Shown here: positions 1-64,000 of the stretch, in pieces
Layout: each line of letters starts with the position of its first letter
Position numbering within the stretch: position 1 is the first letter of the stretch
Program-made: the position numbers and the translations under genes
NCBI RefSeq assembly: GCF_014203855.1
Contig: NZ_JACHJV010000003.1
Location: forward strand, 124,001 to 188,000
Length of the DNA stretch: 64,000 nucleotides
Source: Kitasatospora kifunensis
GTDB taxonomy: Bacteria; Actinomycetota; Actinomycetes; Streptomycetales; Streptomycetaceae
Direction of reading: 5' to 3'
The notes under the pieces: model-generated
What the model was told of the DNA's origin: nothing
The model's input: the letters and a program-made list of their open reading frames with translations, nothing else
The model's database searches: none

Positions 1-1172
1 CCTTCAACGGCACCGAGGTCGAGTTCGAGGGCAAGCGGATGATCATGGCCGCTTCCCACGACTACCTCGGCCTCGCCGCCGACCCACGGGTGCGGGAGGC
101 CGCCGTTGCCGCGGTACGGCGTTTCGGCACCTCGCTGGGCGGATCACGCGCAGTGAGCGGCTCCCTGGACCTCCACGAGGAACTGGAGCACCGACTGGCC
201 CGATTCCTGGGGCAAGAGGCAGCGGCCGTACTTCCGTCCGGATACCAGGCGAATCTGATGCTGGCTCCGCTACTGACAGAAGGCCGGCATGTCTACAGCG
301 ACTTTCTGAACCATGCCTCGCTGGACGAGGCAATCCGCCTGGGTGATGCCACGGAACGCAAATTCTTGCATGGCGACATGGACCACCTGAAGGAACTTCT
401 CGCATCCACTTCCGGGGAGGCCGGAAAAATCATCCTCACCGACGGCATCTTCTCCGTCGGCGGAGACATCTGCAAACTCCCGGAAATGATGAAGCTGGCC
501 GACACCCACGGCGCACAGGTCGTCGTGGACAGCTCCCACGACCTCGGGGTGCTCGGGCCCAACGGCGCCGGCGCCGGGGACCACTTCGGGCTGCGGCCCC
601 TGCTGGTCACCAGCGCCCTCTCCAAGAGTCTTGCCTCCGTGGGCGGCGTCATCGCCGGACCAGCCGAGGTCATCCACTACCTGCGCTTCCACGCCCGGAC
701 AGCGCTGTTCACCGCAGCGGCCTCACCGGCCAACGTCGCCGCCGCATTGACCGCACTCGAAATCCTCCAGAGCGAACCCGGGCGCCGCGCCCGGGTACTG
801 GACCTCGCCGAGCAACTCCACCACGGTCTGCGGACGCTGGGTTACGACACTGGCACCTCGCTCACCCCTGTCGTACCCGTCCTCACCCGCGGCCGTGAGC
901 GGTGCCTGCGCATGTGGCAGGAGCTGTGCGGAGCGGGAGTGTTCACCGCCCCCATGACCTATCCCGCCGTCAGGGCAGGCCGCGAGGTACTGCGCGTCAC
1001 GCTGACAGCCGCGCACACGGATCAGCAGCTGGTCCGGGTGCTGACCGCGTTCGACGAAGTGGGGCGCAAGGAGGGCCTCATCCCCCCACAACCCGCACGG
1101 CGGACTCCTCCCGATACCGTCGTACTTCCGGCAGCGATCGCGCCCGCCGCGACTCGCGCGTTCACCGGCTAG
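1..1172 (+). CDS. Alpha-oxoamine synthase family PLP enzyme (5' end outside window)
   Basis: PLP-dependent acyl-CoA:amino-acid condensing enzyme of the AONS/KBL/serine palmitoyltransferase family, cytosolic. The frame is open from the first bases of the window (FNGTEVEFEGK precedes the first Met at 39), so the true start lies upstream. Visible motifs are HDYLGLA near the N-terminus, VDSSHDLG (the Asp that contacts the PLP ring and the following His), and TSALSKSLASVGG. The Lys at codon 624-626 of that last motif is the expected Schiff-base lysine. The family usually has a Ser after the His of the DxxH motif; here it is Asp. The C-terminal 25 residues are Pro/Ala-rich and unlike the core fold. 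Substrates cannot be told from sequence: biotin (BioF), threonine (Kbl) and secondary-metabolite aminoketone synthases share these motifs. No biotin genes are visible in the window. Confidence 0.85.
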   Translation, partial: FNGTEVEFEGKRMIMAASHDYLGLAADPRVREAAVAAVRRFGTSLGGSRAVSGSLDLHEELEHRLARFLGQEAAAVLPSGYQANLMLAPLLTEGRHVYSDFLNHASLDEAIRLGDATERKFLHGDMDHLKELLASTSGEAGKIILTDGIFSVGGDICKLPEMMKLADTHGAQVVVDSSHDLGVLGPNGAGAGDHFGLRPLLVTSALSKSLASVGGVIAGPAEVIHYLRFHARTALFTAAASPANVAAALTALEILQSEPGRRARVLDLAEQLHHGLRTLGYDTGTSLTPVVPVLTRGRERCLRMWQELCGAGVFTAPMTYPAVRAGREVLRVTLTAAHTDQQLVRVLTAFDEVGRKEGLIPPQPARRTPPDTVVLPAAIAPAATRAFTG

Positions 1173-1372
1173 CCGCCGCGATTCAACCGCAGAGTGCTTC
1201 AAGTAGTGTCACCCAGCCAGGATCTGACGATCATGGCTTCTTCATTTCCTCAACTTCACAGGATGGAAGGCACGTTGGAGATTCTTGGCGCACTCCGACG
1301 GCTGCTGGCTGGCGACGGACGCGCGGCGCTACCGGTGGTTTGTACCTGAGCCATGGTTCCGCTCAACGTGTG

Positions 1373-1858
1373 TCAAGCCCTCTGCGACTCCACGGCGTAT
1401 CGCTCCAACACGCGGCGACAGAAAGGAGCCAACTTGAGCTCAAGAGCCGCGTCGTACTCGAAGGCGTCCAAGGCCTGACCCTCGGTCAGGACCATTTGGT
1501 CCGGCCGCAGCGACGTGCGCGCCTCGAAAATCGTCAGCAGCCGCCCATCGCCGTGAGCATCCACCACCCGCCACAGTGGGCGGCACTCGACCTCATCCAG
1601 CCCGAGCTCCTCTTGCAGCTCACGCAGCACCGTCTCGGCGGGCAGCTCGCCGACCTCGACCGCACCACCAAACAGCGACCAGCAACCCGGGTGGGGAATC
1701 CAGGACTTGTCGTCCCGGAGATGGAGGACGATGCCGGCGGGACTGAGCACGAGCGCCATGGCGCCGGCAGCAGTGGTCGTCCGTGCGAGCTCGCCATCCT
1801 CCGCATCGAGGAACGGCGGGGCGGCCAGCACAGTGGGATCCGGGTCGAACCAGGTCAT
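1373..1858 (-). CDS. Nudix hydrolase
   Basis: About 161 residues. The Nudix box is perfect: G, five residues, E, seven residues, then RELQEELGL, which binds the divalent metal and hydrolyses a nucleoside-diphosphate-linked substrate. I chose the ATG at 1858 (protein starts MTWFDPDP) because GGAG lies about 9 bases upstream of it; an upstream in-frame start at 1912 has no such site. FGGAVEVGE precedes the box. The gene is alone, converging with the synthase upstream. Substrate (dNTP, ADP-ribose, CoA and so on) is not evident. Confidence 0.9.
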   Translation of the reverse strand: MTWFDPDPTVLAAPPFLDAEDGELARTTTAAGAMALVLSPAGIVLHLRDDKSWIPHPGCWSLFGGAVEVGELPAETVLRELQEELGLDEVECRPLWRVVDAHGDGRLLTIFEARTSLRPDQMVLTEGQALDAFEYDAALELKLAPFCRRVLERYAVESQRA

Positions 1859-2000
1859 CCTGCTGTCTCCGTAACCTCGAAGAGCACCTGGCAGTGGGCT
1901 ACTGCACAGCACCCACTGATCCGCCTACTGAGAGTCCAGATCTGTGGCGTGGCGATCAAGTCACGCTTCATGCGCCACAGTCTAGCGATCTTGCCCTGGG

Positions 2001-3221
2001 GTGCCTCCTGGCGGCACGGGCGCGGCGCTCGGCTACTCCTATGCGACGTCGTCGGGGGCGATCGTCGTCCCGGGGGTCACGGCTGGCTACGTGGGTGTCG
2101 GCTTCGACAACTATGGTGCCTTCGCCACGACATACGCCGGACCCGACGGGCCTGGCAGTCTCCCCAACTCCGTCGGGGTACGCGGCAGCGGCAGCCAGCG
2201 GGAGGGATTCCGCTGGCTCACCGGCGTTCCGGCACCGGGGGGATTCCGGGAACCGTGGGAAGCCGGCGCCCGCATCCAGGTGTCCGTCATCAACGGCCGC
2301 CTCACCGTACGCCGCTCCACCAAGGCCGACCCGAACGGCTCCCTGCTGATCGACGACTTCGACCTCGCGGGCCAGCCCGGGCAGGTCGCGATGCCCGCGA
2401 CGTTCAAGCTCGGCTTCGCGGCGGGCACCGGCGCCGCCACGGCGGCCCACCGAATCCGAAACCTCACAGTGGCACTGCCCGCCAACATGCCGCTGGAGAT
2501 GAACGGTCCGCAAACGGCCAAGTCAGGCGAGCGGATCTCCTGCACCATCGACGTGCAGAACCTGGGCCCGAACGACGCTCCCGACGCCGTGGTGGAGGGC
2601 ACGATCCCCGAGCAGCTGAGCGAGGTGCAGGTGAGCTGCCGCGGGGAGAACGGGGCCCGCTGCGGCGCCGGCTCGATCACTGACGGACTGCACCAGCCGG
2701 TGGACCTGCCCCGCGGCAGCAAGGCAGTGATCACGCTGAGCGGCACCGTCGACCCGCGCTACGAAGGCACTCTCACCTGTACGAGCCTCGTCACCTCGCC
2801 GACCCGCGCGAACACGGCCGGGCAGCAGTCCGGCTCGGTCAGGACCGAAGTCGAACTGCCGCTGATCAGCGTCGGCCAAAAGCAGAACTCGAGCTGGGAG
2901 CAGGGCTGGCCCGAAGACCAGAAGGGATGGGTCATCAGCTACACCCTCACGCTGGCCGCCAACCAGCAGCGGGTGGCGATGTGGGAGATCTCGTTCGACG
3001 TACCGCCCCGCACCCGCGTCAACCCGCAGCAGACCCAGTGGTACCGGGTAACCAAGGACGGCCTCGACGGGACCGTGGTCATCACCTCCCCCGACCCCTC
3101 CCACACCATCGACCCCGGCACGCCCCTCGACGTGGACGTCCAACTGCTGTACCCCTCCCGTAACGACGCCGGAGACGGCACGCTGCGCAACCTGCGCGCC
3201 ATCGAAGTGACACAGCCCTGA
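2001..3221 (+). pseudogene. 5'-truncated secreted lectin-like protein with DUF11-like repeat
   Basis: 406 open codons. The first 150 residues resemble the C-terminal half of an L-type (legume) lectin beta-sandwich: GTGAALGYSYA, YVGVGFDNYGAF, then VSVINGRLTVRR. Residues 160-290 look like a bacterial cell-surface DUF11/CARDB-type repeat (SGERISCTIDVQNLGPND), followed by a last beta-rich domain. No signal peptide, N-terminal half-sandwich or ribosome-binding site lies upstream, although such proteins are exported. The coding similarity begins abruptly near 2005. I infer that the 5' end was lost by a rearrangement at about 1990-2005 and that the remainder is probably not translated. Confidence 0.6.
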
Positions 3222-3234
3222 CGGCAGGCCCGTG

Positions 3235-3281
3235 CCCGGGTCCGCACCCCTCCGCATCGCGGCAGGGGGCGTGGATCCGGG
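3235..3281 (+). terminator. Imperfect hairpin after the lectin-like gene
   Basis: CCCGGGTCCGCACCCC pairs imperfectly with GGGGGCGTGGATCCGGG across a short loop, 14 bases after the stop codon at 3221. There is no T-run, as is usual in this GC range. Confidence 0.4.
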
Positions 3282-3442
3282 CCAGGGCGGCATCCGCTCG
3301 GTGCCATGACCGTCGAGCTATTCGGAGCTTTCCAATACCCGACTCCACTGTTGGGCATGTCCTGGCGATCACGGGCGGATCCGGATGACGAGCGCGGCCG
3401 CGGTGACGGTGCTGAGGTTCATGACACTCCCGCACCCAGCGC

Positions 3443-3642
3443 CGGTCAGCCACGTGTGGATGAACAACGTTCTCGGAATATCGGTCAGTGTCCTGCGCTT
3501 CGGCCGAATCCTGGACGAAGCCGCGGGCGACTGACGGGGACAGCCGGCGGGTGTGTGACCTGTTCGGCCTGACGGTCGGCGTGGCCCTGCGCTACATCTT
3601 GACCGTGGAGCAGGACGGCGTGGTCGAGTGCGCCCTTCGCTG
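3443..3642 (+). pseudogene. C-terminal fragment of a tyrosine-recombinase-like protein, frameshifted
   Basis: In one frame 3443-3530 reads ...VLRFGRILDEAAGD then stops. After a frame change 3545-3642 reads RRVCDLFGLTVGVALRYI and stops at TGA. RILDEA followed by RRVCDLFGLTV is, from memory, the typical C-terminal tail of a streptomycete integrase-like family. Here it is broken by a frameshift and has no N-terminal part. N-terminal fragments of what looks like the same kind of protein occur at 22581-22789 and 25853-26117. Confidence 0.45.
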
Positions 3643-3655
3643 ATGGACAACGCCA

Positions 3656-3922
3656 TTGCCTGTCGCACAGCGGAACGAACCAGCCGACAGGTCCCTCCCC
3701 TTCTCCGAGATCATGTACCCAGCTGAGGCAGCGACGGCGTCCGGATGGGCCCGTGCGATGGCCCGCCCCACCACCCTCACCGACGAAGGGCGACGCAGGC
3801 TGAACGCGGCACAGGGAGTCGTCTACGCGATCGAGGCCCGCATGATCCAGGCGATCCCCGACGAACGCCTGACCGAACTCCTCGAAGACCTCGACCGGAT
3901 AGTGCGCGCGCTCACCGATTGA
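3656..3922 (+). pseudogene. MarR-like C-terminal fragment
   Basis: An 88-codon frame whose second half (TTLTDEGRRRLNAAQ, then an amphipathic helix ending EDLDRIVRALTD) looks like the last wing and dimerisation helix of a MarR regulator. The first 30 residues do not resemble the family, no winged-helix core precedes it, and no ribosome-binding site is evident. Either a remnant fused to unrelated sequence or chance similarity. Confidence 0.35.
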
Positions 3923-4282
3923 AGGCAGCGCGTCAGCACCAGGACCGCCCTTGCACACCGCACGCGCCCGCCACACCTCACCCTCGTCCGTCAGCACCTC
4001 GGCGACCTCCAAGCCGCCATCCACTGCCCACCCGCACCGGCCTGGCCGCCGCGCCAACTCACCACCACCTCCGCGCCCTGGCCGATGCCGATACCGAGGC
4101 CCGCGCCGAACGCCGTGAACGAGGCAAGCCCGGTCGACAAGCGCGCCCCCTTGAACGGGCGCGTGCGTCCGGCGGGGTGTTGGAAGTCTGCCGGTGGTGA
4201 AGGCGATCTATCAGCGATCTGTGGGTGGCGCGGTGTGTCATTGGCCGGGTTGGCGTCGCCGACTACGCACTGCCCCGAGCCG
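3923..4282. other. Intergenic stretch, no gene recognised
   Basis: All frames were read. They give only Pro/Arg/His-rich translations typical of GC-rich non-coding DNA. The last 100 bases lead into the SDR gene and end with its ribosome-binding site AAGGAG at 4283. Confidence 0.5.
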
Positions 4283-4297
4283 AAGGAGCCTCCCGTC

Positions 4298-5248
4298 ATG
4301 TCTTCCGTGTACCCGAACCGGCCGTGGAACGTTCACCGGCTGCCCTCCGCCGCCGGCAAGTCCTTCCTGGTCACCGGGGGCAACGCCGGGATCGGCTACT
4401 TCGTCGCGGAACAGCTCGCCGGGACCGGGGCCGTCGTGGTGCTCGGGAGCCGGGACCGGGAGAGGGCCTACGCCGCCATGGCCTCGATCCGCTCGCGTGT
4501 CCCCGGCGCGCAACTGCGCCACCTCCAGCTGGACCTCGCCGACCTGGCGTCCGTACGGAACGTCGCGGACGAACTCGAACTCGACCGCCTCGACGCGGTG
4601 GTCCACAACGCCGGTGTCGCGCTCGACGATCCACCGCGGCGCACGACGAAGGACGGTCACGAGCTGATGTTCGGGGTCAACCACCTGGGGCACGTCGCGC
4701 TGACCCGAGGCCTGGCGCCCCTGCTGTCCGCGGCGCCCGCCGCCCGGATCGTGACGGTGGGGAGCTTCGCGGCGCGCTCCGAGCGGCTGGACCCGGACGA
4801 CCTCCAGTCGCTCCGGGACTACCGCCCCAAGCGCGCCTACGGCCGGTCGAAGCTGGCGCAGATGTCCTTCGCCTTCGAGCTCGACCGCCGCCTGCGCGCC
4901 CGCGGCAGCAGTGTGCTCAGCCTGGTGGCCCATCCCGGCGGCGCCCTGGATTCCCTGACCCCGCCCCGTGCGGGGGTGCACGCGGCAACCCGCGGCAGCC
5001 GGTTGCGCAGCGTGCCCGCCGGGCTGCTGCTCCAGGGCAAGGACCGCGGGGCGTGGCCGATCGTCCGGGCCGTCCTGGACCCGCAGGTGTGCGGAGGACA
5101 GCTGTGGGGGCCCAAGGCCTTCGGCCTGCGCGGCACACCGCAACTGGAGTCGGTCCGCGCCCACATGACCGATCCCGCCCTTGTCGCGCGTCTGTGGGAC
5201 GCCAGCTGCGACGGGGCTGGCGTCGAGCCCCACCTGGCCCTCCTGTAG
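4298..5248 (+). CDS. SDR family oxidoreductase (retinol-dehydrogenase-like)
   Basis: 316 residues. Rossmann NAD(P)-binding start VTGGNAGIGYF (residues 25-35), VHNAGVA in the NAG position, catalytic Ser in TVGSFA, and YGRSK as the YxxxK active site. The shape fits the 'atypical RDH-like' short-chain dehydrogenases. The ATG at 4298 was chosen over an upstream in-frame start at 4085 because AAGGAG lies 9 bases before it and the protein then begins just ahead of the Rossmann fold. Substrate unknown. It stands alone on the plus strand. Confidence 0.88.
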   Translation: MSSVYPNRPWNVHRLPSAAGKSFLVTGGNAGIGYFVAEQLAGTGAVVVLGSRDRERAYAAMASIRSRVPGAQLRHLQLDLADLASVRNVADELELDRLDAVVHNAGVALDDPPRRTTKDGHELMFGVNHLGHVALTRGLAPLLSAAPAARIVTVGSFAARSERLDPDDLQSLRDYRPKRAYGRSKLAQMSFAFELDRRLRARGSSVLSLVAHPGGALDSLTPPRAGVHAATRGSRLRSVPAGLLLQGKDRGAWPIVRAVLDPQVCGGQLWGPKAFGLRGTPQLESVRAHMTDPALVARLWDASCDGAGVEPHLALL

Positions 5249-5485
5249 ACGCGGCTCGTGCACGCGGCCATTGGCCAGGTATGACCCTCAGTCCGGCCGA
5301 ATGAAGCGCTCAGCCACAGTGCTTGAGGGCGTTCAGGGAGGTGACCGGCAGGCCGCGCGGTGCGCCGATCAAGCGGCGGGTCTGCGGGACGGTCAGGTCG
5401 ACCGGCTCTCCGCTTCGGGCGCAGCAGTTCGGATCCGCAGGTCTGGCCTGCCTCCCACCGCCATGGCCCTGAAGCGCCAAGGTCC
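5249..5485. other. Intergenic, possible transposase scrap on the minus strand
   Basis: On the minus strand about 5310-5400 reads VDLTVPQTRRLIGAP, which resembles the end of an actinomycete transposase (LTVPEIRRLLA). The match is short and I treat it as a hint only. No other gene is visible. Confidence 0.25.
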
Positions 5486-5491
5486 TATCAT
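5486..5491 (+). promoter_or_regulatory. Candidate -10 box for a leaderless transcript
   Basis: TATCAT ends 8 bases before the GTG start at 5500, and no ribosome-binding site lies between. This spacing would put transcription start at or next to the start codon. No convincing -35 was seen. Confidence 0.35.
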
Positions 5492-5499
5492 GGCCGATC

Positions 5500-6231
5500 G
5501 TGCGGAGCATTGACTGGGACGACGTCCGGGGGCGGGTACGTGCGCTGCGCGAGAAGCGGGCGTGGGACGGGACGAGGGCCGAGCTGGCTAAGCCGTTGGA
5601 CACAGACCAGGTGGCGGAGGCGGAGCGGCAGTTCGGGATCACGTTTCCGGCGGACTACCGGGAGTTCCTGCTTCGGGTGAGTGCGGGTGGGCGGTGGCCC
5701 AGGGAGTTGCGGCGGGGACCTCACGGGTGGCACTGGGCCGGGGATGCGGATACCCAACTGGCGCGGCTGCACGTGCCGTTCCCCGATCACGACACCGCAC
5801 TGGCGGCGAGTGACGAGGTGTGGGAGAAGGTCGTGCGGGAAGAGGATTACGCCGACCCTGCCGACTTCGTGGCTGCCCGGGAGGCTCGGAACGAGGCCGT
5901 GGAGGCGGCGGAGCGGGACCGGGTCACGGGCGGTGTGTTTCTGGCGGGCCATGGCCACAACTTCAGCACTCTGCTCATCGTCAGCGGTTCAGAGCGTGGC
6001 GGCATGTGGTTCGACGGGCGGCCGACCTGCGATCGCCTCAACCCGCTGGTGACGGATGCGGGGCGACCGGCCAGCTTCGGTGAGTGGTACGTCGACTGGC
6101 TGGAACACGAGGAGGGTCTGACGACCCCGGAGCTGGAGGAAGCCACTCGCAACCAGTGGCACCGCGGTGTCGGCACGCCCATCTGGCTGCGCTGGTTCGA
6201 CGACTGGCAGGACAACTGCCGCGGTCGGTAG
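5500..6231 (+). CDS. SMI1/KNR4 (SUKH) family protein
   Basis: 243 residues. The N-terminal third has the SUKH pattern: VAEAERQFGITFPADYREFLLRVSAG, an amphipathic helix followed by the 'lP.dyr.fL' core. SFGEWYVDWLE near residue 205 is the usual late helix of the family. SUKH proteins are often immunity proteins of polymorphic-toxin systems, but no toxin gene is adjacent, so its role here is open. The start is GTG, probably leaderless. A stretch of E/A-rich helix (residues 115-140) links the two halves. Confidence 0.8.
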   Translation: MRSIDWDDVRGRVRALREKRAWDGTRAELAKPLDTDQVAEAERQFGITFPADYREFLLRVSAGGRWPRELRRGPHGWHWAGDADTQLARLHVPFPDHDTALAASDEVWEKVVREEDYADPADFVAAREARNEAVEAAERDRVTGGVFLAGHGHNFSTLLIVSGSERGGMWFDGRPTCDRLNPLVTDAGRPASFGEWYVDWLEHEEGLTTPELEEATRNQWHRGVGTPIWLRWFDDWQDNCRGR

Positions 6232-6658
6232 CCCACCCCGTCACACCGCTTTCGAGCATGCTGTTGTCCCCGCACGCTGACGAACCCATCGTCCGTCCGC
6301 TCGGCGTTGCCGTTGACGAACTGGCCTATGCGGCACCGGAAAGCACCCATGGACTCGCGTCGCGACTGCCCTCGGTCGAGGTACCTCGCAACCGGCCATC
6401 GCTCTTCCTCGTCCCACGCCTGGTCCACCAGCGGCACTGGATCCGGCAACTCCGGTGCACATGCAGACCTCCAGTAATCCAGCGCTCTCAGGGCCGTGTC
6501 CTCCCCTCCCCCGCGTCAGCACCGGTCGTGCCGTCCACGTCGTGACGCCAAGGGGTGTACCGGTGCGGCGCTGCGGCGTACGGTCGGCGAACCGATCGGA
6601 CCGAGCTCCATGCGTCGAGCACCGCCCGGTACACCCCTGGCCCCGCTCGCAAGGGCAG
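6232..6658. other. Intergenic, no gene recognised
   Basis: 427 bases. The minus strand is open for about 70 codons (PVPLVDQAWDEEERWPVARYL and on), which looks protein-like. I cannot assign it, and it has neither start nor continuation, so it may be debris. The stretch ends in the strong hairpin at 6659-6708. Confidence 0.4.
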
Positions 6659-6708
6659 GACCGCCCGTGGGCCGGCGCCGCGTCTGCGGTGCCGGCCCAC
6701 GGGCGGTC
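6659..6708 (-). terminator. Perfect 18-bp stem terminator of the CHAP cassette A
   Basis: GACCGCCCGTGGGCCGGC and its exact reverse complement enclose a 14-base loop, 43 bases beyond the stop of the CHAP gene. Its position fits termination of the minus-strand operon. Confidence 0.75.
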
Positions 6709-6750
6709 ACGGGTGGAACGGGGTCCCTGTCCGTTCGGCTGTTGCCCGGG

Positions 6751-9228
6751 TCAGCTCGCGGAGGTGCCCGTCGCCCAGATCGGGAAGCCGGCCGCCGAGT
6801 AGATCACCACGTTGCCGTCTGCCTGCACGGCCAGTCCGTCGCCGGGCTGGTTGTCGGTCATGGTCGCCCAGATCGGGGTGCCGCCGTCATAGATGACGAA
6901 GTTGCCGTCGGCCTGTGCCGCGAGGGTGGCGTTGGGGTGCCCCACGGTGTTGCTGGCCCAGATGGCCGCGCCATCGCTCAGCCGGTAGAGCACCAGGTTG
7001 CCGTCGGTCTGAAAGGTCAGTCGGGTCTTGGCCCCGGTCCAGGTGGTGCCGCCGGTGTACTGCGTGCCGTTGCCGGCGATGGTGATGCCCGAGGCCGGGG
7101 TGGAGGCGGTGGTGCCGAGGCCAGCGCCCCAACTGTTGGTGCTGAAGGCGTTGTTCCACCAGACGTGCTGCAGCGAGCCGTCGGAGAGGCCGGCGTAGAT
7201 GTCGAACTGGCCGTGCACGGCGCTGTAGGTGGCCGCGGGGTCGCCGGTTACGGTGCCCGAGGCGTTGACGGTCTCGGTGCTGGGGTTGACCATGCCCGGG
7301 CCCCACCACCAGTGCTGGAGCGTGCCCGAGCTGTTGCGGGCGAACACCACCTGCTGCGAGCCCGTGTACAGCGCGGTCGGCCGACCGATGGCGCTGCCGC
7401 CCCAGTTGTTGGAGTCGGGGGCGCTCATGCCCGGCGCCCACCAGAAGTGTTCCAAGGTCCCGTCGGAGACCGGAGCGTAGATGTCGAACTGGCCGCCGGC
7501 GGCGTTGTAGGTCGCAGCCGGGTCACCGGTGAGGGTGCCGGTGTTGCTCGCCCAGGTGTCGGTGCTGGGGTTGACCATGCCCGGGCCCCACCACCAGTGC
7601 TGGAGCGTGCCCGAGCTGTTGCGGGCGAACACCACCTGCTGCGAGCCCGTGAAGACCGCGGTCGGGGCGCCGACGATGTTTCCGCCCCAGTTGTTCGTGC
7701 CGGGAGCGTTCATCCCCTGGGTCCACCACCAGTGCTGCAGGGTCCCGTCGGACAGCCGGGCGTAGACGTCGTACTGGCCGGTGACCGGGTTGTAGGAGGC
7801 GGCCGGGACGCTGTCCAACGGTGCCGCGGCATCGGGCCAGGTCTCGGACTGCGCGGCACCCATGCCCGGCGCCCACCACCAGTGGTGGAGCTGCCCGTCG
7901 GTGCCACGGCCGAACACGTTCTGCTGGCCGCCCGAGCTCAGGAACGACACCGCGGTGCCTGTCAGCGACCCGCCCCAGTCCTGGTTGATCACACCGGAAC
8001 CGTTGTAGTACCAGTGGTGCAGGTGGCTGTCCGGGCCAGGACCGAAGTAGTCCTGCTGGGTGTCGGAGGCCAGCAGTGCGGCACCGGCCGTGCCGGTGTT
8101 GTTCGTCACGCTGACGTTCACCGGCGCGGAGGTGGTCGATGCGCCCGAGGAACTCGTGGCGGCAACCGTCAGCTGGTGGCCGCCCTGCGAGGCGGTCGTG
8201 GTGTCCCAGGTGACGGCGTAGCCGGACCCCGCGTTCGATGAGTTGCCGATCTGCCTGCCGTCGACGAAGTACGTCATGGCGGCGGCGCCCGACGCGGCGG
8301 CGGTCAGCGTCACGGTGCCGGTCAGGGTACTGGACGGCACGGACAAGCTCACCGCCGTCGGCGCGTTGGTCACGGTGAAGGTGATCGGCGCGCTCGGGTA
8401 GCTGTGGGCCTGACCGTCGATCTCGTAAGCGCCGGCCTGGACGGTGTAGGTGCCGTTCGGCAGGCCGGTGGTGTTCCAGGCCTGCGCGTAGTTGCTGGCG
8501 CCGCTGCCGCCGTTGACGGTGAAGGAGCCGGTCGGGCCGGTGAAGTTGTAGTACAGGGAGTTGATGACGCCCTGGGCGGTGGGCGGCGCGGTGAGGTTGA
8601 CCACCCCGGAGACGGTCTGGCCGTTCGTCAGCGGCGTGCCGTTGGCGTCGACGGTGACGTTGAATCCGGCTGGAATCGGGGTGGGTGCGCCGACCGGGCT
8701 GACGTAGCCCAGGAAGCTGTAGGAGCCTTCGAGTTGGGCCTCGATGGAGGCTGCCGTGCCGGTGACCTCGGTGACGCGGCCGCCCTGGTTGCCGCCGATC
8801 TCGGTGATGGTGCCGTTGGAGCTGACGCTCTCCACCAGGCCGACGTGCGCTCCACCACTGGCCTTGCTCGGGAATCCCGCGCCGCCGAAGATCATGGCGT
8901 CGCCCGGCCGCGGGGTGTAGCCCGAGGGGTCGTGCCAGGTGCGGTTGTTGTCGCCGTAGGTGACGAAGGTGGTGACCGTGGCGCCGAGCGCGGAGACGTC
9001 CACGCCGCCCTGCTGCCACGCCCACTTCGAGAACTCGGCGCACCACTCCACGCTGCAGTCCACGACACCGCAGCCATTGGACCCGAGCTGTCCGCGGGCC
9101 GCGGAGATGATCTTGCTCGTGTCCGTTGCCGCCGACGCCGACTGGACCGTGACCGCGCTCAGGGTGAGACCGGACAACGCGACGCAGGCGGCCGCGGCAA
9201 TGGTGCGTAGGCGTCGATTCGAGGGCAT
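6751..9228 (-). CDS. Secreted CHAP-domain protein with Ig-like, propeller and bulb-lectin domains (cassette A)
   Basis: 825 residues, exported by a Sec signal peptide (about 1-34, ending SASAA). A CHAP amidase/endopeptidase domain follows with Cys63 (SVEWCAEFSKWAW), His128 (GGAHVGLV) and Asn147 (IGGNQGG) as the likely catalytic set, suggesting peptidoglycan cleavage. Two Ig-like beta domains span about 185-375. Then come five or so PLL-type propeller blades, each with an LQHWWW-like strand. The C-terminus (about 705-825) is a bulb-type mannose-binding lectin with three QxDGNxVxY repeats (FQTDGNLVLY, AQADGNFVIY, VQADGNVVIY). ATG at 9228 is preceded by AAGGAGAG. Downstream of the 103-residue and peptide genes on the same strand. 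Blade DNA is partly duplicated: about 90 bases recur 285 bp apart, near 7288 and 7573. Confidence 0.85.
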   Translation of the reverse strand: MPSNRRLRTIAAAACVALSGLTLSAVTVQSASAATDTSKIISAARGQLGSNGCGVVDCSVEWCAEFSKWAWQQGGVDVSALGATVTTFVTYGDNNRTWHDPSGYTPRPGDAMIFGGAGFPSKASGGAHVGLVESVSSNGTITEIGGNQGGRVTEVTGTAASIEAQLEGSYSFLGYVSPVGAPTPIPAGFNVTVDANGTPLTNGQTVSGVVNLTAPPTAQGVINSLYYNFTGPTGSFTVNGGSGASNYAQAWNTTGLPNGTYTVQAGAYEIDGQAHSYPSAPITFTVTNAPTAVSLSVPSSTLTGTVTLTAAASGAAAMTYFVDGRQIGNSSNAGSGYAVTWDTTTASQGGHQLTVAATSSSGASTTSAPVNVSVTNNTGTAGAALLASDTQQDYFGPGPDSHLHHWYYNGSGVINQDWGGSLTGTAVSFLSSGGQQNVFGRGTDGQLHHWWWAPGMGAAQSETWPDAAAPLDSVPAASYNPVTGQYDVYARLSDGTLQHWWWTQGMNAPGTNNWGGNIVGAPTAVFTGSQQVVFARNSSGTLQHWWWGPGMVNPSTDTWASNTGTLTGDPAATYNAAGGQFDIYAPVSDGTLEHFWWAPGMSAPDSNNWGGSAIGRPTALYTGSQQVVFARNSSGTLQHWWWGPGMVNPSTETVNASGTVTGDPAATYSAVHGQFDIYAGLSDGSLQHVWWNNAFSTNSWGAGLGTTASTPASGITIAGNGTQYTGGTTWTGAKTRLTFQTDGNLVLYRLSDGAAIWASNTVGHPNATLAAQADGNFVIYDGGTPIWATMTDNQPGDGLAVQADGNVVIYSAAGFPIWATGTSAS

Positions 9229-9329
9229 GGCGGGTTCTCTCCTTGGCGGGTGGCGATGGGGACGGGGTGTTCCGATCCGGTGTACCGGTGCCGAGTTGAC
9301 AGATCGGGATCGACTCGACTGATGGCTCG

Positions 9330-9402
9330 TCAGCTGTCCAGCGTCGCCAGGGGAAGGACGCTGAGGATCGCGGTGGGCCGGCCGGACGGGGCAGGACTTC
9401 GG
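9330..9402 (-). pseudogene. 3' scrap of a third copy of the 103-residue gene
   Basis: These 73 bases encode the last two dozen codons of a 103-residue-type gene (ending LSVLPLATLDS). They match cassette B's copy (21635 onward) more closely than the neighbouring intact copy, which ends NALPLAALDN. The flank at about 9295-9330 also resembles the sequence just beyond the cassette B gene. It marks an old tandem duplication or recombination between the cassettes. Confidence 0.7.
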
Positions 9403-9420
9403 GGTCCTGGTGAGGGTGTC

Positions 9421-9732
9421 TCAGTTGTCCAGCGCTGCCAGCGGCAGCGCGTTGAAGTCGTCGGTGTGCCAGTCGAGGAGGGCAGGGCTTCGGGTGGCCC
9501 GGGCGCACAGGCCTTGGGCGGCCCGGATGGCGTCGGCGGCGGTCTCGGCCCGCAGGAGCACGACCAGTTCGAGCTCGCCGGCGGTCGCCGGAGCCTGGAC
9601 GCGGACATGGTCGAGTCGGTCGGCTGTGGTCGCGTGGGCCCAGACCAGGTCGACCACGGTGGCAGGGCGCGGGTTCCGGTCGCGGGCCGGTGGCCCGGTC
9701 AGGTGAGTGGCCACCACGTAGCGCGCGTTCAA
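9421..9732 (-). CDS. 103-residue conserved protein of cassette A
   Basis: Not recognised as a known family. It has no signal peptide or membrane segment. The pattern is MNARYVVA, then PATVVDLVWAHATTADRLDHV, then a strand-rich ELELVVLLRAETAADAI, an Ala-rich helix and a tail ending PLAALDN. An alpha/beta ferredoxin-like fold is plausible. Start is TTG, 3 bases after the stop of the secreted-peptide gene upstream, so translation is probably coupled. A paralogue of equal length sits in the same place in cassette B (21635-21946). About two thirds of residues are shared by eye, which argues strongly that this is a real gene. Confidence 0.75.
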   Translation of the reverse strand: MNARYVVATHLTGPPARDRNPRPATVVDLVWAHATTADRLDHVRVQAPATAGELELVVLLRAETAADAIRAAQGLCARATRSPALLDWHTDDFNALPLAALDN

Positions 9733-9735
9733 CGC

Positions 9736-9909
9736 CTAGCCCCAGCAGCCGCCGCAGACGAGGTCGGGGGCCGTGTCCGCAGCGGGGGCCGCGGGCGCGG
9801 GGGCCACCGGAGCGGGGGCCGCGGGCGCGGCGTCAGCGGGCGCGGCGGAGAGTCCGATGCCGAACAGGGCGATCAGGCCGAACAGGACGAATCGCAGTGT
9901 TCCAGGCAT
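9736..9909 (-). CDS. 57-residue secreted peptide with C-terminal CGGCWG (cassette A)
   Basis: Signal peptide MPGTLRFVLFGLIALFGIGL...APADA, then a Pro/Ala-rich linker of about 18 residues, then DLVCGGCWG at the C-terminus. ATG at 9909 follows GGAGGT at ideal spacing. The cassette B paralogue (21950-22108, 52 residues) keeps the signal peptide and the CGGCW ending while the linker has diverged. That pattern indicates selection on the two cysteines, glycines and tryptophan. The two Cys could form a disulfide, bind metal, or be part of a processed exopeptide. First gene of the minus-strand operon; divergent from the regulator at 10185. Confidence 0.75.
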   Translation of the reverse strand: MPGTLRFVLFGLIALFGIGLSAAPADAAPAAPAPVAPAPAAPAADTAPDLVCGGCWG

Positions 9910-9994
9910 GGCGGGACCTCCGTTGGGTGTTTGTGGGGTGCCGGCATGACCGGGTCGCTCCGGTGCCGGATCCGTCGGGCGGTCGGCGCCCTGC

Positions 9995-10077
9995 GGTGAA
10001 CAGAAGTCTTCCGCGCAGCTCAGCCGGGCGGAAGCGGCTGCCGCTGGCCCGAAGGTTCCATGGCACGATCGGGCCAG
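9995..10077. promoter_or_regulatory. Divergent promoter block shared by cassettes A and B
   Basis: About 80 bases, starting GGTGAACAGAAGTCTTCC and running to the GGTTCCATGGCACGATC segment, recur almost unchanged at 22195-22278. It lies between the peptide gene and the regulator in both cassettes. Non-coding conservation at this level suggests promoters plus a regulator-binding site. Confidence 0.6.
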
Positions 10078-10184
10078 CACCGGCGCGGCCGGCGCGGACC
10101 TTGCTCCGGTCGGACCGGTCGTGTCACGCTCGGACGACACACGGGCATCACATCGGCATCACACGGGGGACGGGGGCTGGAGCG

Positions 10185-11165
10185 ATGCTGCGCGCTCTGG
10201 GACTGGATGCGGTCAGCGAGCAGGTGTACCAAGAACTGCTGGCCGAACCGACGTTGGACGCAATACTGCTGGCCGAGCGCCTCGGCCTGAGTCAGGATCA
10301 GGTCGGTGCGAGTCTGGACACGCTGGCCGACCTCGCGTTGCTGCGGATGTCGCGCGAGGCGCCGCAGCAGCGGCGGCCGGTCAGCCAGGAGCGCGCCCGC
10401 GCGCTCCTGCTGCGCCGTCAGGAGGAGGAACTCCGAGCCCGCCTCGCCGCCCTGGAGGCCAACCGCATCGCGGTTGCCACCGCGGCCGAGCGGGCGGCCC
10501 GCGAGCGGCAGCGGATCCCCACCGGCACCGAACAGCTCGACGGCCTGGACGAGATCCAGTCCCGCCTGGAGTCCCTGCTCCAGAGCGCCACCACCGAGAT
10601 CTGCTCGATCGTCCCCACCCTGATGCCCCCCGAAGCCCTGGAGGCCGCGCGCCCCCTGGACGAGGACCTGCTCAGGCGCGGCATCACCCAGCGGACGCTC
10701 TGTCACGAGGGCGTGCGAACCAACCCCCGCGCCCTCGCCTACGGGCGCTCGATGGCCGCCGTCGGTGCGCAGCTGCGCACCGCGCCGGCGCTGCCGCACC
10801 GCCTGCTGGTGGTTGACCGGGCCACCGCCCTCGTCCCGCTCGACCCCGCCTCGCCGACCGCCAGCGCCGTGCTGGTCACCATCCCCGGGATCGTGGCCGG
10901 CCTGGCCGAGCTGTTCGACCGGATCTGGGCGGACGCCGTCCCGCTGGACCAGGCCCCCGCCCCCGACTGTGCCACCGGCATCACCGCCGCTGAACGCGAA
11001 CTCCTGAAGATCCTCTCCACCGGCCTGACCGATGAGGTCGCCGCCAAGCGCCTGGGTGTCTCCGTACGCACCGTCAAGCGCCGGATGGAGGAGCTGATGC
11101 GCCGTCTGGAAGCTGGTTCCCGCTTCGAAGCCGGCTTCAAGGCTTGCCAACACGGCTGGCTCTGA
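10185..11165 (+). CDS. TrmB/LuxR-type transcriptional regulator of cassette A
   Basis: 326 residues. The N-terminus (MLRALGLDAVSEQVYQELL ... LLAERLGLSQDQVGASLDTL) is a TrmB-like winged helix. Residues 75-125 are an Arg/Glu/Ala-rich helix, probably a coiled coil for dimerisation. A middle alpha/beta region resembling a PLD-like/TrmB-associated domain follows (EICSIVPTLMPPEAL; LLVVDRATALVPLD). The C-terminus is a LuxR-type HTH (ITAAERELLKILSTGLTDEV, then RLGVSVRTVKRRMEEL). It has no receiver domain. It reads away from the peptide/103/CHAP operon and shares the promoter block, so it probably controls that operon. I chose ATG 10185 because the family normally begins at this helix; the ribosome-binding site is weak (GGAG). 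Confidence 0.82.
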   Translation: MLRALGLDAVSEQVYQELLAEPTLDAILLAERLGLSQDQVGASLDTLADLALLRMSREAPQQRRPVSQERARALLLRRQEEELRARLAALEANRIAVATAAERAARERQRIPTGTEQLDGLDEIQSRLESLLQSATTEICSIVPTLMPPEALEAARPLDEDLLRRGITQRTLCHEGVRTNPRALAYGRSMAAVGAQLRTAPALPHRLLVVDRATALVPLDPASPTASAVLVTIPGIVAGLAELFDRIWADAVPLDQAPAPDCATGITAAERELLKILSTGLTDEVAAKRLGVSVRTVKRRMEELMRRLEAGSRFEAGFKACQHGWL

Positions 11166-11320
11166 ACCACCCGTGCCCGTCGGGGTGGCGAGTGCCCGGC
11201 CACGGGCCATGTGGGCGGGGGCTGGCCCCTGGAGGGGGCGGCGGCGCCCGCCGTCCCTGGTGGCCCCCGGCCAACGGGCCGACTGCACGCGGTTCGAGCC
11301 GGTCCAAGTGGCCTACATGG

Positions 11321-11992
11321 TCACTTACTTCCGTAACCCCTCATCAGCGCGGCCAGAATGTCGGTGAGCTTCGGGGCGACATCGACGAGGGCGTGGGCCA
11401 GTTCCGGGGAGTCCTGGTAGAAGCGGCGCAGTTCGGTTCCGGGCGCGGCCATCTGCCACAGCGCGCCGGCCATGGAGACGGCGGTGGCGACGACGTTGCC
11501 GCCCTGTTCGTCCGTGAGGTTCAGGATGCCGCACAGGACTGCGCTGACCGCCCCGACCTCGGCAATGGCGATCAGCTTGAAGGACCGGACGGCGGCGAAG
11601 GATACGCCGCGCTCCAGGTTCAGCGGCGTGTGGGCGAGCAGGTCGCAGAAGAGCGGCCGCGCCACCAGCGAGTCGGCGAGGATGCCCGCGATGGCGATCG
11701 GTGTTTCGGGCCCTGCCGGGCGTCCGTCGTCCAGCGCGCCGAGCCGGTTCCGCACGTCCTGCGACCACTGAACCCACTCACCGGCCGCCAGGCGCAGGAA
11801 GATCTCCTCCCTGGTCTCGAAGTAACGCAGCATCGCCGACTTGTGCATGCCGACCGCCGCAGCGATATCCGTGACGGTCACCGCGCGGACGCCGCGCTCG
11901 CCGGCGAGGCGCGCGGCAGCCTCCAGGATCGCCGTCACGCGGGCGTGCTTGGCTTCGGCGCTTCGGGCGCGTTCGAACTGCGGCGTAGTCAC
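11321..11992 (-). CDS. TetR/AcrR family regulator
   Basis: 223 residues. The N-terminal HTH is clear (VTVTDIAAAVGMHKSAMLRYFETREEI read across residues 38-66), and the C-terminal ligand domain is all-helical (ILADSLVARPLFCDLLAHT, a TetR_C_17-like pattern). Start is GTG with TACGCT 6 bases upstream and no ribosome-binding site, so the transcript may be leaderless. A dyad at 12012-12037 lies in the promoter and is the likely operator. The divergent neighbour is only a gene remnant, so the original target may be lost. Confidence 0.85.
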   Translation of the reverse strand: MTTPQFERARSAEAKHARVTAILEAAARLAGERGVRAVTVTDIAAAVGMHKSAMLRYFETREEIFLRLAAGEWVQWSQDVRNRLGALDDGRPAGPETPIAIAGILADSLVARPLFCDLLAHTPLNLERGVSFAAVRSFKLIAIAEVGAVSAVLCGILNLTDEQGGNVVATAVSMAGALWQMAAPGTELRRFYQDSPELAHALVDVAPKLTDILAALMRGYGSK

Positions 11993-12011
11993 CTACACAG
12001 CGTACCGCAAC

Positions 12012-12037
12012 CATGTTGTGGTATTAGCACAATCATG
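12012..12037. promoter_or_regulatory. Candidate TetR operator
   Basis: CATGTTGTG, 7-base spacer, CACAATCATG: inverted arms matching except for one inserted base. It lies 20 bases upstream of the GTG of the TetR gene, overlapping its promoter. Confidence 0.5.
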
Positions 12038-12100
12038 TTTCGCTAGGAGGAGGCGTCATCACGGGCACGCCCGACGCCGTCGACGTCAGCTGACATCCTC

Positions 12101-12352
12101 GTGTGGATCGTCCACGCGGACAACCTGCCCAGCCATCTGCTGCTGGGCGCCGGTGCGGTGCACATGGCCCTGGGCCTGGCACCCCGGCTCGAACAGGCCG
12201 CCACAATGACCAGCGCCGACACCTTCATCCGGCTGACCACCGTGCCCGGCATCGGCAACTGGACCGCACCCGGGAAAAGTGGTCGGGCTGTGGCCGTTCG
12301 TCGGCGTGGCGGTGATCGTGAGCATGCATCGCGGGAAAGTCCGGTGCGTTGA
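12101..12352 (+). pseudogene. Unassigned small membrane-protein remnant
   Basis: The frame begins WIVHADNLPSHLLLGAGAVHMALGLA, a hydrophobic stretch, then MTSADTFIRLTTVPGIGNW. After a frame change at about 12275 another hydrophobic segment appears (KVVGLWPFVGVAVIVSM). No ribosome-binding site fits. It looks like a frameshifted membrane protein once divergent from the TetR gene. Function unknown. Confidence 0.35.
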
Positions 12353-12379
12353 TGAACTACCAGCCCCTAGCATGCGCGG

Positions 12380-13303
12380 GTGAACCTTTTGCATCTCGGC
12401 GCGCCGATCGGGCCGATGATTCGCGTCCACGGCGGGTTCGCCAACCGGATGTACCGGCTCGACACCGACCAAGGCTCGTTCGCGGTGAAGGAGTTGAACC
12501 TCGTCGACCGCCGCTGGACCTATCGCGTCGAGGACGTGTTCAGGTTTGAGCAGGCGGCCTTCGCCGCCGGCATCCCGATGCCGGAGCCGATCTCGGCCAG
12601 CGACCACACGCTCGTTCACCGATGGGTCGAGGGAGAAAAGGTGCCAGAAGCACCGGTGTCGGCGGCGTACGCGTTTGAGATCGGTGAGATCCTCGCGCGC
12701 ATCCACGCGCTCGACGTCGCGTGGACCCATGTGTCGATCGAGGAACCGACGTCACGGGACTGGCCCGAGCTCGCCGCGCGGGCGGCGGCGACCGGACAGC
12801 CATGGGCCGACGAACTCGCCTCCCACATCGAGACGTTCCTCGCGATTGCCCACTTCGTCGACACCTGCGAACGGCCAGGCCCCGTCGTGCTGACCCATAG
12901 GGACATCCAACCGTGGAACCTGCTCGCTCGAGAGGGTCGGCCGGTGGTGCTCGACTGGGAGCTCTCGGGGATGCTCGACCTGTCCGGTGAGCTCGGCTCG
13001 ACCGCGCTGAGCCTCGCGAAGGGACCTGGCTTCGACGACATCAAGCCCGCCATCTTCCGCTCGGTCCTCGACGGCTATGTCGCGGGAGGCGGAGCGCTGC
13101 CGCCGTCAGGTCCAAGCTGGTTTGTGTTCATGATCGGCGGCTGGCTGGGGCACACGAGGTGGAACATCCTGCGGTGCCTCGCCGGTGTCGAGGCGAGCAC
13201 CGGCCCTGACCTCGCACTGTCGCACGAGTCCGTGCGCAACGGCGTGCGCGGCCTCCCCGACCTGTTCGGCCGGCTTCCGGAGCTCGAGGCGCTGCTCGTG
13301 TGA
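12380..13303 (+). CDS. Aminoglycoside-phosphotransferase/choline-kinase-like kinase
   Basis: 307 residues. Kinase-like fold: FAVKELN supplies the ATP-binding Lys (about residue 37), VLTHRDIQPWNLL has catalytic Asp175 and Asn180 (Brenner motif HxDxxxxN), and VVLDWELSG has metal-binding Asp192. The substrate may be an aminoglycoside, another antibiotic or a small alcohol; sequence does not decide. Start is GTG with TAGCAT 6 bases upstream and no ribosome-binding site, so a leaderless transcript is likely. Ends at a strong shared terminator. Confidence 0.85.
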   Translation: MNLLHLGAPIGPMIRVHGGFANRMYRLDTDQGSFAVKELNLVDRRWTYRVEDVFRFEQAAFAAGIPMPEPISASDHTLVHRWVEGEKVPEAPVSAAYAFEIGEILARIHALDVAWTHVSIEEPTSRDWPELAARAAATGQPWADELASHIETFLAIAHFVDTCERPGPVVLTHRDIQPWNLLAREGRPVVLDWELSGMLDLSGELGSTALSLAKGPGFDDIKPAIFRSVLDGYVAGGGALPPSGPSWFVFMIGGWLGHTRWNILRCLAGVEASTGPDLALSHESVRNGVRGLPDLFGRLPELEALLV

Positions 13304-13330
13304 CGGTGACCCGCGTCTGTGCTGAAAGCG

Positions 13331-13372
13331 TGAGCCGGCCCCCGGGGGGTGCCGCCGGGGGCCGTCGGCTCA
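13331..13372. terminator. Bidirectional hairpin between converging genes
   Basis: TGAGCCGGCCCCCGG pairs with a nearly complementary right arm ending CGGCTCA, between the stop of the kinase (13303) and that of the S66 peptidase (13387). Confidence 0.65.
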
Positions 13373-13386
13373 CTGATCCGCGGTGC

Positions 13387-14406
13387 TCAGCTGACCGGTC
13401 CCGTCATCGCGTGCGGCCCTACCGCCGGTTCGAGCAGCGACAGCGTCCGCTGCTGCGCATCGAGGCCGACGCGGATGCCGACCGGCATCGGCAGATTGGG
13501 GCCGGCATGCCCGAGATCGACGTTGCCCAGGACCGGGATGTCACGGTCCCCGAGGACGTCGAGGACGATCTCGGACAAGGTGGGGGACGCGCCGGGCTCG
13601 AGTCCGCTGATCTCGCGCGGAACGCCCACGACCATGCCAGCGATCCGATCGAGGATGCCGCTGTGCCGCATCACCTGCAGATAGCTCCACACGTACGATG
13701 CCAGGCCGCCCAGCTCCTCCCAGAACAGCACCGCACCGTCGAAAGCTTCGAGCGGCAGCGCGAACGGCGTCGCCTGCGCCAGCACGATGCGATTGATCAG
13801 CCCGCCGATCAGCGGCCCTTCGACACGACCAGGACGCCAGCACTCCCACGACGGGCTCGCGGGCAGCGCACCGATCGCCTCGGTATCGGTCAGCAACCTG
13901 GAGTAGAGCTTCTCGAGTTCCGCCTGGCGCGCCACGGGCGCGGACTGCCAGTGTCCGCCGAAGCCGGGGACGGCCATGTCGGCGTGGAACCCGACCAGAC
14001 CCGTGCGCGCATGGAGGACCAGGTGCAGCAGCGAGATGTCGCTGTAGCCGAGGATCGGCTTGGGGTCGGCCCTGATCGCCTCGACGTCGATCAGGTCAAG
14101 GTAACCGAACGCCGTCTGGCCGCCGTCACTCGCGACGATCGCGCGCACCTCGGGATCCCGCAGAAGACCATTGAGCTCCCCGGCGATCTCCGCCGGCGTG
14201 GCCGCACTCCACCAACGGCTGCGTCCTGCTTCGAGTAACGGAGCCCGACGCACGCGGAATCCCATCCGCTCGAACAGCTCCACCGTCCGCTGGACGTTGG
14301 GCTCGTAAGCGGCCGGCAGCCCACCGGACAGCGCTGCGATGACAACAAGATCTCCGGGCTTCAGGGCACGCGGTCGAAGCAGCTGAGGCAGTGCAGAACC
14401 AGTCAT
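13387..14406 (-). CDS. S66 family LD-carboxypeptidase-like peptidase
   Basis: 339 residues. Family S66 trims the terminal D-Ala of tetrapeptides in peptidoglycan recycling; some relatives cleave microcin-like peptides. Catalytic set visible: Ser122 in ILGYSDIS, Glu229 or 230 in LFWEELGG, His299 in DLGHAGPNLP. VASDGGQTAFGYLDLID is the conserved N-lobe motif. No signal peptide, so cytosolic. ATG at 14406 is the first Met ahead of the conserved N-terminus; the ribosome-binding site is poor. An IS630 transposase remnant lies immediately upstream. Confidence 0.88.
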   Translation of the reverse strand: MTGSALPQLLRPRALKPGDLVVIAALSGGLPAAYEPNVQRTVELFERMGFRVRRAPLLEAGRSRWWSAATPAEIAGELNGLLRDPEVRAIVASDGGQTAFGYLDLIDVEAIRADPKPILGYSDISLLHLVLHARTGLVGFHADMAVPGFGGHWQSAPVARQAELEKLYSRLLTDTEAIGALPASPSWECWRPGRVEGPLIGGLINRIVLAQATPFALPLEAFDGAVLFWEELGGLASYVWSYLQVMRHSGILDRIAGMVVGVPREISGLEPGASPTLSEIVLDVLGDRDIPVLGNVDLGHAGPNLPMPVGIRVGLDAQQRTLSLLEPAVGPHAMTGPVS

Positions 14407-14437
14407 GGCGTCAGTGTCGCCGGTGCCTTTGGTGGAG

Positions 14438-14575
14438 TCACGCGATTTTCGCCCAACGTCCGCCCCAGCGCAGGCCCTTCTCGCTGCGGACGCGGACGCA
14501 GGCGCGCTCGCGGCGCTGGGCTGCCAGGACATCTGGGTGGCGGGCGTTGGTGAGGCCATGCCGGCGCGGGGAAGT
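14438..14575 (-). pseudogene. C-terminal remnant of an IS630-type transposase
   Basis: The minus strand reads TNARHPDVLAAQRRERA, then VRSEKGLRWGGRW and stop. This matches the C-terminus of the intact transposase at 24311-25444 (NARHPDVLAAKRRERARIR, SEKGVRWGGR). Only the last 40 or so codons remain. Confidence 0.7.
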
Positions 14576-14628
14576 GCGAACCAAAAGAGACGATGTTCAA
14601 ATGTCTGATGTTTGGATATGGTCCTCCC

Positions 14629-15339
14629 ATGAAACACATCAACGCACCGCGGCGGACGGCCAGCCTGTCCGCCCAGCTCGTGGCGAGCCTCCGCTCGCAC
14701 ATTGAGACAGGGGGTTGGCCGGTCGGGACGCGGATCCCGCCGGAGCAGGCCCTCATCGAGGAGCTCGGGGTCGGACGCAGCACACTGCGGGAGGCGATCG
14801 GTGCGCTGGTGCACCTCGGCCTGTTGGAACCCAGAGCCGGTGACGGCACCTACGTCCGCTCCGCCAGCGAGCTCCAGTCGGTCATGGTGCGGCGGGCAGG
14901 CTCCGCGAAGCGGGACGACGTGCTGGAGCTGCGGACCGTCCTGGAGGAGTACGCCTCGGGCGCCGCGGCCCTGCGCCGCAGCGAGGAGCAGGTGCGGCAG
15001 CTGCGGGAGCTGCTGGCCGACGCCGAAGCGGCCATCGCCGGCGAGGACGCGTCCGCGGCCACCGGCGTCGACGCGCTCTTCCACCGGTCCGTCGTCCGGG
15101 CGAGCGGGAACGAGCTGCTGATCGAGGTGTACGACTACCTCGGCACGGCGCTCACCTCGCACCTGGGGGGCCTGACCTGGGAGGCCGCCCACGCCGAGGA
15201 GCACGCCGACCTGCACCGGCGGCTCGTCGACGCGATCGAGGCCCAGGACGCGGGCGGCGCTCGCGGCGCCGCAGCCGCGATCGTCCGGCTCACCCACGGC
15301 CACGGAACCGCCGACGCACGCGCGGCCGAGGACCGGTGA
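14629..15339 (+). CDS. GntR/FadR-type regulator
   Basis: 236 residues. N-terminal GntR winged helix (GTRIPPEQALIEELGVGRS; LGLLEPRAGDGTYV) and C-terminal all-helical FCD ligand domain (residues about 95-225, with VLELRTVLEEYA and the metal-site-like HADLHRRLVDAI). ATG 14629 was preferred to an upstream in-frame start because it begins right before the DNA-binding domain. Upstream bases 14598-14616 form a weak CAAA/TTTG dyad that could be an autoregulatory site. The carboxylic acid reductase begins 170 bases downstream on the same strand, so this is its likely regulator. Confidence 0.85.
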   Translation: MKHINAPRRTASLSAQLVASLRSHIETGGWPVGTRIPPEQALIEELGVGRSTLREAIGALVHLGLLEPRAGDGTYVRSASELQSVMVRRAGSAKRDDVLELRTVLEEYASGAAALRRSEEQVRQLRELLADAEAAIAGEDASAATGVDALFHRSVVRASGNELLIEVYDYLGTALTSHLGGLTWEAAHAEEHADLHRRLVDAIEAQDAGGARGAAAAIVRLTHGHGTADARAAEDR

Positions 15340-15508
15340 GCCCGCAGCCGACCCCGATGCCCCGGCACTCCCCCGCCGGGACACCGGCCGCCGAGGGTGC
15401 GGGCCAAGGCCGTCACCCACCTCAGCCCTCCCACGGATCCGATCACCCCGCCCGAACGGCAACGCCGCCCGCCCGAACAGGATTTCTCGGCCGCAAAGGA
15501 GATCACTC

Positions 15509-18500
15509 GTGTCCCGCTCCCACCTCCCCGCCGACGAGCTCGACGCACGTACCGACCGACGAAGCACCCACTTATTCGCGACCGACGCCCAGTTCCGTGA
15601 CGCTGCGCCCCTGAACGCCGTCACCGAGGCGATCCGGCGCCCCGACCTACCGCTCGCCGACCTGGTGGCCACCGTGATGGAGGCATACGCCGACCGCCCC
15701 GCCCTGGGCGAGCGTGCCACCGAAAAGGTCACCGACCCGCAGACGGGCCGCACCACGCTGCGCCTGCTGCAGCGGTTCGACACGCTCACCTACGGCGAAC
15801 TCTGGGAGCGGGTGGGTGCGGTGGCCTCCGAGTGGCGGCACCACCCCGAACAGGCGCTGGGCCCCGGCGACTTCGTCGCCCTCCTCGGGCCCACGAGCGC
15901 CGAGTACACCGTGGCGGACCTGGCTTGCGTCCGCTTGGGCGCGGTGTCCGTCCCCCTGCAGTCGGGTGCTCCAGCGGCACACCTGGCCCCCATCGTCGAG
16001 CAAGCCGGACCGCGCCTGCTCGTGGTGGACGTCGACCAGCTGGACGTCGCGCTCGAGGTTGCGGCGAGGGCCCCCTCGCTGGGCAGGATCGTCGTCATCG
16101 GCCACCGGCCCGAGGCCACCGCCCACCAGGAGAAGCTGGAGTCCGCGCGCGCCCGGCTCGCGGCGCAGGGCCGGAGCGTGGCCCTGGACACGCTGGCGTC
16201 GATCGTCGAGCGGGGAAGGGCGCTGCCCTCGCTCCCCCGGGTTCCCGACGGGTCGGCGGCCGACGCGCTGAGCGCGCTGATCTACACCTCGGGAAGTACC
16301 GGCACCCCCAAGGGGGCCATGTACACCGAGCGTCTGGTCCGGCAGTTCTGGGTCGACTTCGTGCCCGGCCAGGCGGCGCGGCCCTCCATCACGCTCAACT
16401 ACCTGCCGTTGAGTCACATGATGGGCAGGGGGGTGCTGTTCGGGACGCTCGCCAAGGGGGGCCTCGCCGCTTTCGCGGCCTCCAGCGACCTGTCGACACT
16501 CTTCGAGGACCTCTCCCTGGTCCGTCCCACCGAAATCGTCATGGTTCCCCGCATCTGCGACATGCTCTTCCACCACTACCGGGCACAGTTGTCCCACCGG
16601 GCCAAGGCAGGCGGCGGGACAGGCGGCGACGCGGCCGAGCAGGTGATGGCGGAGCTGCGGGAGAAGGTCATGGGCGGCCGCCTCCTGTGGGCCGTCAGCG
16701 CCTCGGCCCCGCCGAGCGCCGAGACGACGGCGTTCATCCAGGACTGCCTCCACGTCAGACTGCTCGACGGCTACGGGTCGACGGAAGCCGGGGTCGTCTC
16801 CCTCGACGGCCGGGTGCTGCGCCCGCCGGTGACCGATCACAAGCTGGCCGACGTACCCGAGCTGGGATACTTCGCAACCGACTCGCCGTACCCCAGGGGC
16901 GAACTGCTGATCAGGTCCGAGCGGCTCGTCCCCGGATACTTCCGGCGTCCGGACGCCACCTGCGAGGTCTTCGACGAGGACGGCTTCTACCGCACGGGCG
17001 ACATCATGGCCCGCGTCGGCCCCGACGAACTGAGGTACGTCGACCGCCGCTCCAACGTCCTCAAGCTGTCCCAGGGCGAATTCGTCGCCCTCTCCCGCCT
17101 GGAGGCGCTCTTCAACGGCAGTCCGGTCGTCCGGCAGATCTTCCTGTACGGCAGCGGCACCCGCGCCTACCTGCTCGCGGTGGTCGTGCCGACGAAGGAC
17201 GCCCTGGAGCGCGTCGACGGGGATGCCCGGCGCCTGCGGCCGATCCTGCGGGAGTCCCTGCAGAAGCTCGCCACCGAGGCGGGGCTGAACTCCTACGAGA
17301 TCCCACGGGATCTGCTCGTCGAGACCGAGCCGTTCACTCAGGAGAACGGACTGCTCTCCGGGGTGCGCAAGCCGTTGCGGCCGGCCCTGACGAAGCGGTA
17401 CGGCGAGCGTCTCGAAGCGCTGTACACCCAGCTGTCCGACCGGGAGGCCGAGGAACTCCGGACGCTGCGTCAGACCGGCACCGACCAGCCGGTATCGGCG
17501 ACCGTGCTCCGGGCTGCGCAGGCGCTCCTGGGGTTGGAAGAGGGTGTCGTGGAACTTGGCACACGCTTCCTCGAACTCGGCGGTGACAGCCTCACGGCAC
17601 TGTCGTTCTCCCAGCTGATGAAAGAGACCTTTCACGTCGACATCCCGGTCAACGTGATCATCAACCCGGTCAACTCGCTGCAGCAGGTGGCCGATCACAT
17701 CGAGCGGGCACTCGCGGCGGAACACCGCCGTCCCACCGCCGACAGCGTCCACGGCCCGGACGCGAGGCGGCTGGAGGCGGCCCAGCTGCGGCTGGACGCG
17801 TTCCTCGACGCGCGGACCGTCGAGCAGGTCGAAAGGCCGGCCGGTCCGCTGCCCGAGGCCCGGACCGTCCTGCTGACCGGCGCCAACGGCTACCTGGGCC
17901 GCTTCCTGTGCCTCGAGTGGCTGGAACGCGCGGCGCAGCGCGGCGGCACGCTGGTGTGCGTGGTCCGCGGCTCCTCGGCCGAGGCAGCCCGGGCACGGCT
18001 CGATGAGGCCTTCGACAGCGGCGACCCGGAACTCATGGAGCGCTACCGGAAGTCCGCCGCCCAGCATCTTCGCGTGGTCGCCGGCGACATCGGGGAACCG
18101 CGTCTCGGACTCGACGAGGAGACCTGGCAGCACCTGGTCGACACCGTGGACCTGATCGTCCACCCGGCGGCACTGGTCAACCATGTCCTGCCCTACGACC
18201 AGCAGTTCGGTCCCAACGTGCTGGGAACGGCCGAACTGATCAGGCTCGCGGTCACCTCCCGGATCAAGCAGTTCACCTACCTGTCGACAGTCGCCGTCGT
18301 ATTCGGGAACGCGGCAGCCGCCGACGAGTCGGCGGACATCCGCACTGCCTGCGGGGCACGCGACCTCGACGGTGACTACGCGGACGGTTACGCGGCCAGC
18401 AAATGGGCCGGCGAGGTGCTGCTGCGCGAGGCGCACGAAGCGTTCGGTCTGCCGGTCGCCGTCTTCCGCTCGAACATGATCCTCGCGCACCCACGCTACC

Positions 18501-19042
18501 GCGGTCAGCTCAACGTCCCGGACGTCTTCACCCGCCTCGTGCTGAGCCTGCTGGCGACGGGCATCGCACCCGGCAGCTTCTACGCCCGGGGCACCGGCGA
18601 GGGCCGTGGGCACTTCGACGCACTCCCGGTGGACTTCACCGCGCGGGCCATCACCTCGCTCGGTGACGACGCACGAGAGGGCTACCGGACCTACAACGTG
18701 GTCAACCCGCACGACGACGGCATCTCACTCGACACGGTCGTCGACTGGCTGCTGGCAGCCGGACATCCCCTGACACGTGTCCAGGACCACGCCGAGTGGA
18801 TCGTCCGCTTCGAGACCGCCCTGCGCGGCCTGCCCGACCGCCAGCGCCAGCATTCGCTGCTCCCGCTGCTGCACGCCTTCACCGAGCCGCAACAGGCACT
18901 CGCCGGATCCGCTCTGCCGGCGGACCGGTTCCGCGCGGCAGTACGGGCCGCAGCCCTCGACGACGACAACGACATCCCCCGCCTGTCACCGGACCTGATC
19001 ACCAAGTACGTGGCCGATCTCCGGGCGCACCACCTGATGTGA
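15509..19042 (+). CDS. car: Carboxylic acid reductase (adenylation-carrier-reductase)
   Basis: 1177 residues, the expected length of a bacterial CAR, which reduces carboxylic acids to aldehydes with ATP and NADPH. Adenylation domain (about 45-640): P-loop YTSGSTGTPKGAMY at about 257, DGYGSTEAG, and YRTGDIM. Carrier domain: LELGGDSLTALSFSQ with phosphopantetheine Ser694, which needs a phosphopantetheinyl transferase not found here. Reductase domain (about 785-1170): LLTGANGYLGRF for NADP and YAASK (Tyr961, Lys965) as the SDR-type active site. GTG start with AAAGGAG 7 bases before it. Probably regulated by the GntR gene upstream. The natural acid substrate is unknown; no clear pathway partners flank it. 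Confidence 0.92.
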   Translation: MSRSHLPADELDARTDRRSTHLFATDAQFRDAAPLNAVTEAIRRPDLPLADLVATVMEAYADRPALGERATEKVTDPQTGRTTLRLLQRFDTLTYGELWERVGAVASEWRHHPEQALGPGDFVALLGPTSAEYTVADLACVRLGAVSVPLQSGAPAAHLAPIVEQAGPRLLVVDVDQLDVALEVAARAPSLGRIVVIGHRPEATAHQEKLESARARLAAQGRSVALDTLASIVERGRALPSLPRVPDGSAADALSALIYTSGSTGTPKGAMYTERLVRQFWVDFVPGQAARPSITLNYLPLSHMMGRGVLFGTLAKGGLAAFAASSDLSTLFEDLSLVRPTEIVMVPRICDMLFHHYRAQLSHRAKAGGGTGGDAAEQVMAELREKVMGGRLLWAVSASAPPSAETTAFIQDCLHVRLLDGYGSTEAGVVSLDGRVLRPPVTDHKLADVPELGYFATDSPYPRGELLIRSERLVPGYFRRPDATCEVFDEDGFYRTGDIMARVGPDELRYVDRRSNVLKLSQGEFVALSRLEALFNGSPVVRQIFLYGSGTRAYLLAVVVPTKDALERVDGDARRLRPILRESLQKLATEAGLNSYEIPRDLLVETEPFTQENGLLSGVRKPLRPALTKRYGERLEALYTQLSDREAEELRTLRQTGTDQPVSATVLRAAQALLGLEEGVVELGTRFLELGGDSLTALSFSQLMKETFHVDIPVNVIINPVNSLQQVADHIERALAAEHRRPTADSVHGPDARRLEAAQLRLDAFLDARTVEQVERPAGPLPEARTVLLTGANGYLGRFLCLEWLERAAQRGGTLVCVVRGSSAEAARARLDEAFDSGDPELMERYRKSAAQHLRVVAGDIGEPRLGLDEETWQHLVDTVDLIVHPAALVNHVLPYDQQFGPNVLGTAELIRLAVTSRIKQFTYLSTVAVVFGNAAAADESADIRTACGARDLDGDYADGYAASKWAGEVLLREAHEAFGLPVAVFRSNMILAHPRYRGQLNVPDVFTRLVLSLLATGIAPGSFYARGTGEGRGHFDALPVDFTARAITSLGDDAREGYRTYNVVNPHDDGISLDTVVDWLLAAGHPLTRVQDHAEWIVRFETALRGLPDRQRQHSLLPLLHAFTEPQQALAGSALPADRFRAAVRAAALDDDNDIPRLSPDLITKYVADLRAHHLM

Positions 19043-19106
19043 CCTCAAGCCGCTGACACAGGAGCTCGCCATCGTTTGCCGACACACAGCGGGGTGTGGG
19101 AAGCAC

Positions 19107-19150
19107 CTTGTGCCCTGCGGTTCCCATGTCTAGGAGCCGCAGGGCACAAG
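19107..19150. terminator. Perfect 14-bp stem between converging CAR and CHAP genes
   Basis: CTTGTGCCCTGCGG and its exact complement enclose 16 bases, between the stops at 19042 (plus) and 19183 (minus). It can serve both strands. Confidence 0.75.
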
Positions 19151-19182
19151 TCTCGCGTATACGGTTGTGAGGACGGTCGGCC

Positions 19183-21504
19183 TTACATAGCCGGGCTTCC
19201 GTTGTGCGCCGTCAGGTCGTAGACGTTCAGCACACCCGCCGACGTCGCAGACGAATCGATCACGTTGCCGTTCGATGCGTCGGCGGTGAGGATCGCCAGA
19301 GTGCCGTTCTGATCGACCACTGCATTGGCAACGCCGGCCATGGCAGGGGTGTTGCTGGTGGCGGTCCAGTCGTACAGGTTGATCACACCGGCCGAGGTGA
19401 TCGACGTGTCGAACAGGTGGCCGTTGCCATCGCGGGTGAGCACCGAGATCGTGCCCTTGCCATCAACCGCCGCAGCCGGGTTGCCACTGGTCGCCGGAGT
19501 CCCGTTGTGCGCCGTCAGGTCATACACGTTCAGCACACCCGCCGAGGTGATGGACGAGTCGACGACGTGGCCATCGGCCGCATCGCGGGTGAAGATCGAC
19601 AAGGTGCCACTCGGGTCGACGACCGCGCTGGCGTCACCGGCCATGGCAGGGGTGCTGCTGGAGGCGGTCCAGTCGTACAGGTTGATCACACCGGCCGCAG
19701 TGATCGAGGTATCGAACAGGTGGCCGTTGCCATCGCGGGTGAGCACCGAGATCGTGCCCTTGCCATCAACCGCCGCAGTCGGGTTGCCACTGGTCGCCGG
19801 AGTCCCGTTGTGCGCCGTCAGGTCATACACGTTCAGCACACCCGCCGAGGTGATGGACGAGTCGACGACGTGGCCATCGGCCACATTGCGGGTGAAGATC
19901 GACAAGGTGCCACTCGGGTCGACGACCGCGCTGGCGTCACCGGCCATGGCAGGGGTGCTGCTGGAGGCGGTCCAGTCGTACAGGTTGATCACACCGGCCG
20001 CAGTGATCGACGTGTCGAACAGGTGGCCGTTCCCGTCGCGGGTGAGCACCGAGATCGTACCCTTGCCATCAACCGCCGCAGCCGGGTTGCCACTGGTCGC
20101 CGGAGTCCCGTTGTGCGCCGTCAGGTCATACACGTTGATCACGCCGGCCGAGGTGATGGAGGTGTCGAGCACGTGGCCGTTCGACACGTCACGGGTGAAG
20201 ATCGAAACGGCTCCACTCGGGTCGACGACCGAGGACGCGTGGGTGGAGTTGTTGACGACGAACGATGTCGTTGTCGACGCCGGTGAAGCCGCGCCCGCCG
20301 AGTTCAACGCTTTCGCGGTGACCGTGTGAATACCGTCCGCCAGCTGGGTGGTGTCTACGCTGACCGGGAATCCACCACCTGCCGTCGAGGTGAAGGTCTG
20401 GGTCCCGTCGACGGTGTAGACGACCGAGGTGGTGTTGCCGCTGAGGTTGGTGGAGGACAGCTCGATGCTGCCGATCGCCTGGCCCGGGGGCACGCTCACC
20501 GTCGGCGTCGACGGGGTGTTGTTCACACTGATGGTCAGCGTCTTGACAGAGTCGATCTGGTTGGTGTTGGTGGCGTCGAAGGCCGCGGCTGTGATCGTAT
20601 GCGTGCCGGCGGACAGACCAGCGGTGTTGAAGGCCAGGTTGTGGGACGGGCTGGCCCCGCCGCCGCTGTCGCCGCTGCTGATCAGGCCGGCGCCGCCGTT
20701 GGCCGCCGGGTTGGTGTCGTCAAGGTAGTACCAGACCTTGCTGGCAGCGGTCTCGCCGGCAGTCAGGGTGATCGAACCGGAGACTGTCTGGGCACTGCTG
20801 TAGTTGGCCGCGGCGCCGTTCCAGGTGCCGATCGAGGTGACGTTGGCGGAAGGAGTACCTCCGACCGGGCTGGCAAAGCCTTCGACGTAGACGCTCGCTC
20901 CGCTCTCGCTCCAGACGTACTGACCGACCTTGTCACCGATGTCCTGACGGACGAGGTACGGGTTTGAGCTGTCGCCTTCGTTTCCACCGACTGAGTCGAA
21001 GGTGACGCCGTCACTGTGGACGTTGGTGACGATGGCGACGTGGCCGTGGCCGCCGTAGATCGAGCTGTCGAAATAGACGGCGTCGCCGACGTGCGGCGTG
21101 GTCGACCACGTGTGGTGGGCTTGCCCGTAGGTGTAGAAGCTGTTCGCGCCGTCGCCCAGGTTGCCGTCGACGATGACGCCGGCCTGACTCCACGCCCAGC
21201 CGGCGAAGTCGGCACACCAGGCATGGGTCTGCCCGCTTTCCGGTGGGCTGGACGCGCTGCCGGGATTGGAGCAACTGTTGCCCTGATTGGTGTGGGGGGC
21301 GTAGTAGCCGGCGTTGCCGTTGGTAGACCCGGACGCGGTGTTACTGCACGGTCCTGCTCCGAGCTGCGAGGCGGCGAAGCTGGCGACGTTTTGGGCAGCG
21401 GTCGTCGCCGACGCCGATCCTGCGGGAATCGTAACGAGCGCGGTGGAGCAGAGCAGCGATGTGGCGAGGCCGGCGACGAAACGACGCGAACGTATGCGGG
21501 ACAT
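19183..21504 (-). CDS. Secreted CHAP-domain protein with Ig-like domains and 101-residue tandem repeats (cassette B)
   Basis: 773 residues. Signal peptide about 1-33 (ending SASA). CHAP domain: Cys97 (HAWCADFAGWAW), His155 (GGHGHVAIVT) and Asn175 (VGGNEGD). An insertion of about 30 Gly/Ser/Asn-rich residues precedes the catalytic Cys. Two Ig-like domains (about 225-400). The C-terminal half is three copies and part of a fourth of a 101-residue beta repeat, each with two half-units such as DGKGTISVLTRDGNGHLFD and DPSGTLSIFTR; a propeller or beta-solenoid is likely. ATG 21504 was chosen over TTG 21516 because GGAG is correctly spaced. Same order as cassette A: peptide, 103-residue gene, CHAP gene. 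Confidence 0.85.
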   Translation of the reverse strand: MSRIRSRRFVAGLATSLLCSTALVTIPAGSASATTAAQNVASFAASQLGAGPCSNTASGSTNGNAGYYAPHTNQGNSCSNPGSASSPPESGQTHAWCADFAGWAWSQAGVIVDGNLGDGANSFYTYGQAHHTWSTTPHVGDAVYFDSSIYGGHGHVAIVTNVHSDGVTFDSVGGNEGDSSNPYLVRQDIGDKVGQYVWSESGASVYVEGFASPVGGTPSANVTSIGTWNGAAANYSSAQTVSGSITLTAGETAASKVWYYLDDTNPAANGGAGLISSGDSGGGASPSHNLAFNTAGLSAGTHTITAAAFDATNTNQIDSVKTLTISVNNTPSTPTVSVPPGQAIGSIELSSTNLSGNTTSVVYTVDGTQTFTSTAGGGFPVSVDTTQLADGIHTVTAKALNSAGAASPASTTTSFVVNNSTHASSVVDPSGAVSIFTRDVSNGHVLDTSITSAGVINVYDLTAHNGTPATSGNPAAAVDGKGTISVLTRDGNGHLFDTSITAAGVINLYDWTASSSTPAMAGDASAVVDPSGTLSIFTRNVADGHVVDSSITSAGVLNVYDLTAHNGTPATSGNPTAAVDGKGTISVLTRDGNGHLFDTSITAAGVINLYDWTASSSTPAMAGDASAVVDPSGTLSIFTRDAADGHVVDSSITSAGVLNVYDLTAHNGTPATSGNPAAAVDGKGTISVLTRDGNGHLFDTSITSAGVINLYDWTATSNTPAMAGVANAVVDQNGTLAILTADASNGNVIDSSATSAGVLNVYDLTAHNGSPAM
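19201..20260 (-). repeat. 303-bp tandem repeats inside the cassette B CHAP gene
   Basis: The marker GTTGTGCGCCGTCAGGTC recurs at 19201, 19504, 19807 and 20110, exactly 303 bases (101 codons) apart. Units 2 to 4 are nearly identical at DNA level, including synonymous positions, pointing to recent expansion or homogenisation. The unit nearest the gene's 3' end has diverged more. Confidence 0.9.
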
Positions 21505-21634
21505 ATTGGACTCCAAGACAGTGCGGGTGTCGTGCGAGTTGACATGCTCCAGGCCGTCGGCGGGGGTGGCGTTGGCCCACAGGATGTCTGTGAGGATGAG
21601 TTGACGGATCCGAATCGCCTCGGATGAGGGCTCG

Positions 21635-21946
21635 TCAGCTGTCCAGCGTCGCCAGGGGAAGGACGCTGAGGGCCGCGGTGTGCCAGCCGGACAGGGCGGG
21701 GCTTCGGGTGGCCCTGCTGAACAGGCCTTCGGCGGTCCGGGCGGCGTCCGAGGCGCTCTCCGCCCGCAGGAGCACGACCAGTTCGAGTTCGTCGGCTGTC
21801 ACGAGAGCGGGGGCGCGGACGTGGTCGAGCCGGTCGGCTGTGGTCGCGTGGGCCCAGAGCAGGTCGACCACAGTGGCGGGGTGCGGGTTCCGGTCGCGGG
21901 CCGGCGGTCCGGTCAGTTGAACGGCCACCACGTAGCGCGCGTTCAC
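21635..21946 (-). CDS. 103-residue conserved protein of cassette B
   Basis: Paralogue of the gene at 9421-9732 with the same length and the same blocks: MNARYVVA, PATVVDLLWAHATTADRLDHV and ELELVVLLRAES, ending LSVLPLATLDS. No known family recognised and no signal peptide. GTG start 3 bases after the stop of the peptide gene, as in cassette A, so coupling is conserved too. Lies 130 bases ahead of the CHAP gene. Confidence 0.75.
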   Translation of the reverse strand: MNARYVVAVQLTGPPARDRNPHPATVVDLLWAHATTADRLDHVRAPALVTADELELVVLLRAESASDAARTAEGLFSRATRSPALSGWHTAALSVLPLATLDS

Positions 21947-21949
21947 CGG

Positions 21950-22108
21950 CTAGCTCCAGCAGCCGCCGCAGACCAGGCCGGGAGCCTGGTCCGCAGCGGT
22001 GGCCAGCGGAGCGGGGGGCGCGGTCGCGGCGTCGGCGGGCGCGGCGGAGAGTCCGATGCCGAACAGGGCGATCAGGCCGAACAGGACGAATCGCAGCATT
22101 CCGGGCAT
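21950..22108 (-). CDS. 52-residue secreted peptide with C-terminal CGGCWS (cassette B)
   Basis: MPGMLRFVLFGLIALFGIGL, APADA cleavage region, a short Ala/Pro linker, then GLVCGGCWS. The linker is five residues shorter than in cassette A. ATG at 22108 follows GGACCTCC on the plus strand (GGAGGT on the coding strand). See the cassette A copy for interpretation. Confidence 0.72.
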   Translation of the reverse strand: MPGMLRFVLFGLIALFGIGLSAAPADAATAPPAPLATAADQAPGLVCGGCWS

Positions 22109-22194
22109 GGCGGGACCTCCGTCGGGTGTGTGTGGGGGGTGTTGGCACGGCGGGTCGCTGCGGTGCCGGAGCCGTCGGGCGGTTGGCGCCCTGT

Positions 22195-22278
22195 GGTGAA
22201 CAGAAGTCTTCCGCGCAGCTCAAGCGGGCGGAAGCGGCTGCCGCTGGCACGAACGTTCCATGGCACGATCGGGCCAGG
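22195..22278. promoter_or_regulatory. Divergent promoter block, cassette B copy
   Basis: Near-identical to 9995-10077 (GGTGAACAGAAGTCTTCC through GGCACGATCGGGCCAG), with only a few substitutions. It is retained although the regulator downstream is truncated, so the operon may still answer to the cassette A regulator. Confidence 0.55.
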
Positions 22279-22381
22279 ACCCGCACAGCGACTGCGGCCC
22301 CTGCTCCACGCGGACCGTCGTGTCACGCTCGGAGAGCAGATGGGCATCACAGGGCTCACACGGGGGACGGGGGCTGGAGCG

Positions 22382-22580
22382 ATGCTGCGCGCTCTGGGAC
22401 TGGATGCGGTCAGCGAGCAGGTGTACCAAGAGCTGCTGGCCGAACCGACGTTGGACGCAACGCTGCTGGCCGAGCGCCTCGGCCTGAGTCAGGACCAGGT
22501 CGGTGCGAGCCTGGACACGCTGGCCGACCTCGCGCTGCTGCGGATGTCGCGCGAAGCACCGCAGCAGCAGCGGCCGGTCA
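22382..22580 (+). pseudogene. Truncated TrmB/LuxR-type regulator of cassette B
   Basis: Codons 1-66 match the regulator at 10185-11165 almost residue for residue (MLRALGLDAVSEQVYQELL; LGLSQDQVGASLDTL; SREAPQQ). Identity stops at 22580, right after the shared CGGCCGGTCA. The sequence beyond belongs to an integrase-like gene on the other strand. The middle domain and LuxR HTH are missing, so at most a stub winged helix could be made. The frame stays open into later sequence, but that reading is meaningless. Confidence 0.8.
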
Positions 22581-22789
22581 AACACCTTTTCGGAGCTGCC
22601 ATGGGAGCCCCACGCGTGCGAGCGGATGGCGAACAGCGCGGCCAGGGAGCGCTGCAGAGCTGCGGTACCTGGCAACGTCGCGAAGTCGTAGTCCCGCACA
22701 ATGCCGTCGCGGTTGCGGTGGTGCACCACCAGACCCTTGATCGGGTCCAGGACCTCGGGCGCGGCGTGGTCAGCCGACGGCAGCGACAC
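22581..22789 (-). pseudogene. N-terminal fragment of an integrase-like protein
   Basis: From a Met at 22789 the minus strand reads GLVVHHRNRDGIVRDYDFATL, then LQRSLAALFAIRSHAW. To my recollection this is the opening of a streptomycete site-specific recombinase family. It ends at the junction with the truncated regulator, so only about 70 codons remain. Confidence 0.5.
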
Positions 22790-22954
22790 CGAGTGACCTC
22801 TAGCCGCGCCAGCGTGTTGCGTAACGATGCGTCAAGGACGCTACCAGAGTGGCGGAAGTCACAGGGCGGCTGGAGGTCACCGTCCGCGCCTCGATTCGAC
22901 AAGAGGACGGTACCCAACCCGACCACCCGTCGGCAGCGAGGAGAACCCATCAGC

Positions 22955-22973
22955 GGGGGTAGGGTTTACCCCC
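22955..22973. promoter_or_regulatory. Dyad upstream of the secreted hydrolase
   Basis: GGGGGTA, GGGTT, TACCCCC: perfect 7-base arms, centred about 70 bases upstream of the ATG at 23033. Candidate operator; no regulator gene adjoins. Confidence 0.4.
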
Positions 22974-23032
22974 GTCCGGCCGGTGGGTTCACACTGCCGA
23001 CCCGGCGCCGCCCGGTGCGACATCGTGGGGAC

Positions 23033-24271
23033 ATGACCGATCGACACTCGAGCCGCGAACTCGGCCGCGTCCGCAATCGCCGTATCAGCGCTGTCGCGGT
23101 GCTGGCGCTCGCCGCCCTCGTCACCGGAACCGGCACCGGGTTCGCCGCCACGACCACACCGTCGGCCACAACGGTGGCCACGCACGCGTTCGACGCCGCA
23201 CCGGCCACGGCCACCGCGCCCACCCGGTCCTTCCAAGGCACGCTCCCCGCGCCGACCGGCCCCTACGCCGCCGGCGAGGACGTCATCCACCTCACCGACG
23301 CGAGCCGTCCCGACCCGTGGGTGCCGTCATCCGGCCCCCGCCAACTGACCGTCACGATGGTCTACCCGGCCGTCCCCGGGACCGGGACTCCGGCCCCTTA
23401 CATGACCCTCGCCGAGGCAGCCGGAATCATCCAGCACCGGAAGTTGCCGGCGAGCTCCGGCGTCACCCCACAGAACCTTTCCAGCGTCACCACTCACGCC
23501 TTCGACGGCGCGCGGCCGCAAAGAGGCAAGTATCCGCTGGTGGTCCTCTCACCCGCGTCCGAGGACCCGCGCATGACGCTCACCTCGCTCGCGACCGACC
23601 TGGCCAGTCACGGCTACGTCGTCGCGCTCGTCGGCCACACCTACGAGGACAGCGGCGAGACGCTGGCGAACGGCCAGACGCCGCCGTGCGCGATCTGCGA
23701 CAACCCGGCGATCGACTTCGACTCCGTCACCGCCAGCCGCGCGCTGGACGTGTCCTTCGTGATCGACCAGTTGACGCACGGCAATACCGCGTGGCCCCTG
23801 GCACACCTCATCGACAAGCACGAGATCGGCATGGCCGGACACTCCCTCGGCGGAGCGGCGGCCGCCGCCACGATGATCGCCGACCCGCGAGTACGGGCCG
23901 GAGTGAACATGGACGGCAAGTTCTTCCCGGCCCCGATGCCCGGCCAGATCAACCGGCCGCTCCTCATGCTGGGCGTGGCCGACAGCCACTCGCCCGGCGG
24001 CTACGACACCACGTGGGGGCAGACCTGGGCCGCCCTCGGCGGCTACAAGAAGTGGCTGACGGTCGCCGGCGCCGACCACTTCAGCTTCTCCGACCTGGAC
24101 CTGCTTCAGGAGGAAGCCGGGTTCCCGACGCCGCCCCTCTCCCCGGAACGCGGGGTGGTGATCACCCGCGAGTACGTGACAGCGTTCTTCGACCAGACGC
24201 TGAAGGGGATCTACAGTCCGCTGCTGGACGGCCCCTCGCCGAACAATCCGGAAGTACTCTTCCAGTACTAG
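23033..24271 (+). CDS. Secreted alpha/beta hydrolase (PAF-acetylhydrolase/lipase-like)
   Basis: 412 residues. Long signal peptide (about 1-45; Arg-rich start SSRELGRVRNRR, hydrophobic AVAVLALAALV). The hydrolase core has the nucleophile Ser271 in GMAGHSLGGAA, oxyanion region YPLVVLSPASED, and a late His in ADHFSFSDLD. The layout matches the platelet-activating-factor acetylhydrolase-like family of actinomycete exoenzymes. Substrate is probably an ester or polyester, not determinable further. An IS630-type element begins directly after its stop codon (24271), leaving the frame intact. Confidence 0.85.
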   Translation: MTDRHSSRELGRVRNRRISAVAVLALAALVTGTGTGFAATTTPSATTVATHAFDAAPATATAPTRSFQGTLPAPTGPYAAGEDVIHLTDASRPDPWVPSSGPRQLTVTMVYPAVPGTGTPAPYMTLAEAAGIIQHRKLPASSGVTPQNLSSVTTHAFDGARPQRGKYPLVVLSPASEDPRMTLTSLATDLASHGYVVALVGHTYEDSGETLANGQTPPCAICDNPAIDFDSVTASRALDVSFVIDQLTHGNTAWPLAHLIDKHEIGMAGHSLGGAAAAATMIADPRVRAGVNMDGKFFPAPMPGQINRPLLMLGVADSHSPGGYDTTWGQTWAALGGYKKWLTVAGADHFSFSDLDLLQEEAGFPTPPLSPERGVVITREYVTAFFDQTLKGIYSPLLDGPSPNNPEVLFQY

Positions 24272-24274
24272 CTA

Positions 24275-25528
24275 GTGCTGTGACCGCATAAGTTCGCCGG
24301 GTTGCCTCGGTCAAGCGGTGAGAAGTGGGCGTCCGCCCCAGCGGACGCCCTTTTCGCTGCGGATGCGGGCGCGTTCTCGTCGTTTGGCGGCCAGGACGTC
24401 GGGGTGGCGGGCGTTGGCGTTGCGCCAGCGCAGGTAGCGGTGAAGCGCCCGGGTCTGGACGGTGTGGTTGGGGTGGTGGGAGTTGGCGAGGGTGAACTGC
24501 CGCAGCGGCCCGAAGTGGGCCTCGATCGGGTTGGCCCAGGACGCGTTGGTCGGCGTGAAGCAGAGTTCGACGTTGTTCCGCCGGGCCCACTGGCGGATCT
24601 TCCAGCCCTTGTGGGCCGAGAGGTTGTCCACGATCACGTAGATCGGGGCGCCGTCGGGACGGGCGGCGCGGATCGAGCGGAGCGCGGCCAGGCTGTTCGC
24701 GGCGCCCTTGCGGCGGTGGTTGACACCCCAGAGGGTGTCGTCGCCGATCGAGTAGCAGCCGTGGAAGTAGGTGACCCCGTGGGTGCGCTTGTAGGTGGCT
24801 GGCAGTCGGTCGGGCCGGCTCTGTTCGGCCCAGCAGGATCCGGCGGTGGGACGGATCCCGAGCGGTCCGAACTCGTCGAACGCGAACGTCCGGTCCGGGA
24901 AGCGTTCCAGGACGTGCTCGATCCGGTGGAGCTTGGCGTCGTACTCGGGGTCGGTGGACTCCTTCCACGTCTTGGTGCGTTGGAAGGTAACGCCGCGTCG
25001 GGCGAGCAGGCAGCGCAGGGCCTCGCGGCCGATGCGGATCACCCGGCCGTGCACGCGCCGCAGGTAGGCGAGCAGTTTGCGGATCGACCAGCGGGTGAAG
25101 GGCTGGCCGAGCGTGGCCGGGCGGGCGGTGGCCATCTGGACGACGAAGTCCTCGTCGTCAGGACTGAGTTGGCGGGGACGGCCTCCCGCCCATCGAGGGT
25201 CCAGGCAGGCCAGACCGATCTCGTTGAACCGGTGGATCACGTCCCGCACGGTGTCCTCGTCGGCCGCGACCAACTGGGCGATCACCGGCACCCGGTTGCC
25301 GCCGGCCGAGGCCAGCAGCATCATCGCCCGCCGGTAGCGCACCGAACTGGCACTGCCCCGCCGAACGATCCGCTGTAACTGCTGACCCTCCTGATCGGTC
25401 AGCCTGCGGACCTTGACCGGCTCTGCCACCACGCCTCCCGACACTGCGTTGAACGACTCGCGACATCCAACCGGTCAAGACCCCAGCGCCGCCACCCGCA
25501 ACCCGGCGAACCTATGCGGTCACAGCAC
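24275..25528 (-). mobile_element. Intact IS630-family insertion sequence
   Basis: 1254 bases bounded by near-perfect terminal inverted repeats (GTGCTGTGACCGCATAAGTT on the left; the right end differs at one base, A for G, over about 30 bases) and flanked by TA on both sides (24273-24274 and 25529-25530), the TA duplication typical of the family. It carries a single transposase gene. Because both ends and the gene are intact it is likely recent and possibly active. Confidence 0.9.
24311..25444 (-). CDS. IS630-family DDE transposase
   Basis: 377 residues. N-terminal HTH (VIAQLVAADEDTVRDVIHRF; WAGGRPRQLSP), then the DDE domain: Asp in TFAFDEFGPLG, Asp in YVIVDNLSAHKGW, and Glu in NASWANPIEAHF. 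Basic C-terminal tail. GTG start just inside the right inverted repeat. A decayed relative's C-terminus lies at 14438-14575. Confidence 0.92.
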   Translation of the reverse strand: MSGGVVAEPVKVRRLTDQEGQQLQRIVRRGSASSVRYRRAMMLLASAGGNRVPVIAQLVAADEDTVRDVIHRFNEIGLACLDPRWAGGRPRQLSPDDEDFVVQMATARPATLGQPFTRWSIRKLLAYLRRVHGRVIRIGREALRCLLARRGVTFQRTKTWKESTDPEYDAKLHRIEHVLERFPDRTFAFDEFGPLGIRPTAGSCWAEQSRPDRLPATYKRTHGVTYFHGCYSIGDDTLWGVNHRRKGAANSLAALRSIRAARPDGAPIYVIVDNLSAHKGWKIRQWARRNNVELCFTPTNASWANPIEAHFGPLRQFTLANSHHPNHTVQTRALHRYLRWRNANARHPDVLAAKRRERARIRSEKGVRWGGRPLLTA

Positions 25529-25592
25529 TAGTGCTGAGTTCCGCTTTTGGTGGGCATATGAGCTGATGGAGGGATAGTTCGGACGGTCAGGG

Positions 25593-25852
25593 GTGGGGTG
25601 GTTCGGGGTGGTGCTGCAGGCGCGGCAGAGCCGCGACGAGACTGAGGAAGTGACGGTGCATCGGCTGGCGCGGGCGCGGAAGGCGCCGCGGGATCTGGTG
25701 CTGCGGGCCCAGATGGTGGAGTGGAGCTGGGACGGGATGCTGGTCCCGGCGATCGCTGTCGAGTCGGGATGCAGTCAGAAGACGGTGCGTCGATGGCTGC
25801 ATCGCTTCAACCGGGACGGGCTGGAGGGCCTGGACGACCTGGGCCTGGTCCC
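25593..25852 (+). pseudogene. N-terminal fragment of an IS630-like transposase
   Basis: Reads VLRAQMVEWSWDGMLVPAIA then SQKTVRRWLHRFNRDGLEGL, a homeodomain-like HTH of an IS630-type transposase different from the one next door. The match stops at about 25852, where minus-strand integrase sequence begins. Confidence 0.6.
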
Positions 25853-26117
25853 GCGCCTGCGTCCAGTGCCGCCCGCGGCTCGCCAGGAACGTCAGCAGCA
25901 GCACCAGGTCGTTCGCGTAGTTCCGCCGGGTCTCTGTCGTGAACTTCCGGAACGCCGCCGACTGCCCGTACCGGCACAGCCCCGGATCGATCCGATGATC
26001 CGGCGACACGAACACCGCGTCCCCTTCGCGCATCCCGACTCCCGCCCCCTCCAGTCCGGACGCACCGGATCGCTCCACCCAGTCCGGCCAGACCCAGAAC
26101 ACACGCCATCCGCTCAC
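25853..26117 (-). pseudogene. N-terminal fragment of a tyrosine recombinase
   Basis: From a Met at 26117 the minus strand reads ...GLCRYGQSAAFRKFTTETRR, NYANDLVLLLTFLASRGRHW. This is the SAM-like core-binding domain of a phage-type integrase. It ends where the transposase fragment begins and has no catalytic domain. Confidence 0.6.
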
Positions 26118-26163
26118 CGCTCACGCTTTCAGCAGCCCTTCAACACACGGACGGTATAGGGAA

Positions 26164-26910
26164 ATGTGCGGCCGCTTCGTCTCCACCACCGGTCCCCAGG
26201 ACCTCGTCAGTCTGTTCGGCGTCACCCGCTGGGACCCGGCCGAGACCCTCGATCCCAGCTGGAACGTGGCGCCCACCGACCCGGTGTGGGCCGTGCTGGA
26301 GCGCCTGGACCGCGACACCGGCGAACTCGCCCGCCAGCTACGCCCCCTGCGCTGGGGCCTGGTGCCGTCCTGGGCGAAGGACCCGAGCGTCGGAGCACGG
26401 ATGATCAACGCCCGCTCCGAGACCGTCCACGAGAAGCCCGCCTTCCGCAAGGCCTTCGCCACCCGCCGGTGCCTGCTGCCCGCCGACGGCTACTACGAAT
26501 GGGTCGCCATCGCCGCCGCCGAGGGGAAGAAGGCCTACAAACAGCCGTACTACCTCACCCCCGCTGACAACAGCCTGATGGCGATGGCCGCGCTGTACGA
26601 GTTCTGGCGCGACCCCACCCGCCCCGACCACGACCCGCTCGCCTGGCTGACCACCACCACGGTCATCACCACCCAGGCCCGCGACGACGCCGGCCGCGTC
26701 CACGACCGCATGCCGCTGACGATCGACCAGGACGACTTCGCGACCTGGCTCGACCCCGCGCTCACCGAGACGGCCGAGCTCCGCTCGCTGCTCCGCACCC
26801 CCGCTGACGGTCATCTGACCGTCCGCCCGGTCAGCACCGCGGTCAACAGCGTCCGCAACAACGGAGCCCAGCTCCTGGACGAGGCACCCGACGCTCCCCC
26901 ACTCGCCTGA
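26164..26910 (+). CDS. SRAP domain protein (HMCES/YedK family)
   Basis: 248 residues. SRAP proteins crosslink to abasic sites in single-stranded DNA through the N-terminal Cys. All key features are present: MCGR start (Cys2 exposed after Met removal), Asn34 in SWNVAP, RMINARSET with Glu85-type DNA contact, Glu112 in GYYEW, and His180 in VHDRMP. Cytosolic DNA-damage protection. Begins about 45 bases after the integrase fragment. The following stretch is a broken membrane-protein gene on the other strand. Confidence 0.93.
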   Translation: MCGRFVSTTGPQDLVSLFGVTRWDPAETLDPSWNVAPTDPVWAVLERLDRDTGELARQLRPLRWGLVPSWAKDPSVGARMINARSETVHEKPAFRKAFATRRCLLPADGYYEWVAIAAAEGKKAYKQPYYLTPADNSLMAMAALYEFWRDPTRPDHDPLAWLTTTTVITTQARDDAGRVHDRMPLTIDQDDFATWLDPALTETAELRSLLRTPADGHLTVRPVSTAVNSVRNNGAQLLDEAPDAPPLA

Positions 26911-27069
26911 CCGACAACGGGTCCAGCGCGGGAAGACCTGACCCCACGGGCGGACCAGCCCCCACAGCAGGAAGACGCCGAGGAAGGCCAGCAGAACGGT
27001 GGAATCCAGGCCCCAGGATTCCAGGGTGAGCCAGATCCCCGAGGCGCCGTTGCGCTCGGAGATCGCGAT
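26911..27069 (-). pseudogene. C-terminal part of a membrane-protein gene split by a TnpB element
   Basis: Minus strand reads IAISERNGASGIWLTLESWG then LDSTVLLAFLGVFLLWGLVR and PWGQVFPRW, a transmembrane segment and a typical tail. It breaks off near the SRAP gene, so the extreme C-terminus is missing. It continues the part at 28485-29070: removing the TnpB element joins GISGKE to IAISERNG in frame. Confidence 0.8.
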
Positions 27070-27207
27070 CATCTGTTATCTCCCAGGAAATCCCGGCCTT
27101 CAGGCCGGGAAGGAATGGGCGCTTGGCGTGGAGGCGCGGAGCGCCGGGATTTCTCTTCGTTGTCGGTGAGGGGCTGGGATGTCGGTGGGGGTCGGTAGGT
27201 TGGTGGG

Positions 27208-28467
27208 GTGCATCTTCGGTACTCGTATCGCCTGTATCCGACGGCGGGTCAGTGTCAGGCGCTGGCCCGGACGTTCGGTTGTGCTCGGGTGGTGTTCAAC
27301 GATGGGCTGGCCGCCCGGAAGGTCGCCTGGCGGGCGGATCGGTCGCGGATCGCGCTGGGGGCGTTGGCGAAGGCGGTGATCACGGACGCGAAGCGGACCA
27401 CCGAACGGGCGTGGTTGGCCGCGGTGTCGGTGGACGCGCTGCAGTCCTCGCTTCGCGATCTGGATGCCGCGTACCGCGGCTTCTTCGACGCGGTGTCCGG
27501 CAAGCGGCGCGGTGGTGGCCGGGTGGGCCTGCCGGTGTTCAAGTCGCGTAAGGAGAAGCGGCAGTCGGTCCGGTTCAGTCGCAACGGGTTCCGGATCCGG
27601 GGCAACGGGAAGCTGAACCTGGCGAAGATCGGCGACGTACGGGTGAAGTGGTCCCGCAAGCTGCCCGCCGACCCGTCGTCGGTGACGATCGTGCTGGATC
27701 CGTCCGGGCGCTACCACGCGTCGTTCGTCGTCGACGTCGAACCGGAGGCGCTGCCCGAACTCGATGCCGAGGTGGGCATCGACCTGGGCCTTGCCACCTA
27801 CGCGGTCCTGTCGGACGGCGCGGTGATCGACAATCCCCGGTTCCTGCGCAAGGCCGAGAAGCGGTTGAAGGCCGCGCAGCGGGAGTTGTCCCGCAAGGCC
27901 AAGGGGTCCAAGAACCGGGCCAAGGCCCGCGTCAAGGTCGCCAAGGCGCACGCCAAGGTGGCCGACACCCGCAAGGACTGGCTGCACAAGCAGACGACCG
28001 GGATCATTCGCGAAAATCAAGCGATCTACCTGGAAGATCTGAACGTGCGCGGCCTGGGCCGTGGCCGCCTCGCCAAGTCCGTCCACGACGCCGGCTGGTC
28101 CACCTTCCGCCGCATGCTGGAGGAGAAGGCGCTCCGTTACGGGCGCCATGTCGGGATCGTGCACCGTACGTTCCCCTCCTCCCAGCTCTGCTCCGCGTGC
28201 GGGCACCGCGACGGCCCCAAGCCACTCGCGGTCCGCGCGTGGGTGTGTGGTGCGTGCGGTGTGTCGCATGATCGTGACCTCAACGCTGCTCGTAACATCC
28301 TGGCCGCCGGGCGGGCGGACAGGTTAAACGCCCCTGGAGGGCCGGTCAGACCCGGTGTGGCAATCCCACACCAGGCACGGCCCGTTGAACGGGGAACCCA
28401 CCGGAACGCCGCCGATATGGGGCGCAAGCCCCGTGCCGACGGCGCGGCCGGAATCCCCGCGCCTTAG
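27208..28467 (+). CDS. tnpB: TnpB RNA-guided nuclease homologue, copy 1
   Basis: 419 residues. N-terminal MHLRYSYRLYPTAGQ and HTH region, then a RuvC nuclease with Asp192 (VGIDLGLA), Glu276 (IYLEDLNV) and Asp355/357 (SHDRDLNAARN), all present. The zinc ribbon is complete (CSACGHRDG ... CGACG; Cys328, 331, 347, 350). TnpB proteins cut DNA guided by an RNA made from the element's right end; they also help retain the element. GTG start shared with copy 2. The last 50 codons overlap the presumed omega RNA. Against copy 2 it has one extra Gly near residue 103 and scattered changes. Confidence 0.92.
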   Translation: MHLRYSYRLYPTAGQCQALARTFGCARVVFNDGLAARKVAWRADRSRIALGALAKAVITDAKRTTERAWLAAVSVDALQSSLRDLDAAYRGFFDAVSGKRRGGGRVGLPVFKSRKEKRQSVRFSRNGFRIRGNGKLNLAKIGDVRVKWSRKLPADPSSVTIVLDPSGRYHASFVVDVEPEALPELDAEVGIDLGLATYAVLSDGAVIDNPRFLRKAEKRLKAAQRELSRKAKGSKNRAKARVKVAKAHAKVADTRKDWLHKQTTGIIRENQAIYLEDLNVRGLGRGRLAKSVHDAGWSTFRRMLEEKALRYGRHVGIVHRTFPSSQLCSACGHRDGPKPLAVRAWVCGACGVSHDRDLNAARNILAAGRADRLNAPGGPVRPGVAIPHQARPVERGTHRNAADMGRKPRADGAAGIPAP

Positions 28468-28484
28468 CGCGGGGAGGATGTCAA
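28300..28484 (+). ncRNA. Probable omega RNA (reRNA) of TnpB copy 1
   Basis: The 3' end of tnpB and the element's right end form successive stems: GTGTGG/CCACAC, CCCGTT/AACGGG, GGGGC/GCCCC, and CCCCGCGC, CTTA, GCGCGGGG just before GAGGATGTCAA. The same stems occur in copy 2 with G-U or loop changes that keep pairing. The guide would begin with the flank CTCCTTGCCACTG. Confidence 0.65.
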
Positions 28485-29070
28485 CTCCTTGCCACTGATC
28501 CCGGCGAAGGTGCCGCCGGACACCCAGACCAACTTCATCGCCGCGTACGGGAGGAAGGCCACGGTACCGGCGCAGGCGGCGAGTTGGACCCGCAAGGGAG
28601 CGCGGGAGGGTACCGGCGCAGTGGCGCCGGGGGGGCGGGCGATGGCCGGCTCGGGCGGTCGCCGCAAGCAGGAGCGCTCCAACGGCCGCCAGCGAACGGT
28701 TCGCGGCGGCCACTCGGCTGTCCACTCCTTCACCGGTCATCAGCGTGATCACGTCCATCAGCAGACTGAACGCGGCGATCCCGGTCAGCCCGCAGAGCAC
28801 CCACAGCAGCACCCGCAACGCCGGCCGCAGCCCGTGGCGCACCACCGCCCGGCAGACCAGTGCCGCCACTGCGCCAACCGCCACGACGGTCCAGTCGAGC
28901 GCGACGGCTCCCCGGATGACGCCGTCGTGGAACAGCGGCATCCCGCTCAGGGCGCAGGCAAGGCCGAAGGCGCCGTAGACCGCTGCCCAGAGCACTGTCA
29001 CCCAGCCCACCCACCCGGGCCATCCCTGCCACCACGTACGGGTCCCCAACGTCTGTCCATCACCGGCCAT
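28485..29070 (-). pseudogene. N-terminal part of the split membrane-protein gene
   Basis: Starts MAGDGQTLGTRTWW at 29070. Four hydrophobic segments follow (TVLWAAVYGAFGLACAL; WTVVAVGAVAALVC; VLLWVLCGLTGIAAF; SLAAVGALLLAATA). A frame change at about 28690-28720 is needed to reach LAACAGTVAFLPYAAMKLVW and GTFAGISGKE, where the TnpB element intervenes. The gene therefore carries a frameshift, the insertion, and loss of its extreme 3' end. Function of the family unknown to me. Confidence 0.75.
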
Positions 29071-29332
29071 ACCCCCGAACGTCGCATCGACCGCCGCCGT
29101 GCGGCAACAACCGCCCGGACGATCCGCCTCCCCCCGTCGGGTGAGTGACTTTCAGAGAAACCCAACGCTGATCACGAAGAGTGACGCTCCCAGGTGACCG
29201 TCCGTGGGGAGTCCGGGCTGGCCGCTGTCAGAGGGCGGTTCGTGAGCCTTTGACCGGTTCTGTTTTCACCTGATGGTGTGGGTGTGAGCGGAGTCTGCTC
29301 GTCGGCAGGTGGTGGTCTGCTGGGGTGGTGGG

Positions 29333-30181
29333 GTGAGTGAACACAAGCCGTATCCGAGCGACTTGTCGGATGAGCAGTGGTCGTTGATCGAGCCGGTGAT
29401 CACGGCTTGGAAGGACCGGCATCGCTCGGTGAGCGGCCATCAGGGCGCCTATGCGATGCGGGAGATCGTGAACTCGATCCTCTACCAGGGCAGGACCGGT
29501 TGCCAGTGGACCTACCTCCCGCACGATCTTCCCCCGAAGAGCGCGACGTACTACTACTTCGCCGCCTGGCGCGACGATGGGACCGACCAGGTGATCCATG
29601 AACTCCTACGCTGCCAGGTCCGCGAGCGGGCCCGCCGATTAGAGGACCCGACGCTGGTGGTCCTGGACACGCAGAGCGTCCACGTTGCCGCCGGGGTCCC
29701 GGCCTCCACGACCGGCCGTGACCCCGCGAAACGGGTGCCCGGCCGCAAGCGGGGCCTGGCCGTCGACGTGCTCGGACTGGTCATCGCCGTCATCGTCCTG
29801 GCCGCGAACACGCACGACAACGCCGCGGGCATCGCTCTGCTGGACCAGGTCGCCGAACACGCCGGCGGCACCGTCCGCAAAGCCCTGGTCGACCAGGGCT
29901 TCAAGAACCAGGTCGTCGCGCACGGCACCCAGCTGGGCATCGACGTCGAGATCGTCGAACGCAACCCGCAGGACAGGGGCTTCGTCCCGCAGCCGAAGCG
30001 CTGGAGGGTCGAGCAGACCTACGGGATCCTGATACTGCACCGGCGTCTGGTCCGCGACTACGAGCACCACCCGACCTCCTCCGCCTCCCGCATCTACTGG
30101 GCCATGACCCAGGTCATGGTCCGCCGCCTCACCGGCGCGAACACGCCCTCCTGGCGCGACCCACGGGCGGTGAGTGCGTGA
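29333..30181 (+). CDS. IS5-family DDE transposase
   Basis: About 282 residues from GTG 29333 (VSEHKPYPSDLSDEQW). DUF4096-type N-terminus (LSDEQWSLIEPVI; GCQWTYLPHDLPPKSATYYY), then DDE residues: Asp in VVLDTQSV, Asp in ALVDQGFKN, and Glu in WRVEQTYGIL. It ends in GTGA, overlapping the start of the next gene by 4 bases. Confidence 0.9.
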   Translation: MSEHKPYPSDLSDEQWSLIEPVITAWKDRHRSVSGHQGAYAMREIVNSILYQGRTGCQWTYLPHDLPPKSATYYYFAAWRDDGTDQVIHELLRCQVRERARRLEDPTLVVLDTQSVHVAAGVPASTTGRDPAKRVPGRKRGLAVDVLGLVIAVIVLAANTHDNAAGIALLDQVAEHAGGTVRKALVDQGFKNQVVAHGTQLGIDVEIVERNPQDRGFVPQPKRWRVEQTYGILILHRRLVRDYEHHPTSSASRIYWAMTQVMVRRLTGANTPSWRDPRAVSA

Positions 30182-30582
30182 GCATCCAGGCTCTGCTCGA
30201 CGCACTGGACATCCAGGAGAACGCCGCCCAGGCTCTCGCCGAAGATCTCTGCACGCAGATCGCGGAACTGAACAACCGGCTCCGGCAGGCGCAGACCCAG
30301 CTCGAACGCCTCGCGATCACCCGCGAAACCGTCACCGCTCTCGCCGACCGCCTCCCGGTCCGCACCTCCTCGCCCGGCCTGCCCGAGCACCCGGACTACC
30401 CCCGCATCCTCGCCGTCTTCAACGAGGCATCCGGCCCCCTGCGGGCCCGAGACGTCTGCGAAGCCCTCGACCACGAACTCCTGCCGAAGAACATCGAAGG
30501 AACCCGAGCCAAGCTGAAATGCCTCGTCAAGCTCGGCATTCTCACCGAGATCGGCGCCGGCACCTTCACCAGGAAGCAATAG
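30178..30582 (+). CDS. Small winged-helix accessory protein of the IS5 element
   Basis: 134 residues, overlapping the transposase by 4 bases and inside the inverted repeats. N-terminal coiled coil (residues 10-60, Leu/Gln/Arg heptads) and C-terminal winged-helix-like domain (ILAVFNEASGPLRARDVCEA; LKCLVKLGILTEIGAGTFTR). Probably binds DNA; its part in transposition is unknown. Similar two-gene IS5 elements seem common in streptomycetes. Confidence 0.7.
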   Translation: MSIQALLDALDIQENAAQALAEDLCTQIAELNNRLRQAQTQLERLAITRETVTALADRLPVRTSSPGLPEHPDYPRILAVFNEASGPLRARDVCEALDHELLPKNIEGTRAKLKCLVKLGILTEIGAGTFTRKQ

Positions 30583-30833
30583 CCGACCAGCATCCCTGAC
30601 CCGACCTCACCCCGAAACGGACATCACCTCACGAACCGCCCTCTCAGACATGACGGTGGACCGAGGCGAGACCCTTCGAGTGAAAAACCGGAGCAAGACC
30701 GCCTGATTGGCGGTTCGCTGGCCGTCAGGGGAGCTCCAAACCATACGTTCGACTCTGGCGCTCACAGCGGCGGCGCTCGTGCACAGAGTTCATTCACACC
30801 TGCCACAGGCCACAAAGCCGAGAGGAAACAGTC

Positions 30834-31451
30834 ATGCGCCTGACCCGCCCCGCTCTCACTGTTGCAGCAGTGGCGGCTTCCACCTCAGCCTTTGGCCTGC
30901 CCCTCCTCTTCGCGGGCTGGGTCTCCCACAGTTCCGATACCAGGCAGGTCCGCACGGTCAGCGCCCCGGGCACCTCGCGAAGCCAAGCCGAATCTCCCCA
31001 GGACCCCTCCACCGATCCGGACCCGCAGGCATCAGCGCCCCCTTGTCGCAGCTACGGCGGCCCCTACTGCGGCTCGGTGAGAACATACTGGGGTGGCTGT
31101 GACTGGGATTGGGGCCTGAGCTTCGGATTCAAAAACCCTGACTGGATCTGCCCCGAAGACCCCCGCCCCACCCCCTCGGCCACACCCAGCCCGTCGGGCA
31201 CGCCCAGTTCCTCGGTCACACCCAGCCCCACGGCCACGCCCAGTTCCGCAGCCGCACCCAGCCCCACGGCCAGGCCCAGACCTCCGGCCAAGCCCAAATC
31301 ATCGGCCAGGCCCAGACCTCCCGCTAAGCCCAGACCTCCGGCCAAGCCCAGCCCATCAGCCAAGCCCAGTTCCTCGGCCACCCCCAGTTCCTCGGCCAAG
31401 CCCAGCCCCACGGCCACGCCGACCCCCGCCGGAAGCAGCAGCTCCCCCTGA
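30834..31451 (+). CDS. Secreted protein with Pro/Ser/Lys-rich repeat tail
   Basis: 205 residues. Signal peptide or N-terminal anchor (1-30), a short Cys-containing region (CRSYGGPYCGSVRTYWGGCD, four Cys with ICPED), then about 95 residues of degenerate short repeats (SPSGTPSSS, SPTATP, RPPAKP) typical of a wall-spanning linker. ATG follows AGAGGA. No catalytic motif. The repeat DNA is low-complexity CCCAGC-type sequence, prone to slippage. Confidence 0.65.
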   Translation: MRLTRPALTVAAVAASTSAFGLPLLFAGWVSHSSDTRQVRTVSAPGTSRSQAESPQDPSTDPDPQASAPPCRSYGGPYCGSVRTYWGGCDWDWGLSFGFKNPDWICPEDPRPTPSATPSPSGTPSSSVTPSPTATPSSAAAPSPTARPRPPAKPKSSARPRPPAKPRPPAKPSPSAKPSSSATPSSSAKPSPTATPTPAGSSSSP

Positions 31452-31772
31452 CCAGCCCCGCTGGGAGGGCGCCGGCGACCGGCAGCGGCAGCGGCAGCGG
31501 CAGCGGCAGCGGCTGTGCATGCCCGCCGACAGCGGTCGAACCACGGGTGGCCCTGCTGTGCCGGGACGACTCATCGGGGCCGACGGGGCACAGCGGGCGT
31601 TCTCCAACCCGCAGGTCCAGCCACGGAGGACTGAGCGTGCGCCCGACCTACGGCCGCGCAGGCCCGCTGGACGGAACCGGTTGGATGCGGCGCCGTCCCG
31701 GCGTGGCCGACCCGGCCGCCTCCCCGGAGGCCGGCCGTGCATTGCGGGTACGGCCGGGGCAGCGGCGCATCA
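31452..31772. other. Intergenic with a GGCAGC microsatellite
   Basis: Bases 31481-31513 are tandem GGCAGC (about five and a half copies). The rest shows no convincing gene on either strand. Confidence 0.6.
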
Positions 31773-31802
31773 GGCCCCTGAGGCGATGTGGTGTCAGGGG
31801 CC
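31773..31802 (-). terminator. Hairpin terminator
   Basis: GGCCCCTGA and TCAGGGGCC form a perfect 9-bp stem around 12 bases, 34 bases beyond the stop of the minus-strand gene at 31836. Confidence 0.55.
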
Positions 31803-31835
31803 GCAGGCGCCGCCGGTTCCTCTTCCGACCGACTG

Positions 31836-32627
31836 TCACGCGGCAGAACGGCGTCGGCGAAGCCAGGCCGTAGCCAGCATTCCGAGAACCGCCAGCAAAC
31901 CGCAGGCCGCGATCCCGATGTGCTTCGCACTCAGAAGACCAGTGCTCCGATCGGCAGCCGCATCACGACTCGCAAGCGGGTGGATGGTGTCCTCGGAGCC
32001 GAGAGCCTGCGGCGTGGACTGGCCGTTTGGAGAGGGGGTCCCTTCCTGGGGCGACGGGGAGGCGGACGGGCTGCTCCCGTCGGCAGCCGCACCATCATGG
32101 GGAAGAGCATGGTCACCGCGGTCACCGTCCTCGCGGTCACCGTCGTCATGATCGTTGGCGCAGTGAGCGGCTGGGAAGGGGAAGGCCCGCTCGTGGTTGT
32201 CGAAGGCCCTCACCACGAAGAGCGGGTGGACCTTGAAAAAGTCACGGATCTCCAACTCATACTGGTTTTCGGTCTGAGTGGGGTACCTCACGTCCAGATA
32301 CGTTGCGACAGTAAAGCCCGTCCATGGTGCCGCCGGCGACAAGGGCGAGGACGCCGCGCTCCTCTGGATGACGATAGCCTCCGGCCCGCGCCGGCCGTTC
32401 TTCAAAATCGCCCTGAAATCCTTGTCAATGAGCACGACACGGCGGCGACTGTAGCAGTCACGCCAGGGGCCGCGGTCATCGTCGTGCCAGCCCCCATCCC
32501 CTTCCTGGAGCCACGGGGGGCCGGACGCCTGCCGTGCAGGCACCTGCGCAGCAACGCCTGGCGGCGCAGACGCAAGGGCGATGACCGCACCCGCCAGCGA
32601 CACTGCAACCCAGGGACGAAGACTCAT
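31836..32627 (-). CDS. Secreted protein with C-terminal membrane anchor
   Basis: 263 residues, start ATG 32627 with GGAGG upstream. Signal peptide 1-28 (ending PPGVAAQ). The ectodomain has no recognised fold but a protein-like core (RRVVLIDKDFRAIL; FTVATYLDVRYPTQTENQYE). An acidic His/Asp run follows (NDHDDGDREDGDRGDH), then a Ser/Pro linker. The C-terminus has a hydrophobic helix (IGIAACGLLAVLGMLATAWL) and RRRRSAA, an LAXTG-like tail topology without the sorting motif. Possibly a surface protein. Confidence 0.6.
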   Translation of the reverse strand: MSLRPWVAVSLAGAVIALASAPPGVAAQVPARQASGPPWLQEGDGGWHDDDRGPWRDCYSRRRVVLIDKDFRAILKNGRRGPEAIVIQRSAASSPLSPAAPWTGFTVATYLDVRYPTQTENQYELEIRDFFKVHPLFVVRAFDNHERAFPFPAAHCANDHDDGDREDGDRGDHALPHDGAAADGSSPSASPSPQEGTPSPNGQSTPQALGSEDTIHPLASRDAAADRSTGLLSAKHIGIAACGLLAVLGMLATAWLRRRRSAA

Positions 32628-32910
32628 CCAATGACCTCCACCTGCAACGGACGCAGGCGACTGCCTGCTGAGCAAGACATCCGGATCTCAGAAGCAGTTA
32701 AGAGGAGTCAACTCGTCATATCGTGAACATCCTCGGGGAGCCGTGCCCCTTGTCACTCAGCCGCAGCAGCTTCGGGCGAAAAACGCAGGTCGTACGCGGC
32801 TTCGACTGGATGACCGTGAGCGGTGCCGGCGGCGGTTGAACCGTGGTTCTGGATCACTTCTGGTGCCGGTGTGACGGAGGGTCACCGTCGCTTCTGGTAG
32901 AGCTTCGTGG
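32628..32910. other. Intergenic, no gene recognised
   Basis: Promoter side of the minus-strand gene at 32627. No frame looks protein-like. Ends at ISL3 debris. Confidence 0.4.
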
Positions 32911-33009
32911 TCACGCGGTGGGAAGGACGCGCTTGCGTAGGAGGTCCAGACCCGCTCTGCCGGGCATCTGCCGCTTCAGCACCTTGATCCGGTTCACCTG
33001 CCGCCGCCA
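32911..33009 (-). pseudogene. C-terminal scrap of an ISL3-type transposase
   Basis: Minus strand reads [20 protein letters not shown] then RKRV and stop, the characteristic ISL3 C-terminus (N-H/R-IK-LKRQM-GRA). It lies head-to-head with the fragment that follows. Confidence 0.65.
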
Positions 33010-33207
33010 GCCGCTCCACGCTCCTGCGACTGGTCCGGGCCATGCCCGATCCGCCGAAAACTTCGCTGAGGATTCCAGGTGTTGACGACTTCGCCATTCG
33101 CCGGGGCCACGTCCACGACACCGTCCTGATCGACATCGAGACCCGCGGACCGATCGACCTGCTGCCCGACCGCGAGGCCGCCGCCCTCGCGGAACGCGCG
33201 GGAAGGC
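33010..33207 (+). pseudogene. Central fragment of an ISL3-type transposase
   Basis: Plus strand reads [40 protein letters not shown] and [11 protein letters not shown], the linker and first DDE Asp (GVDDFA) of an ISL3 transposase. N- and C-terminal parts are missing. With the inverted scrap at 32911 it indicates an internally rearranged element. Confidence 0.7.
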
Positions 33208-33226
33208 CGCTACGCGGCCTTCCCGC
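33198..33226 (-). terminator. Perfect 13-bp stem terminator of the S53 gene
   Basis: GCGGGAAGGCCGC, loop TAC, GCGGCCTTCCCGC, 8 bases beyond the stop at 33234. Confidence 0.7.
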
Positions 33227-33233
33227 TTACGGC

Positions 33234-35414
33234 TCAGGTGGTCCAGATCGCCGAACCGGTGGCGAGCGGGTCCCCGGAGACGGGGGTGCCGGTCGCCGCG
33301 GTGACGTCGAACGAGACCCACTTGCCGCCGGTGACAAAGAACTGCACGAGGTGGCCGGACGCCGTCCTCGCGTACTCGGCGCCATTGACCGTCGCGGGGT
33401 TGCCCGCGATGGGGACGCCCGTGGCGGTCGTGACGTCGAAGACCACCCAGGCGCCGTTGGCGACGTAGAACTGGAGGAGGTCGCCGGACGGGCTCCGGGC
33501 GTACGCGACGCCGCCGGCCAGGGCCGGATCTCCAACGACCAGTGCGTTGGTGGCCGCCGACACGTCGAAGGTGACCCAGGCGCCGTTCGAGACGAAGAAC
33601 TGCCGCAGGTGGTTGTTGGCGTCGCGGGCGTACACCACCCCCGCGGCCGTCACCGGGTTACCCGCGATGGTCGCGCCGGTCGCCGCGGTGACGTCGAACG
33701 CGACCCAGACGCCGTTCGAGACGTCGAACTGGCGCAGATGGCCGTTCGTGTCCTCGGCGTAACCGCCACCGCCGCTCTGGAGGGAGAGGTCCCCGACGAT
33801 CGGCACGCCGCTCGCCGCGGTGACGTCGAACGCCGTCCAGCTGCCGTTGGAGGGGTAGAACTGGCGCAGATGGTCGTTCGTGTCGCGCACGTAGACCCCG
33901 CCGCCCTGGGCCGCGGGGTCACCCGCGACGGGGACACCGGTGGCGGCGGTCACGTCGGTCACCGTCCACTGGCCGTTCTGCTGCACGAACTCGCGCAGGT
34001 GGTCGTCGCTCCCCCGCACCCAGGTGGCTCCCGAATCGACCGAGGGCGTGCCCACCGCGCTCCCGCCGGGAGCGGCCGCGACGTTGTCGGCGTACCAGGC
34101 GCCGTTGGCCACGCCGAACTGCCACAGGTGGGTGGCGGAGAAGGCCGTGGTGCCCGCGGGCGTGCCGAGTCCGGTGGGGCCGTCCCACCCCGGTCCCGCA
34201 GTGCACAGGGGCGCTCCGCAGGACCCGTTGCTGCCGGAGGTGACGTCGTTGAGAGCGGACGGGTAGGTGTACGGGTACGCCGCTGGGAGATCGGCGCCAC
34301 CCGGCACACCGCCCAGTGCATACACGCCGGCGACGATGGGCGAGGCGACGCTCGTGCCGCCGTAGACCTGCCAGCCGCCGGCGCCGTAGGTCTGGTAGAC
34401 GGCCACGCCGGTGCTCGGGTCGGCGTCGGCGGAGACGTCAGCGATGGCCCGGCCGTTGCACCCGGTGGCGACCGACAGCTGCCGGCTGGGGCGCGGCTCG
34501 TAGCCGGAGCAGCCCGATCCGGCACCGCTCCAGGCCGTTTCGGTCCACCCCCGAGGGGTAGCAGACCGCTGGAGCGTGGTCCCGCCGACTGCGGTGACCT
34601 GCGGTGATGCGGCGGGGTAGAGGGTGCCCGCGCCGGTGTCCCCGGTGCTCGCGGTGATGACGACGCCGGGGTGCTCGAAGTGGGTGTCGGCGCTCAGCTC
34701 GCCAGGGTTCTCGAGCGATCCCCAACTGTTGGAGACGAAGCGGGCGTTGGCGCTCGCTTGGTCCTCGGCGGCGTACAGGTCGCCGGTGCCGTTGCTGTTG
34801 GCCTCGACCAGCAGGATGTGGCAGTGCGGGCAGACTGCCGAGACCATGTCGACGTCCACCGAGATCTCCCCGGCCCACCCCGCGTTCGGCACCGGCAGTG
34901 GTGCCGACGCGCCGCTCTGGTTCACTTTGCTGAAGCAGCCGTTGGCCGCCGTGCAGGGGGCGAGCCCGTACTGGCTGCGGTAGACCGCGAGATCCTGCTC
35001 CGCGGTGGGGTCGTCGTAGGCATCCACGATCGCGACGGTCGCGGTGCTGTCCGAGCTGAGGGCGTAGGCCTGGCGCAGGTCCGCCGGCCCGTACCCGGTG
35101 GGCACGGTCGCGGCGCCGGGTTGGCGGGCCACGGCGGCGGGATCGGTACGTCGGACGGCGAAGCAGGCGGCCAGGCTGGCCGTGGGCGCCGGGCAGGCGT
35201 TGACCGTCGGGCCGGCCGACCGGGCCTGCGCTGCGGCGCTGTGGACGGTGACGAGACCCAGGAGCACCGACGCGATGGCCAGCAGGCTCAGGTGTCCGAG
35301 GCCTGGCGTTCTCGTTGATCCTGATGTTTTTGATGTGCTTGACGTTCTCGATGCGCTCGACGTTCTTGATGTGCTTGACGTTCTTGATGCTTTTGCCACG
35401 AGGGGCTTGATCAA
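33234..35414 (-). CDS. Secreted S53 (sedolisin-like) peptidase with C-terminal PLL-type propeller
   Basis: 726 residues from TTG 35414 (GGGAG 6 bases before it; upstream in-frame starts lack one). Unusual N-terminus: about 30 residues of Arg/Ser/Thr repeats (SRTSST-type hexads) precede the hydrophobic signal [14 protein letters not shown]. Catalytic domain about 105-450: Glu183 and Asp187 ([10 protein letters not shown]), Asp259 (STGDTG) and Ser355 (YGGTSVASP), the S53 tetrad. The propeptide is very short compared with classic kumamolisins. The C-terminal third is seven or so blades with the pattern [19 protein letters not shown], likely a glycan-binding propeller. Hairpin leader at 35441-35463. 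Downstream of a lectin gene on the same strand. Confidence 0.85.
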
Positions 35415-35440
35415 GACGGCTCCCAGAGAAAAGGCGCCCC

Positions 35441-35463
35441 CCGCGGCACGGGTCGTGCCGCGG
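35441..35463 (-). promoter_or_regulatory. Hairpin in the leader of the S53 gene
   Basis: CCGCGGCACG, loop of 3, CGTGCCGCGG: perfect 10-bp stem ending about 26 bases upstream of the TTG, followed on the coding strand by GGGGGCGCCTTTTCTC. The stem plus short T-run could attenuate transcription. Confidence 0.45.
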
Positions 35464-35615
35464 CCAGGCGCCGGATTCAGACGAGGGCAGCGAGCACCGA
35501 AAGTGCTTCCGGTGCACGGATATTGAGTCATCGGACTCGACAACCGGTCAACACCCGCGGTGGCGGCGAGGGAGACCGGCGTGGTGCGTCGTACGCGCGG
35601 CCCGCGCCTCGCACT

Positions 35616-35648
35616 GGCGCCGCCGTCCAACACCCCGACGGCGGCGCC
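35616..35648 (-). terminator. Hairpin terminator of the bulb-lectin gene
   Basis: GGCGCCGCCGTC and GACGGCGGCGCC form a perfect 12-bp stem, 16 bases beyond the stop at 35664. Confidence 0.65.
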
Positions 35649-35663
35649 GGCGCGAGGGAGTGA

Positions 35664-36212
35664 TCAGCTCTGGCTGTCCCACAGGTAGCCGCCGTTGCAC
35701 GTGTACTGGCCGGTGCCGCTGGACCGGTAGACCACGAGGTTGCCATCGGTCTGGAAGCACACATAGGCACCGGGATTCCCGCCGGTCCGCGAGTTCCACA
35801 GGGCGTTGCTGCCCGAGTAGACCACGAAGTTGCCGTCGGTCTGCATATCCGCAACGGTGGTTGCGGAGTTCGCCGTGCCGCTGTACCAGAGCGCCGCGCC
35901 GGTGGGTCCGTAGACCACCAGGTTGCCGTCGGTCTGCATCGCCAGTTCGTAGCTACCGGAGCAGAGGTTGACGCCCTCGCCGAGGCTGGTGCCGGGAGTG
36001 ATGGCGATGTTTCCGCTGGTGCTGACGGTGCAGTTGGTGAAGGCGTCGGGGTGGACCGCCGCCGGTGCCGCGTGGAGGTTCTGGGAGGTGAGGCTGAGCA
36101 CCGGCGCCTTGGTGGAGGCGGTCGCGGTGCCGGGAACCGCGAGGGCCGCCACGGCCACGGCGGCGAGCGCGGTGGCGACACGTGCGGCTGACAGCGCCTG
36201 ACGGAGAGGCAT
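35664..36212 (-). CDS. Secreted bulb-type (D-mannose-binding) lectin protein
   Basis: 182 residues. Signal peptide 1-33 (ending TATAS). The body is a B-lectin domain with three QxDGNxVxY-type repeats: MQTDGNLVVY, MQTDGNFVVY and FQTDGNLVVY, the mannose-binding signature. Two Cys pairs (NCTVS/NLCSG; YVCFQ/YTCNG) may be disulfides. Likely binds mannose or related glycans outside the cell; some actinomycete members are antibacterial lectin-like bacteriocins. ATG 36212 follows AGAAAGG. Own terminator. Confidence 0.85.
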   Translation of the reverse strand: MPLRQALSAARVATALAAVAVAALAVPGTATASTKAPVLSLTSQNLHAAPAAVHPDAFTNCTVSTSGNIAITPGTSLGEGVNLCSGSYELAMQTDGNLVVYGPTGAALWYSGTANSATTVADMQTDGNFVVYSGSNALWNSRTGGNPGAYVCFQTDGNLVVYRSSGTGQYTCNGGYLWDSQS

Positions 36213-36518
36213 TGGGGGGTGCCTTTCTGCTCGATGGTGGGCCTGCTGCGAGGCCGTCCAAGGATTAGCAGACCAACCTCAACTTCCCTCGGATACAAGG
36301 TTGTTCGATCATGGACTGGCCTGATCTCGGCACAGTCTGTCCAACCCGCCCGTCTTGACGCGCCGACCCGGATCCGCCCATGGGGCGAGGCCGTCGCGGA
36401 CCGGACCTTCAGCGCTGCCCCGGGCCACCGACCCGGGACGGCGCGGCAGCCGGTCCGGTCGGCCGGTGGCGACGGGCCGCCATCATGGCGTCTCGGACGT
36501 GGCGGGCCTGACGGAACG
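36213..36518. other. Intergenic, no gene recognised
   Basis: Upstream region of the lectin gene and downstream of the HEAT-like gene. CCCGGG-ccaccga-CCCGGG near 36419-36437 is a possible terminator. Nothing else seen. Confidence 0.4.
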
Positions 36519-39500
36519 TCACTCCTGAGCGGTCCAGGTGCTCAAGGCGCGATCGCGGACATCGGCCTGCGGATGTCGACGCAGGGCGTGCAGGGCCGCC
36601 CGCCACTCCCCCGACCACTGTTGGCCGGGGCCGTACAGGGCCACCAGTCTGGCCGCGAACAGCCCGGCGGCGAGGCCGCCGTCCTCCGTCAACCGACGGA
36701 CGGCCACCGGCGTGTGCTCCCCCGGCGGCGTCCGATCGTCGTCCGGACGCAGCGCCTCGGCCAGCTTGCCGGCGAGCAGCGGGCGATCGGTCAACACGGC
36801 TGCCAGCGCCATGAGTTCGTCACCAATGGTCGCGGAGTTCAGGTCGATGGCGTGGCACAACCGAGGGGCGGCCTGCGGGACCAGGGACGGCTCGGTCATC
36901 AGCAGGGCGGCCACGGCGCGGGCCCTCGCCCGACTGTCGGCCGTCGCTTCCGAGCTGTAGAAGTACCCGCTGCTGAACTGCGCGATCCGCTGGCGGGCCG
37001 CCTCGTCCCGGCCCTCGTCGTCCGTCGGTCCACCGGCCCGGACGGCTTCGATCAGGCGGCTCAGGGTCTGCTCCAGCAGGCTCCCCGGGGCGACGCCGCC
37101 GAACGGGTGCGGCGCATCCGACCAGGCGATCGCACTCACCGCCCGCGCGGCCGGCCGCCACCGCTCCCGCTCGGCCAGGTCCGTGACCACGGGGACCAGA
37201 GCGGCCACCGCCTGCGGGGCGTAACGTCCCCACACCGCGAGCTTCCCCGCGCCCATGGCCGCGACCAGGCTGTCCTCGGCGAGGGCCAGCCGGCCGACCA
37301 GTTCCGCGTAGCGGCGGCGGTCGCCCGCCGGCAGTCCATGCGGGTGGAGCTCACCGGCGAGCACCGTCCGCAGCTCGGAGGTGCCCTCGGCGACCTCCGT
37401 CAGCACGTCCCAGAGCGGGAGGTCGGCGGGCCGCGCCACCGCCTGCTCCACCACCACCCGCCGCACGTCCTGGTGCTGCTCCGGGTTCCGGTAGGCCGCC
37501 TGAAGCAGCGCGGTCGCCTCGGGCAGTGGCAGGTGGGCGGCGGCGAGCCGGACCGCCTGCTTGCGGCTGGTCACTTTGGTCGTCGGATCGGTCACGATCC
37601 GGGCCAGGGCCGGGCCGAGCTCGTCCGCCGGGGTGAACCGGGCGGCGCGGCCGGCCGCGTACACCGCGACCCGGGCGCGCTCGTCGCCGACGTACCCGAG
37701 CAGCACGGGCAGCGCCTCGGCGGGCCGCGCCGTCCAGGGCAGCGCGGCGAGGGCGGCCTCGGAGAGCACCACGTCGGTGCAGTCGACGTACCGGAGCAGC
37801 AGTTCCCGGCCGTGGCCGGGCAGGTGCGCGGCGGCCCGCAGGGCGGTGGCCCGCTGCTCGGGCGTCGCCGTGGTGTCGTCCACCGTGTGGGACACCGCTG
37901 CGGCGGCGGACCGCACCTGACGGTCCGTCCAGCGGTCGGCGGCGGTGAGGTCGAGCGGCACCGGGGCGAGCGGGCCCGGGGCGAGCGGGCCCGGGGCGAG
38001 CGGGCCCGGCGAACTGCTCCAGGTGGCGAGCAGCGGGGCGAGCAGATCGGTGCGGTCCCGGGTCAGCACCGCCTGCACGGCCGGGAGCGCGGCGGCTGCG
38101 GGCTCGACCTCGACCAGGCGGGCCACCCGTTCCCCACGGGTGGCGGGGTCGGCGAGCAGGTGGGTCACCGCCCGTCCGAACTCCTGGTCATCGACCGTAA
38201 CCCGCTCCAACAAGCCAACCACCGAAGGAAGTTGACGTGAGGCAGGATGCAATCCGTCGACGAACGCGAGCAGCAGTGAGGTCGACCGCTCCAGCGCCGG
38301 CCGCAGCTCGGCCGCCACCGCCGCCTGCCGCTCCCGCGGGAAGACCGGCGCGGTCAGGGCGATCCTCTCGATCGTGCGGACGGCCCAGTCGACCAGGTCC
38401 CGGGCGGTGCCGCCGGCGTGCTCGGCCAGTACGGAGCAGGCCAGCAGGGCGAGGCGGGTCCGGGTGTACGGCGAACAGTCGCGCGCGGTCAGCGCGTCCT
38501 CGGCGAGGCGCGCCAGGAGTTCGGCCGCGTCGGCCTCGAAGAGCTTCGGCGGTACGGCGGCGACCGCCGCCAGGACCTCGGCCCGTACCGGGTCCCGTTC
38601 GTTCCGCAGGCACTGGAGCAGGACCAGGGCTTCCCGGACCGCGCTCGACGCGCCGGACGCTCCGGCCTGCACCACCACTTGCCCCCAGGCGTGGCCCCGG
38701 TCCCAGGACTCCACCGTCCTGGTCTCCGCCAGCAGCCGGGGCAGCGCCTCGGCGCTCGGGAGGTGGACGAGCAGGTCCAGCGCCTCGGGGTCCTCGGCCA
38801 GCCGGGCCCTGGCCCGGGCGATCCGTTCCGGCGCGGGCAGGGTGGCCAGCACCTCTCCGGAGTACCCACGAGGGTAGATCTTCGACACAGCCACCACCGC
38901 ATCGTGCAGCGCCACCCTGGCAACCGGCGGCAGTTGGCGCGACAGCGCCGCATGGTCGGCGGGGCTGCGGTAGGCCAGTTCGGTGAGCAGCGGCAGCGGA
39001 ACCGCCGCCAGCCGACGGGCGAGCGCGGGCCGCAGCACCGGATCATGCCGATCCCGATCGGCGGCCACCAGCACCCGGGCGGTCCGCTGCGGGTCGTGAG
39101 CGGCCAAGGCCGCGAACCTGTCGCGCAACGGCGCGGGGAAGGTCGACCGGTACTGCGTGGCGGGGTGACGCTCCAGCAGATCCAGTGCCCTCCCGGGCAG
39201 CCGGCCGGCGGCGGCGCCCAGCCCAACGGCGTTCCGCCGCCAGAATCCCGCCCGCTCCGCGCTGGGCAGTTCGGTGAGCCGGCGGTCCGCCTCGTCCAGC
39301 ACCGCTGCCGGGTGACGCTCCCCGAGCCACCGGGTGAAGGTGACGGCATGGGCCAGTCCGGGCAGTTCACGCGCCACGAACGCGGGCGAGCAGACCGGCA
39401 GCAGCCGCCCCGCCTCGGCGGATCCCCACCGCTCCCGGACGACAGGCACCAGCCGTTCGGCCACCGCCGGCCGGCCGGCCTTCAGGACGGCGCGGATCAG

Positions 39501-39836
39501 CTCGTCCCGGACCGCGGTCGGGGCGGTGCGGATGGCCTGCTCCACCACCTCGTCCGCCAGCGGGAGTTCACGCACGGCCCGGTGGGCGTAACGGCGCACC
39601 ACTGGATCGGGGTCGGTCAACCTGCCTAGCAGGTAATGGAGTTGTTTCCCAGCCAGGGCCGCGAGCGCGGCGATTCGCTGCTCGTAGGGGCCACCTGTGG
39701 CCAACTCGTCGAGAAGGGAGGCAAGTTGGCCCTGCTCCGCGAGACGGTGGGCGGCGCGGGCGACCTCGCGCAGGCGCAGGGCATGGGGCAAGGACTCGAC
39801 ATCGGCGAGCAGCCGATCGGCAGTGAACTGAAGCAT
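36519..39836 (-). CDS. Large HEAT-repeat-like protein
   Basis: 1105 residues, no signal peptide or membrane segment. Almost wholly alpha-helical with repeating pairs such as LTDPDPVVRRYAHRAVRELP and LGYVGDERARVAVYAAGRAA, the HEAT/Armadillo pattern (Asp/Pro turn, Val, Arg). A superhelical scaffold for protein binding is likely. A short low-complexity insert with three GPLAP units at about residues 620-636 divides the protein and corresponds to a 15-base tandem repeat near 37970-38010. No catalytic motif. Partner unknown; the gene stands alone. Start ATG 39836 precedes the first helix; the ribosome-binding site is weak. Confidence 0.75.
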   Translation of the reverse strand: MLQFTADRLLADVESLPHALRLREVARAAHRLAEQGQLASLLDELATGGPYEQRIAALAALAGKQLHYLLGRLTDPDPVVRRYAHRAVRELPLADEVVEQAIRTAPTAVRDELIRAVLKAGRPAVAERLVPVVRERWGSAEAGRLLPVCSPAFVARELPGLAHAVTFTRWLGERHPAAVLDEADRRLTELPSAERAGFWRRNAVGLGAAAGRLPGRALDLLERHPATQYRSTFPAPLRDRFAALAAHDPQRTARVLVAADRDRHDPVLRPALARRLAAVPLPLLTELAYRSPADHAALSRQLPPVARVALHDAVVAVSKIYPRGYSGEVLATLPAPERIARARARLAEDPEALDLLVHLPSAEALPRLLAETRTVESWDRGHAWGQVVVQAGASGASSAVREALVLLQCLRNERDPVRAEVLAAVAAVPPKLFEADAAELLARLAEDALTARDCSPYTRTRLALLACSVLAEHAGGTARDLVDWAVRTIERIALTAPVFPRERQAAVAAELRPALERSTSLLLAFVDGLHPASRQLPSVVGLLERVTVDDQEFGRAVTHLLADPATRGERVARLVEVEPAAAALPAVQAVLTRDRTDLLAPLLATWSSSPGPLAPGPLAPGPLAPVPLDLTAADRWTDRQVRSAAAAVSHTVDDTTATPEQRATALRAAAHLPGHGRELLLRYVDCTDVVLSEAALAALPWTARPAEALPVLLGYVGDERARVAVYAAGRAARFTPADELGPALARIVTDPTTKVTSRKQAVRLAAAHLPLPEATALLQAAYRNPEQHQDVRRVVVEQAVARPADLPLWDVLTEVAEGTSELRTVLAGELHPHGLPAGDRRRYAELVGRLALAEDSLVAAMGAGKLAVWGRYAPQAVAALVPVVTDLAERERWRPAARAVSAIAWSDAPHPFGGVAPGSLLEQTLSRLIEAVRAGGPTDDEGRDEAARQRIAQFSSGYFYSSEATADSRARARAVAALLMTEPSLVPQAAPRLCHAIDLNSATIGDELMALAAVLTDRPLLAGKLAEALRPDDDRTPPGEHTPVAVRRLTEDGGLAAGLFAARLVALYGPGQQWSGEWRAALHALRRHPQADVRDRALSTWTAQE

Positions 39837-39949
39837 CGCCAGCGATTCTGCCGCCCGGGCACCAGCGCCGCACCCGATTTTCTCCGGACCTCCCCCGCAG
39901 CCGACCGGACGCCCTCACGGCGTCCTGGTCGAACGCGAAGAGCATCTGC

Positions 39950-40096
39950 ATGAACCTCCGCGACATCCTGCAGAACCCCGACGAGCACGTCCGCTTCGTG
40001 GCCTACCTCGACAAGCTGCTGAGGCCTCTCCTTGGCCGAGATCGAGCAGGCACCTGCCTGATCCGCGCGACTGATCCACCCGGCCCCGCTGCATGA
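39950..40096 (+). other. Short frame, possible C-terminal gene fragment
   Basis: MNLRDILQNPDEHVRFVAYL, DKLLRP then, in the next frame, SLAEIEQAPA and a stop. The two pieces together look like the helical end of a protein with a frameshift at about 40025. No ribosome-binding site. Low certainty. Confidence 0.25.
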
Positions 40097-40142
40097 TCGG
40101 CGCGGTAGTGAAAATCGACTGGCCCGAAGGGAACGGGGGCGC

Positions 40143-40148
40143 TAGCGT
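40143..40148 (+). promoter_or_regulatory. Candidate -10 box for a leaderless transcript
   Basis: TAGCGT, 7 bases before the GTG at 40156; no ribosome-binding site between. An upstream ATCGACT-like -35 is weak. Confidence 0.4.
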
Positions 40149-40155
40149 GCGCCCG

Positions 40156-41157
40156 GTGAATCTTGAACCGGGGCAGACTGTGCCCGCCGTGCCCGTTCCA
40201 CTCGATGCCGAACTCCAGGTCGCTTATGACGCCTACATGGCGGAGGAGCCGGAGCTGGCGCCGATGAGCCTCGAAATGCTGGCGGGGATCCGCGCGGAGG
40301 TCGACGCCGCGGTGGCGGCGCTTGCGGACCTCAGCTGTGGCGGGCGCTTCACCGTCTCCCAGCCGTCGGTGCCCGGCCTGGACGGCGACCCCGAGATCCC
40401 GCTGCTGGTCTGCACGCCCGCCGGCGCGCCCACGTCGCGGCCGGTGCTCTACTTCATGCACGGCGGCGGCTTCTTCTGCAACGATCACCGCACCGGGCTC
40501 GACCAACTGCTCGACATGGCCGAGCGATTCGGAGCCACACTGATCTCCGTTGGCTACCGGCTCGCGCCCGAGCACCCCTACCCCGCCCAGATCAACGACG
40601 CCTACGCCGGTCTGCTGTGGGCCGCCGACCACGCGGACGAACTCGGCATCGACCCGCACCGCATCGTCGTCACGGGCTACAGCGCCGGCGGCGGCCTCAG
40701 CGCCGCGCTCGCCCTGACCGTGCGCGACAAGGGCGGCCCCCACCTGCTCGGCCAACTGCTGATCTCCCCCATGCTCGACGACCGCAACGACAGCGCCTCG
40801 GCCATGCAGATGGACGGAATCGAATTCTGGGACCGCAGCCACAACAGGTTCGGCTGGAACTCGCTCCTCGGCGACGTCCAGGACGGAGCGGACGTGCCGC
40901 AGTACGCTGCGCCGGCACGCGCCACCGACCTGACCGGCTTGACGCCGGCGTTCCTCGACGTCGGCTCCGCGGAATGTCTGCGCGACGAGATCCTCGCCTA
41001 CGCCGACCGGATCTGGCAGGCCGGCGGCAAGGCCGAGCTGCACGTGTGGCCCGGCGGAATCCACGCCTTCGACCGGGAGGTCCCCGAGGCACGGATCAGC
41101 AAGGCCGCCGTCGCGGCGCGCCACAACTGGCTCGAGCGACTCCTCGCCAGCGACTGA
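40156..41157 (+). CDS. Alpha/beta hydrolase fold-3 (HSL-family) esterase
   Basis: 333 residues. Oxyanion motif HGGGF (102-106), nucleophile Ser176 in VTGYSAGGG, acid near Asp277 (SAECLRDE) and His303 (GGIHAFD), the hormone-sensitive-lipase layout. Cytosolic. Acts on small acyl esters. I place the start at GTG 40156, likely leaderless, although an in-frame ATG exists at 40093. Confidence 0.88.
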   Translation: MNLEPGQTVPAVPVPLDAELQVAYDAYMAEEPELAPMSLEMLAGIRAEVDAAVAALADLSCGGRFTVSQPSVPGLDGDPEIPLLVCTPAGAPTSRPVLYFMHGGGFFCNDHRTGLDQLLDMAERFGATLISVGYRLAPEHPYPAQINDAYAGLLWAADHADELGIDPHRIVVTGYSAGGGLSAALALTVRDKGGPHLLGQLLISPMLDDRNDSASAMQMDGIEFWDRSHNRFGWNSLLGDVQDGADVPQYAAPARATDLTGLTPAFLDVGSAECLRDEILAYADRIWQAGGKAELHVWPGGIHAFDREVPEARISKAAVAARHNWLERLLASD

Positions 41158-41289
41158 AGGTCCCTCCGCCAGTAGTCGGTGGCGGGATGGGCGACGTGCC
41201 GGCCCGGGTTTCACACCAAGGCCCGCGGCCGGGCGCTGTCGCATGTTCGGTAGAGCGCGAGGACCGCAGTCCGTCGACGCTGCCGCGCC

Positions 41290-41560
41290 CACGACCCGGC
41301 GTCGGAGATCCTCTTGCACCTGCGGCGAGGGCAGCCGGGCGTCCGGAGCCCCGACCGGCTGGATCGTGGTTCTCATAGCCGAGGCGCTCGGTCATCTCCG
41401 CTTCCAGGGCCCGTTCCAGCACTGCCCTGGTGATCCGTCAGTAGCCCGCCCTCACCCAGCAGAGCCGCCCCCGAGGCATCGGCGCGGTCCATCAGCCGCT
41501 CGACCACCTCGTCCACCAGCGTGTCCGTCTCGGTGTCTGTCACATGCATGGTGGGCTGCG
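41290..41560 (-). pseudogene. N-terminal remnant of an IS256-type transposase
   Basis: Minus strand gives DTLVDEVVERLMDRADASGA, LLGEGGLLT, then after a frame change LERALEAEMTERLGYENHDP, AGRGSG, the opening of an IS256 mutator-type transposase. Broken by a frameshift and ending soon after. Confidence 0.65.
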
Positions 41561-41665
41561 CGTTTGCGGGTGATCGGTAAGACTGTCCTGTCCCGGCGAA
41601 GTCGGCACTGAGCGGGAACTCGGCAGCGGTTTTCCGGTCGAGTGACGGCCCGATGTCGCCGGCCG

Positions 41666-42247
41666 TCAGCGGAGCTCCGCGGCTGCCGCTCGGAGTTCGT
41701 CGAATGCGGCCCGCGTGTGGGGCGCCAGCTCGCCGGGGTCCTCGTCGCGGCTGGGGTCGGCCCACCGGGTGTATCCGAGCCTGAACGCGAGCACGCCGAG
41801 TTCGGCGGCCACGTGCGCCGTGGGATCTGCGACATTCCGTCTCTTCAACGCATCGACCATCGCCGCGGCCATGCCGATGCTCTTCAACGCGTTGCGCTCC
41901 TGCAACTCCGTGTTCGCCTCGATCGCCGCGTGCAGCAGCGGGCTGAGCTCGCGGTTGAACGACGTCATCTCGCCCGATGCTCGCTCGAGGCCGGCCGCGA
42001 CGGCCATCATCGGCGTCGCGTCCACGGGAGCGGCATCGATGCCCTCGGCCAGCAGGCGGCTGAGCGTCGTCTGTCCCGTTGTGAGGATCTCCCGCTTGTC
42101 GGCGAAGTGGCGGAAGAAGGTGCTCCGCGTGAGCCCTGCCCGCTCGGAGATCTGAGCGACCGTCGTTTCGTCATAGCCCTGCTCGGCGAACAGGCCGAGC
42201 GCCGCCATGACCAGGCGCTGTCGGGCATCGGGTTTCCATCTCGGCAT
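41666..42247 (-). CDS. TetR family regulator
   Basis: 193 residues. HTH: TTVAQISERAGLTRSTFFRH, followed by FADKREIL. All-helical C-terminus. Divergent from the NAD(P)-binding protein at 42332. Two dyads between them are its likely operators, so it probably represses both genes. Confidence 0.88.
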   Translation of the reverse strand: MPRWKPDARQRLVMAALGLFAEQGYDETTVAQISERAGLTRSTFFRHFADKREILTTGQTTLSRLLAEGIDAAPVDATPMMAVAAGLERASGEMTSFNRELSPLLHAAIEANTELQERNALKSIGMAAAMVDALKRRNVADPTAHVAAELGVLAFRLGYTRWADPSRDEDPGELAPHTRAAFDELRAAAAELR

Positions 42248-42262
42248 ATGGCCAGTCTAGAT

Positions 42263-42282
42263 GATGCGACATGTGTCGCATC
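42263..42282. promoter_or_regulatory. TetR operator O1 (perfect arms)
   Basis: GATGCGAC, ATGT, GTCGCATC: perfect 8-base inverted arms, 15 bases upstream of the TetR start. Confidence 0.65.
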
Positions 42283-42294
42283 GCGCTGTACAGT

Positions 42295-42314
42295 GATGGG
42301 ACACATGTCGCATC
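42295..42314. promoter_or_regulatory. TetR operator O2 (one mismatch)
   Basis: GATGGGAC, ACAT, GTCGCATC: same site with one mismatch, 32 bases from O1 (about three helical turns) and 17 bases before the ATG at 42332. TGTACAGT between them may hold a -10 box. Confidence 0.6.
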
Positions 42315-42331
42315 ACTTCTCGGAGCTCACC

Positions 42332-43213
42332 ATGCGCGTCTTCATCACCGGCGGCACGGGCCTGATCGGCTCTGCCGTCGTCGCCGAACTGCTCGCCGCC
42401 GGCCACTCGGTGACCGCCCTCGCCCGTTCCGACGCCTCCGCAGCCATCGCGAAAGCCGCCGGCGCCGGCGTGCTCCGTGGCGGGCTCGCCGACCTCGAGG
42501 TGCTACGAACCGGCGCGGAACAGGCGGACGGCGTCATCCACCTCGCCTTCAGCAACGACTTCAGCTCGCCCGACGCACTCGCGCGAGGGATCGCCGAGGA
42601 GAGCGCCGCACTCACGACCCTCGGCGACACCCTCGTCGGCACGGATCGGCCGCTCGTCACCGTGTCCGGCACGCCCCACGTGGCAGGACGCGCATCGACC
42701 GAGGAAGACCCGTTGCCACTGGACGGACCCGTCGGCGGGCGCAGCCGGTCGGTGACCCGCGCACTCGCACTCGCCTCACGCGGCGTGCGCAGCTCGGCGG
42801 TACGGCTGCCGCGCACGGTCCACAACCAGGGCCGGGGCGGGTTCGCCGGGCTGCTCACCGACATCGCCCGCCGCACCGGCGTCGCCGGCTACCCCGGAGA
42901 GGGTGCACAGCGCTGGCCCGCCGTTCACGCGCTCGACGCCGCCGTCCTGTTCCGGCTCGCGTTGGAGAAGGCTCCGGCCGGGAGCTCGTGGCACGCCGTT
43001 GCCGACGAAGGCGACTCGGTACGCGACATCGCCGCGGTCATCGGGCGGCGGCTCCAGCTTCCGGTCGAGCCGGTGCCGCAGGAGCGTTTCGGTCCCCTCG
43101 GCCCGGTCTTCGCGACCGACCAGCCCGCATCCAGCGGTCACACCCGCATCACTCTCGGCTGGGAGCCGACGCGTCCGGGCCTGCTCGACGACCTGGAGAA
43201 CATCGAAGCCTGA
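42332..43213 (+). CDS. NAD(P)-binding extended-SDR protein
   Basis: 293 residues. Rossmann motif FITGGTGLIGSAV at the N-terminus, ADGVIHLAF, and VSGTP at the catalytic-Ser strand. A typical YxxxK is not obvious after GRASTEEDPLPLD, as in many NAD(P)-dependent epimerase/dehydratase-like reductases of this type. WPAVHALDAA is the family's substrate-loop motif. ATG 42332 has GGAG 7 bases before it. Under the divergent TetR. Ends at a strong terminator. Confidence 0.85.
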   Translation: MRVFITGGTGLIGSAVVAELLAAGHSVTALARSDASAAIAKAAGAGVLRGGLADLEVLRTGAEQADGVIHLAFSNDFSSPDALARGIAEESAALTTLGDTLVGTDRPLVTVSGTPHVAGRASTEEDPLPLDGPVGGRSRSVTRALALASRGVRSSAVRLPRTVHNQGRGGFAGLLTDIARRTGVAGYPGEGAQRWPAVHALDAAVLFRLALEKAPAGSSWHAVADEGDSVRDIAAVIGRRLQLPVEPVPQERFGPLGPVFATDQPASSGHTRITLGWEPTRPGLLDDLENIEA

Positions 43214-43247
43214 GCCGGCCGCCGGACGACCGACGGTCGCAAAGAAC

Positions 43248-43280
43248 CCGGGTCCCGCTCGCCCACCGAGCGGGACCCGG
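43248..43280 (+). terminator. Perfect 14-bp stem terminator
   Basis: CCGGGTCCCGCTCG, CCCAC, CGAGCGGGACCCGG, 35 bases after the stop at 43213. Confidence 0.7.
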
Positions 43281-43319
43281 ACCTGCACCACCCAGGAAAC
43301 CCTCTTCCCGACACAGAAA

Positions 43320-43480
43320 TGACGGCACAACAGCCGTGGCAAACAACCGACACGGCCCGCCCGCCAACCGCCCGAGAAGCCGTGCCCTCACGGCGGAACG
43401 ACGGCTCCACCTTCAGCTCGTGCAACAGGGCGTGGAGTACAAGGAGGCGGCCCGGATCGTGGGGATCGACCCGAGGCACA
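43320..43480 (+). pseudogene. Possible HTH fragment of an IS30-like transposase
   Basis: In two frames the plus strand gives LTAERRLHLQLVQQGVEYKE, AARIVGID, resembling the N-terminal HTH of IS30-type transposases. Very short. Confidence 0.3.
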
Positions 43481-43506
43481 TCCTCTCGATCTCGGTTGTC
43501 GTGGTT

Positions 43507-43995
43507 CTACGAGGAGGCCGCGGGCAGGCTGGTGCGCTCCTTCTCCAGCAGGGCGGTGATGTGGCGGTGCAGGCCCTGCACGCTTTCGGCGCTGGCTTGG
43601 GCCACGATGGCGCGCTGGGCGGGGGTGAACGGGGAGTCGGGGCTGTAAAGGGTGCTGCGGGTGAAGCTGGTGGTGCCCTCGCCGTCCTCGGTGAGCTTGT
43701 ACCGCAGGCCCGCGCCGAGACGGTCGTCGATGAGGAGGGAGGACTTGGCGTACTCCTGGGCGACCACCCGCCAGAAGAGGTGCTGCTCGCTGCCGTCCTC
43801 GAGGACGCCGTACTCGTAGACCACATCGTCGATGCGGTAGGGGCGCTCGGTGACGCCGCCGACGCCGTGGCTGGCGACGTGCCACTCGGGCCAGAAGCGG
43901 GCCTGCGTGACAAGGTCGAAGACGAACCTGGCGGGGGCCTTGAAGGTGACGGTGTTGCTGTCGCCCACGGTCCAGTCGTTGTAATCGGTGCTCAT
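43507..43995 (-). CDS. SRPBCC (START-like) domain protein
   Basis: 162 residues. Opening VTFKAPARFVFDLVTQARFW and PEWH is the polyketide-cyclase/SRPBCC start; strands then LFWRVVAQEYAKSSLLIDDR; and a C-terminal long helix that closes the hydrophobic cavity. Ligand unknown. GAGGAGG precedes the ATG. Divergent from the HxlR regulator at 44102, which is likely its repressor. Confidence 0.8.
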   Translation of the reverse strand: MSTDYNDWTVGDSNTVTFKAPARFVFDLVTQARFWPEWHVASHGVGGVTERPYRIDDVVYEYGVLEDGSEQHLFWRVVAQEYAKSSLLIDDRLGAGLRYKLTEDGEGTTSFTRSTLYSPDSPFTPAQRAIVAQASAESVQGLHRHITALLEKERTSLPAASS

Positions 43996-44054
43996 GTCGA
44001 AACCTCCTCAGAGGAGCTTGTGCTCTCAAAATGAGAGTACACACGATATGAACG

Positions 44055-44071
44055 TACACGCAAAGTGTGTA
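44055..44071. promoter_or_regulatory. Candidate HxlR-binding dyad
   Basis: TACAC, 7 bases, GTGTA within the 106-base divergent intergenic region; a second GTACAC half-site lies at about 44037. This region is markedly AT-richer than its surroundings. Confidence 0.45.
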
Positions 44072-44101
44072 TATTCATTCACGGGAAGGAGTACGGCAAC
44101 G

Positions 44102-44524
44102 ATGAGTGACGAACGACGGCCGGGGCGCCAGGTGTCGGTCAACGAGGTGCTCGCGCGCGCCGGCGACGTGCGGGAGGCCTTCGACACCATCGCCAACACC
44201 TGGTCGCTGCTCATCCTGCTCGCACTGCGGGGCGGCACGCTGCGCTACAACGAACTCAAGCGCACCGTGGGTGGAGTCAGCGAGCGCCGGCTGTCGCAGA
44301 CGTTGAAGATGCTCGAACGCGACGGAGTGGTGGACCGGAAGCTGGTGCGTTCCATCCCGTCCCACGTCGAATACAGCCTCACCCCCACAGGCGAGGTGGT
44401 CGTCGACTCGCTCGGTGAGCTGTTGACCACGATCATCGGGTTCTCGCCACAGGTCGCAGCCGCGCGGCGGCGCTACGACGAGAAGCAGACCCAAGCCCAG
44501 GAGAACCCGGAGCAGAGCGCCTGA
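44102..44524 (+). CDS. HxlR family regulator
   Basis: 140 residues. Winged helix: LLILLALRGGTLRYNELKRT, GGVSERRLSQTLKMLERDGV, YSLTPTG. ATG 44102 with GGAAGGAG upstream; in-frame upstream codons from 43988 cross the promoter and are rejected. HxlR proteins usually respond to redox or electrophile stress, but no conserved Cys is seen here. Confidence 0.88.
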   Translation: MSDERRPGRQVSVNEVLARAGDVREAFDTIANTWSLLILLALRGGTLRYNELKRTVGGVSERRLSQTLKMLERDGVVDRKLVRSIPSHVEYSLTPTGEVVVDSLGELLTTIIGFSPQVAAARRRYDEKQTQAQENPEQSA

Positions 44525-45034
44525 GCCGTCTCACGGCCGAGTCGGGCGCGTTCACGCCAAACCACTCCGGCGATCCACTCCGAGTTCCGCGTTCCGCAAC
44601 TGGTAGCGGGCTCGTGGCCCGAACGGGGTTTCGCGGGCGGGGTTTCGCGGGCTTCGGTCCTGGTGGAACGGCCGAATCTTCCCAGTAACACACCTCACTC
44701 GATACTCCAGGACTCCAGGTCCGAACGGGCCGAGCAGGCCCACTCCTCGACTCCCAGCAGCAGGGCGCCGCCCTTGAGTCGGCGTGGTCCGGGGATCACG
44801 GGTGCACCTCTTCGCGCTGGCGGCGGCGAGCGCGACACGCTGGGCGACCAGGCGCTCGCGCAGGTCGGCCCCTCGGGGCGGAAGATGCGCCCGAGCTTGC
44901 GCCTGCAGCAGGTCGCCGACGGAGGGCGTCCCAGGCCGCGTCTTGCCAGCAAGGCGGCCAGGGTCTGCCCGGCGGATCATTCCGGGCCGGCGCGGGCACA
45001 CCCGGTACGGCTGCGTTGTCGTGGGCCGCAGCAG
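44525..45034. other. Intergenic, no gene recognised
   Basis: 510 bases. The minus strand from 44960 reads VGDLLQAQARAHLPPRGADL and RERLVAQRVALAAASA, which looks protein-like. It lacks a start and a family I know; it may be debris. Confidence 0.4.
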
Positions 45035-45559
45035 TCACGCGAACGACGGCCACCGGTCGGCGGCCCACTCCCGCCAGCCCGCCCAGCCGGGCGGCGGGCC
45101 GACGGCCCTGAGGCCCTCCAGCTCCGCCGCGTCGGGCTCCTCGAAGTGCGCCCGCCCGTGCAGGATGTCGGCCTCGGACATCGGCAACGTCTCCTCGGGG
45201 GCGGTCGCCCAGCGATGGGCGATACGGGCGCGTTGGGTCTCATCGTCCACCGGCAGGTAGACCATGCGGAAGCACGCGTCCTCGGCCTCTACCAGCCAGC
45301 GGATCGCAGACCGCTCGTCCCGTGACCAGCAGCCGTAGTCCACGACGACGTTGGTGCTCAGCTTGACGGCCTCCAAGGCAAGCCAGAGCATGCGCCCTTC
45401 CAGCACGTCGCGCTTCCCGTCCGCCTCCGCCCCGCCGAACAGGGGAATCATCCAGTCGTCGGGCGTCAGGCGCAGCGCGCCGTGCTCTGCGGCGAGTTGC
45501 CGAGCCCTCGTGGTCTTTCCGGCCCCTGGCAGGCCGACCATCAGGAACAACGTGGTCAC
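45035..45559 (-). CDS. P-loop kinase-like ATP-binding protein
   Basis: 174 residues from GTG 45559. Walker A MVGLPGAGKTTRARQLAAE, then LRLTPDDWM (substrate Asp), VVVDYGCWSRDER and VYLPVDDETQRARIAHR (LID Arg). This is the AAA_33 / zeta-toxin-like small-molecule kinase group, which includes chloramphenicol phosphotransferase-like enzymes. Substrate unknown. IS5 debris lies 40 bases upstream and may have replaced the promoter. Confidence 0.82.
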   Translation of the reverse strand: MTTLFLMVGLPGAGKTTRARQLAAEHGALRLTPDDWMIPLFGGAEADGKRDVLEGRMLWLALEAVKLSTNVVVDYGCWSRDERSAIRWLVEAEDACFRMVYLPVDDETQRARIAHRWATAPEETLPMSEADILHGRAHFEEPDAAELEGLRAVGPPPGWAGWREWAADRWPSFA

Positions 45560-45600
45560 ACCCAGATCGTGGCAGGGAAGCCAATCAGAAGACCACCGCT

Positions 45601-46062
45601 TTATCTGCCCGACCACGGTCTGAGCCACAGGCGGATGGAGGCCACGGTGACGGTGCCGTGGAAGACGTAGGCGCGCTTGTCGTAGCGCGTGGCCACGGCG
45701 CGGAAGTGCTTGAGCCGGTTGATCGTCCGCTCGACCTCGTTCCGGCGCCTGTGCTTCTCCTTGTCGAAGCCCGCGGGGCGACCTCCTCGGCTTCCTCGGT
45801 GTCGACGGTTGGCCCGCTGACCCTTCGGTTCCGGGATGGTGTGCTTGATCTGGCGTCTGCGCAGGGAGCGGCAGTTACGGCGGGAGCTGTACGCCTTATC
45901 GCCGCCCAAGTGGTCAGGGCGGGCACGTGGATGCCACCGCCGAGGCGCTTGACCCGGATGCGTTCGAGGACCGGGATCAGCTGCAGGCTACGCCCCACTG
46001 ACCAGGGGGGATCAGCAACGTCAGAGGGCGGAGGCCGCCCTGACCTGCACGATGGATCTTGC
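45601..46062 (-). pseudogene. C-terminal half of an IS5-family transposase, frameshifted
   Basis: Minus strand reads SKIHRAGQGG, PLTLLIPPGQWG, LIPVLERIRV, then after frame changes GGDKAYSSRRNCRSLRRRQI, NEVERTINRLKHFRAVATRY and TVTVASIRLWL. This is the typical streptomycete IS5 transposase C-terminus including the DDE Glu (NEVERTINRLK). At least two frameshifts. Its 5' side is cut by the TnpB element at 46063. Confidence 0.8.
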
Positions 46063-46250
46063 TTGACATCCTCCCCGCGCTAACGCGCGGGGATTCCGGC
46101 CGCGCCGTCGGCACGGGGCTTGCGCCCTGTGCCGTCGGCGTTCCGGTGGGTTCCCCGTTCAACGGGCCGTGCCTGGCGTGGGATTGCCACACCGGGTCTG
46201 ACCGGCCCTCCAGGGGCGTTTAACCTGTCCGCCCGCCCGGCGGCCAGGAT
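46063..46250 (-). ncRNA. Probable omega RNA of TnpB copy 2
   Basis: Mirror of the copy 1 structure: GGTGTGG/CCACGCC with a G-U pair, CCCGTT/AACGGG, and a final CCCCGCGC, GTTA, GCGCGGGG stem before GAGGATGTCAA. The guide would begin GCAAGATCCATCG, from the IS5 remnant. Confidence 0.6.
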
Positions 46251-47336
46251 GTTACGAGCAGCGTTGAGGTCACGATCATGCGACACACCGCACGCACCAC
46301 ACACCCACGCGCGGACCGCGAGAGGCTTGGGTCCGTCGCGGTGCCCGCACACGGAGCAGAGCTGGGAGGAGGGGAACATACGGTGCACGATCCCGACGGT
46401 GCGCCCGTAGCGGGCGGCTTTCTCCTCCAGCATGCGGCGGAAGGTGGACCAGCCAGCGTCGTGGACGGACTTGGCCAGCCGGCCACGCGCGAGGCCGCGC
46501 ACGTTCAGGTCTTCCAGGTAGATCGCTTGGGTTTCGCGAACGATCCTGGTCGTCTGCTTGTGCAGCCAGTCCTTGCGGGTGTCGGCCACCTTGGCGTGCG
46601 CCTTGGCGACCTTGATGCGGGCCTTGGCCCGGTTCTTGGAGCCCTTGGCCTTGCGGGACAGCTCCCGCTGCGCGGCCTTGAGCCGCTTCTCGGCCTTGCG
46701 CAGGAAACGGGGGTTGTCGATCACCGTGCCGTCCGACAGGACCGCGTAGGTGGCAAGGCCCAGGTCGATGCCCACCTCGGCATCGAGTTCGGGCAGCGCC
46801 TCCGGTTCGACGTCGACGACGAACGACGCGTGGTAGCGCCCCGCCCCATCAAGGATGATCGTCACCGACGAGGGGTCGGCGGGCAGCTTGCGGGACCACT
46901 TCACCCGTACGTCGCCGATCTTCGCCAGGTTCAGCTTCCCGTTGCCACGGATCCGGAACCCGTTGCGACTGAACCTGATCGACTGCCGGCTGTCCTTGCG
47001 GGACTTGAACACCGGCAGACCCATCCGGCCGCCGCGCCGCTTGCCGGACACCGCGTCGAAGAAGCCGCGGTACGCGGCATCCAGATCGCGAAGCGAGGAC
47101 TGCAACGCATCCACCGACACCGCGGCCAGCCATGCCCGCTCGGCCGTCCGCTTCGCGTCCGTGATCACCGCCTTCGCCAACGCCCCCAGCGCGATCCGCG
47201 ACCGATCCGCCCGCCAGGCGGCCTTCCGAGCGGCCAGCGCATCGTTGTAGACCACCCGAGCACAACCGAACGTCCGGGCCAGTGCCTGACACTGACCCGC
47301 CGTCGGATACAGGCGATACGAGTACCGAAGATGCAC
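46080..47336 (-). CDS. tnpB: TnpB RNA-guided nuclease homologue, copy 2
   Basis: 418 residues, same start and domains as copy 1: RuvC Asp191 (VGIDLGLA), Glu275 (IYLEDLNV), Asp in SHDRDLNAARN, and four zinc-ribbon Cys (CSVCGHRDG; CGACG). All catalytic residues are retained. Differences cluster near residues 100-120 and 265-315. The end overlaps the presumed omega RNA. Confidence 0.92.
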   Translation of the reverse strand: MHLRYSYRLYPTAGQCQALARTFGCARVVYNDALAARKAAWRADRSRIALGALAKAVITDAKRTAERAWLAAVSVDALQSSLRDLDAAYRGFFDAVSGKRRGGRMGLPVFKSRKDSRQSIRFSRNGFRIRGNGKLNLAKIGDVRVKWSRKLPADPSSVTIILDGAGRYHASFVVDVEPEALPELDAEVGIDLGLATYAVLSDGTVIDNPRFLRKAEKRLKAAQRELSRKAKGSKNRAKARIKVAKAHAKVADTRKDWLHKQTTRIVRETQAIYLEDLNVRGLARGRLAKSVHDAGWSTFRRMLEEKAARYGRTVGIVHRMFPSSQLCSVCGHRDGPKPLAVRAWVCGACGVSHDRDLNAARNILAAGRADRLNAPGGPVRPGVAIPRQARPVERGTHRNADGTGRKPRADGAAGIPAR

Positions 47337-47501
47337 CCCACCAACCTACCGACCCCCACCGACAACCCAGCCCCTCACCGACAACGAAGAGCAATCCCGG
47401 CGCTCCGCGCCTCCACGCCAAGCGCCCTCCCCCACCCTCCGGGCGGGGGGACCCCCATCTTCCCGGCCTGAAGGCCGGGTTTTCCTGGGAGATAACAGAT
47501 G

Positions 47502-47772
47502 AACGATCACACGACCCAGGCGGGCTGCCCGTTGCCGGGACACGCTTTCAGGGCCCGCCCCGACGGTCTGGCTGGGCTCCCCGGACGGCGGCCCCGCCGT
47601 CCGGGCCGGGCGTCTTCGCAGGTGAGCAGCTTGCCTGGTGGTGAAATACCTAGGATAAAAGCGAGCCTGTCTGCCTCCCGGGCGAGCTGTCATCGTCGTC
47701 CTTGAGCAGGACCGAGCGCCGTGTGCGCCGCCGCTCCGACAACCTCGGCAGCACCCATCCAGGAGATGACCC
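47502..47772. other. Intergenic, no gene recognised
   Basis: Between the TnpB element and the SDR gene. TAGGAT at 47651 is a possible -10. The end carries AGGAG before the ATG at 47773. Confidence 0.4.
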
Positions 47773-48492
47773 ATGGCTGAAAGCACCCTGTCCAACACCC
47801 GTGTCGTCGTGGTCGGCGGCAGCTCCGGCATCGGCCGCGCGGTGGCCCGCCGGGCCGCCGATGCCGGCGCGCGGGTCGTGGTCGGCTCGCGTTCCGAGGA
47901 GAAGCTCGCCGACACGGCTAAGGAGATCGACGGCATCACGACCGGCGTCATCGACGTCACCGACGAGGAGAGCGTGCGTGCCTTCTTCGCGGACCTGGAC
48001 ACCATCGACCACCTGGTGCTCTGCCCCGGCGACATGGCAGCCGGCTCGGTCTACGAGGTGCCGCTCGAGGCGGTCCGCCGCTCGTTCGACACGAAGATCA
48101 TCGGCCCGCTGCTCTGCATCCGGCACGCCGGGCGCAAGATCGCGCCCACCGGCTCGATCGTGCTGCTCGCCGGCAGCGGCGGCTTCAAGCCCTACCCGGA
48201 CCTGAGTGCGACGGCCGCCGCCAACACCGGCATCGGCGGCCTGGGCCGCTCGCTGGCCGTCGAACTGGCGCCGATCCGGGTGAACGTCGTGGTGGCCGGC
48301 CTGATCGACACCCCGCTGTGGGACTTCGTCCCAGCTGAGGCCAGGGCAAACCTGTTCGCCCAGACCGTGGCGAGCACCCCCGTCGGCCGGATCGGGCAGC
48401 CCGACGACGTCGCGCACACCGTGCTGCAGCTGCTGGAGAACACTTTCACCACCGGGGCGCTGAGCCTCGTGGACGGTGGCAGCACCCTCTGA
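47773..48492 (+). CDS. SDR-fold protein lacking the canonical YxxxK
   Basis: 239 residues. Rossmann start VVVVGGSSGIGRAV is intact and the C-terminal VDGGSTL is typical. However, the position of NNAG reads LCPGDMA, and the catalytic Tyr and Lys are replaced by Thr147 and Asn151 (SATAAANTGI), while Ser135 (AGSGG) remains. Either a non-catalytic nucleotide-binding protein or an enzyme with a shifted mechanism. Converges with an MmyB-type regulator, sharing a terminator. Confidence 0.85.
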   Translation: MAESTLSNTRVVVVGGSSGIGRAVARRAADAGARVVVGSRSEEKLADTAKEIDGITTGVIDVTDEESVRAFFADLDTIDHLVLCPGDMAAGSVYEVPLEAVRRSFDTKIIGPLLCIRHAGRKIAPTGSIVLLAGSGGFKPYPDLSATAAANTGIGGLGRSLAVELAPIRVNVVVAGLIDTPLWDFVPAEARANLFAQTVASTPVGRIGQPDDVAHTVLQLLENTFTTGALSLVDGGSTL

Positions 48493-48521
48493 CCGCACGC
48501 CTGATCACCCTCCCGGCGGCA

Positions 48522-48548
48522 GCCGGGGCCGGCCCCACCGGCCCCGGC
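48522..48548. terminator. Bidirectional hairpin
   Basis: GCCGGGGCCGG, CCCCA, CCGGCCCCGGC: perfect 11-bp stem between converging stops at 48492 and 48561. Confidence 0.6.
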
Positions 48549-48560
48549 CGCCACTCCCGG

Positions 48561-49403
48561 TCAGGCAAGCTGGCCCGCCGCCACCAGGGCGCCGAACCGG
48601 TCAGTCAGCCCATCGTCCCCCATCGGCTGGTAGGCGATCAGGGTGGCGGCGGCGTCGGCCAACCGCAGCTTCACGTAACCGAGTTCGATTTGCCCGAGCA
48701 CCGGGTGCCGGAAAAGCTGCCTGGCGGGGGCATGCGCCACCAGGTCCATCCGCTCCCACAGCTCGCGGAATTTCGCGCTCTCCGCGGCCAGTTGCCCAAC
48801 CAGCTCGGCGTACTCCGGTCGGGCCAGCTGGTCCGCCGACTGCCCGCGGAACAGCGCCACGACGTGCTCGGCGACCTGCGGCCAGTCCGGATAGAGATCG
48901 CGGAAGTCCGGATCAAAGGTGAGCAGCAGGTTGTTACGGCGGCCCGGCGCCAGCTCGGCGAAGCCCGGCAGCAACGCGCAGTAGCCCTGATTCCAGGCCA
49001 GCACATCGAAGCGGTAGTTGGTGATACAGGCGGGCAACGGGTCCAACTGGTCCAGGAAGGAGAGGTACTGGGCCGCGATCTGCTCGCGCCCGGCCGGCTG
49101 CGGACCGCTCGGCGGCACCTCGCCAGCCAGCCGGAACAGGTGCTGCGCCTCGACACCGTCCAGCTTGAGCACCTGGGCCAGGTTGCTCAGCACCTGGCGG
49201 GAGACCTTGATCCGGCGCCCCTGCTCCAGCCATGTGTACCAGCTGGCGCTCACCCCGGTCAGCGCCGCCAGTTCCTCGCGGCGCAGCCCCGGTGTCCGGC
49301 GGCGCCCGGTGGCGTACAGCACGCCCGCCGCCTCCGGACTGATCCTGGCCCGCCGACTGCGAAGGAAGGCGGCGAGCTCCCGCCGCTGCTCGGTGGATTC
49401 CAC
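48561..49403 (-). CDS. XRE-type regulator with MmyB-like ligand domain
   Basis: 280 residues. HTH: TPGLRREELAALTGVSASWY and TWLEQGRR. The C-terminal MmyB-like PAS-type domain has YRFDVLAWNQGYCALL, FRELWERMDLVAHAPARQLF and HPVLGQIEL. Actinomycete members of this class often bind fatty acids and control a neighbouring SDR, which fits the gene at 47773. GTG start. Confidence 0.88.
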   Translation of the reverse strand: MESTEQRRELAAFLRSRRARISPEAAGVLYATGRRRTPGLRREELAALTGVSASWYTWLEQGRRIKVSRQVLSNLAQVLKLDGVEAQHLFRLAGEVPPSGPQPAGREQIAAQYLSFLDQLDPLPACITNYRFDVLAWNQGYCALLPGFAELAPGRRNNLLLTFDPDFRDLYPDWPQVAEHVVALFRGQSADQLARPEYAELVGQLAAESAKFRELWERMDLVAHAPARQLFRHPVLGQIELGYVKLRLADAAATLIAYQPMGDDGLTDRFGALVAAGQLA

Positions 49404-50346
49404 GAGACTTGCCCCCGTCCCTTGTACTCCGGCCGGCTGTGCCGCGCCGTGGTCGTGCCCCGCCCACGATCAGGGTATCCGAAGCCGCACGGGGCGCCCT
49501 CGGGCCAAGGTTCGGCAGACGGGACGGCCAGAACCGGATCGCGGATGCGGCGGGTCCCGGTAGTGCTGAGCCGGGCTGCGTACAACGGAAAGCGCGGCTG
49601 CCAGAACGGCCGACAGCTCCTCCTGCACAGCGAGGGCGGCCCCCGGGAGAGTGGCGCCTGCTGACCGTCTGCCGCAACTGCCGCAAGGTTTCCGGGACGC
49701 CGCCCTCGCCCGCATCCTGGAGCTGGCCGATCGAGCAACTACAACGGGCTGCGCCAGGTCCGCCTGGCTGCCACCTGCGGACACGGCGGGCGGGTGGTGA
49801 CGGCTGGTCGGACACGACTCGGTGCTACGAGCCCGGCGCCGCCCTGCCAGCGGAGGCAATCGCGACGCCTCTACTCCACGGCTATTGCGTGGATAGAGGC
49901 GTCGTCGCCGCCAGTCGGCTTGCCCATAGGATCTGACCTGTACAGGCTCCGGCACCCTCGTCGATGGGACCGCAACTTCTCCCGCAACGGCGCTACACCT
50001 GCCAGTGCAACCATCCGACCACCGGTTCACGCACCCGCCAGAGCGACCCCTCACGTCGCGAGCAACCGCCCGCCACCATCTGCGGCAGGCGGCCTGGGCC
50101 TCGGGGGCAGTCATGCGGCGTTCTCCGCGAAGTCGCGGCCCTGGTCCACTTCGTGTGGTCGCGTAGGACCGACCGACACCAGCGTCGACCGCAGCTGTTG
50201 GTGGCCAGTTGAGATTCCCGCTGGCGGCCACTTGACGGGGCATCAAGTGGTCGCCGCTGCGATCACGCCGTGTAGTCGTGAACTCGTACAGGCCGGGCCG
50301 GCCCTGCTGCCGCAGGGCAGCACGGACCCATCGTGGCCTGGGGCGC
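49404..50346. other. 943-base stretch without a recognised gene
   Basis: All frames read Arg/Pro-rich. One short plus-strand run (YNGLRQVRLAATCGHGGRVV at about 49739) looks protein-like and may be debris. The stretch contains the long hairpin at 49861. Confidence 0.45.
49861..49902. repeat. Long hairpin with single bulge
   Basis: CGACGCCTCTACTCCACG and CGTGGATAGAGGCGTCG pair with one bulged base around GCTATTG: 17 base pairs. No gene ends nearby, so it need not be a terminator. Could be an attachment-site or IS-end relic, or part of a small RNA. Confidence 0.5.
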
Positions 50347-50661
50347 TCAGGGTGCTGCGATGCCCTGGCCCTGGTAGATCTCGTCGTAGTAGTGGAGCAC
50401 CAAGGGGCGGGTGAGCATGGCCTCGAAGGTGGCGGTGAAGCCGTGTGCGGTGCGCCAGGCGAGGTAGTCGGTGTAGTTGTGCGCCTGGGTCCACTGGGTC
50501 AGGCCCGTGACGTGGTCGGCATCGTTCTGATCGCGCAGGATGCGGATCTCCTCGCAGCCCTCGTGCTGAAGGCTCTCGCCCAGGATGTCCAGCAGCAACT
50601 GCGCGACGTCGTCGCCGCATCCGGGCCGAGCGAAGAGCTCGGCAGTGACCAGTGTGCTCAT
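50347..50661 (-). CDS. Antibiotic biosynthesis monooxygenase (ABM) domain protein
   Basis: 104 residues. ABM-type ferredoxin-like fold: LVTAELFARPGCGDDVAQLL, LDILGESLQHEGCEEIRIL, FTATFEAMLTRPL. Such proteins are cofactor-free oxygenases or heme/quinone-handling enzymes. ATG 50661. Same strand as the SnoaL-like gene 14 bases upstream, so an operon. Confidence 0.8.
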   Translation of the reverse strand: MSTLVTAELFARPGCGDDVAQLLLDILGESLQHEGCEEIRILRDQNDADHVTGLTQWTQAHNYTDYLAWRTAHGFTATFEAMLTRPLVLHYYDEIYQGQGIAAP

Positions 50662-50675
50662 CGGAATCCTCGCAG

Positions 50676-51050
50676 TCAGTAGGGAGTCGGCTGGTTGTGC
50701 ACGATGATCAGGGAGCTGATCCTGCCGTCGGCGACCGTGAGGTAGCTGGTCAGGATCAGCTCGTCGGGCAGATTCGTCTTGTCGTACTCGCCGTCGTAGC
50801 GCGCTCGCACGATCGTCAGGGCGCCGTGGTGCGCGACCTCCGTCACGGCCATGGTGACCTTGTCGTCGACCAGTTCGCGGCGCGCCCAGGCGCGGATCGA
50901 TGCGATGCCGACGAATTCCCGGCGCGCGTCGTTGACCAGGGCGTCGTCGCAGAAGGTCGCCGTGATGGCGTCCAGGTCGAAGGCGTTGACCGCCGCGATG
51001 TAGGCGGAGACGACCTCGGGCAGGGCGTCGGCCGGGTCGGTGGCGTTCAT
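50676..51050 (-). CDS. SnoaL-like (NTF2-fold) protein
   Basis: 124 residues from ATG 51050 with AAGGAG upstream. NTF2 cone: VVSAYIAAVNAFDLDAITAT, FCDDALVND, IASIRAWARREL, then SYLTVADGRISSLIIVHNQP. Small-molecule isomerase, cyclase or hydrolase possibilities; substrate unknown. First gene of a two-gene operon with the ABM protein, divergent from the MerR regulator. Confidence 0.82.
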   Translation of the reverse strand: MNATDPADALPEVVSAYIAAVNAFDLDAITATFCDDALVNDARREFVGIASIRAWARRELVDDKVTMAVTEVAHHGALTIVRARYDGEYDKTNLPDELILTSYLTVADGRISSLIIVHNQPTPY

Positions 51051-51134
51051 TGCGGGTCTCCTTACCGGTGGGGTGCTCACTGGACACGCTGGGCGCTACC
51101 GCCACGGGAGGGTCAAACGGGGGTCTTCTGCTGG

Positions 51135-51155
51135 ACCCTCCGGCAGGGGGAGGGT
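51135..51155. promoter_or_regulatory. Candidate MerR operator
   Basis: ACCCTCC, GGCAGGG, GGAGGGT: perfect 7-base arms in the divergent intergenic region, followed directly by TTGACA. Confidence 0.55.
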
Positions 51156-51168
51156 TGACACTGGTGCC

Positions 51169-51987
51169 ATGCACACAGGTTTGACGGTCGGCGCGTTCTC
51201 CCGCGTGACCCATCTGAGCATCAAGACGTTGCGGCACTACCACGACGTCGGACTGCTCGCGCCGGCCGACATCGACCCGGGCACCGGCTACCGGTACTAC
51301 TCCCTGGACCAGGTGCCCACCGCGCAGGTGATCGTGCGGCTGCGCAACCTGGACATGCCCATCGCGAACGTGAAGGCCGTGCTCGCCGCACCGGACGTGA
51401 GCACCCGCAACGAGCTGATCAGCGCGCACCTCGCGCGGCTGGAGGACCGGCTGGCGCAGGCGCAGAGCGCCGTCGAGTCGCTGCGCGAGCTGCTGTCCCG
51501 GCCCGCGCACGGGTCGACCATCGAGTACCGCACGGTCCGCGAGCAGTCGGCGATCGGCATTCGCGAAGTCGTCGAGCGGCAGGACGTGGTGAGCTGGTGG
51601 CAGGGCGCCCTCGGCGAGCTCCACGGCTTCACCACCGCCCGGGGACTGCACCGCACCGGCCCGATGGGCGGCCTGTTCGCGAGCGAGCTGCTCCAGGACG
51701 AGCGCGGCGAGGCGCTCGTGTTCGTCCCCGTCGACGGCGACGTCCGCCCGGTCGGCCGGATCGACGCCGTGGTCGTCCCCGGCGCGGAACTCGCGGTCGC
51801 GGTCCACCGCGGACCCCTCCAGACCATCGATCTCACCTACGGCGACCTGGGCACCCACGCCGCACGCCACGAGATCGGCGTCGACGGCCCGCTGCGCGAG
51901 TTCTACCTGCGCAGCCCCCTCGACGTGGCCAGCGAGCGCGACTGGGTCACCGAGGTCGGCTGGCCCATCTTCCGCTCGAACGGCTAG
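51169..51987 (+). CDS. MerR family regulator with GyrI-like effector domain
   Basis: 272 residues. MerR HTH (LTVGAFSRVTHLSIKTLRHY, GYRYYSLDQV), a coiled-coil linker (residues 80-110), then a GyrI/SHV-like effector domain (EYRTVREQSAIGIREVV ... VAVHRGPLQTIDLTYGDLGT). Likely senses a small organic ligand and controls the divergent SnoaL-ABM operon through the dyad at 51135. Confidence 0.88.
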   Translation: MHTGLTVGAFSRVTHLSIKTLRHYHDVGLLAPADIDPGTGYRYYSLDQVPTAQVIVRLRNLDMPIANVKAVLAAPDVSTRNELISAHLARLEDRLAQAQSAVESLRELLSRPAHGSTIEYRTVREQSAIGIREVVERQDVVSWWQGALGELHGFTTARGLHRTGPMGGLFASELLQDERGEALVFVPVDGDVRPVGRIDAVVVPGAELAVAVHRGPLQTIDLTYGDLGTHAARHEIGVDGPLREFYLRSPLDVASERDWVTEVGWPIFRSNG

Positions 51988-52040
51988 CGCGCTGACCGCT
52001 CGCAGACGACGACGCCCGGTTCGGCCAGCCCGGTTGCCGG

Positions 52041-52196
52041 GGCTTGCCCAGGGGTCCGGGGGCTTGCCCGGCGTGGCTTGCCCGGGGCCCATCGGCCGGG
52101 TACGGGCTTGCCTGGGAGGGCTTGCCCTGGCCCGGCGCGGATGGGCAAGCCGGTGACCTGGTCCGTCGGTGGTGCTGGCAAGCCTCTGGGCAAGCC
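52041..52196. repeat. Cluster of GGCTTGCC repeats, direct and inverted
   Basis: GGCTTGCC occurs at 52041, 52061, 52075, 52105 and 52119. Its complement GGCAAGCC is at 52144, 52177 and 52189. That is eight copies in 156 bases, five in one direction and three in the other, just ahead of a conjugative-type gene run. Candidate protein-binding array (origin, transfer locus or operator). Confidence 0.7.
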
Positions 52197-52241
52197 GGTG
52201 TGAGGAGAGTTCACGGCACGAGATTCCGAGAGGAGCGTGCC

Positions 52242-52949
52242 GTGCTCGACCTGTCCCGGCTGCCCGTCCCCGCCGAGGTGCCCTTCGCCGGTGCGGGCAC
52301 CGCCGTGCTGACGCTCGGCCTGAGCGCCAACGAGCGCCTGGTGATACTCGGCGCCATCGCCCACCTCGTGGCGGGTGCCGTCTACGTGGCACTGACCGGC
52401 CTGACGGCCAGTCGGGTGCCGATCCGGCGACAGGAAATCGGTGCCGGGCCGGGTGCCGCGCTCGCCGCCGCCGGGGTGTGGGCGGTGGCTGTGGTGCTGT
52501 GGCCCGTCCCGCTGGTCTGCCGCACGCTGCGCGTGCTGCGCCGGCGCCGGGCGCGATCACGCGCCGATCAGCGTCGGCCCGTCCGGTCGGCAGCCCCACC
52601 CGCTGTACGGCAGGCGGACGCGGTGACGGTGCCGCCGCTGTGGTTCCGTCAGGAGTACACGGCCGCGCACGCTGCTCTGCCGGTGGCGCCGTTCGCGGCG
52701 CTCAACCTGGCCGCCGCCTTGGTCGAGCGCTCCGCCCGGGCCTTCGGTGATGAGCACCCGCACACCTTGGACGCGTGGGAGCTGCTGGCCCACGCCGCCC
52801 GCACCGCCCCGGCCCACCTGCCCGCAGGCACCACACTGCCCGGCCAGGCCCACAGCGGGAACGTGTGGCAGGGCCGTACCGGTCTGACCCGCTCCGCCGT
52901 GTCCCCGGTCACCGTGCTGCCTGGCGGTGCGTGGGGCGGTGTCCGGTGA
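52242..52949 (+). CDS. Membrane protein of conjugative-element type
   Basis: 235 residues from GTG 52242 (GAGAGGAG upstream). Two membrane helices (VILGAIAHLVAGAVYVALTG; ALAAAGVWAVAVVLW), a basic cytosolic segment (RRRRARSRADQRR) and a hydrophilic C-terminus. Family not recognised. It overlaps the TcpC-like gene by 4 bases (GTGA), so belongs to the transfer operon. Confidence 0.65.
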   Translation: MLDLSRLPVPAEVPFAGAGTAVLTLGLSANERLVILGAIAHLVAGAVYVALTGLTASRVPIRRQEIGAGPGAALAAAGVWAVAVVLWPVPLVCRTLRVLRRRRARSRADQRRPVRSAAPPAVRQADAVTVPPLWFRQEYTAAHAALPVAPFAALNLAAALVERSARAFGDEHPHTLDAWELLAHAARTAPAHLPAGTTLPGQAHSGNVWQGRTGLTRSAVSPVTVLPGGAWGGVR

Positions 52950-53953
52950 AGCGGCTGCTGGGCCGGCCCTGGTCGGCGGCGGCCGCCGAGCGGGGCGCGG
53001 CCGAGCAGGGCGGCGTCGACCGGGGTGAGGCGGGTGGAGGCTGGTCGTGGTCGACCGGTGCGAGCGCCAACACCGCCGCGGTGCTGCGCCGTGCGCTGTG
53101 GGGCCTGGTGCTGCTGGGCCCACTGCTCGGTGGCGCCGCGCTGCTGACCCGCCCGGCAGCGGCCGGTCCGGTCCCGGCGCAGGCGCCCGTCGGTGCGCCG
53201 GCCACCGGCGGTCAGGGGGCTGCCGGGTTCGCCGAACAGTTCGTGGCCGCCTGCGTCGCGGCCGGTGATGGGGACCAGGCCAAGCTCACCCCCTACTTCC
53301 CCGGCGCCGATGATCTGCGGCTGGAGGGCGCCTCCGGTGGGCGCAGTGCGGATCAGTTGGTGGTGGTGAGGCTGCGTCAGAGTGACGGGGATGTGTGGTC
53401 GGTGACCGTTGCCGCCCGCGTCAGCACCGCCGGTGGCGCGGGTGCGGGGGTGGTGCATTACTTCCAGGTCCCGGTGGCCGTTGGCCCGACGGGTGGGGGT
53501 GGCACCGGGTATGTGGCGCTGGCGATGCCGGCCGAGGTGGCCGCTCCCCCGCGGATCCAGGCGCCCGGGTTGGTGTACGGGCCGTGGCGGCCGGCGCTGC
53601 CCGGCGACCCGCTCACCCAGGCCGTCTCCCCCGCCCTGAGCGCCTACTTGACCGGGAGCGGCGACCTGAGCCGGTATCTGGCTCCAGGCGCCCGGCTGGC
53701 CCCGATCAGCCCGGCACCGTACACCGCGCTGAGCGTCGATCAGCTCGCCGTGGAGGGCGAGCAGGACGGCGCCCAGGCCGCCGCGGTGCCGGGTGACGGC
53801 ATCCGGCTGGGGGTGCTCGTCCAGGTGCGCGCCACCGGCACGGACGGGGTGCGGGTCCCGCTCAGCTACGCCCTCACCCTCCGGACCCGGGCCGGCCGCT
53901 GGGAGATCTCCTCCCTCGACGGCGCACCTGCCCAGGCTCCCGCCTCTTCCTGA
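52946..53953 (+). CDS. TcpC-like conjugal transfer protein
   Basis: 335 residues. One N-terminal membrane helix (GLVLLGPLLGGAALL at about 55), then two NTF2-like domains as in TcpC/VirB8 proteins of Gram-positive transfer systems: AGFAEQFVAACVAAGDGDQA, VVHYFQVPVAV, and LSAYLTGSGDLSRYLAPGAR. It would anchor the transfer channel at the membrane. Overlaps the gene before and is 24 bases from the next. Confidence 0.72.
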   Translation: MKRLLGRPWSAAAAERGAAEQGGVDRGEAGGGWSWSTGASANTAAVLRRALWGLVLLGPLLGGAALLTRPAAAGPVPAQAPVGAPATGGQGAAGFAEQFVAACVAAGDGDQAKLTPYFPGADDLRLEGASGGRSADQLVVVRLRQSDGDVWSVTVAARVSTAGGAGAGVVHYFQVPVAVGPTGGGGTGYVALAMPAEVAAPPRIQAPGLVYGPWRPALPGDPLTQAVSPALSAYLTGSGDLSRYLAPGARLAPISPAPYTALSVDQLAVEGEQDGAQAAAVPGDGIRLGVLVQVRATGTDGVRVPLSYALTLRTRAGRWEISSLDGAPAQAPASS

Positions 53954-53977
53954 TTCCTGACCTTTGAGGAGCAGTTC

Positions 53978-54271
53978 GTGAACACCACCATGCTGGCGGA
54001 TGCCGGGTGGATCGCCACCGCCACCGGAATCGGCACCGACCTCAAGTCCCTGGTCTTCACCATCGCGATCCCGGTCCTGTGCGGGATCTTCGTCCTGGTC
54101 GTCGGCTTCCGCACCAAGAGCCCGGGGCCGACGATCATGGCCGTCATCATGGCCGCCATCGTCTGGGGCCTGTCGGCCAACATGGGCAGCTTGCAGGGCA
54201 AGGCCGTCCAGGACATCAACCACTACAACAACACCGGCAGCAGCGCGACGGTCCAGCGGGGCGACCAGTGA
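53978..54271 (+). CDS. Small membrane protein of the transfer operon
   Basis: 97 residues, GTG start with GAGGAG upstream. Two transmembrane segments (LVFTIAIPVLCGIFVLVVGF; PTIMAVIMAAIVWGLSAN), the size and topology of a VirB2/VirB3-like or SpdB-like channel component. Sits between the TcpC-like and VirB4-like genes. Confidence 0.65.
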   Translation: MNTTMLADAGWIATATGIGTDLKSLVFTIAIPVLCGIFVLVVGFRTKSPGPTIMAVIMAAIVWGLSANMGSLQGKAVQDINHYNNTGSSATVQRGDQ

Positions 54272-54334
54272 ACGCCTTGACGCCGGCACCCCACGAAGCC
54301 GGGGACGAGTTGGTGGGCCGTGTGGGAGGCAGTC

Positions 54335-54988
54335 ATGGATCTGCCGGTCCGGCACATCGCCAAGAACGTCATCTGGACTCCGCACGGCACCTGCTGGGGG
54401 ATCTGGCGGGTGACCGCGGCAGGTCACTCCTACGCCCCCTCGGCCGAGAAGCGGGCCCGGCTGAAGGCGATCGAGGCGCTGGTCAAGTCTCTGGTGGGCG
54501 AGCCGATGCTGCTGAGCCTGTGCCCGCAGATCGACCCCACTGCCGTGGTGCGCGCCATGGTCGACGAACTCGCCGCCCGCGGCACGGCGGATCCGGCCGC
54601 GCACGGCCTGGCCCGTAAGCTCGCGGCGGTCGCCCGCAAAGACCTCTCCCGGGTGGTGTTCGACGACACCCTGCCCGTGGTCGACACCCGCCGCGCGGAC
54701 GCGGTGGTGTTCGCCGTCCACGCGCTGCAGCTGCCCAAGCAGGCCGAGCTCGCCAGCGAGCACCGCATCGAGCGCCTGGAGTTCGAGAAGGTCCTGGGCC
54801 GCGCGGTGATGTACCTGGTCGCCGCGGTCGCCCGCGAGACCGTCATGGCCGACAAGGACGAGTTCGGTGTGGCCGTCTTCGACGAGTGTTGGTGTCTCAC
54901 CAGCTCGGACGAGGGCCAGGAACTGCTCCTGGAGCTGATCCGCGACTGCGAGGGGCGGAGCTTGCACCGGCGGTCACCTCGCGGGTGA
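54335..54988 (+). pseudogene. Internally deleted VirB4-like ATPase
   Basis: ATG 54335 with GGAGGC upstream. The first 70 codons (IAKNVIWTPHGTCWGIWRV; KSLVGEPMLLSLCPQIDPTA) are the N-terminal domain of a conjugation ATPase. The frame then passes directly to the C-terminal motor part (LARKDLSRVVFDD-type region, FGVAVFDECW as Walker B). The Walker A loop and roughly 300 residues between are absent, and the end diverges after LELIRD. An in-frame internal deletion plus 3' loss, so not functional. Confidence 0.7.
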
Positions 54989-55331
54989 CGATGAGTATGG
55001 TGATCCACTCAACGAGCGCGTGTGGCAGGTCCAGTGCGGCAGGTGGGTAGCCATCAGGGCTGCCCGGCAGAGGAGTTGAGACGTCAGATAGCTCACTCAG
55101 CTACCTGGGAGCCCTGTCCGTTCTTCCTCGGCCCGCGACCGCCCGGCCGTCACCCGATCGGTGGCCGCCCTGAAAAGGCTCGATGTCGGGCCGTCACAGA
55201 GTGTGCTTCCCTCGGACGGGCCAGCCTCCGATGCGCGCCGCCCGGAGCGCGAGTGGGATGGCTCGCATACCGGGCCCGGACGCACCGCAGGTGTCAGCTG
55301 TGGCCCGTCGTTGCGAAAGAAGGACCTCCGC
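54989..55331. other. End of the conjugative remnant, no gene recognised
   Basis: A short frame (YDEYGDPLNERVWQVQCGRW) looks like scrap of a plasmid-type protein. Then non-coding sequence up to the promoter of the secreted protein at 55332. Confidence 0.4.
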
Positions 55332-55730
55332 ATGCGTCTGAACCTGAAGCTTGCCGCGGTGGGCATGGTAGCCGCCGGCTCCGTCGGCCTGCTCGCTCCC
55401 ACCGCTTCGGCGGCCCCCCGTGGATTGGCGCCGGGAGAGGCCGTGGTCAACTGCGTCGACACCAACGGCAGTAACAAGATCAACGGGGATGACCTCGCCG
55501 TCCTCACCCCCCTGGACAAGAGCGTAACGGAACCAGTCCCGGCGGGAACCACCACGCTCACGTGCACGAACAGCGCACTGAGCAGTGAGACCGTGTATGT
55601 GAGCGTGCCCGCCAACGACACCAGCGCGAACCGCGGCCTGCGGTCCGTCACCGCCATCCAACCCGGTCAAAGCCAAGAACTCTTCGTCGTCATCGAGGGC
55701 ACTTTCCTCGTGGGCTTCACAACCACCTGA
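55332..55730 (+). CDS. Small secreted protein with dockerin-like loop
   Basis: 132 residues. Signal peptide 1-27 (GSVGLLAPTASA). Mature protein has VNCVDTNGSNKINGDDLAVL, resembling one Ca-binding dockerin/EF-hand loop (D-N-S-K-N-D), then a beta-rich region with SALSSETVYVSVPAND and a tail LFVVIEGTFLVGFTTT. Two Cys may pair. GAAGGA precedes the ATG. Family not recognised. Confidence 0.65.
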   Translation: MRLNLKLAAVGMVAAGSVGLLAPTASAAPRGLAPGEAVVNCVDTNGSNKINGDDLAVLTPLDKSVTEPVPAGTTTLTCTNSALSSETVYVSVPANDTSANRGLRSVTAIQPGQSQELFVVIEGTFLVGFTTT

Positions 55731-56274
55731 CGTCCAGCCAACAAGGCCGCTCGTGGCCTGCAAAGACAGGTCGGAGGTCACGTCGAGGTCGGAGCGGGTG
55801 GTGACGCGGGTGCCCTTGAGCCGGTCGTGCCGCCGGTCCAGTCGGTGCGCGGCGGGCGAGAAGGTCGATGGCTCGTAGGCGTACGCGTGGGCAGTGGTGG
55901 GCCGACCCCCGCAGGTGGGTCGTAGTCCACTCCCCTGACGAGGAGTTCGAGATCCGCCCGGAGCCGGATCGCCCGCCAGGGGTGGACTTCGTCCGGCTTG
56001 ATGAGCATGGTGCGGGGCCTGCAGTCGCGAGCCCCGCACTGGTCTCACAGTTACTCAGCGTCCTTCGATGCAGTCGTCAAGTCTCTGCAGCGGGACCGGA
56101 AGTGTGGTGCGATCGACGGCCTCGAAGAGGGCGGGGACACCGAGAGAGATCGGCGGTTTCTGGTGCTCCTCCCGGGCATCGATTTCAACGGAGCGAGCAC
56201 AAACGACAGTTGAAGGCACCCGGGCCGGGCGAGCTTGACCAACGAGCCTGAGGGTCCTTCAAAAGCCCTTGAGG
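55731..56274. other. 544-base stretch without a recognised gene
   Basis: Both strands are open in places (plus from 55868 reads GQWWADPRRWVVVHSPDEEF), but no frame has a start with a ribosome-binding site, and none matches a family I know. Confidence 0.35.
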
Positions 56275-57045
56275 TCAGACGGGCGGCATCAGATCGCTCT
56301 CGCTGATGGTGTACGTCAGCAGGGGGTAGCTGAAGTCCGTTTCATTGTTCTCGCGGCGCCGTAGTTGGTAAAACTCGCGCCTCTGCTCGTCGTCGGCCGA
56401 CATGAGGCGCGCGCCCTCCGGGAGGTATACATGTCCGTCGCGAAACCGAACGAATGTTTTTGACGTTCGAAAGGTCACACCCAACCATTGGTTGTCCGCC
56501 ATCCGGACGGGCGTGTCCAATACGATTTTATGTTTGAGTCGCCGATTCGAGTCGACAGAAAACGCGACGATACTGTTGTGGGCGAGCGGGATCTCGAACT
56601 TCTCGCCACCGGACCCCTTTGATTCGAAGATCAGCTTCCTCGGCGGGCTCGCTTCGGGATTTTGGTAGCAGGAGAAGACGGCGATAAACGACTCGTCGGC
56701 CAGATCGAGGGCCTGGTCGGAATGGCTGCCCATGGTCGTGTAAGCGTTCGTGTAGCTCTCGATGAGGGCGTTATTGAAGCCGACCGAAAGCGCCGCACGT
56801 TCTTGAACCTGTTGCGCGAGCCGTTCGTGCACCGCCCGGAAACGCTGCGTCGGGCTGCTGTATCGAGTGGTAGTACGGACGAGAGGCACACCACCCGCCT
56901 CGTCGATCTTGGCAAGCGTGGCGCCTCGCCGGCCTTTTCCTACGTCTTCCAAACGAGCCGACGCGGACAGCTCCGTAAAGAGATTTTCCTCGGCTGGCAG
57001 AGTATAAGAGAGGATCTCATCCGAGATCTTAGACTCGGGGGGCAA
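56275..57045 (-). CDS. AlkB-like 2-oxoglutarate/Fe(II) dioxygenase (second of a pair)
   Basis: 256 residues. AlkB hallmarks: FNNALIESYTNAYTTMGSHS with HxD iron ligands His108 and Asp110, His172 (LKHKIVLD), and Arg193 in LGVTFRTSKTF, which would bind the 2-oxoglutarate carboxylate. TTG start inside the end of the upstream gene (17-base overlap), with GGGAG before it, so translation is coupled. The C-terminal 50 residues resemble those of the partner. Base composition is visibly lower in GC than the neighbours (AAT, ATT, AAA codons), suggesting transfer. Substrate unknown: nucleic acid, protein or metabolite. Confidence 0.75.
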   Translation of the reverse strand: MPPESKISDEILSYTLPAEENLFTELSASARLEDVGKGRRGATLAKIDEAGGVPLVRTTTRYSSPTQRFRAVHERLAQQVQERAALSVGFNNALIESYTNAYTTMGSHSDQALDLADESFIAVFSCYQNPEASPPRKLIFESKGSGGEKFEIPLAHNSIVAFSVDSNRRLKHKIVLDTPVRMADNQWLGVTFRTSKTFVRFRDGHVYLPEGARLMSADDEQRREFYQLRRRENNETDFSYPLLTYTISESDLMPPV

Positions 57046-58372
57046 CGTAGTCTCCCGCGTTCATGCTGAAGAGAAATTCGTCGCCGTAGTCAATGAAGGA
57101 CAAGGTCCTGTTCTCCTCGGCGTACAGCCTGCGCAGCTCGTCCATGCCGGCCAGTGTGGGCGGCCCCAGCTCCACCAAATCTCCGGCCACTTCGAGGAAC
57201 GTCTGGCCGTTCTTGTGAACGGCTTCGGCGTTCGAACAGCGCACCACGTATCCCAAGCGGGTAGGAAGCAACTCGGCGTCCAACATTGGCGGCCAGATTT
57301 CATGCGTATACAGGCGATTGGTGGACAGTGGCATGAAGAACACGGAGCCGGGGTAGAGAGTCACGGTGAACTGCGGGGGGAACGCAACCCCGTCGGTTTC
57401 CTCGGTCCGCTCCTTGAGGCGAAAGTGGAGTTTGGTCAGCCCGCTGGCACCCTTCACACCGTAGTCGAAGGCGTCTTCGGCCAAGGGCTGCAGCCCATCG
57501 AGCCGGTCATAGAAGGTGCAGAAGGCCATGATGCCATTGACGGGCATGTCCTTGGTCTTGTCGGCATGGGCCGAGATCTTGGCCTTGGACTGCTTGCGCT
57601 CGGCCGTGGCAAGGGTGTTGTGGTAGATCTGGGCCAGGACGTGATTGAGCGGTGCCTGGTCCCGGAAAACGGCGGCGGCCTCACGGTTCAGAGCCTCGAC
57701 GATGCGCGTGTCGGTCGGGCGAAAGCTCTCGGTCGGCCCCGAGAGATTCGTGGAGCACCGAAGCAGGCGGAAGTGCAGTTCGTCACCGTTTCGCGTGACG
57801 GGCGTCAGATAGATTCCGCTGCGATGGGCTGTTCCGGGTTTGGTGGACTCCGTCAGGGACTGGAACGCGTGCTCCGCACGAATCCGTCCGAAGTGATCGG
57901 CGCCGAGCCCGAAAAAACGGCGGTAGTACACGCCGACGCCGTGTACGCGGATGGGAACTCGGCCGAGGTCGACAAGGGTCCAAGGATTGTCGACGTCCTC
58001 ATGGTAACCGTGCGACAGCTCCCGGATAACGAATACCCGGGCAGCAGCGTGCAGTTGGCGGCCGCTGATCCCGGAGATGTCGCCACACAGGTAGACGGTC
58101 TTCTGTGCGAGGTCGGGCGAACCAGAAGCAAGGTCCTCCGGCGTGATTACGGACCCGAAGAACTCCCTGATCAAGTCATTGTCTTCCAACATCGAAGGCG
58201 CGACCAAGATGTTGCTCGCATCATCGATGCAGGCTTCTGTCAGCTCTGTTGTGTACATCAAACGGTACCTGTCATTCGCGGATCCTGGTGGATTTCTCAA
58301 AACCGTGGACATGGCAACGGCCCGCACTCTTTCATTCGCGTTGCGAAGCGTAAACGAAAGGAGACGGACCAT
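57029..58372 (-). CDS. AlkB-like 2-oxoglutarate/Fe(II) dioxygenase, long paralogue (first of a pair)
   Basis: 447 residues. N-terminal 230 residues are of unknown fold (NDRYRLMYTTELTEACIDDA; YLCGDISGISGRQLHAAARV). The C-terminal half repeats the partner's dioxygenase core: YHNTLATAERKQSKAKISAH with His269 and Asp271, His357 (RLYTHEIWPP) and Arg378 (LGYVVRCSNAEAV), then a shared tail ending GDEFLFSMNAGDY. Start is uncertain: ATG 58372 has a weak AAGG; ATG 58312 is the alternative. AT-richer than the surroundings. Forms an overlapping operon with the 256-residue gene. Confidence 0.7.
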   Translation of the reverse strand: MVRLLSFTLRNANERVRAVAMSTVLRNPPGSANDRYRLMYTTELTEACIDDASNILVAPSMLEDNDLIREFFGSVITPEDLASGSPDLAQKTVYLCGDISGISGRQLHAAARVFVIRELSHGYHEDVDNPWTLVDLGRVPIRVHGVGVYYRRFFGLGADHFGRIRAEHAFQSLTESTKPGTAHRSGIYLTPVTRNGDELHFRLLRCSTNLSGPTESFRPTDTRIVEALNREAAAVFRDQAPLNHVLAQIYHNTLATAERKQSKAKISAHADKTKDMPVNGIMAFCTFYDRLDGLQPLAEDAFDYGVKGASGLTKLHFRLKERTEETDGVAFPPQFTVTLYPGSVFFMPLSTNRLYTHEIWPPMLDAELLPTRLGYVVRCSNAEAVHKNGQTFLEVAGDLVELGPPTLAGMDELRRLYAEENRTLSFIDYGDEFLFSMNAGDYVAPRV

Positions 58373-58439
58373 TGAACCTTGATGCTCTCACGGGGCTCGA
58401 CAGCGGGCAACGGGTCTGCTGTACGGGCGGTGTGCGGAG

Positions 58440-58640
58440 CTGCTCGGCGAGGTCGTGAGGCCAGGCGGACGGCCTGCGGCGATCGGGCTGTACCAGTCGG
58501 TGATGCTGCTGGTCTGCCTGATGCGCAGGAACCTCACACAGGAGCTGGAGGTCCCGCACGCGGCCGGTGCACGGTCATGGGCGCCCGGGTCAGCGAGGTC
58601 GGCGGGCACCGGTGTGCCCTCGTAGTGGACCTTGACACCC
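58440..58640 (+). pseudogene. Transposase N-terminal fragment
   Basis: Plus strand gives GLYQSVMLLVCLMRRNLTQE then LEVPHAA, similar to the opening of IS5/IS4-type transposases (LYQAVV..RRNL.QE). No further recognisable sequence. Confidence 0.4.
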
Positions 58641-58664
58641 TGGGTGCCATCGATCCAGGTGAAA

Positions 58665-59276
58665 TTAGGCATCGGGGGCGAGCACCCCACTGGCAGAGAT
58701 GTGACTGTTGCTGGTGCAGGTAGAGCAGTCGCTAGCTGAGACTTGACCTCGGGCCTGCCGGGTGTTTCCGACGAGGGCGAAAACCAAGGCACCAGAGTCG
58801 CCCGGTTCGCCCACCCAGCCTGAGGAGAAGCCTTGAACCCCGCGGACGGTGACCACCGTACCGTCCTGCCATGCCTGGGTGTAAGTGACGTCCGAGTTGG
58901 TGACAGTGATGCCGCAGGGAACACCGTGGCCGTCGTAGTAGGAGCGGGCGCCGTCCTGGCAGACGGAGTCGCCCTTATAGGAGTAGGCGTCTGAGGTAAC
59001 GGGGTACCACTGCCCGTCGGGCTGGTCGGCTTCGTCGGAGTTGGAGCCTGCGCCGTTTGCCTGCAAGGTGTCGATGAGCTGGGCATCGTTCAGGGGGTAG
59101 TCACCGCCTACGCTGCCGATATAGAACCCGGGGTTGTAACCCCAGACGCCGATCTGATCGCCCTCGCCATGTATCTGCGTACCAGCGGTGCTGGTCCGGA
59201 AGCAGTGATCAGCGGTGATGATGAAGTCGTTGCCGGCGTTATCCTCGGCGGCGAGCCCGGCAGTACACTGGGCCGT
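58665..59276 (-). pseudogene. 5'-truncated S1 (streptogrisin-like) serine protease
   Basis: Minus strand reads QCTAGLAAEDNAGNDFIITA then DHC (catalytic His), IGVWGYNPGFYIGSVGGDYP, and GEPGDSGALVF with the catalytic Ser. This is the mature chymotrypsin-like fold of actinomycete exoproteases. An in-frame stop (59277-59279) lies just before QCTAG, and no signal or propeptide exists upstream, so the gene is cut at its 5' end. Confidence 0.75.
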
Positions 59277-59479
59277 TTACCCAGCCTGGTGAGATGGTCC
59301 AATAAGGACATCGCCGCCAATGTTGGGAAAGGAACCGTTCCAGCGCCAAATCGAACCGGTCCGCAACCAGCCCCCGCACCAGACACCCGACTTCAGGTGG
59401 CCGCCACGACCACCACGGGTTTCGACCGCAGGCCGTCCGCAACGGGTCCGGCCCTTCTTCGGGTCCGCGGCATTTGGAA

Positions 59480-60337
59480 CTACCGGAGACGTGTCGCAGT
59501 CCGGACGAGGTCGGCGACGGCTCTCGAGCGGCTGTGCGATGGCCAGGCGATCACGGTGGTGACTGTCGGCGCGTCCAGCACGGGCACGGCGGCGAGGTCA
59601 CCGTGCAGTTGGGCTCGGCACGACTCCGGTGAGACCGCGCATGCACGGCCGAGCGCGACGAGCTGCAACAACTGCGCGTGGTCGCGGACCTGTGGTCCGG
59701 GGCCGGGTGGGTAGGTGCCGTCGGGGCCGGGCCAGCGCGGCAGGGGCAGGCCCGGCAGCCCGGTGATGTCGGCCATGTGCACATGGGCCCGGGCGGTGAG
59801 CGGATGCCCGGCCGGCAGGACCGCGACCTGGCCCTCCGTGCTGAGTTCCTCGGTGTGGAACCCGGCCGTCGAGTCGAACGGCCGGTGCAGCAGCGCCACG
59901 TCGGCCCGGCCTTCGCGCAGCAGTCGCCCCTGCTCGGCAGGACCGCACAGGATGACCTCGACGGGGACCGCGCCGGGTTCGGCGGTGTAGGCGTCGAGCA
60001 GTTTCGCCAGCAGTTCGCTGCTCGCGCTGGCCTTGGTGACCAGGACCAGACCGGGACGGCCGGTGGCAGAGGCGGAGGCGGCGGCGCGGCGGGTCCGGCG
60101 CTCGGCGGCGTCGACCGCGTCGAGGGCCGCCCGGCCCTCGACCAGCAGCACCGAGCCTGCCTCGGTCAGCGTGACCGTGCGGCTGGTTCGGTCCAACAGC
60201 GCTGCCCCGAGCCGGCGTTCGAGCTGCTGGATCGCCCGTGACAGAGGCGGCTGGGCGATTCCGAGCCGCTGCGCGGCGCGGCCGAAGTGCAGCTCTTCAG
60301 CGACAGCGACGAAATACCGCAGTTCCCGGGTCTCCAT
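59480..60337 (-). CDS. LysR family regulator
   Basis: 285 residues. N-terminal HTH (ELRYFVAVAEELHFGRAAQR; QPPLSRAIQQLERRLGAALL), then a periplasmic-binding-protein-like effector domain. Divergent from the SDR at 60433, with a T-N11-A dyad between. Confidence 0.9.
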   Translation of the reverse strand: METRELRYFVAVAEELHFGRAAQRLGIAQPPLSRAIQQLERRLGAALLDRTSRTVTLTEAGSVLLVEGRAALDAVDAAERRTRRAAASASATGRPGLVLVTKASASSELLAKLLDAYTAEPGAVPVEVILCGPAEQGRLLREGRADVALLHRPFDSTAGFHTEELSTEGQVAVLPAGHPLTARAHVHMADITGLPGLPLPRWPGPDGTYPPGPGPQVRDHAQLLQLVALGRACAVSPESCRAQLHGDLAAVPVLDAPTVTTVIAWPSHSRSRAVADLVRTATRLR

Positions 60338-60358
60338 GCAGCCACCGTACTCCGGATC

Positions 60359-60375
60359 GATACCCTGACGGTATC
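60359..60375. promoter_or_regulatory. LysR-type binding site
   Basis: GATACC, CTGAC, GGTATC: perfect dyad containing the LysR T-N11-A pattern, 22 bases upstream of the LysR start and 58 before the SDR. Confidence 0.65.
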
Positions 60376-60432
60376 GCTGGCCACCCGATCGGTGTTGGAC
60401 TCCCGCCGGGGTCCGGCGGGAGCATGGTCACC

Positions 60433-61164
60433 ATGAGCGAACGAACGATTGCGCTGGTCACCGGCGCGAACAAGGGAATCGGCTACGAGATCGCCGCAGG
60501 TTTGGGTGCCCTCGGCTGGAGCGTCGGCGTCGGCGCCCGCGACGATCAGCGCCGTAAGGCCGCGATGGAGAGGCTGCGCGCGGCCGGCGTCGACGCGTTC
60601 GGCGTACCGCTGGACGTGACCGACGACGCGAGCGTGAGCGCCGCCGCACGGCTGATCGAGGAACAGGCCGGGCGCCTCGACGTGCTCGTCAACAACGCCG
60701 CCATCGCCGGCGGCATGCCGCAGGAACCCACCCGCGCCGACCCCGCCGTCATCCGCACGGTCGTGGAGACCAACGTGATCGGCGTCATCCGCGTCACCAA
60801 CGCCATGCTGCCGCTGCTGCGCCGCTCGGCCTCGCCGCGGATCGTGAACATGTCCAGCAGCGTCGGCTCCCTCACCCGGCAGGCAGGAGCCGCTGCTGAG
60901 CAGACGGCGGGTCCGGTGGCCGTGGCGTACGCACCGTCGAAGACGTTCCTGAACGCCGTCACCCTCCAGTACGCCCGGGAGTTGAGCGGGACGAACATCC
61001 TGATCAACGTCGGCTGCCCCGGCTACGTCGCCACCGACCTCAACGGCTTCCGCGGCGTGCGCACCCCCGAACAGGGTGCGGCGATCGCCATCAAACTCGC
61101 GACCCTGCCCGACGGCGGCCCGACCGGCCAGTTCTTCGAGGACGCCGGCCCAGTGCCCTGGTGA
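60433..61164 (+). CDS. SDR family oxidoreductase
   Basis: 243 residues. VTGANKGIGYEIA, LVNNAAIAGG, NMSSSVGSL and YAPSK (Tyr and Lys of the active site) make a classical carbonyl-reductase-like SDR. ATG 60433 chosen (GGGAG upstream); ATG 60424 is also possible. Probably activated by the divergent LysR gene. Confidence 0.9.
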   Translation: MSERTIALVTGANKGIGYEIAAGLGALGWSVGVGARDDQRRKAAMERLRAAGVDAFGVPLDVTDDASVSAAARLIEEQAGRLDVLVNNAAIAGGMPQEPTRADPAVIRTVVETNVIGVIRVTNAMLPLLRRSASPRIVNMSSSVGSLTRQAGAAAEQTAGPVAVAYAPSKTFLNAVTLQYARELSGTNILINVGCPGYVATDLNGFRGVRTPEQGAAIAIKLATLPDGGPTGQFFEDAGPVPW

Positions 61165-61280
61165 TGTGCACGGCGTCCGCACCCGCCGGGGCGAGTCGGC
61201 TTCGACCGCGCGTCTCAGGCGATCCGGTCCGTCGGTGCGCCTGTCCAGGGCGGCAGGCTGCGCCGTGTCAGCGGTCTGAG

Positions 61281-61317
61281 CTCCTCGCGGGTAGTCCGCA
61301 TGGCCTCCCGCGAGGAG
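61281..61317. terminator. Bidirectional hairpin
   Basis: CTCCTCGCGGG and CCCGCGAGGAG, perfect 11-bp stem, between converging stops at 61164 and 61330. Confidence 0.65.
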
Positions 61318-61329
61318 TTCAGCACCGGC

Positions 61330-61752
61330 TCAGACGGTCGCTTCGAGGGTGACCTCGATGTTCCCTCGGGTGGCGTTGGAGTACGGGCACACCTGGTGGG
61401 TGGTCTCCACGAGTTGGTCGGCGGTGGCCTGGTCCAGGCCGGGCAGGTGCGCCGACAGTGTGACCTTCAGCGAGAAGCCGCCGTTGTCGAGGGTGATCAG
61501 ACTCACCGTGGACCTGACGGTCGACTCGCCCAGCTTCACGTTCTGCTGGCCCGCTATCAGGCGCATCCCGTTGTGGAAGCAGGCGGCGTAGCCGGCGGCG
61601 AAGAGCTGCTCGGGGTTGGTCTTGTCGCCGCCGGGGCCGCCCATCTCCTTCGGGACCGCGAGGAGTTCGTCGAGTACCCCGTCGGCGGTGCGGACCTCTC
61701 CGTTGCGGCCGTCGCCGGTCGAGAGCGCCTCGGTGGTGTAGAGCGTGGACAT
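61330..61752 (-). CDS. ohr: Organic hydroperoxide resistance protein (Ohr/OsmC)
   Basis: 140 residues. Thiol peroxidase of the Ohr type: Cys58 in AACFHNG and Cys122 in VCPYSNATRGN are the redox pair; KTNPEQLFAAGYA is the family motif with the conserved Glu. Cytosolic dimer reducing organic hydroperoxides. ATG 61752 with GGAGA upstream. An MmyB-type regulator lies upstream on the same strand. Confidence 0.92.
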   Translation of the reverse strand: MSTLYTTEALSTGDGRNGEVRTADGVLDELLAVPKEMGGPGGDKTNPEQLFAAGYAACFHNGMRLIAGQQNVKLGESTVRSTVSLITLDNGGFSLKVTLSAHLPGLDQATADQLVETTHQVCPYSNATRGNIEVTLEATV

Positions 61753-61781
61753 GGTGTCTCCATTCACAGGTGTTCAGAAAC

Positions 61782-62699
61782 TCACAGATAGTCAGAAACG
61801 GTGGACGGGTTGTCGGTTGCCGGACGAGTGCGCCCGTCTGGGGTGGTGGCTTGGGCGAGCAGGGTCAGCGCGGCCTGCGAGGCCGAACCCGCCGCGGCGG
61901 TGACCGCGACGAGTCGCTGTCCCTGCTCGTTCGGGACCGGCACGGCCTGCTGGGTGATGTCCATCGGTCCGACGAGCGGATGCCGCATCCGGTAGGCCGC
62001 GATGTCCCAGGCGCGGACCCGGTGCTCGGCCCACAGGTCGGTGAACTCCTGGCTGTGCATGACCAGTTCACCGATCAACGCGGCGAGCAGCGGATCGTCG
62101 GGGTACCGGCCGACGGCGAGGCGCAGTCTGCCCACCGCGTCTCTGGCCTTCTTCGGCCAGTCCTCGTACAGCTCGCGGGTGTGGGCGTCCCGGAAGACCA
62201 GCCGTGCGGTGTTCGGACGTTGGGCCGGGTCCTGCGGGCTCCTGGGATCGAGGTGTCCGGCGAAGAGCGCATGCCCGGTGCGGTTCCACGCCAGTACGTC
62301 GCTGCGGCGGCCGAGCACGATGACCGGAGTGTCCCCGAAGGCGTCGATCAGCTGCCGGGTCGTCTCGGTGACGCGCTCTGGTGCCGGCGGCTTGCGGGTT
62401 CGGTCGTTGCCGCCTTTCCGCCCGACACCAGCGAGGTCGTGCAGGTGACGGTGTTCGGTCTCGTCCAGGCGAAGTGCCCTGGCGAGCGCGTCCAGTACCT
62501 CCGTCGACGCGCCCCGCGACAGCCCCTGCTCCAGCCGTGTGTAGTACGACTCGCTCACCCCGGCCAACTGGGCGAGTTCGTCCCGGCGCAGGCCCGGCAC
62601 CCGCCGCCGCTCGTCGAACTCCGGCAACCCGACGTCCGAGGGCTGCAGTTGCGCCCGACGCGTCCTCAGGAACCGTCCCAACTGCGACTTGCTCTTCAT
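61782..62699 (-). CDS. XRE-type regulator with MmyB-like ligand domain
   Basis: 305 residues. HTH RVPGLRRDELAQLAGVSESY followed by YTRLEQG. MmyB domain: SDVLAWNRTGHALFAG, MHSQEFTDLWAEHRVRAWDI and HPLVGPMDI. Second such regulator in the window. 29 bases upstream of the ohr gene on the same strand, so may share its transcript. Confidence 0.88.
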   Translation of the reverse strand: MKSKSQLGRFLRTRRAQLQPSDVGLPEFDERRRVPGLRRDELAQLAGVSESYYTRLEQGLSRGASTEVLDALARALRLDETEHRHLHDLAGVGRKGGNDRTRKPPAPERVTETTRQLIDAFGDTPVIVLGRRSDVLAWNRTGHALFAGHLDPRSPQDPAQRPNTARLVFRDAHTRELYEDWPKKARDAVGRLRLAVGRYPDDPLLAALIGELVMHSQEFTDLWAEHRVRAWDIAAYRMRHPLVGPMDITQQAVPVPNEQGQRLVAVTAAAGSASQAALTLLAQATTPDGRTRPATDNPSTVSDYL

Positions 62700-62830
62700 G
62701 GGATTGAGTATGGATACGGGCAGCGGCACGTGCCTGCCCCTGTCAGTGCCAGGCAACGCGGCTTGGGCTGCGACAACATCGCCGCCGTCCTGCGCACGCA
62801 CGGCCGGGCCGGGGGGCGGGTGGAGTCGGC

Positions 62831-63940
62831 TCAGCCAGTCGTCGCGGGAACGAGGTGGTCGAGCCCCTGAGCACTGCCCGTCGCGGCCTCGATCGAGCGC
62901 GGCAGCATGATGCTCTCGTAGGCGCGGACGGCGTCGTCGACGCTGGATTCGGTGACGAGGGCGTGGGCGAGGTCGGAGCCGTCGAGCATGGCGAGGTTGG
63001 CGCCCAGCCCGACCGGGGGCATCAGGTGCGCGGCGTCGCCGAGCAGCGTGAGGCCGGGAACGTGCTCCCAGGTGTGCGGGGCGGGCAGGACGAACAGGGA
63101 CCGGTTGATGAACCCGCTGTCGCTGTTGCACAGGAGGTAGCGCAGGCTCTCGTCCCAGTCGTCGAACATCCTCAGCAGGTGGGTCCGCACGGCCGGTTGG
63201 TCGCCGAGGTCGATACCGGCGGCCACGTGCCAGTCCTGCGGTGCGCGGAGCGCGATGTAGGCGCGGATGTGGTCGTTGCTGTTGCGCTGGGCGACCAGGG
63301 ACCTGCCGGCGCCTTTCGCCAGCATCGATCCGTTGCCGACCAGCCGCGCGAGGTCGGGGTGGCGGGTGTCGCAGTGGTCGAATCCGGTCTCGACGAAGGT
63401 GACGCCGGTGTAGCGGGGTGCGGCGTGCGACAGGGCCGGGCGGACACGTGACCAGGCGCCGTCGGCGCCGACCACCAGGTCGAAGTCCTCGGCGGTGCCG
63501 TCGCCGAAGAGCAGCCGGCAGGTGCCGTCCGCCAGTGGGGTGACCGAGGTGACGGCGCGGTTCCACCGCACCGTGCCCTCGGTGAGCGAGTCCAGGAGCA
63601 GGCCGCGCAGTTGGCCTCGGTCGATCTCCGGTCGGCCGCCGGCGTCGGAAGGTCCCTGCTGCGCCAGGAGGGCGGCGGTGGCGAAGTCGAGCACGCGCCA
63701 TTCGTCTCCTTCGGGGCGGGCGAGGGTGTGGAATCGGTCGAGGAGCCCGGCCGCGTGCAGGGCGGCCTGGCCGGTGTCGGCGTGCAGGTCGAGCGTGCCG
63801 CCCTGCGGGCGGGCGTCGGCGGATGCCTCGCGTTCGAAGACGGTGGCGGAGCGGCCGTGTTGCTGCAGGACTCGGGCGCAGGTGAGGCCGCCGAGGCCGG
63901 CGCCGACGATGGCGATGCGGGGATCACGAGCAGAGTTCAT
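62831..63940 (-). CDS. FAD-dependent monooxygenase (TetX-like)
   Basis: 369 residues from ATG 63940 (GAGGAG upstream). Group A flavin monooxygenase: GAGLGGLTCARVL (FAD GxGxxG), VVGADGAWSRVR (DG motif), and LLGDAAHLMPPVGLGANLAM (GD motif). YTGVTFVETGFDH and overall size resemble TetX-type/tetracycline-destructase-like hydroxylases, but substrate cannot be inferred. Last gene before the window end, same strand as the MmyB regulator. Confidence 0.88.
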   Translation of the reverse strand: MNSARDPRIAIVGAGLGGLTCARVLQQHGRSATVFEREASADARPQGGTLDLHADTGQAALHAAGLLDRFHTLARPEGDEWRVLDFATAALLAQQGPSDAGGRPEIDRGQLRGLLLDSLTEGTVRWNRAVTSVTPLADGTCRLLFGDGTAEDFDLVVGADGAWSRVRPALSHAAPRYTGVTFVETGFDHCDTRHPDLARLVGNGSMLAKGAGRSLVAQRNSNDHIRAYIALRAPQDWHVAAGIDLGDQPAVRTHLLRMFDDWDESLRYLLCNSDSGFINRSLFVLPAPHTWEHVPGLTLLGDAAHLMPPVGLGANLAMLDGSDLAHALVTESSVDDAVRAYESIMLPRSIEAATGSAQGLDHLVPATTG

Positions 63941-64000
63941 GGGAGTGCTCCTCGGGAGTGGGTGAGCCGCCGGGAGGCCCGGCATCACCAAGAAAGCACA

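Follow-up and report, generated by a model that had tools for sequence, protein, structure and literature searches.

The window, the whole 64,000-nucleotide stretch of Kitasatospora kifunensis DNA that was analysed, contains two copies of a cassette in which a short secreted peptide is very likely a message and the adjoining DNA-binding protein its receptor, switching on exported cell-wall enzymes or toxins. This cassette system is widespread and apparently undescribed. The best explanation overall, and in our judgement probably the correct one, is a peptide-pheromone cassette whose one-component receptor drives exported proteins of CHAP, Rpf, NlpC-like or RHS type.

The two neighbouring cassettes are carried by a soil bacterium. 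Their order, regulator (plus strand), peptide, 103-residue protein and CHAP exoprotein (all minus strand), was borne out in the sequence, as was a 3-base spacer between the peptide and 103-residue genes in both copies (9733–9735; 21947–21949). The features were:

6751–9228, minus strand: effector 1, with CHAP, two Ig-like (Big_7) domains, seven DUF346 repeats and a weak B_lectin-like C-terminus (Pfam)
9330–9403, minus strand: remnant, in which the 3′ end of a 103-residue-type gene (...LSVLPLATLDS) occurs a second time, interpreted as a scar of recombination (repeat, translation)
9421–9732, minus strand: 103-residue ferredoxin-like protein (beta-alpha-beta-beta-alpha-beta; model pLDDT 92.9)
9736–9909, minus strand: secreted-type peptide precursor of 57 residues, the proposed pheromone, with a Pro/Ala linker and C-terminal VCGGCWG (homologous Trp-ended peptides in relatives)
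10045–10076, no strand: candidate operator, a 32-bp dyad-like block between the regulator and peptide genes (alignment)
10185–11165, plus strand: regulator of 326 residues, the proposed pheromone receptor (Pfam GerE, weak TrmB; AlphaFold model; fold matches)
19183–21516, minus strand: effector 2, with CHAP, two Ig-like domains and 303-bp (101-residue) repeats (Pfam, BLASTP, repeats)
21514–21606, minus strand: remnant of a different 103-residue-family gene (ILTDILWANATPADGLEHVNS), within the CHAP-2 reading frame (profile match, translation)
21635–21946, minus strand: copy-2 103-residue protein (sequence, homology)
21950–22108, minus strand: copy-2 peptide precursor of 52 residues, ending VCGGCWS (sequence)
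22245–22276, no strand: copy-2 candidate operator, with one mismatch to the pattern (genome pattern search)
22382–22597, plus strand: regulator fragment of copy 2, limited to the first 72 residues (sequence comparison)

The proposed duplication held from the 103-residue gene through the regulator start, where 794 of 888 aligned positions matched (89% at aligned positions, 82% once gap columns count). Repeat blocks between the two copies were 82–96% identical, and the encoded 103-residue proteins and peptide precursors were 76 and 85% identical, respectively. A divergent regulator had been claimed for both copies; it is complete in copy 1, but copy 2 keeps only a fragment, 89% identical to the copy-1 regulator, in which homology stops after residue 72. 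Having lost its own regulator, copy 2 would probably be driven in trans by that of copy 1.

The neighbours of homologues of the 103-residue protein and of the regulator were tabulated, and the linkage, which the original prediction had allowed might be accidental, recurred. With the 103-residue protein as query, the regulator was present in the fetched stretch at 30 of 31 loci, and at 29 of 31 it lay on the opposite strand within ~530 bp; with the regulator alone as query, a 103-residue homologue (E ≤ 0.01) was found at 73 of 80 loci. Of 200 genomes from the family to which the window belongs, 160 had a member of the regulator family, and 20 loci (L218–L237) were hand-chosen from these results. 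The regulator search also reached Actinospica, Catenulispora, Micromonospora and others, several with 103-residue homologues. A phylum-wide profile of the 103-residue protein matched 7 of 396 genomes, all of one family, a result that does not imply absence elsewhere because 13 candidates were scored per genome. Among other TrmB/LuxR paralogues of the host genome (mostly 29–34% identical), a strict filter returned one peptide-like ORF in eight stretches, and no clear cassette member was found.

Precursors in relatives were ~40–92 residues long by best-scored starts, and precursor N-termini had a hydrophobic core after a basic start by a simple score. A short secreted-type peptide was recovered at 60 of the 80 loci found with the regulator, 53 picked by script and seven by eye in knowledge of the motif (L109, L113, L138, L170, L171, L175, and L178). 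Trp was penultimate in 55 of these 60 peptides versus 101 of 1416 other short secreted-type ORFs from the same loci, and a C-terminus of the form [ILFVYAS].W[DG] was found in 50 of 60 versus 7 of 1416, the seven eye-picked peptides contributing five of the 50 matches. In five peptides the motif was not terminal and the chain extended beyond it (L133, L134, L144, L149, and L152), and in two (L154 and L176) Trp was absent from the last eight residues. No peptide was recovered at the other 20 loci under the criteria used, yet SISWD-type ends were visible in L104 and L110. Two to five near-identical pentapeptide copies (GIGWD, SINWD, VIGWD) were carried by 39 precursors, and pentamer pairs were identical in 91 of 101 cases within a precursor versus 900 of 5255 between precursors. 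The CGGCW type of the window is a single-copy minority class, seen among the loci read in three other genomes and Actinospica, and the pentapeptide evidence stems from relatives, not from the window's own cassettes.

Across 200 genomes, 15 of 20 matches to IGWD followed by a stop codon had a regulator homologue, a 103-residue homologue or both no more than 1.5 kb away, versus none of 17 matches beside a cassette for a scrambled motif; genome-wide counts were alike (20 vs. 17), so the difference is in location only. Judged by eye, 17 of the 20 IGWD-stop ORFs looked secreted.

The regulator, which sits divergently beside the propeptide gene, was modeled with a pLDDT of 92 (AlphaFold) as a TrmB-type winged helix (residues ~1–67), a long helix (68–107), a PLD-like sensor (~111–252) and a LuxR/GerE DNA-binding domain (~262–326). 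Pfam supported GerE (PF00196, 27.4 bits, cut-off 23.5), while the winged helix scored below the curated threshold (PF01978, E 0.0011, 19.2 bits vs. 25.6), with the model fold in agreement. In the predicted model the nearest structural relatives of the sensor were PLD and TrmB domains, and it matched the TrmB sugar-binding domain 2f5t with Z 15.0 and rmsd 2.5 over 131 aligned residues; TrmBL2 5box matched with Z 17.0 and an rmsd of 21 across two domains. TrmB sensors are known sugar binders, and by analogy a ligand other than a peptide is possible. Neither TPR nor an autoinducer-binding domain was found among Pfam matches at E ≤ 1, the place of the latter being taken by the PLD-like domain.

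The window's two CHAP domains are the only Pfam CHAP matches in the genome at E ≤ 0.001, with scores of 34.6 and 44.3 bits (cut-off 26). Cys and His are visible in them (WCAEF/WCADF, AHVGLV/GHVAIV) and peptidoglycan cleavage is predicted. The effector 2 ORF was listed from TTG, with an alternative ATG start at MSRIRSRRF. The claim that these proteins differ in every domain after CHAP was contradicted by BLASTP, in which 31% identity spans CHAP and the two Ig-like domains (CHAP-1 residues 62–415); Big_7 was found by Pfam in both, slightly under the curated cut-off in copy 2. The tails alone differ, with seven DUF346 repeats and a weak B_lectin match in one protein versus 303-bp repeats in the other. 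Both effector junctions hold remnants of 103-residue-type genes, and that at 21514–21606 may be a scar of core exchange. Elsewhere, the downstream products at many loci, though not all, were exported Rpf-type, CHAP, NlpC-like, RHS or endonuclease-type proteins. The original prediction, of a module under regulation whose core is constant while its exported effector can be exchanged, largely stood: the core recurs in many actinomycetes and a CHAP, NlpC-like or Rpf signature lay within 6 kb downstream at 31 of 70 loci versus 1 of 65 beyond the regulator's far side, but 39 of the 70 had no such signature downstream (eight of these 39 with <2 kb of DNA there). Pfam confirmed 15 of 15 Rpf-type and 5 of 7 CHAP proteins, and supported the NlpC-like class (DCSG signature) weakly, with PF00877 matches in 2 of 23 at E ≤ 0.01, one of 24 proteins (L104, masked bases) having been left out of the scan. 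Many effectors bear Ig-like domains with FG-GAP, Tachylectin or DUF346 tails.

The C-terminal, often repeated pentapeptide and its co-variation with the regulator's sensor domain had been overlooked in the original prediction. Regulator identity correlated with motif identity (r = 0.74; 0 of 5000 permutations) over 66 of the 70 regulator–peptide pairs, with L133, L134, L154 and the Trp-less L082 omitted. Partial correlations, which were Mantel-type and not tree-based, were computed for the 43 pairs that also had a non-redundant 103-residue sequence. The motif followed the sensor domain when the other regulator domains were controlled (partial r = 0.54; 0 of 1000 permutations) but not the other domains when the sensor was controlled (-0.13). 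The signal peptide behaved in the opposite way (0.055 with the sensor, 256 of 1000 permutations; 0.356 with the other domains, 0 of 1000). Between the motif and the 103-residue protein, with the regulator accounted for, the value was -0.15. Because the pentapeptide co-varies with the sensor domain, the pair resembles a pheromone and its receptor.

The peptide might instead be a secreted antimicrobial or RiPP-like product, in which case the 103-residue protein would serve in immunity or maturation and the regulator would be a cluster-specific switch sensing something else; we consider this unlikely. The small precursor, its signal-like leader and the Cys-x-x-Cys of the window type agree with such a product, as does the presence nearby of RHS, CHAP and further products of antagonistic appearance. 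In a sub-group (L168 and L177) the core adjoins a RiPP-type cluster with a YcaO cyclodehydratase and an oxidase of the ThcOx/nitroreductase type, and because YcaO beside the core was confirmed there the RiPP reading slightly gains and the pheromone reading slightly loses. However, the motif tracks the sensor domain and not the 103-residue protein, identical pentapeptides are repeated within precursors, and outside the YcaO sub-group no recurring modification enzyme was noticed by eye on gene starts; none was found among those window neighbours scanned by Pfam. It is still less probable that the regulator responds, like TrmB, to a sugar or to a piece of the cell wall, with the peptide as a secreted helper or inhibitor of cell-wall enzymes. 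The structural proximity of the sensor to PLD and TrmB domains would fit, as would the many cell-wall-acting effectors with the tails described above, but the peptide also accompanies RHS (L112) and endonuclease-type (L152) genes and loci with apparently no exoprotein (L103 and L153), cases for which a helper of cell-wall enzymes would not account, and the sensor–motif partial correlation is left unexplained. Shared ancestry only, the block being inherited and duplicated whole and the peptide ends holding no receptor information, accords with similar peptides accompanying closely related regulators, as descent predicts, and with signal peptides following the rest of the regulator, but is scarcely credible because it is weakened by the partial correlations, in which motif and signal peptide go opposite ways, and because pentamers are homogeneous within precursors.

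Under the pheromone reading, the precursor would be exported via a Sec-type signal and then trimmed to a short peptide, the mature signal being a C-terminal CGGCW peptide in the window and one to five pentapeptides (GIGWD, SINWD, VIGWD) in relatives. At high concentration the peptide would re-enter the cell, probably through an oligopeptide permease, and bind the TrmB-LuxR regulator, which is encoded divergently, at its PLD-like sensor domain. As a peptide-bound dimer, the regulator would then act at the conserved site that lies between its own gene and that of the peptide and turn on the operon of peptide, 103-residue protein and exported effector, giving positive feedback and release of the CHAP, NlpC-like, Rpf-type or RHS exoprotein. 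The co-expressed 103-residue protein may be a cytosolic modulator rather than a specificity determinant; it had no Pfam match, and Foldseek matches to its model (ribosomal S6, ACT and others) were too general for a function.

Candidate operator sites lie at 10045–10076 and 22245–22276. The 32-bp block was kept in five loci of the window's clade, and its pattern, allowing ≤3 mismatches, occurred at only two sites in the genome, one per cassette. Across clades, a repeat-type operator regex matched 10 of 70 upstream regions versus 23 of 1328 controls, which is suggestive only.

RHS/CDI-type polymorphic toxin modules combine a constant core, exchangeable exported ends and junction remnant fragments. 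The cassette likewise shows these traits, but what is exchanged appears to be the regulatory core, which lies upstream of entire effector genes. With archaeal TrmB/TrmBL it shares, in the predicted model, a winged helix and a PLD-like sensor domain, to which it adds a C-terminal LuxR domain, an adjoining secreted-type peptide and a proposed peptide ligand in place of a sugar. LuxR-type quorum regulators (TraR, RhlR) are also one-component with a C-terminal GerE/LuxR DNA-binding domain, whereas the cassette regulator has a PLD-like sensor and no Pfam autoinducer-binding domain. The RRNPP systems (Rap-Phr, PlcR-PapR, NprR-NprX, Rgg-SHP, and AimR-AimP) are similar in having a small exported-type propeptide beside a 250–500-residue receptor, the candidate signal at the C-terminus, receptor–peptide pairing by clade and adjacent candidate target genes. 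They are defined, in the available part of the source, by a propeptide of 10–100 residues with a secretion signal and an adjacent receptor of 250–500 residues with TPR repeats (PMC10075063), and the propeptides of 57 and 52 residues and the receptor of 326 residues fall within these sizes. RRNPP membership was rejected, the receptor having no TPR match and instead wHTH, long helix, PLD-like and LuxR HTH parts. The cassette differs further in occurring in actinomycetes rather than Firmicutes, in its many precursors with 2–5 pentapeptides, in the extra ferredoxin-like 103-residue protein and in its divergent gene order. Among the titles and abstract openings searched, nothing relevant was found for GIGWD, SINWD, VIGWD, SIGWD, GFGWD or CGGCW, and literature on Streptomyces peptide pheromones, RRNPP, TrmB with LuxR, and Rpf/CHAP with divergent regulators gave no match, in mostly open-access coverage that leaves room for an earlier description.

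We lean slightly toward a broader reading, a large unrecognised pherotype network of ribosomal peptide pheromones in Streptomyces, Kitasatospora and other actinomycetes, in which Trp-terminated pentapeptides, often from polypheromone precursors, would be read intracellularly by a new TrmB-PLD-LuxR receptor class with clade-specific codes, gating exported toxins and muralytic enzymes as well as some clusters for specialised metabolites; its members may include development-triggering peptides imported by BldK-type permeases. In the available parts of the sources, actinomycete signals are described as typically enzyme-made small molecules (PMC10075063), and BldK of S. coelicolor as importing a peptide of ~655 Da presumed to be an extracellular signal, with strains possibly using different peptides (PMC9640686). 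If the broader reading is true, the main antibiotic producers would gain a second language in the form of a peptide code that has a receptor class to itself, silent exoproteins and clusters could be switched with synthetic pentapeptides, and the identity of the imported peptide that signals development would become directly testable. A third, diverged cassette, with an NlpC/P60 exoprotein, lies elsewhere in the same genome (G000:C3, L061).

Copy 1 of the cassette consisted of a short secreted-type peptide gene, a 103-aa gene and an exoprotein gene, with the TrmB-PLD-LuxR regulator on the other strand:

6751-9228, minus strand, CHAP exoprotein (CHAP-1), 825 aa
9421-9732, minus strand, 103-aa gene, 3 bases downstream of the peptide gene
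9736-9909, minus strand, peptide gene
10185-11165, plus strand, regulator, 326 aa, divergent from the peptide gene

Copy 2 (19183-22597) repeated copy 1 from the start of the regulator through the intergenic region and the peptide gene to the 103-aa gene; of 888 aligned positions, 794 were identical (82% with gap columns counted), and repeat blocks showed 82–96% identity. Homology of its regulator to that of copy 1 ended at 72 residues. Behind this fragment, the minus strand of 22598-22950 resembled, by eye, the start of an integrase-type protein, a possible cause of the truncation. CHAP-1 and its copy-2 counterpart, CHAP-2, could be aligned at 31% identity across the CHAP domain and a pair of Ig-like domains and differed in their tails; the CHAP model found no match beyond these two in the whole genome (E ≤ 0.001). 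A third cassette, about 215–227 kb away on the same contig, contained a regulator 45% identical to that of copy 1, a peptide with the C-terminus NSLTWG and a 103-aa homologue; its exoprotein combined NlpC/P60 with Ig-like domains.

The cassette was widespread. With the 103-aa pair as query, 78 of 394 genomes of the bacterial family gave matches (E ≤ 0.001), and a homologous TrmB/LuxR regulator was present in 30 of the 31 loci read from other genomes found in this way, on the opposite strand and within about 530 bp in 29; at locus L085 it lay 4.4 kb from the 103-aa gene. In the reverse direction, five regulators were searched against named genomes and the best 80 of 113 loci were taken, with hosts including Streptomyces, Kitasatospora, Streptacidiphilus, Actinospica, Catenulispora, Actinomadura, Kineosporia, Micromonospora, Plantactinospora, Actinoplanes and others. 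A 103-aa homologue (E ≤ 0.01) occurred in 73 of these best 80, on the divergent strand in 70. The regulator profile (E ≤ 1e-60) matched 160 of 200 genomes, up to 10 times per genome (11 candidates scored each). Among 20 further regulators, hand-chosen and mostly more distant, 15 had a 103-aa homologue beside them and 13 a secreted-type peptide with Trp within the last four residues, the ends including DTWGWG, DMGWQ, NTIWD (three copies) and DAGWQ (two copies).

The short ORF adjoining the regulator opened with a basic segment and a hydrophobic stretch, continued in a variable linker, and mostly lay directly 5′ of the 103-aa gene. Sixty peptides were curated from the best 80 loci; the other 20 yielded none under the selection criteria used. 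Trp was penultimate in 55 of 60 curated peptides, compared with 101 of 1416 control short secreted-type ORFs from the same loci, and the C-terminus [ILFVYAS].W[DG] occurred in 50 of 60 and 7 of 1416, respectively, several of these 7 resembling additional family members. Two to five pentamers were found in 39 precursors, with identical pairs far more frequent within precursors (91/101) than between them (900/5255); the tail of the L112 precursor, for example, was DGPGIGWDGPGIGWDGPGIGWDAPGARIIGWDTTQTDGPGIGWD. At L104, a peptide gene with many SISWD copies upstream of 6999-7274 was interrupted by a masked/N-run stretch, possibly an assembly break due to the repeats. The window peptides carried a Cys variant (VCGGCWG/S); of the loci examined, those from three genomes besides the window's own (L070-L072; CGACWS, CGGCWS and CGACWA) and from Actinospica (CAGCWS) also showed this type.

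A motif-only DNA search of 200 genomes, made without the cassette genes, returned 20 matches to IGWD-stop and 17 to the scrambled control GIWD-stop. For 15 of the 20, a regulator (12), a 103-aa homologue (14) or both lay no more than 1.5 kb away, and 17 of the 20 resembled secreted peptides by eye; none of the 17 control matches was linked to either gene. This search supports the link between peptide and cassette independently of the genes.

The C-terminal Trp-containing pentapeptide (the motif) mostly grouped by clade on the regulator tree. Pairwise regulator identity correlated with motif identity (r = 0.74; 0 of 5000 permutations), and still did so without pairs above 70% identity (r = 0.65); this and the following permutation counts are of Mantel type, on related sequences, and are not exact probabilities. 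The PLD-like sensor domain alone correlated better (0.77) than the winged helix, coil or LuxR domain (0.60–0.64). Across the 43 loci with non-redundant 103-aa sequences, the partial correlation with the motif was 0.54 (0/1000) for the sensor given the other domains and -0.13 for the other domains given the sensor. The signal peptide showed the reverse pattern (0.055, 256/1000, and 0.356, 0/1000, respectively), and the 103-aa protein was intermediate (0.215, 5/1000, and 0.350, 0/1000), with no predictive value for the motif once the regulator was accounted for (-0.15). Such co-variation of sensor and motif should be the pattern of a ligand and its receptor, and would be unexpected under simple shared descent.

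In the regulator model (pLDDT 92.2), a winged helix and a long helix were followed by a PLD-like and then a LuxR domain. The best structural relatives of the model were TrmBL2, TrmB and PLD-family proteins, with NarL/LuxR regulators for the C-terminus; a Pfam search found no TPR and no AHL-binding domain. For the 103-aa protein, the model (pLDDT 92.9) showed a ferredoxin-like fold of beta-alpha-beta-beta-alpha-beta order with only general structural matches, and a Pfam scan of 57 members assigned it to no family (four stray matches).

Most likely, we infer, the precursor would be exported and then trimmed, and the trimmed peptide taken back into the cell and bound by the sensor domain, upon which the regulator would turn the operon on, with the 103-aa protein possibly setting the threshold. 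Such a cassette would function similarly to RRNPP quorum sensing and resembles it, as defined in PMC10075063 (available portion), in size and adjacency, but the RRNPP receptor is a TPR protein and no TPR was found in the cassette regulator. We class the cassette as a probable form of peptide quorum sensing. No such system was found in the available portion of a review on quorum sensing in actinobacteria (PMC4748050) or in the literature searched, as far as accessible, which likewise yielded no description of the receptor class, precursor type or accessory protein.

A 32-bp block between regulator and peptide gene was kept in all five loci of the window's clade and occurred genome-wide (≤3 mismatches) at two sites only, one per cassette copy, making it a candidate operator. 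Copy 2, its own regulator shortened and the promoter block retained, probably serves the regulator of copy 1 as a second output. With dN/dS values of 0.26–0.46 and 0.28–0.61, respectively, the regulator and 103-aa gene both appear constrained, most weakly between copies 1 and 2. Fragments of 103-aa-type genes at three junctions (behind the copy-1 gene, before CHAP-2 and behind the L071 CHAP gene) are read as putative recombination scars, by which one regulatory core would have been placed before another effector.

In 70 loci the 103-aa gene was divergent from the regulator, and 31 of these had CHAP, NlpC-like or Rpf signatures within 6 kb downstream, compared with 1 of 65 on the regulator's far side. 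All 15 Rpf-type proteins were confirmed by Pfam (Transglycosylas), as were 5 of the 7 CHAP proteins; the NlpC-like proteins matched NLPC_P60 in 2 of 23, Tachylectin in 10 and FG-GAP repeats in 9, and are thus exoproteins of uncertain enzyme class. Ig-like and FG-GAP domains were common to many effectors. Other downstream proteins were of RHS (L112) or endonuclease/exonuclease/phosphatase type (L152, L154); the large secreted-type proteins of L157 and L167 had no domain match, and some loci had no evident exoprotein downstream.

A sub-group (L165, L168-L171, L174, L177, L179, L218) had the reversed order, the 103-aa-type protein preceding the peptide, which ended in TWGWG in L170, L171 and L218. 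Five of its loci (L168, L169, L174, L177, L179) adjoined an apparent YcaO (TOMM-type) RiPP cluster with a NarL-type regulator; by Pfam, both L168 and L177 encoded YcaO, and L168 also a ThcOx/nitroreductase-type oxidase. In L075, L080, L089 and L099 the cassette adjoined an EPSP-synthase-like gene (by Pfam for L075, by eye for the rest), with further biosynthetic-looking genes nearby; specialised metabolism may thus be under the control of the switch as well.

Elsewhere in the window, a carboxylic-acid-reductase-like gene with AMP-binding, carrier and NAD_binding_4 domains lay between the cassettes (15509-19042, plus strand). A secreted-looking protein (33234-35633, minus strand) resembled a sedolisin/subtilisin-type protease by eye, with no protease match in Pfam; the 129-bp repeats behind this part resembled CHAP-protein repeat tails, and the product of the adjoining gene (35664-36212) matched B_lectin weakly. 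At 31126-31456 (plus strand, ORF 30834-31451), a small secreted-looking protein had a tail rich in Pro, Ser, Thr and Lys, encoded by a run of 18-bp repeats. Two near-identical, inverted IS605-type OrfB/TnpB (Cas12f1-like TNB) genes (27117-28484 and 46063-47427) formed arms 94–96% complementary, about 17.6 kb apart.
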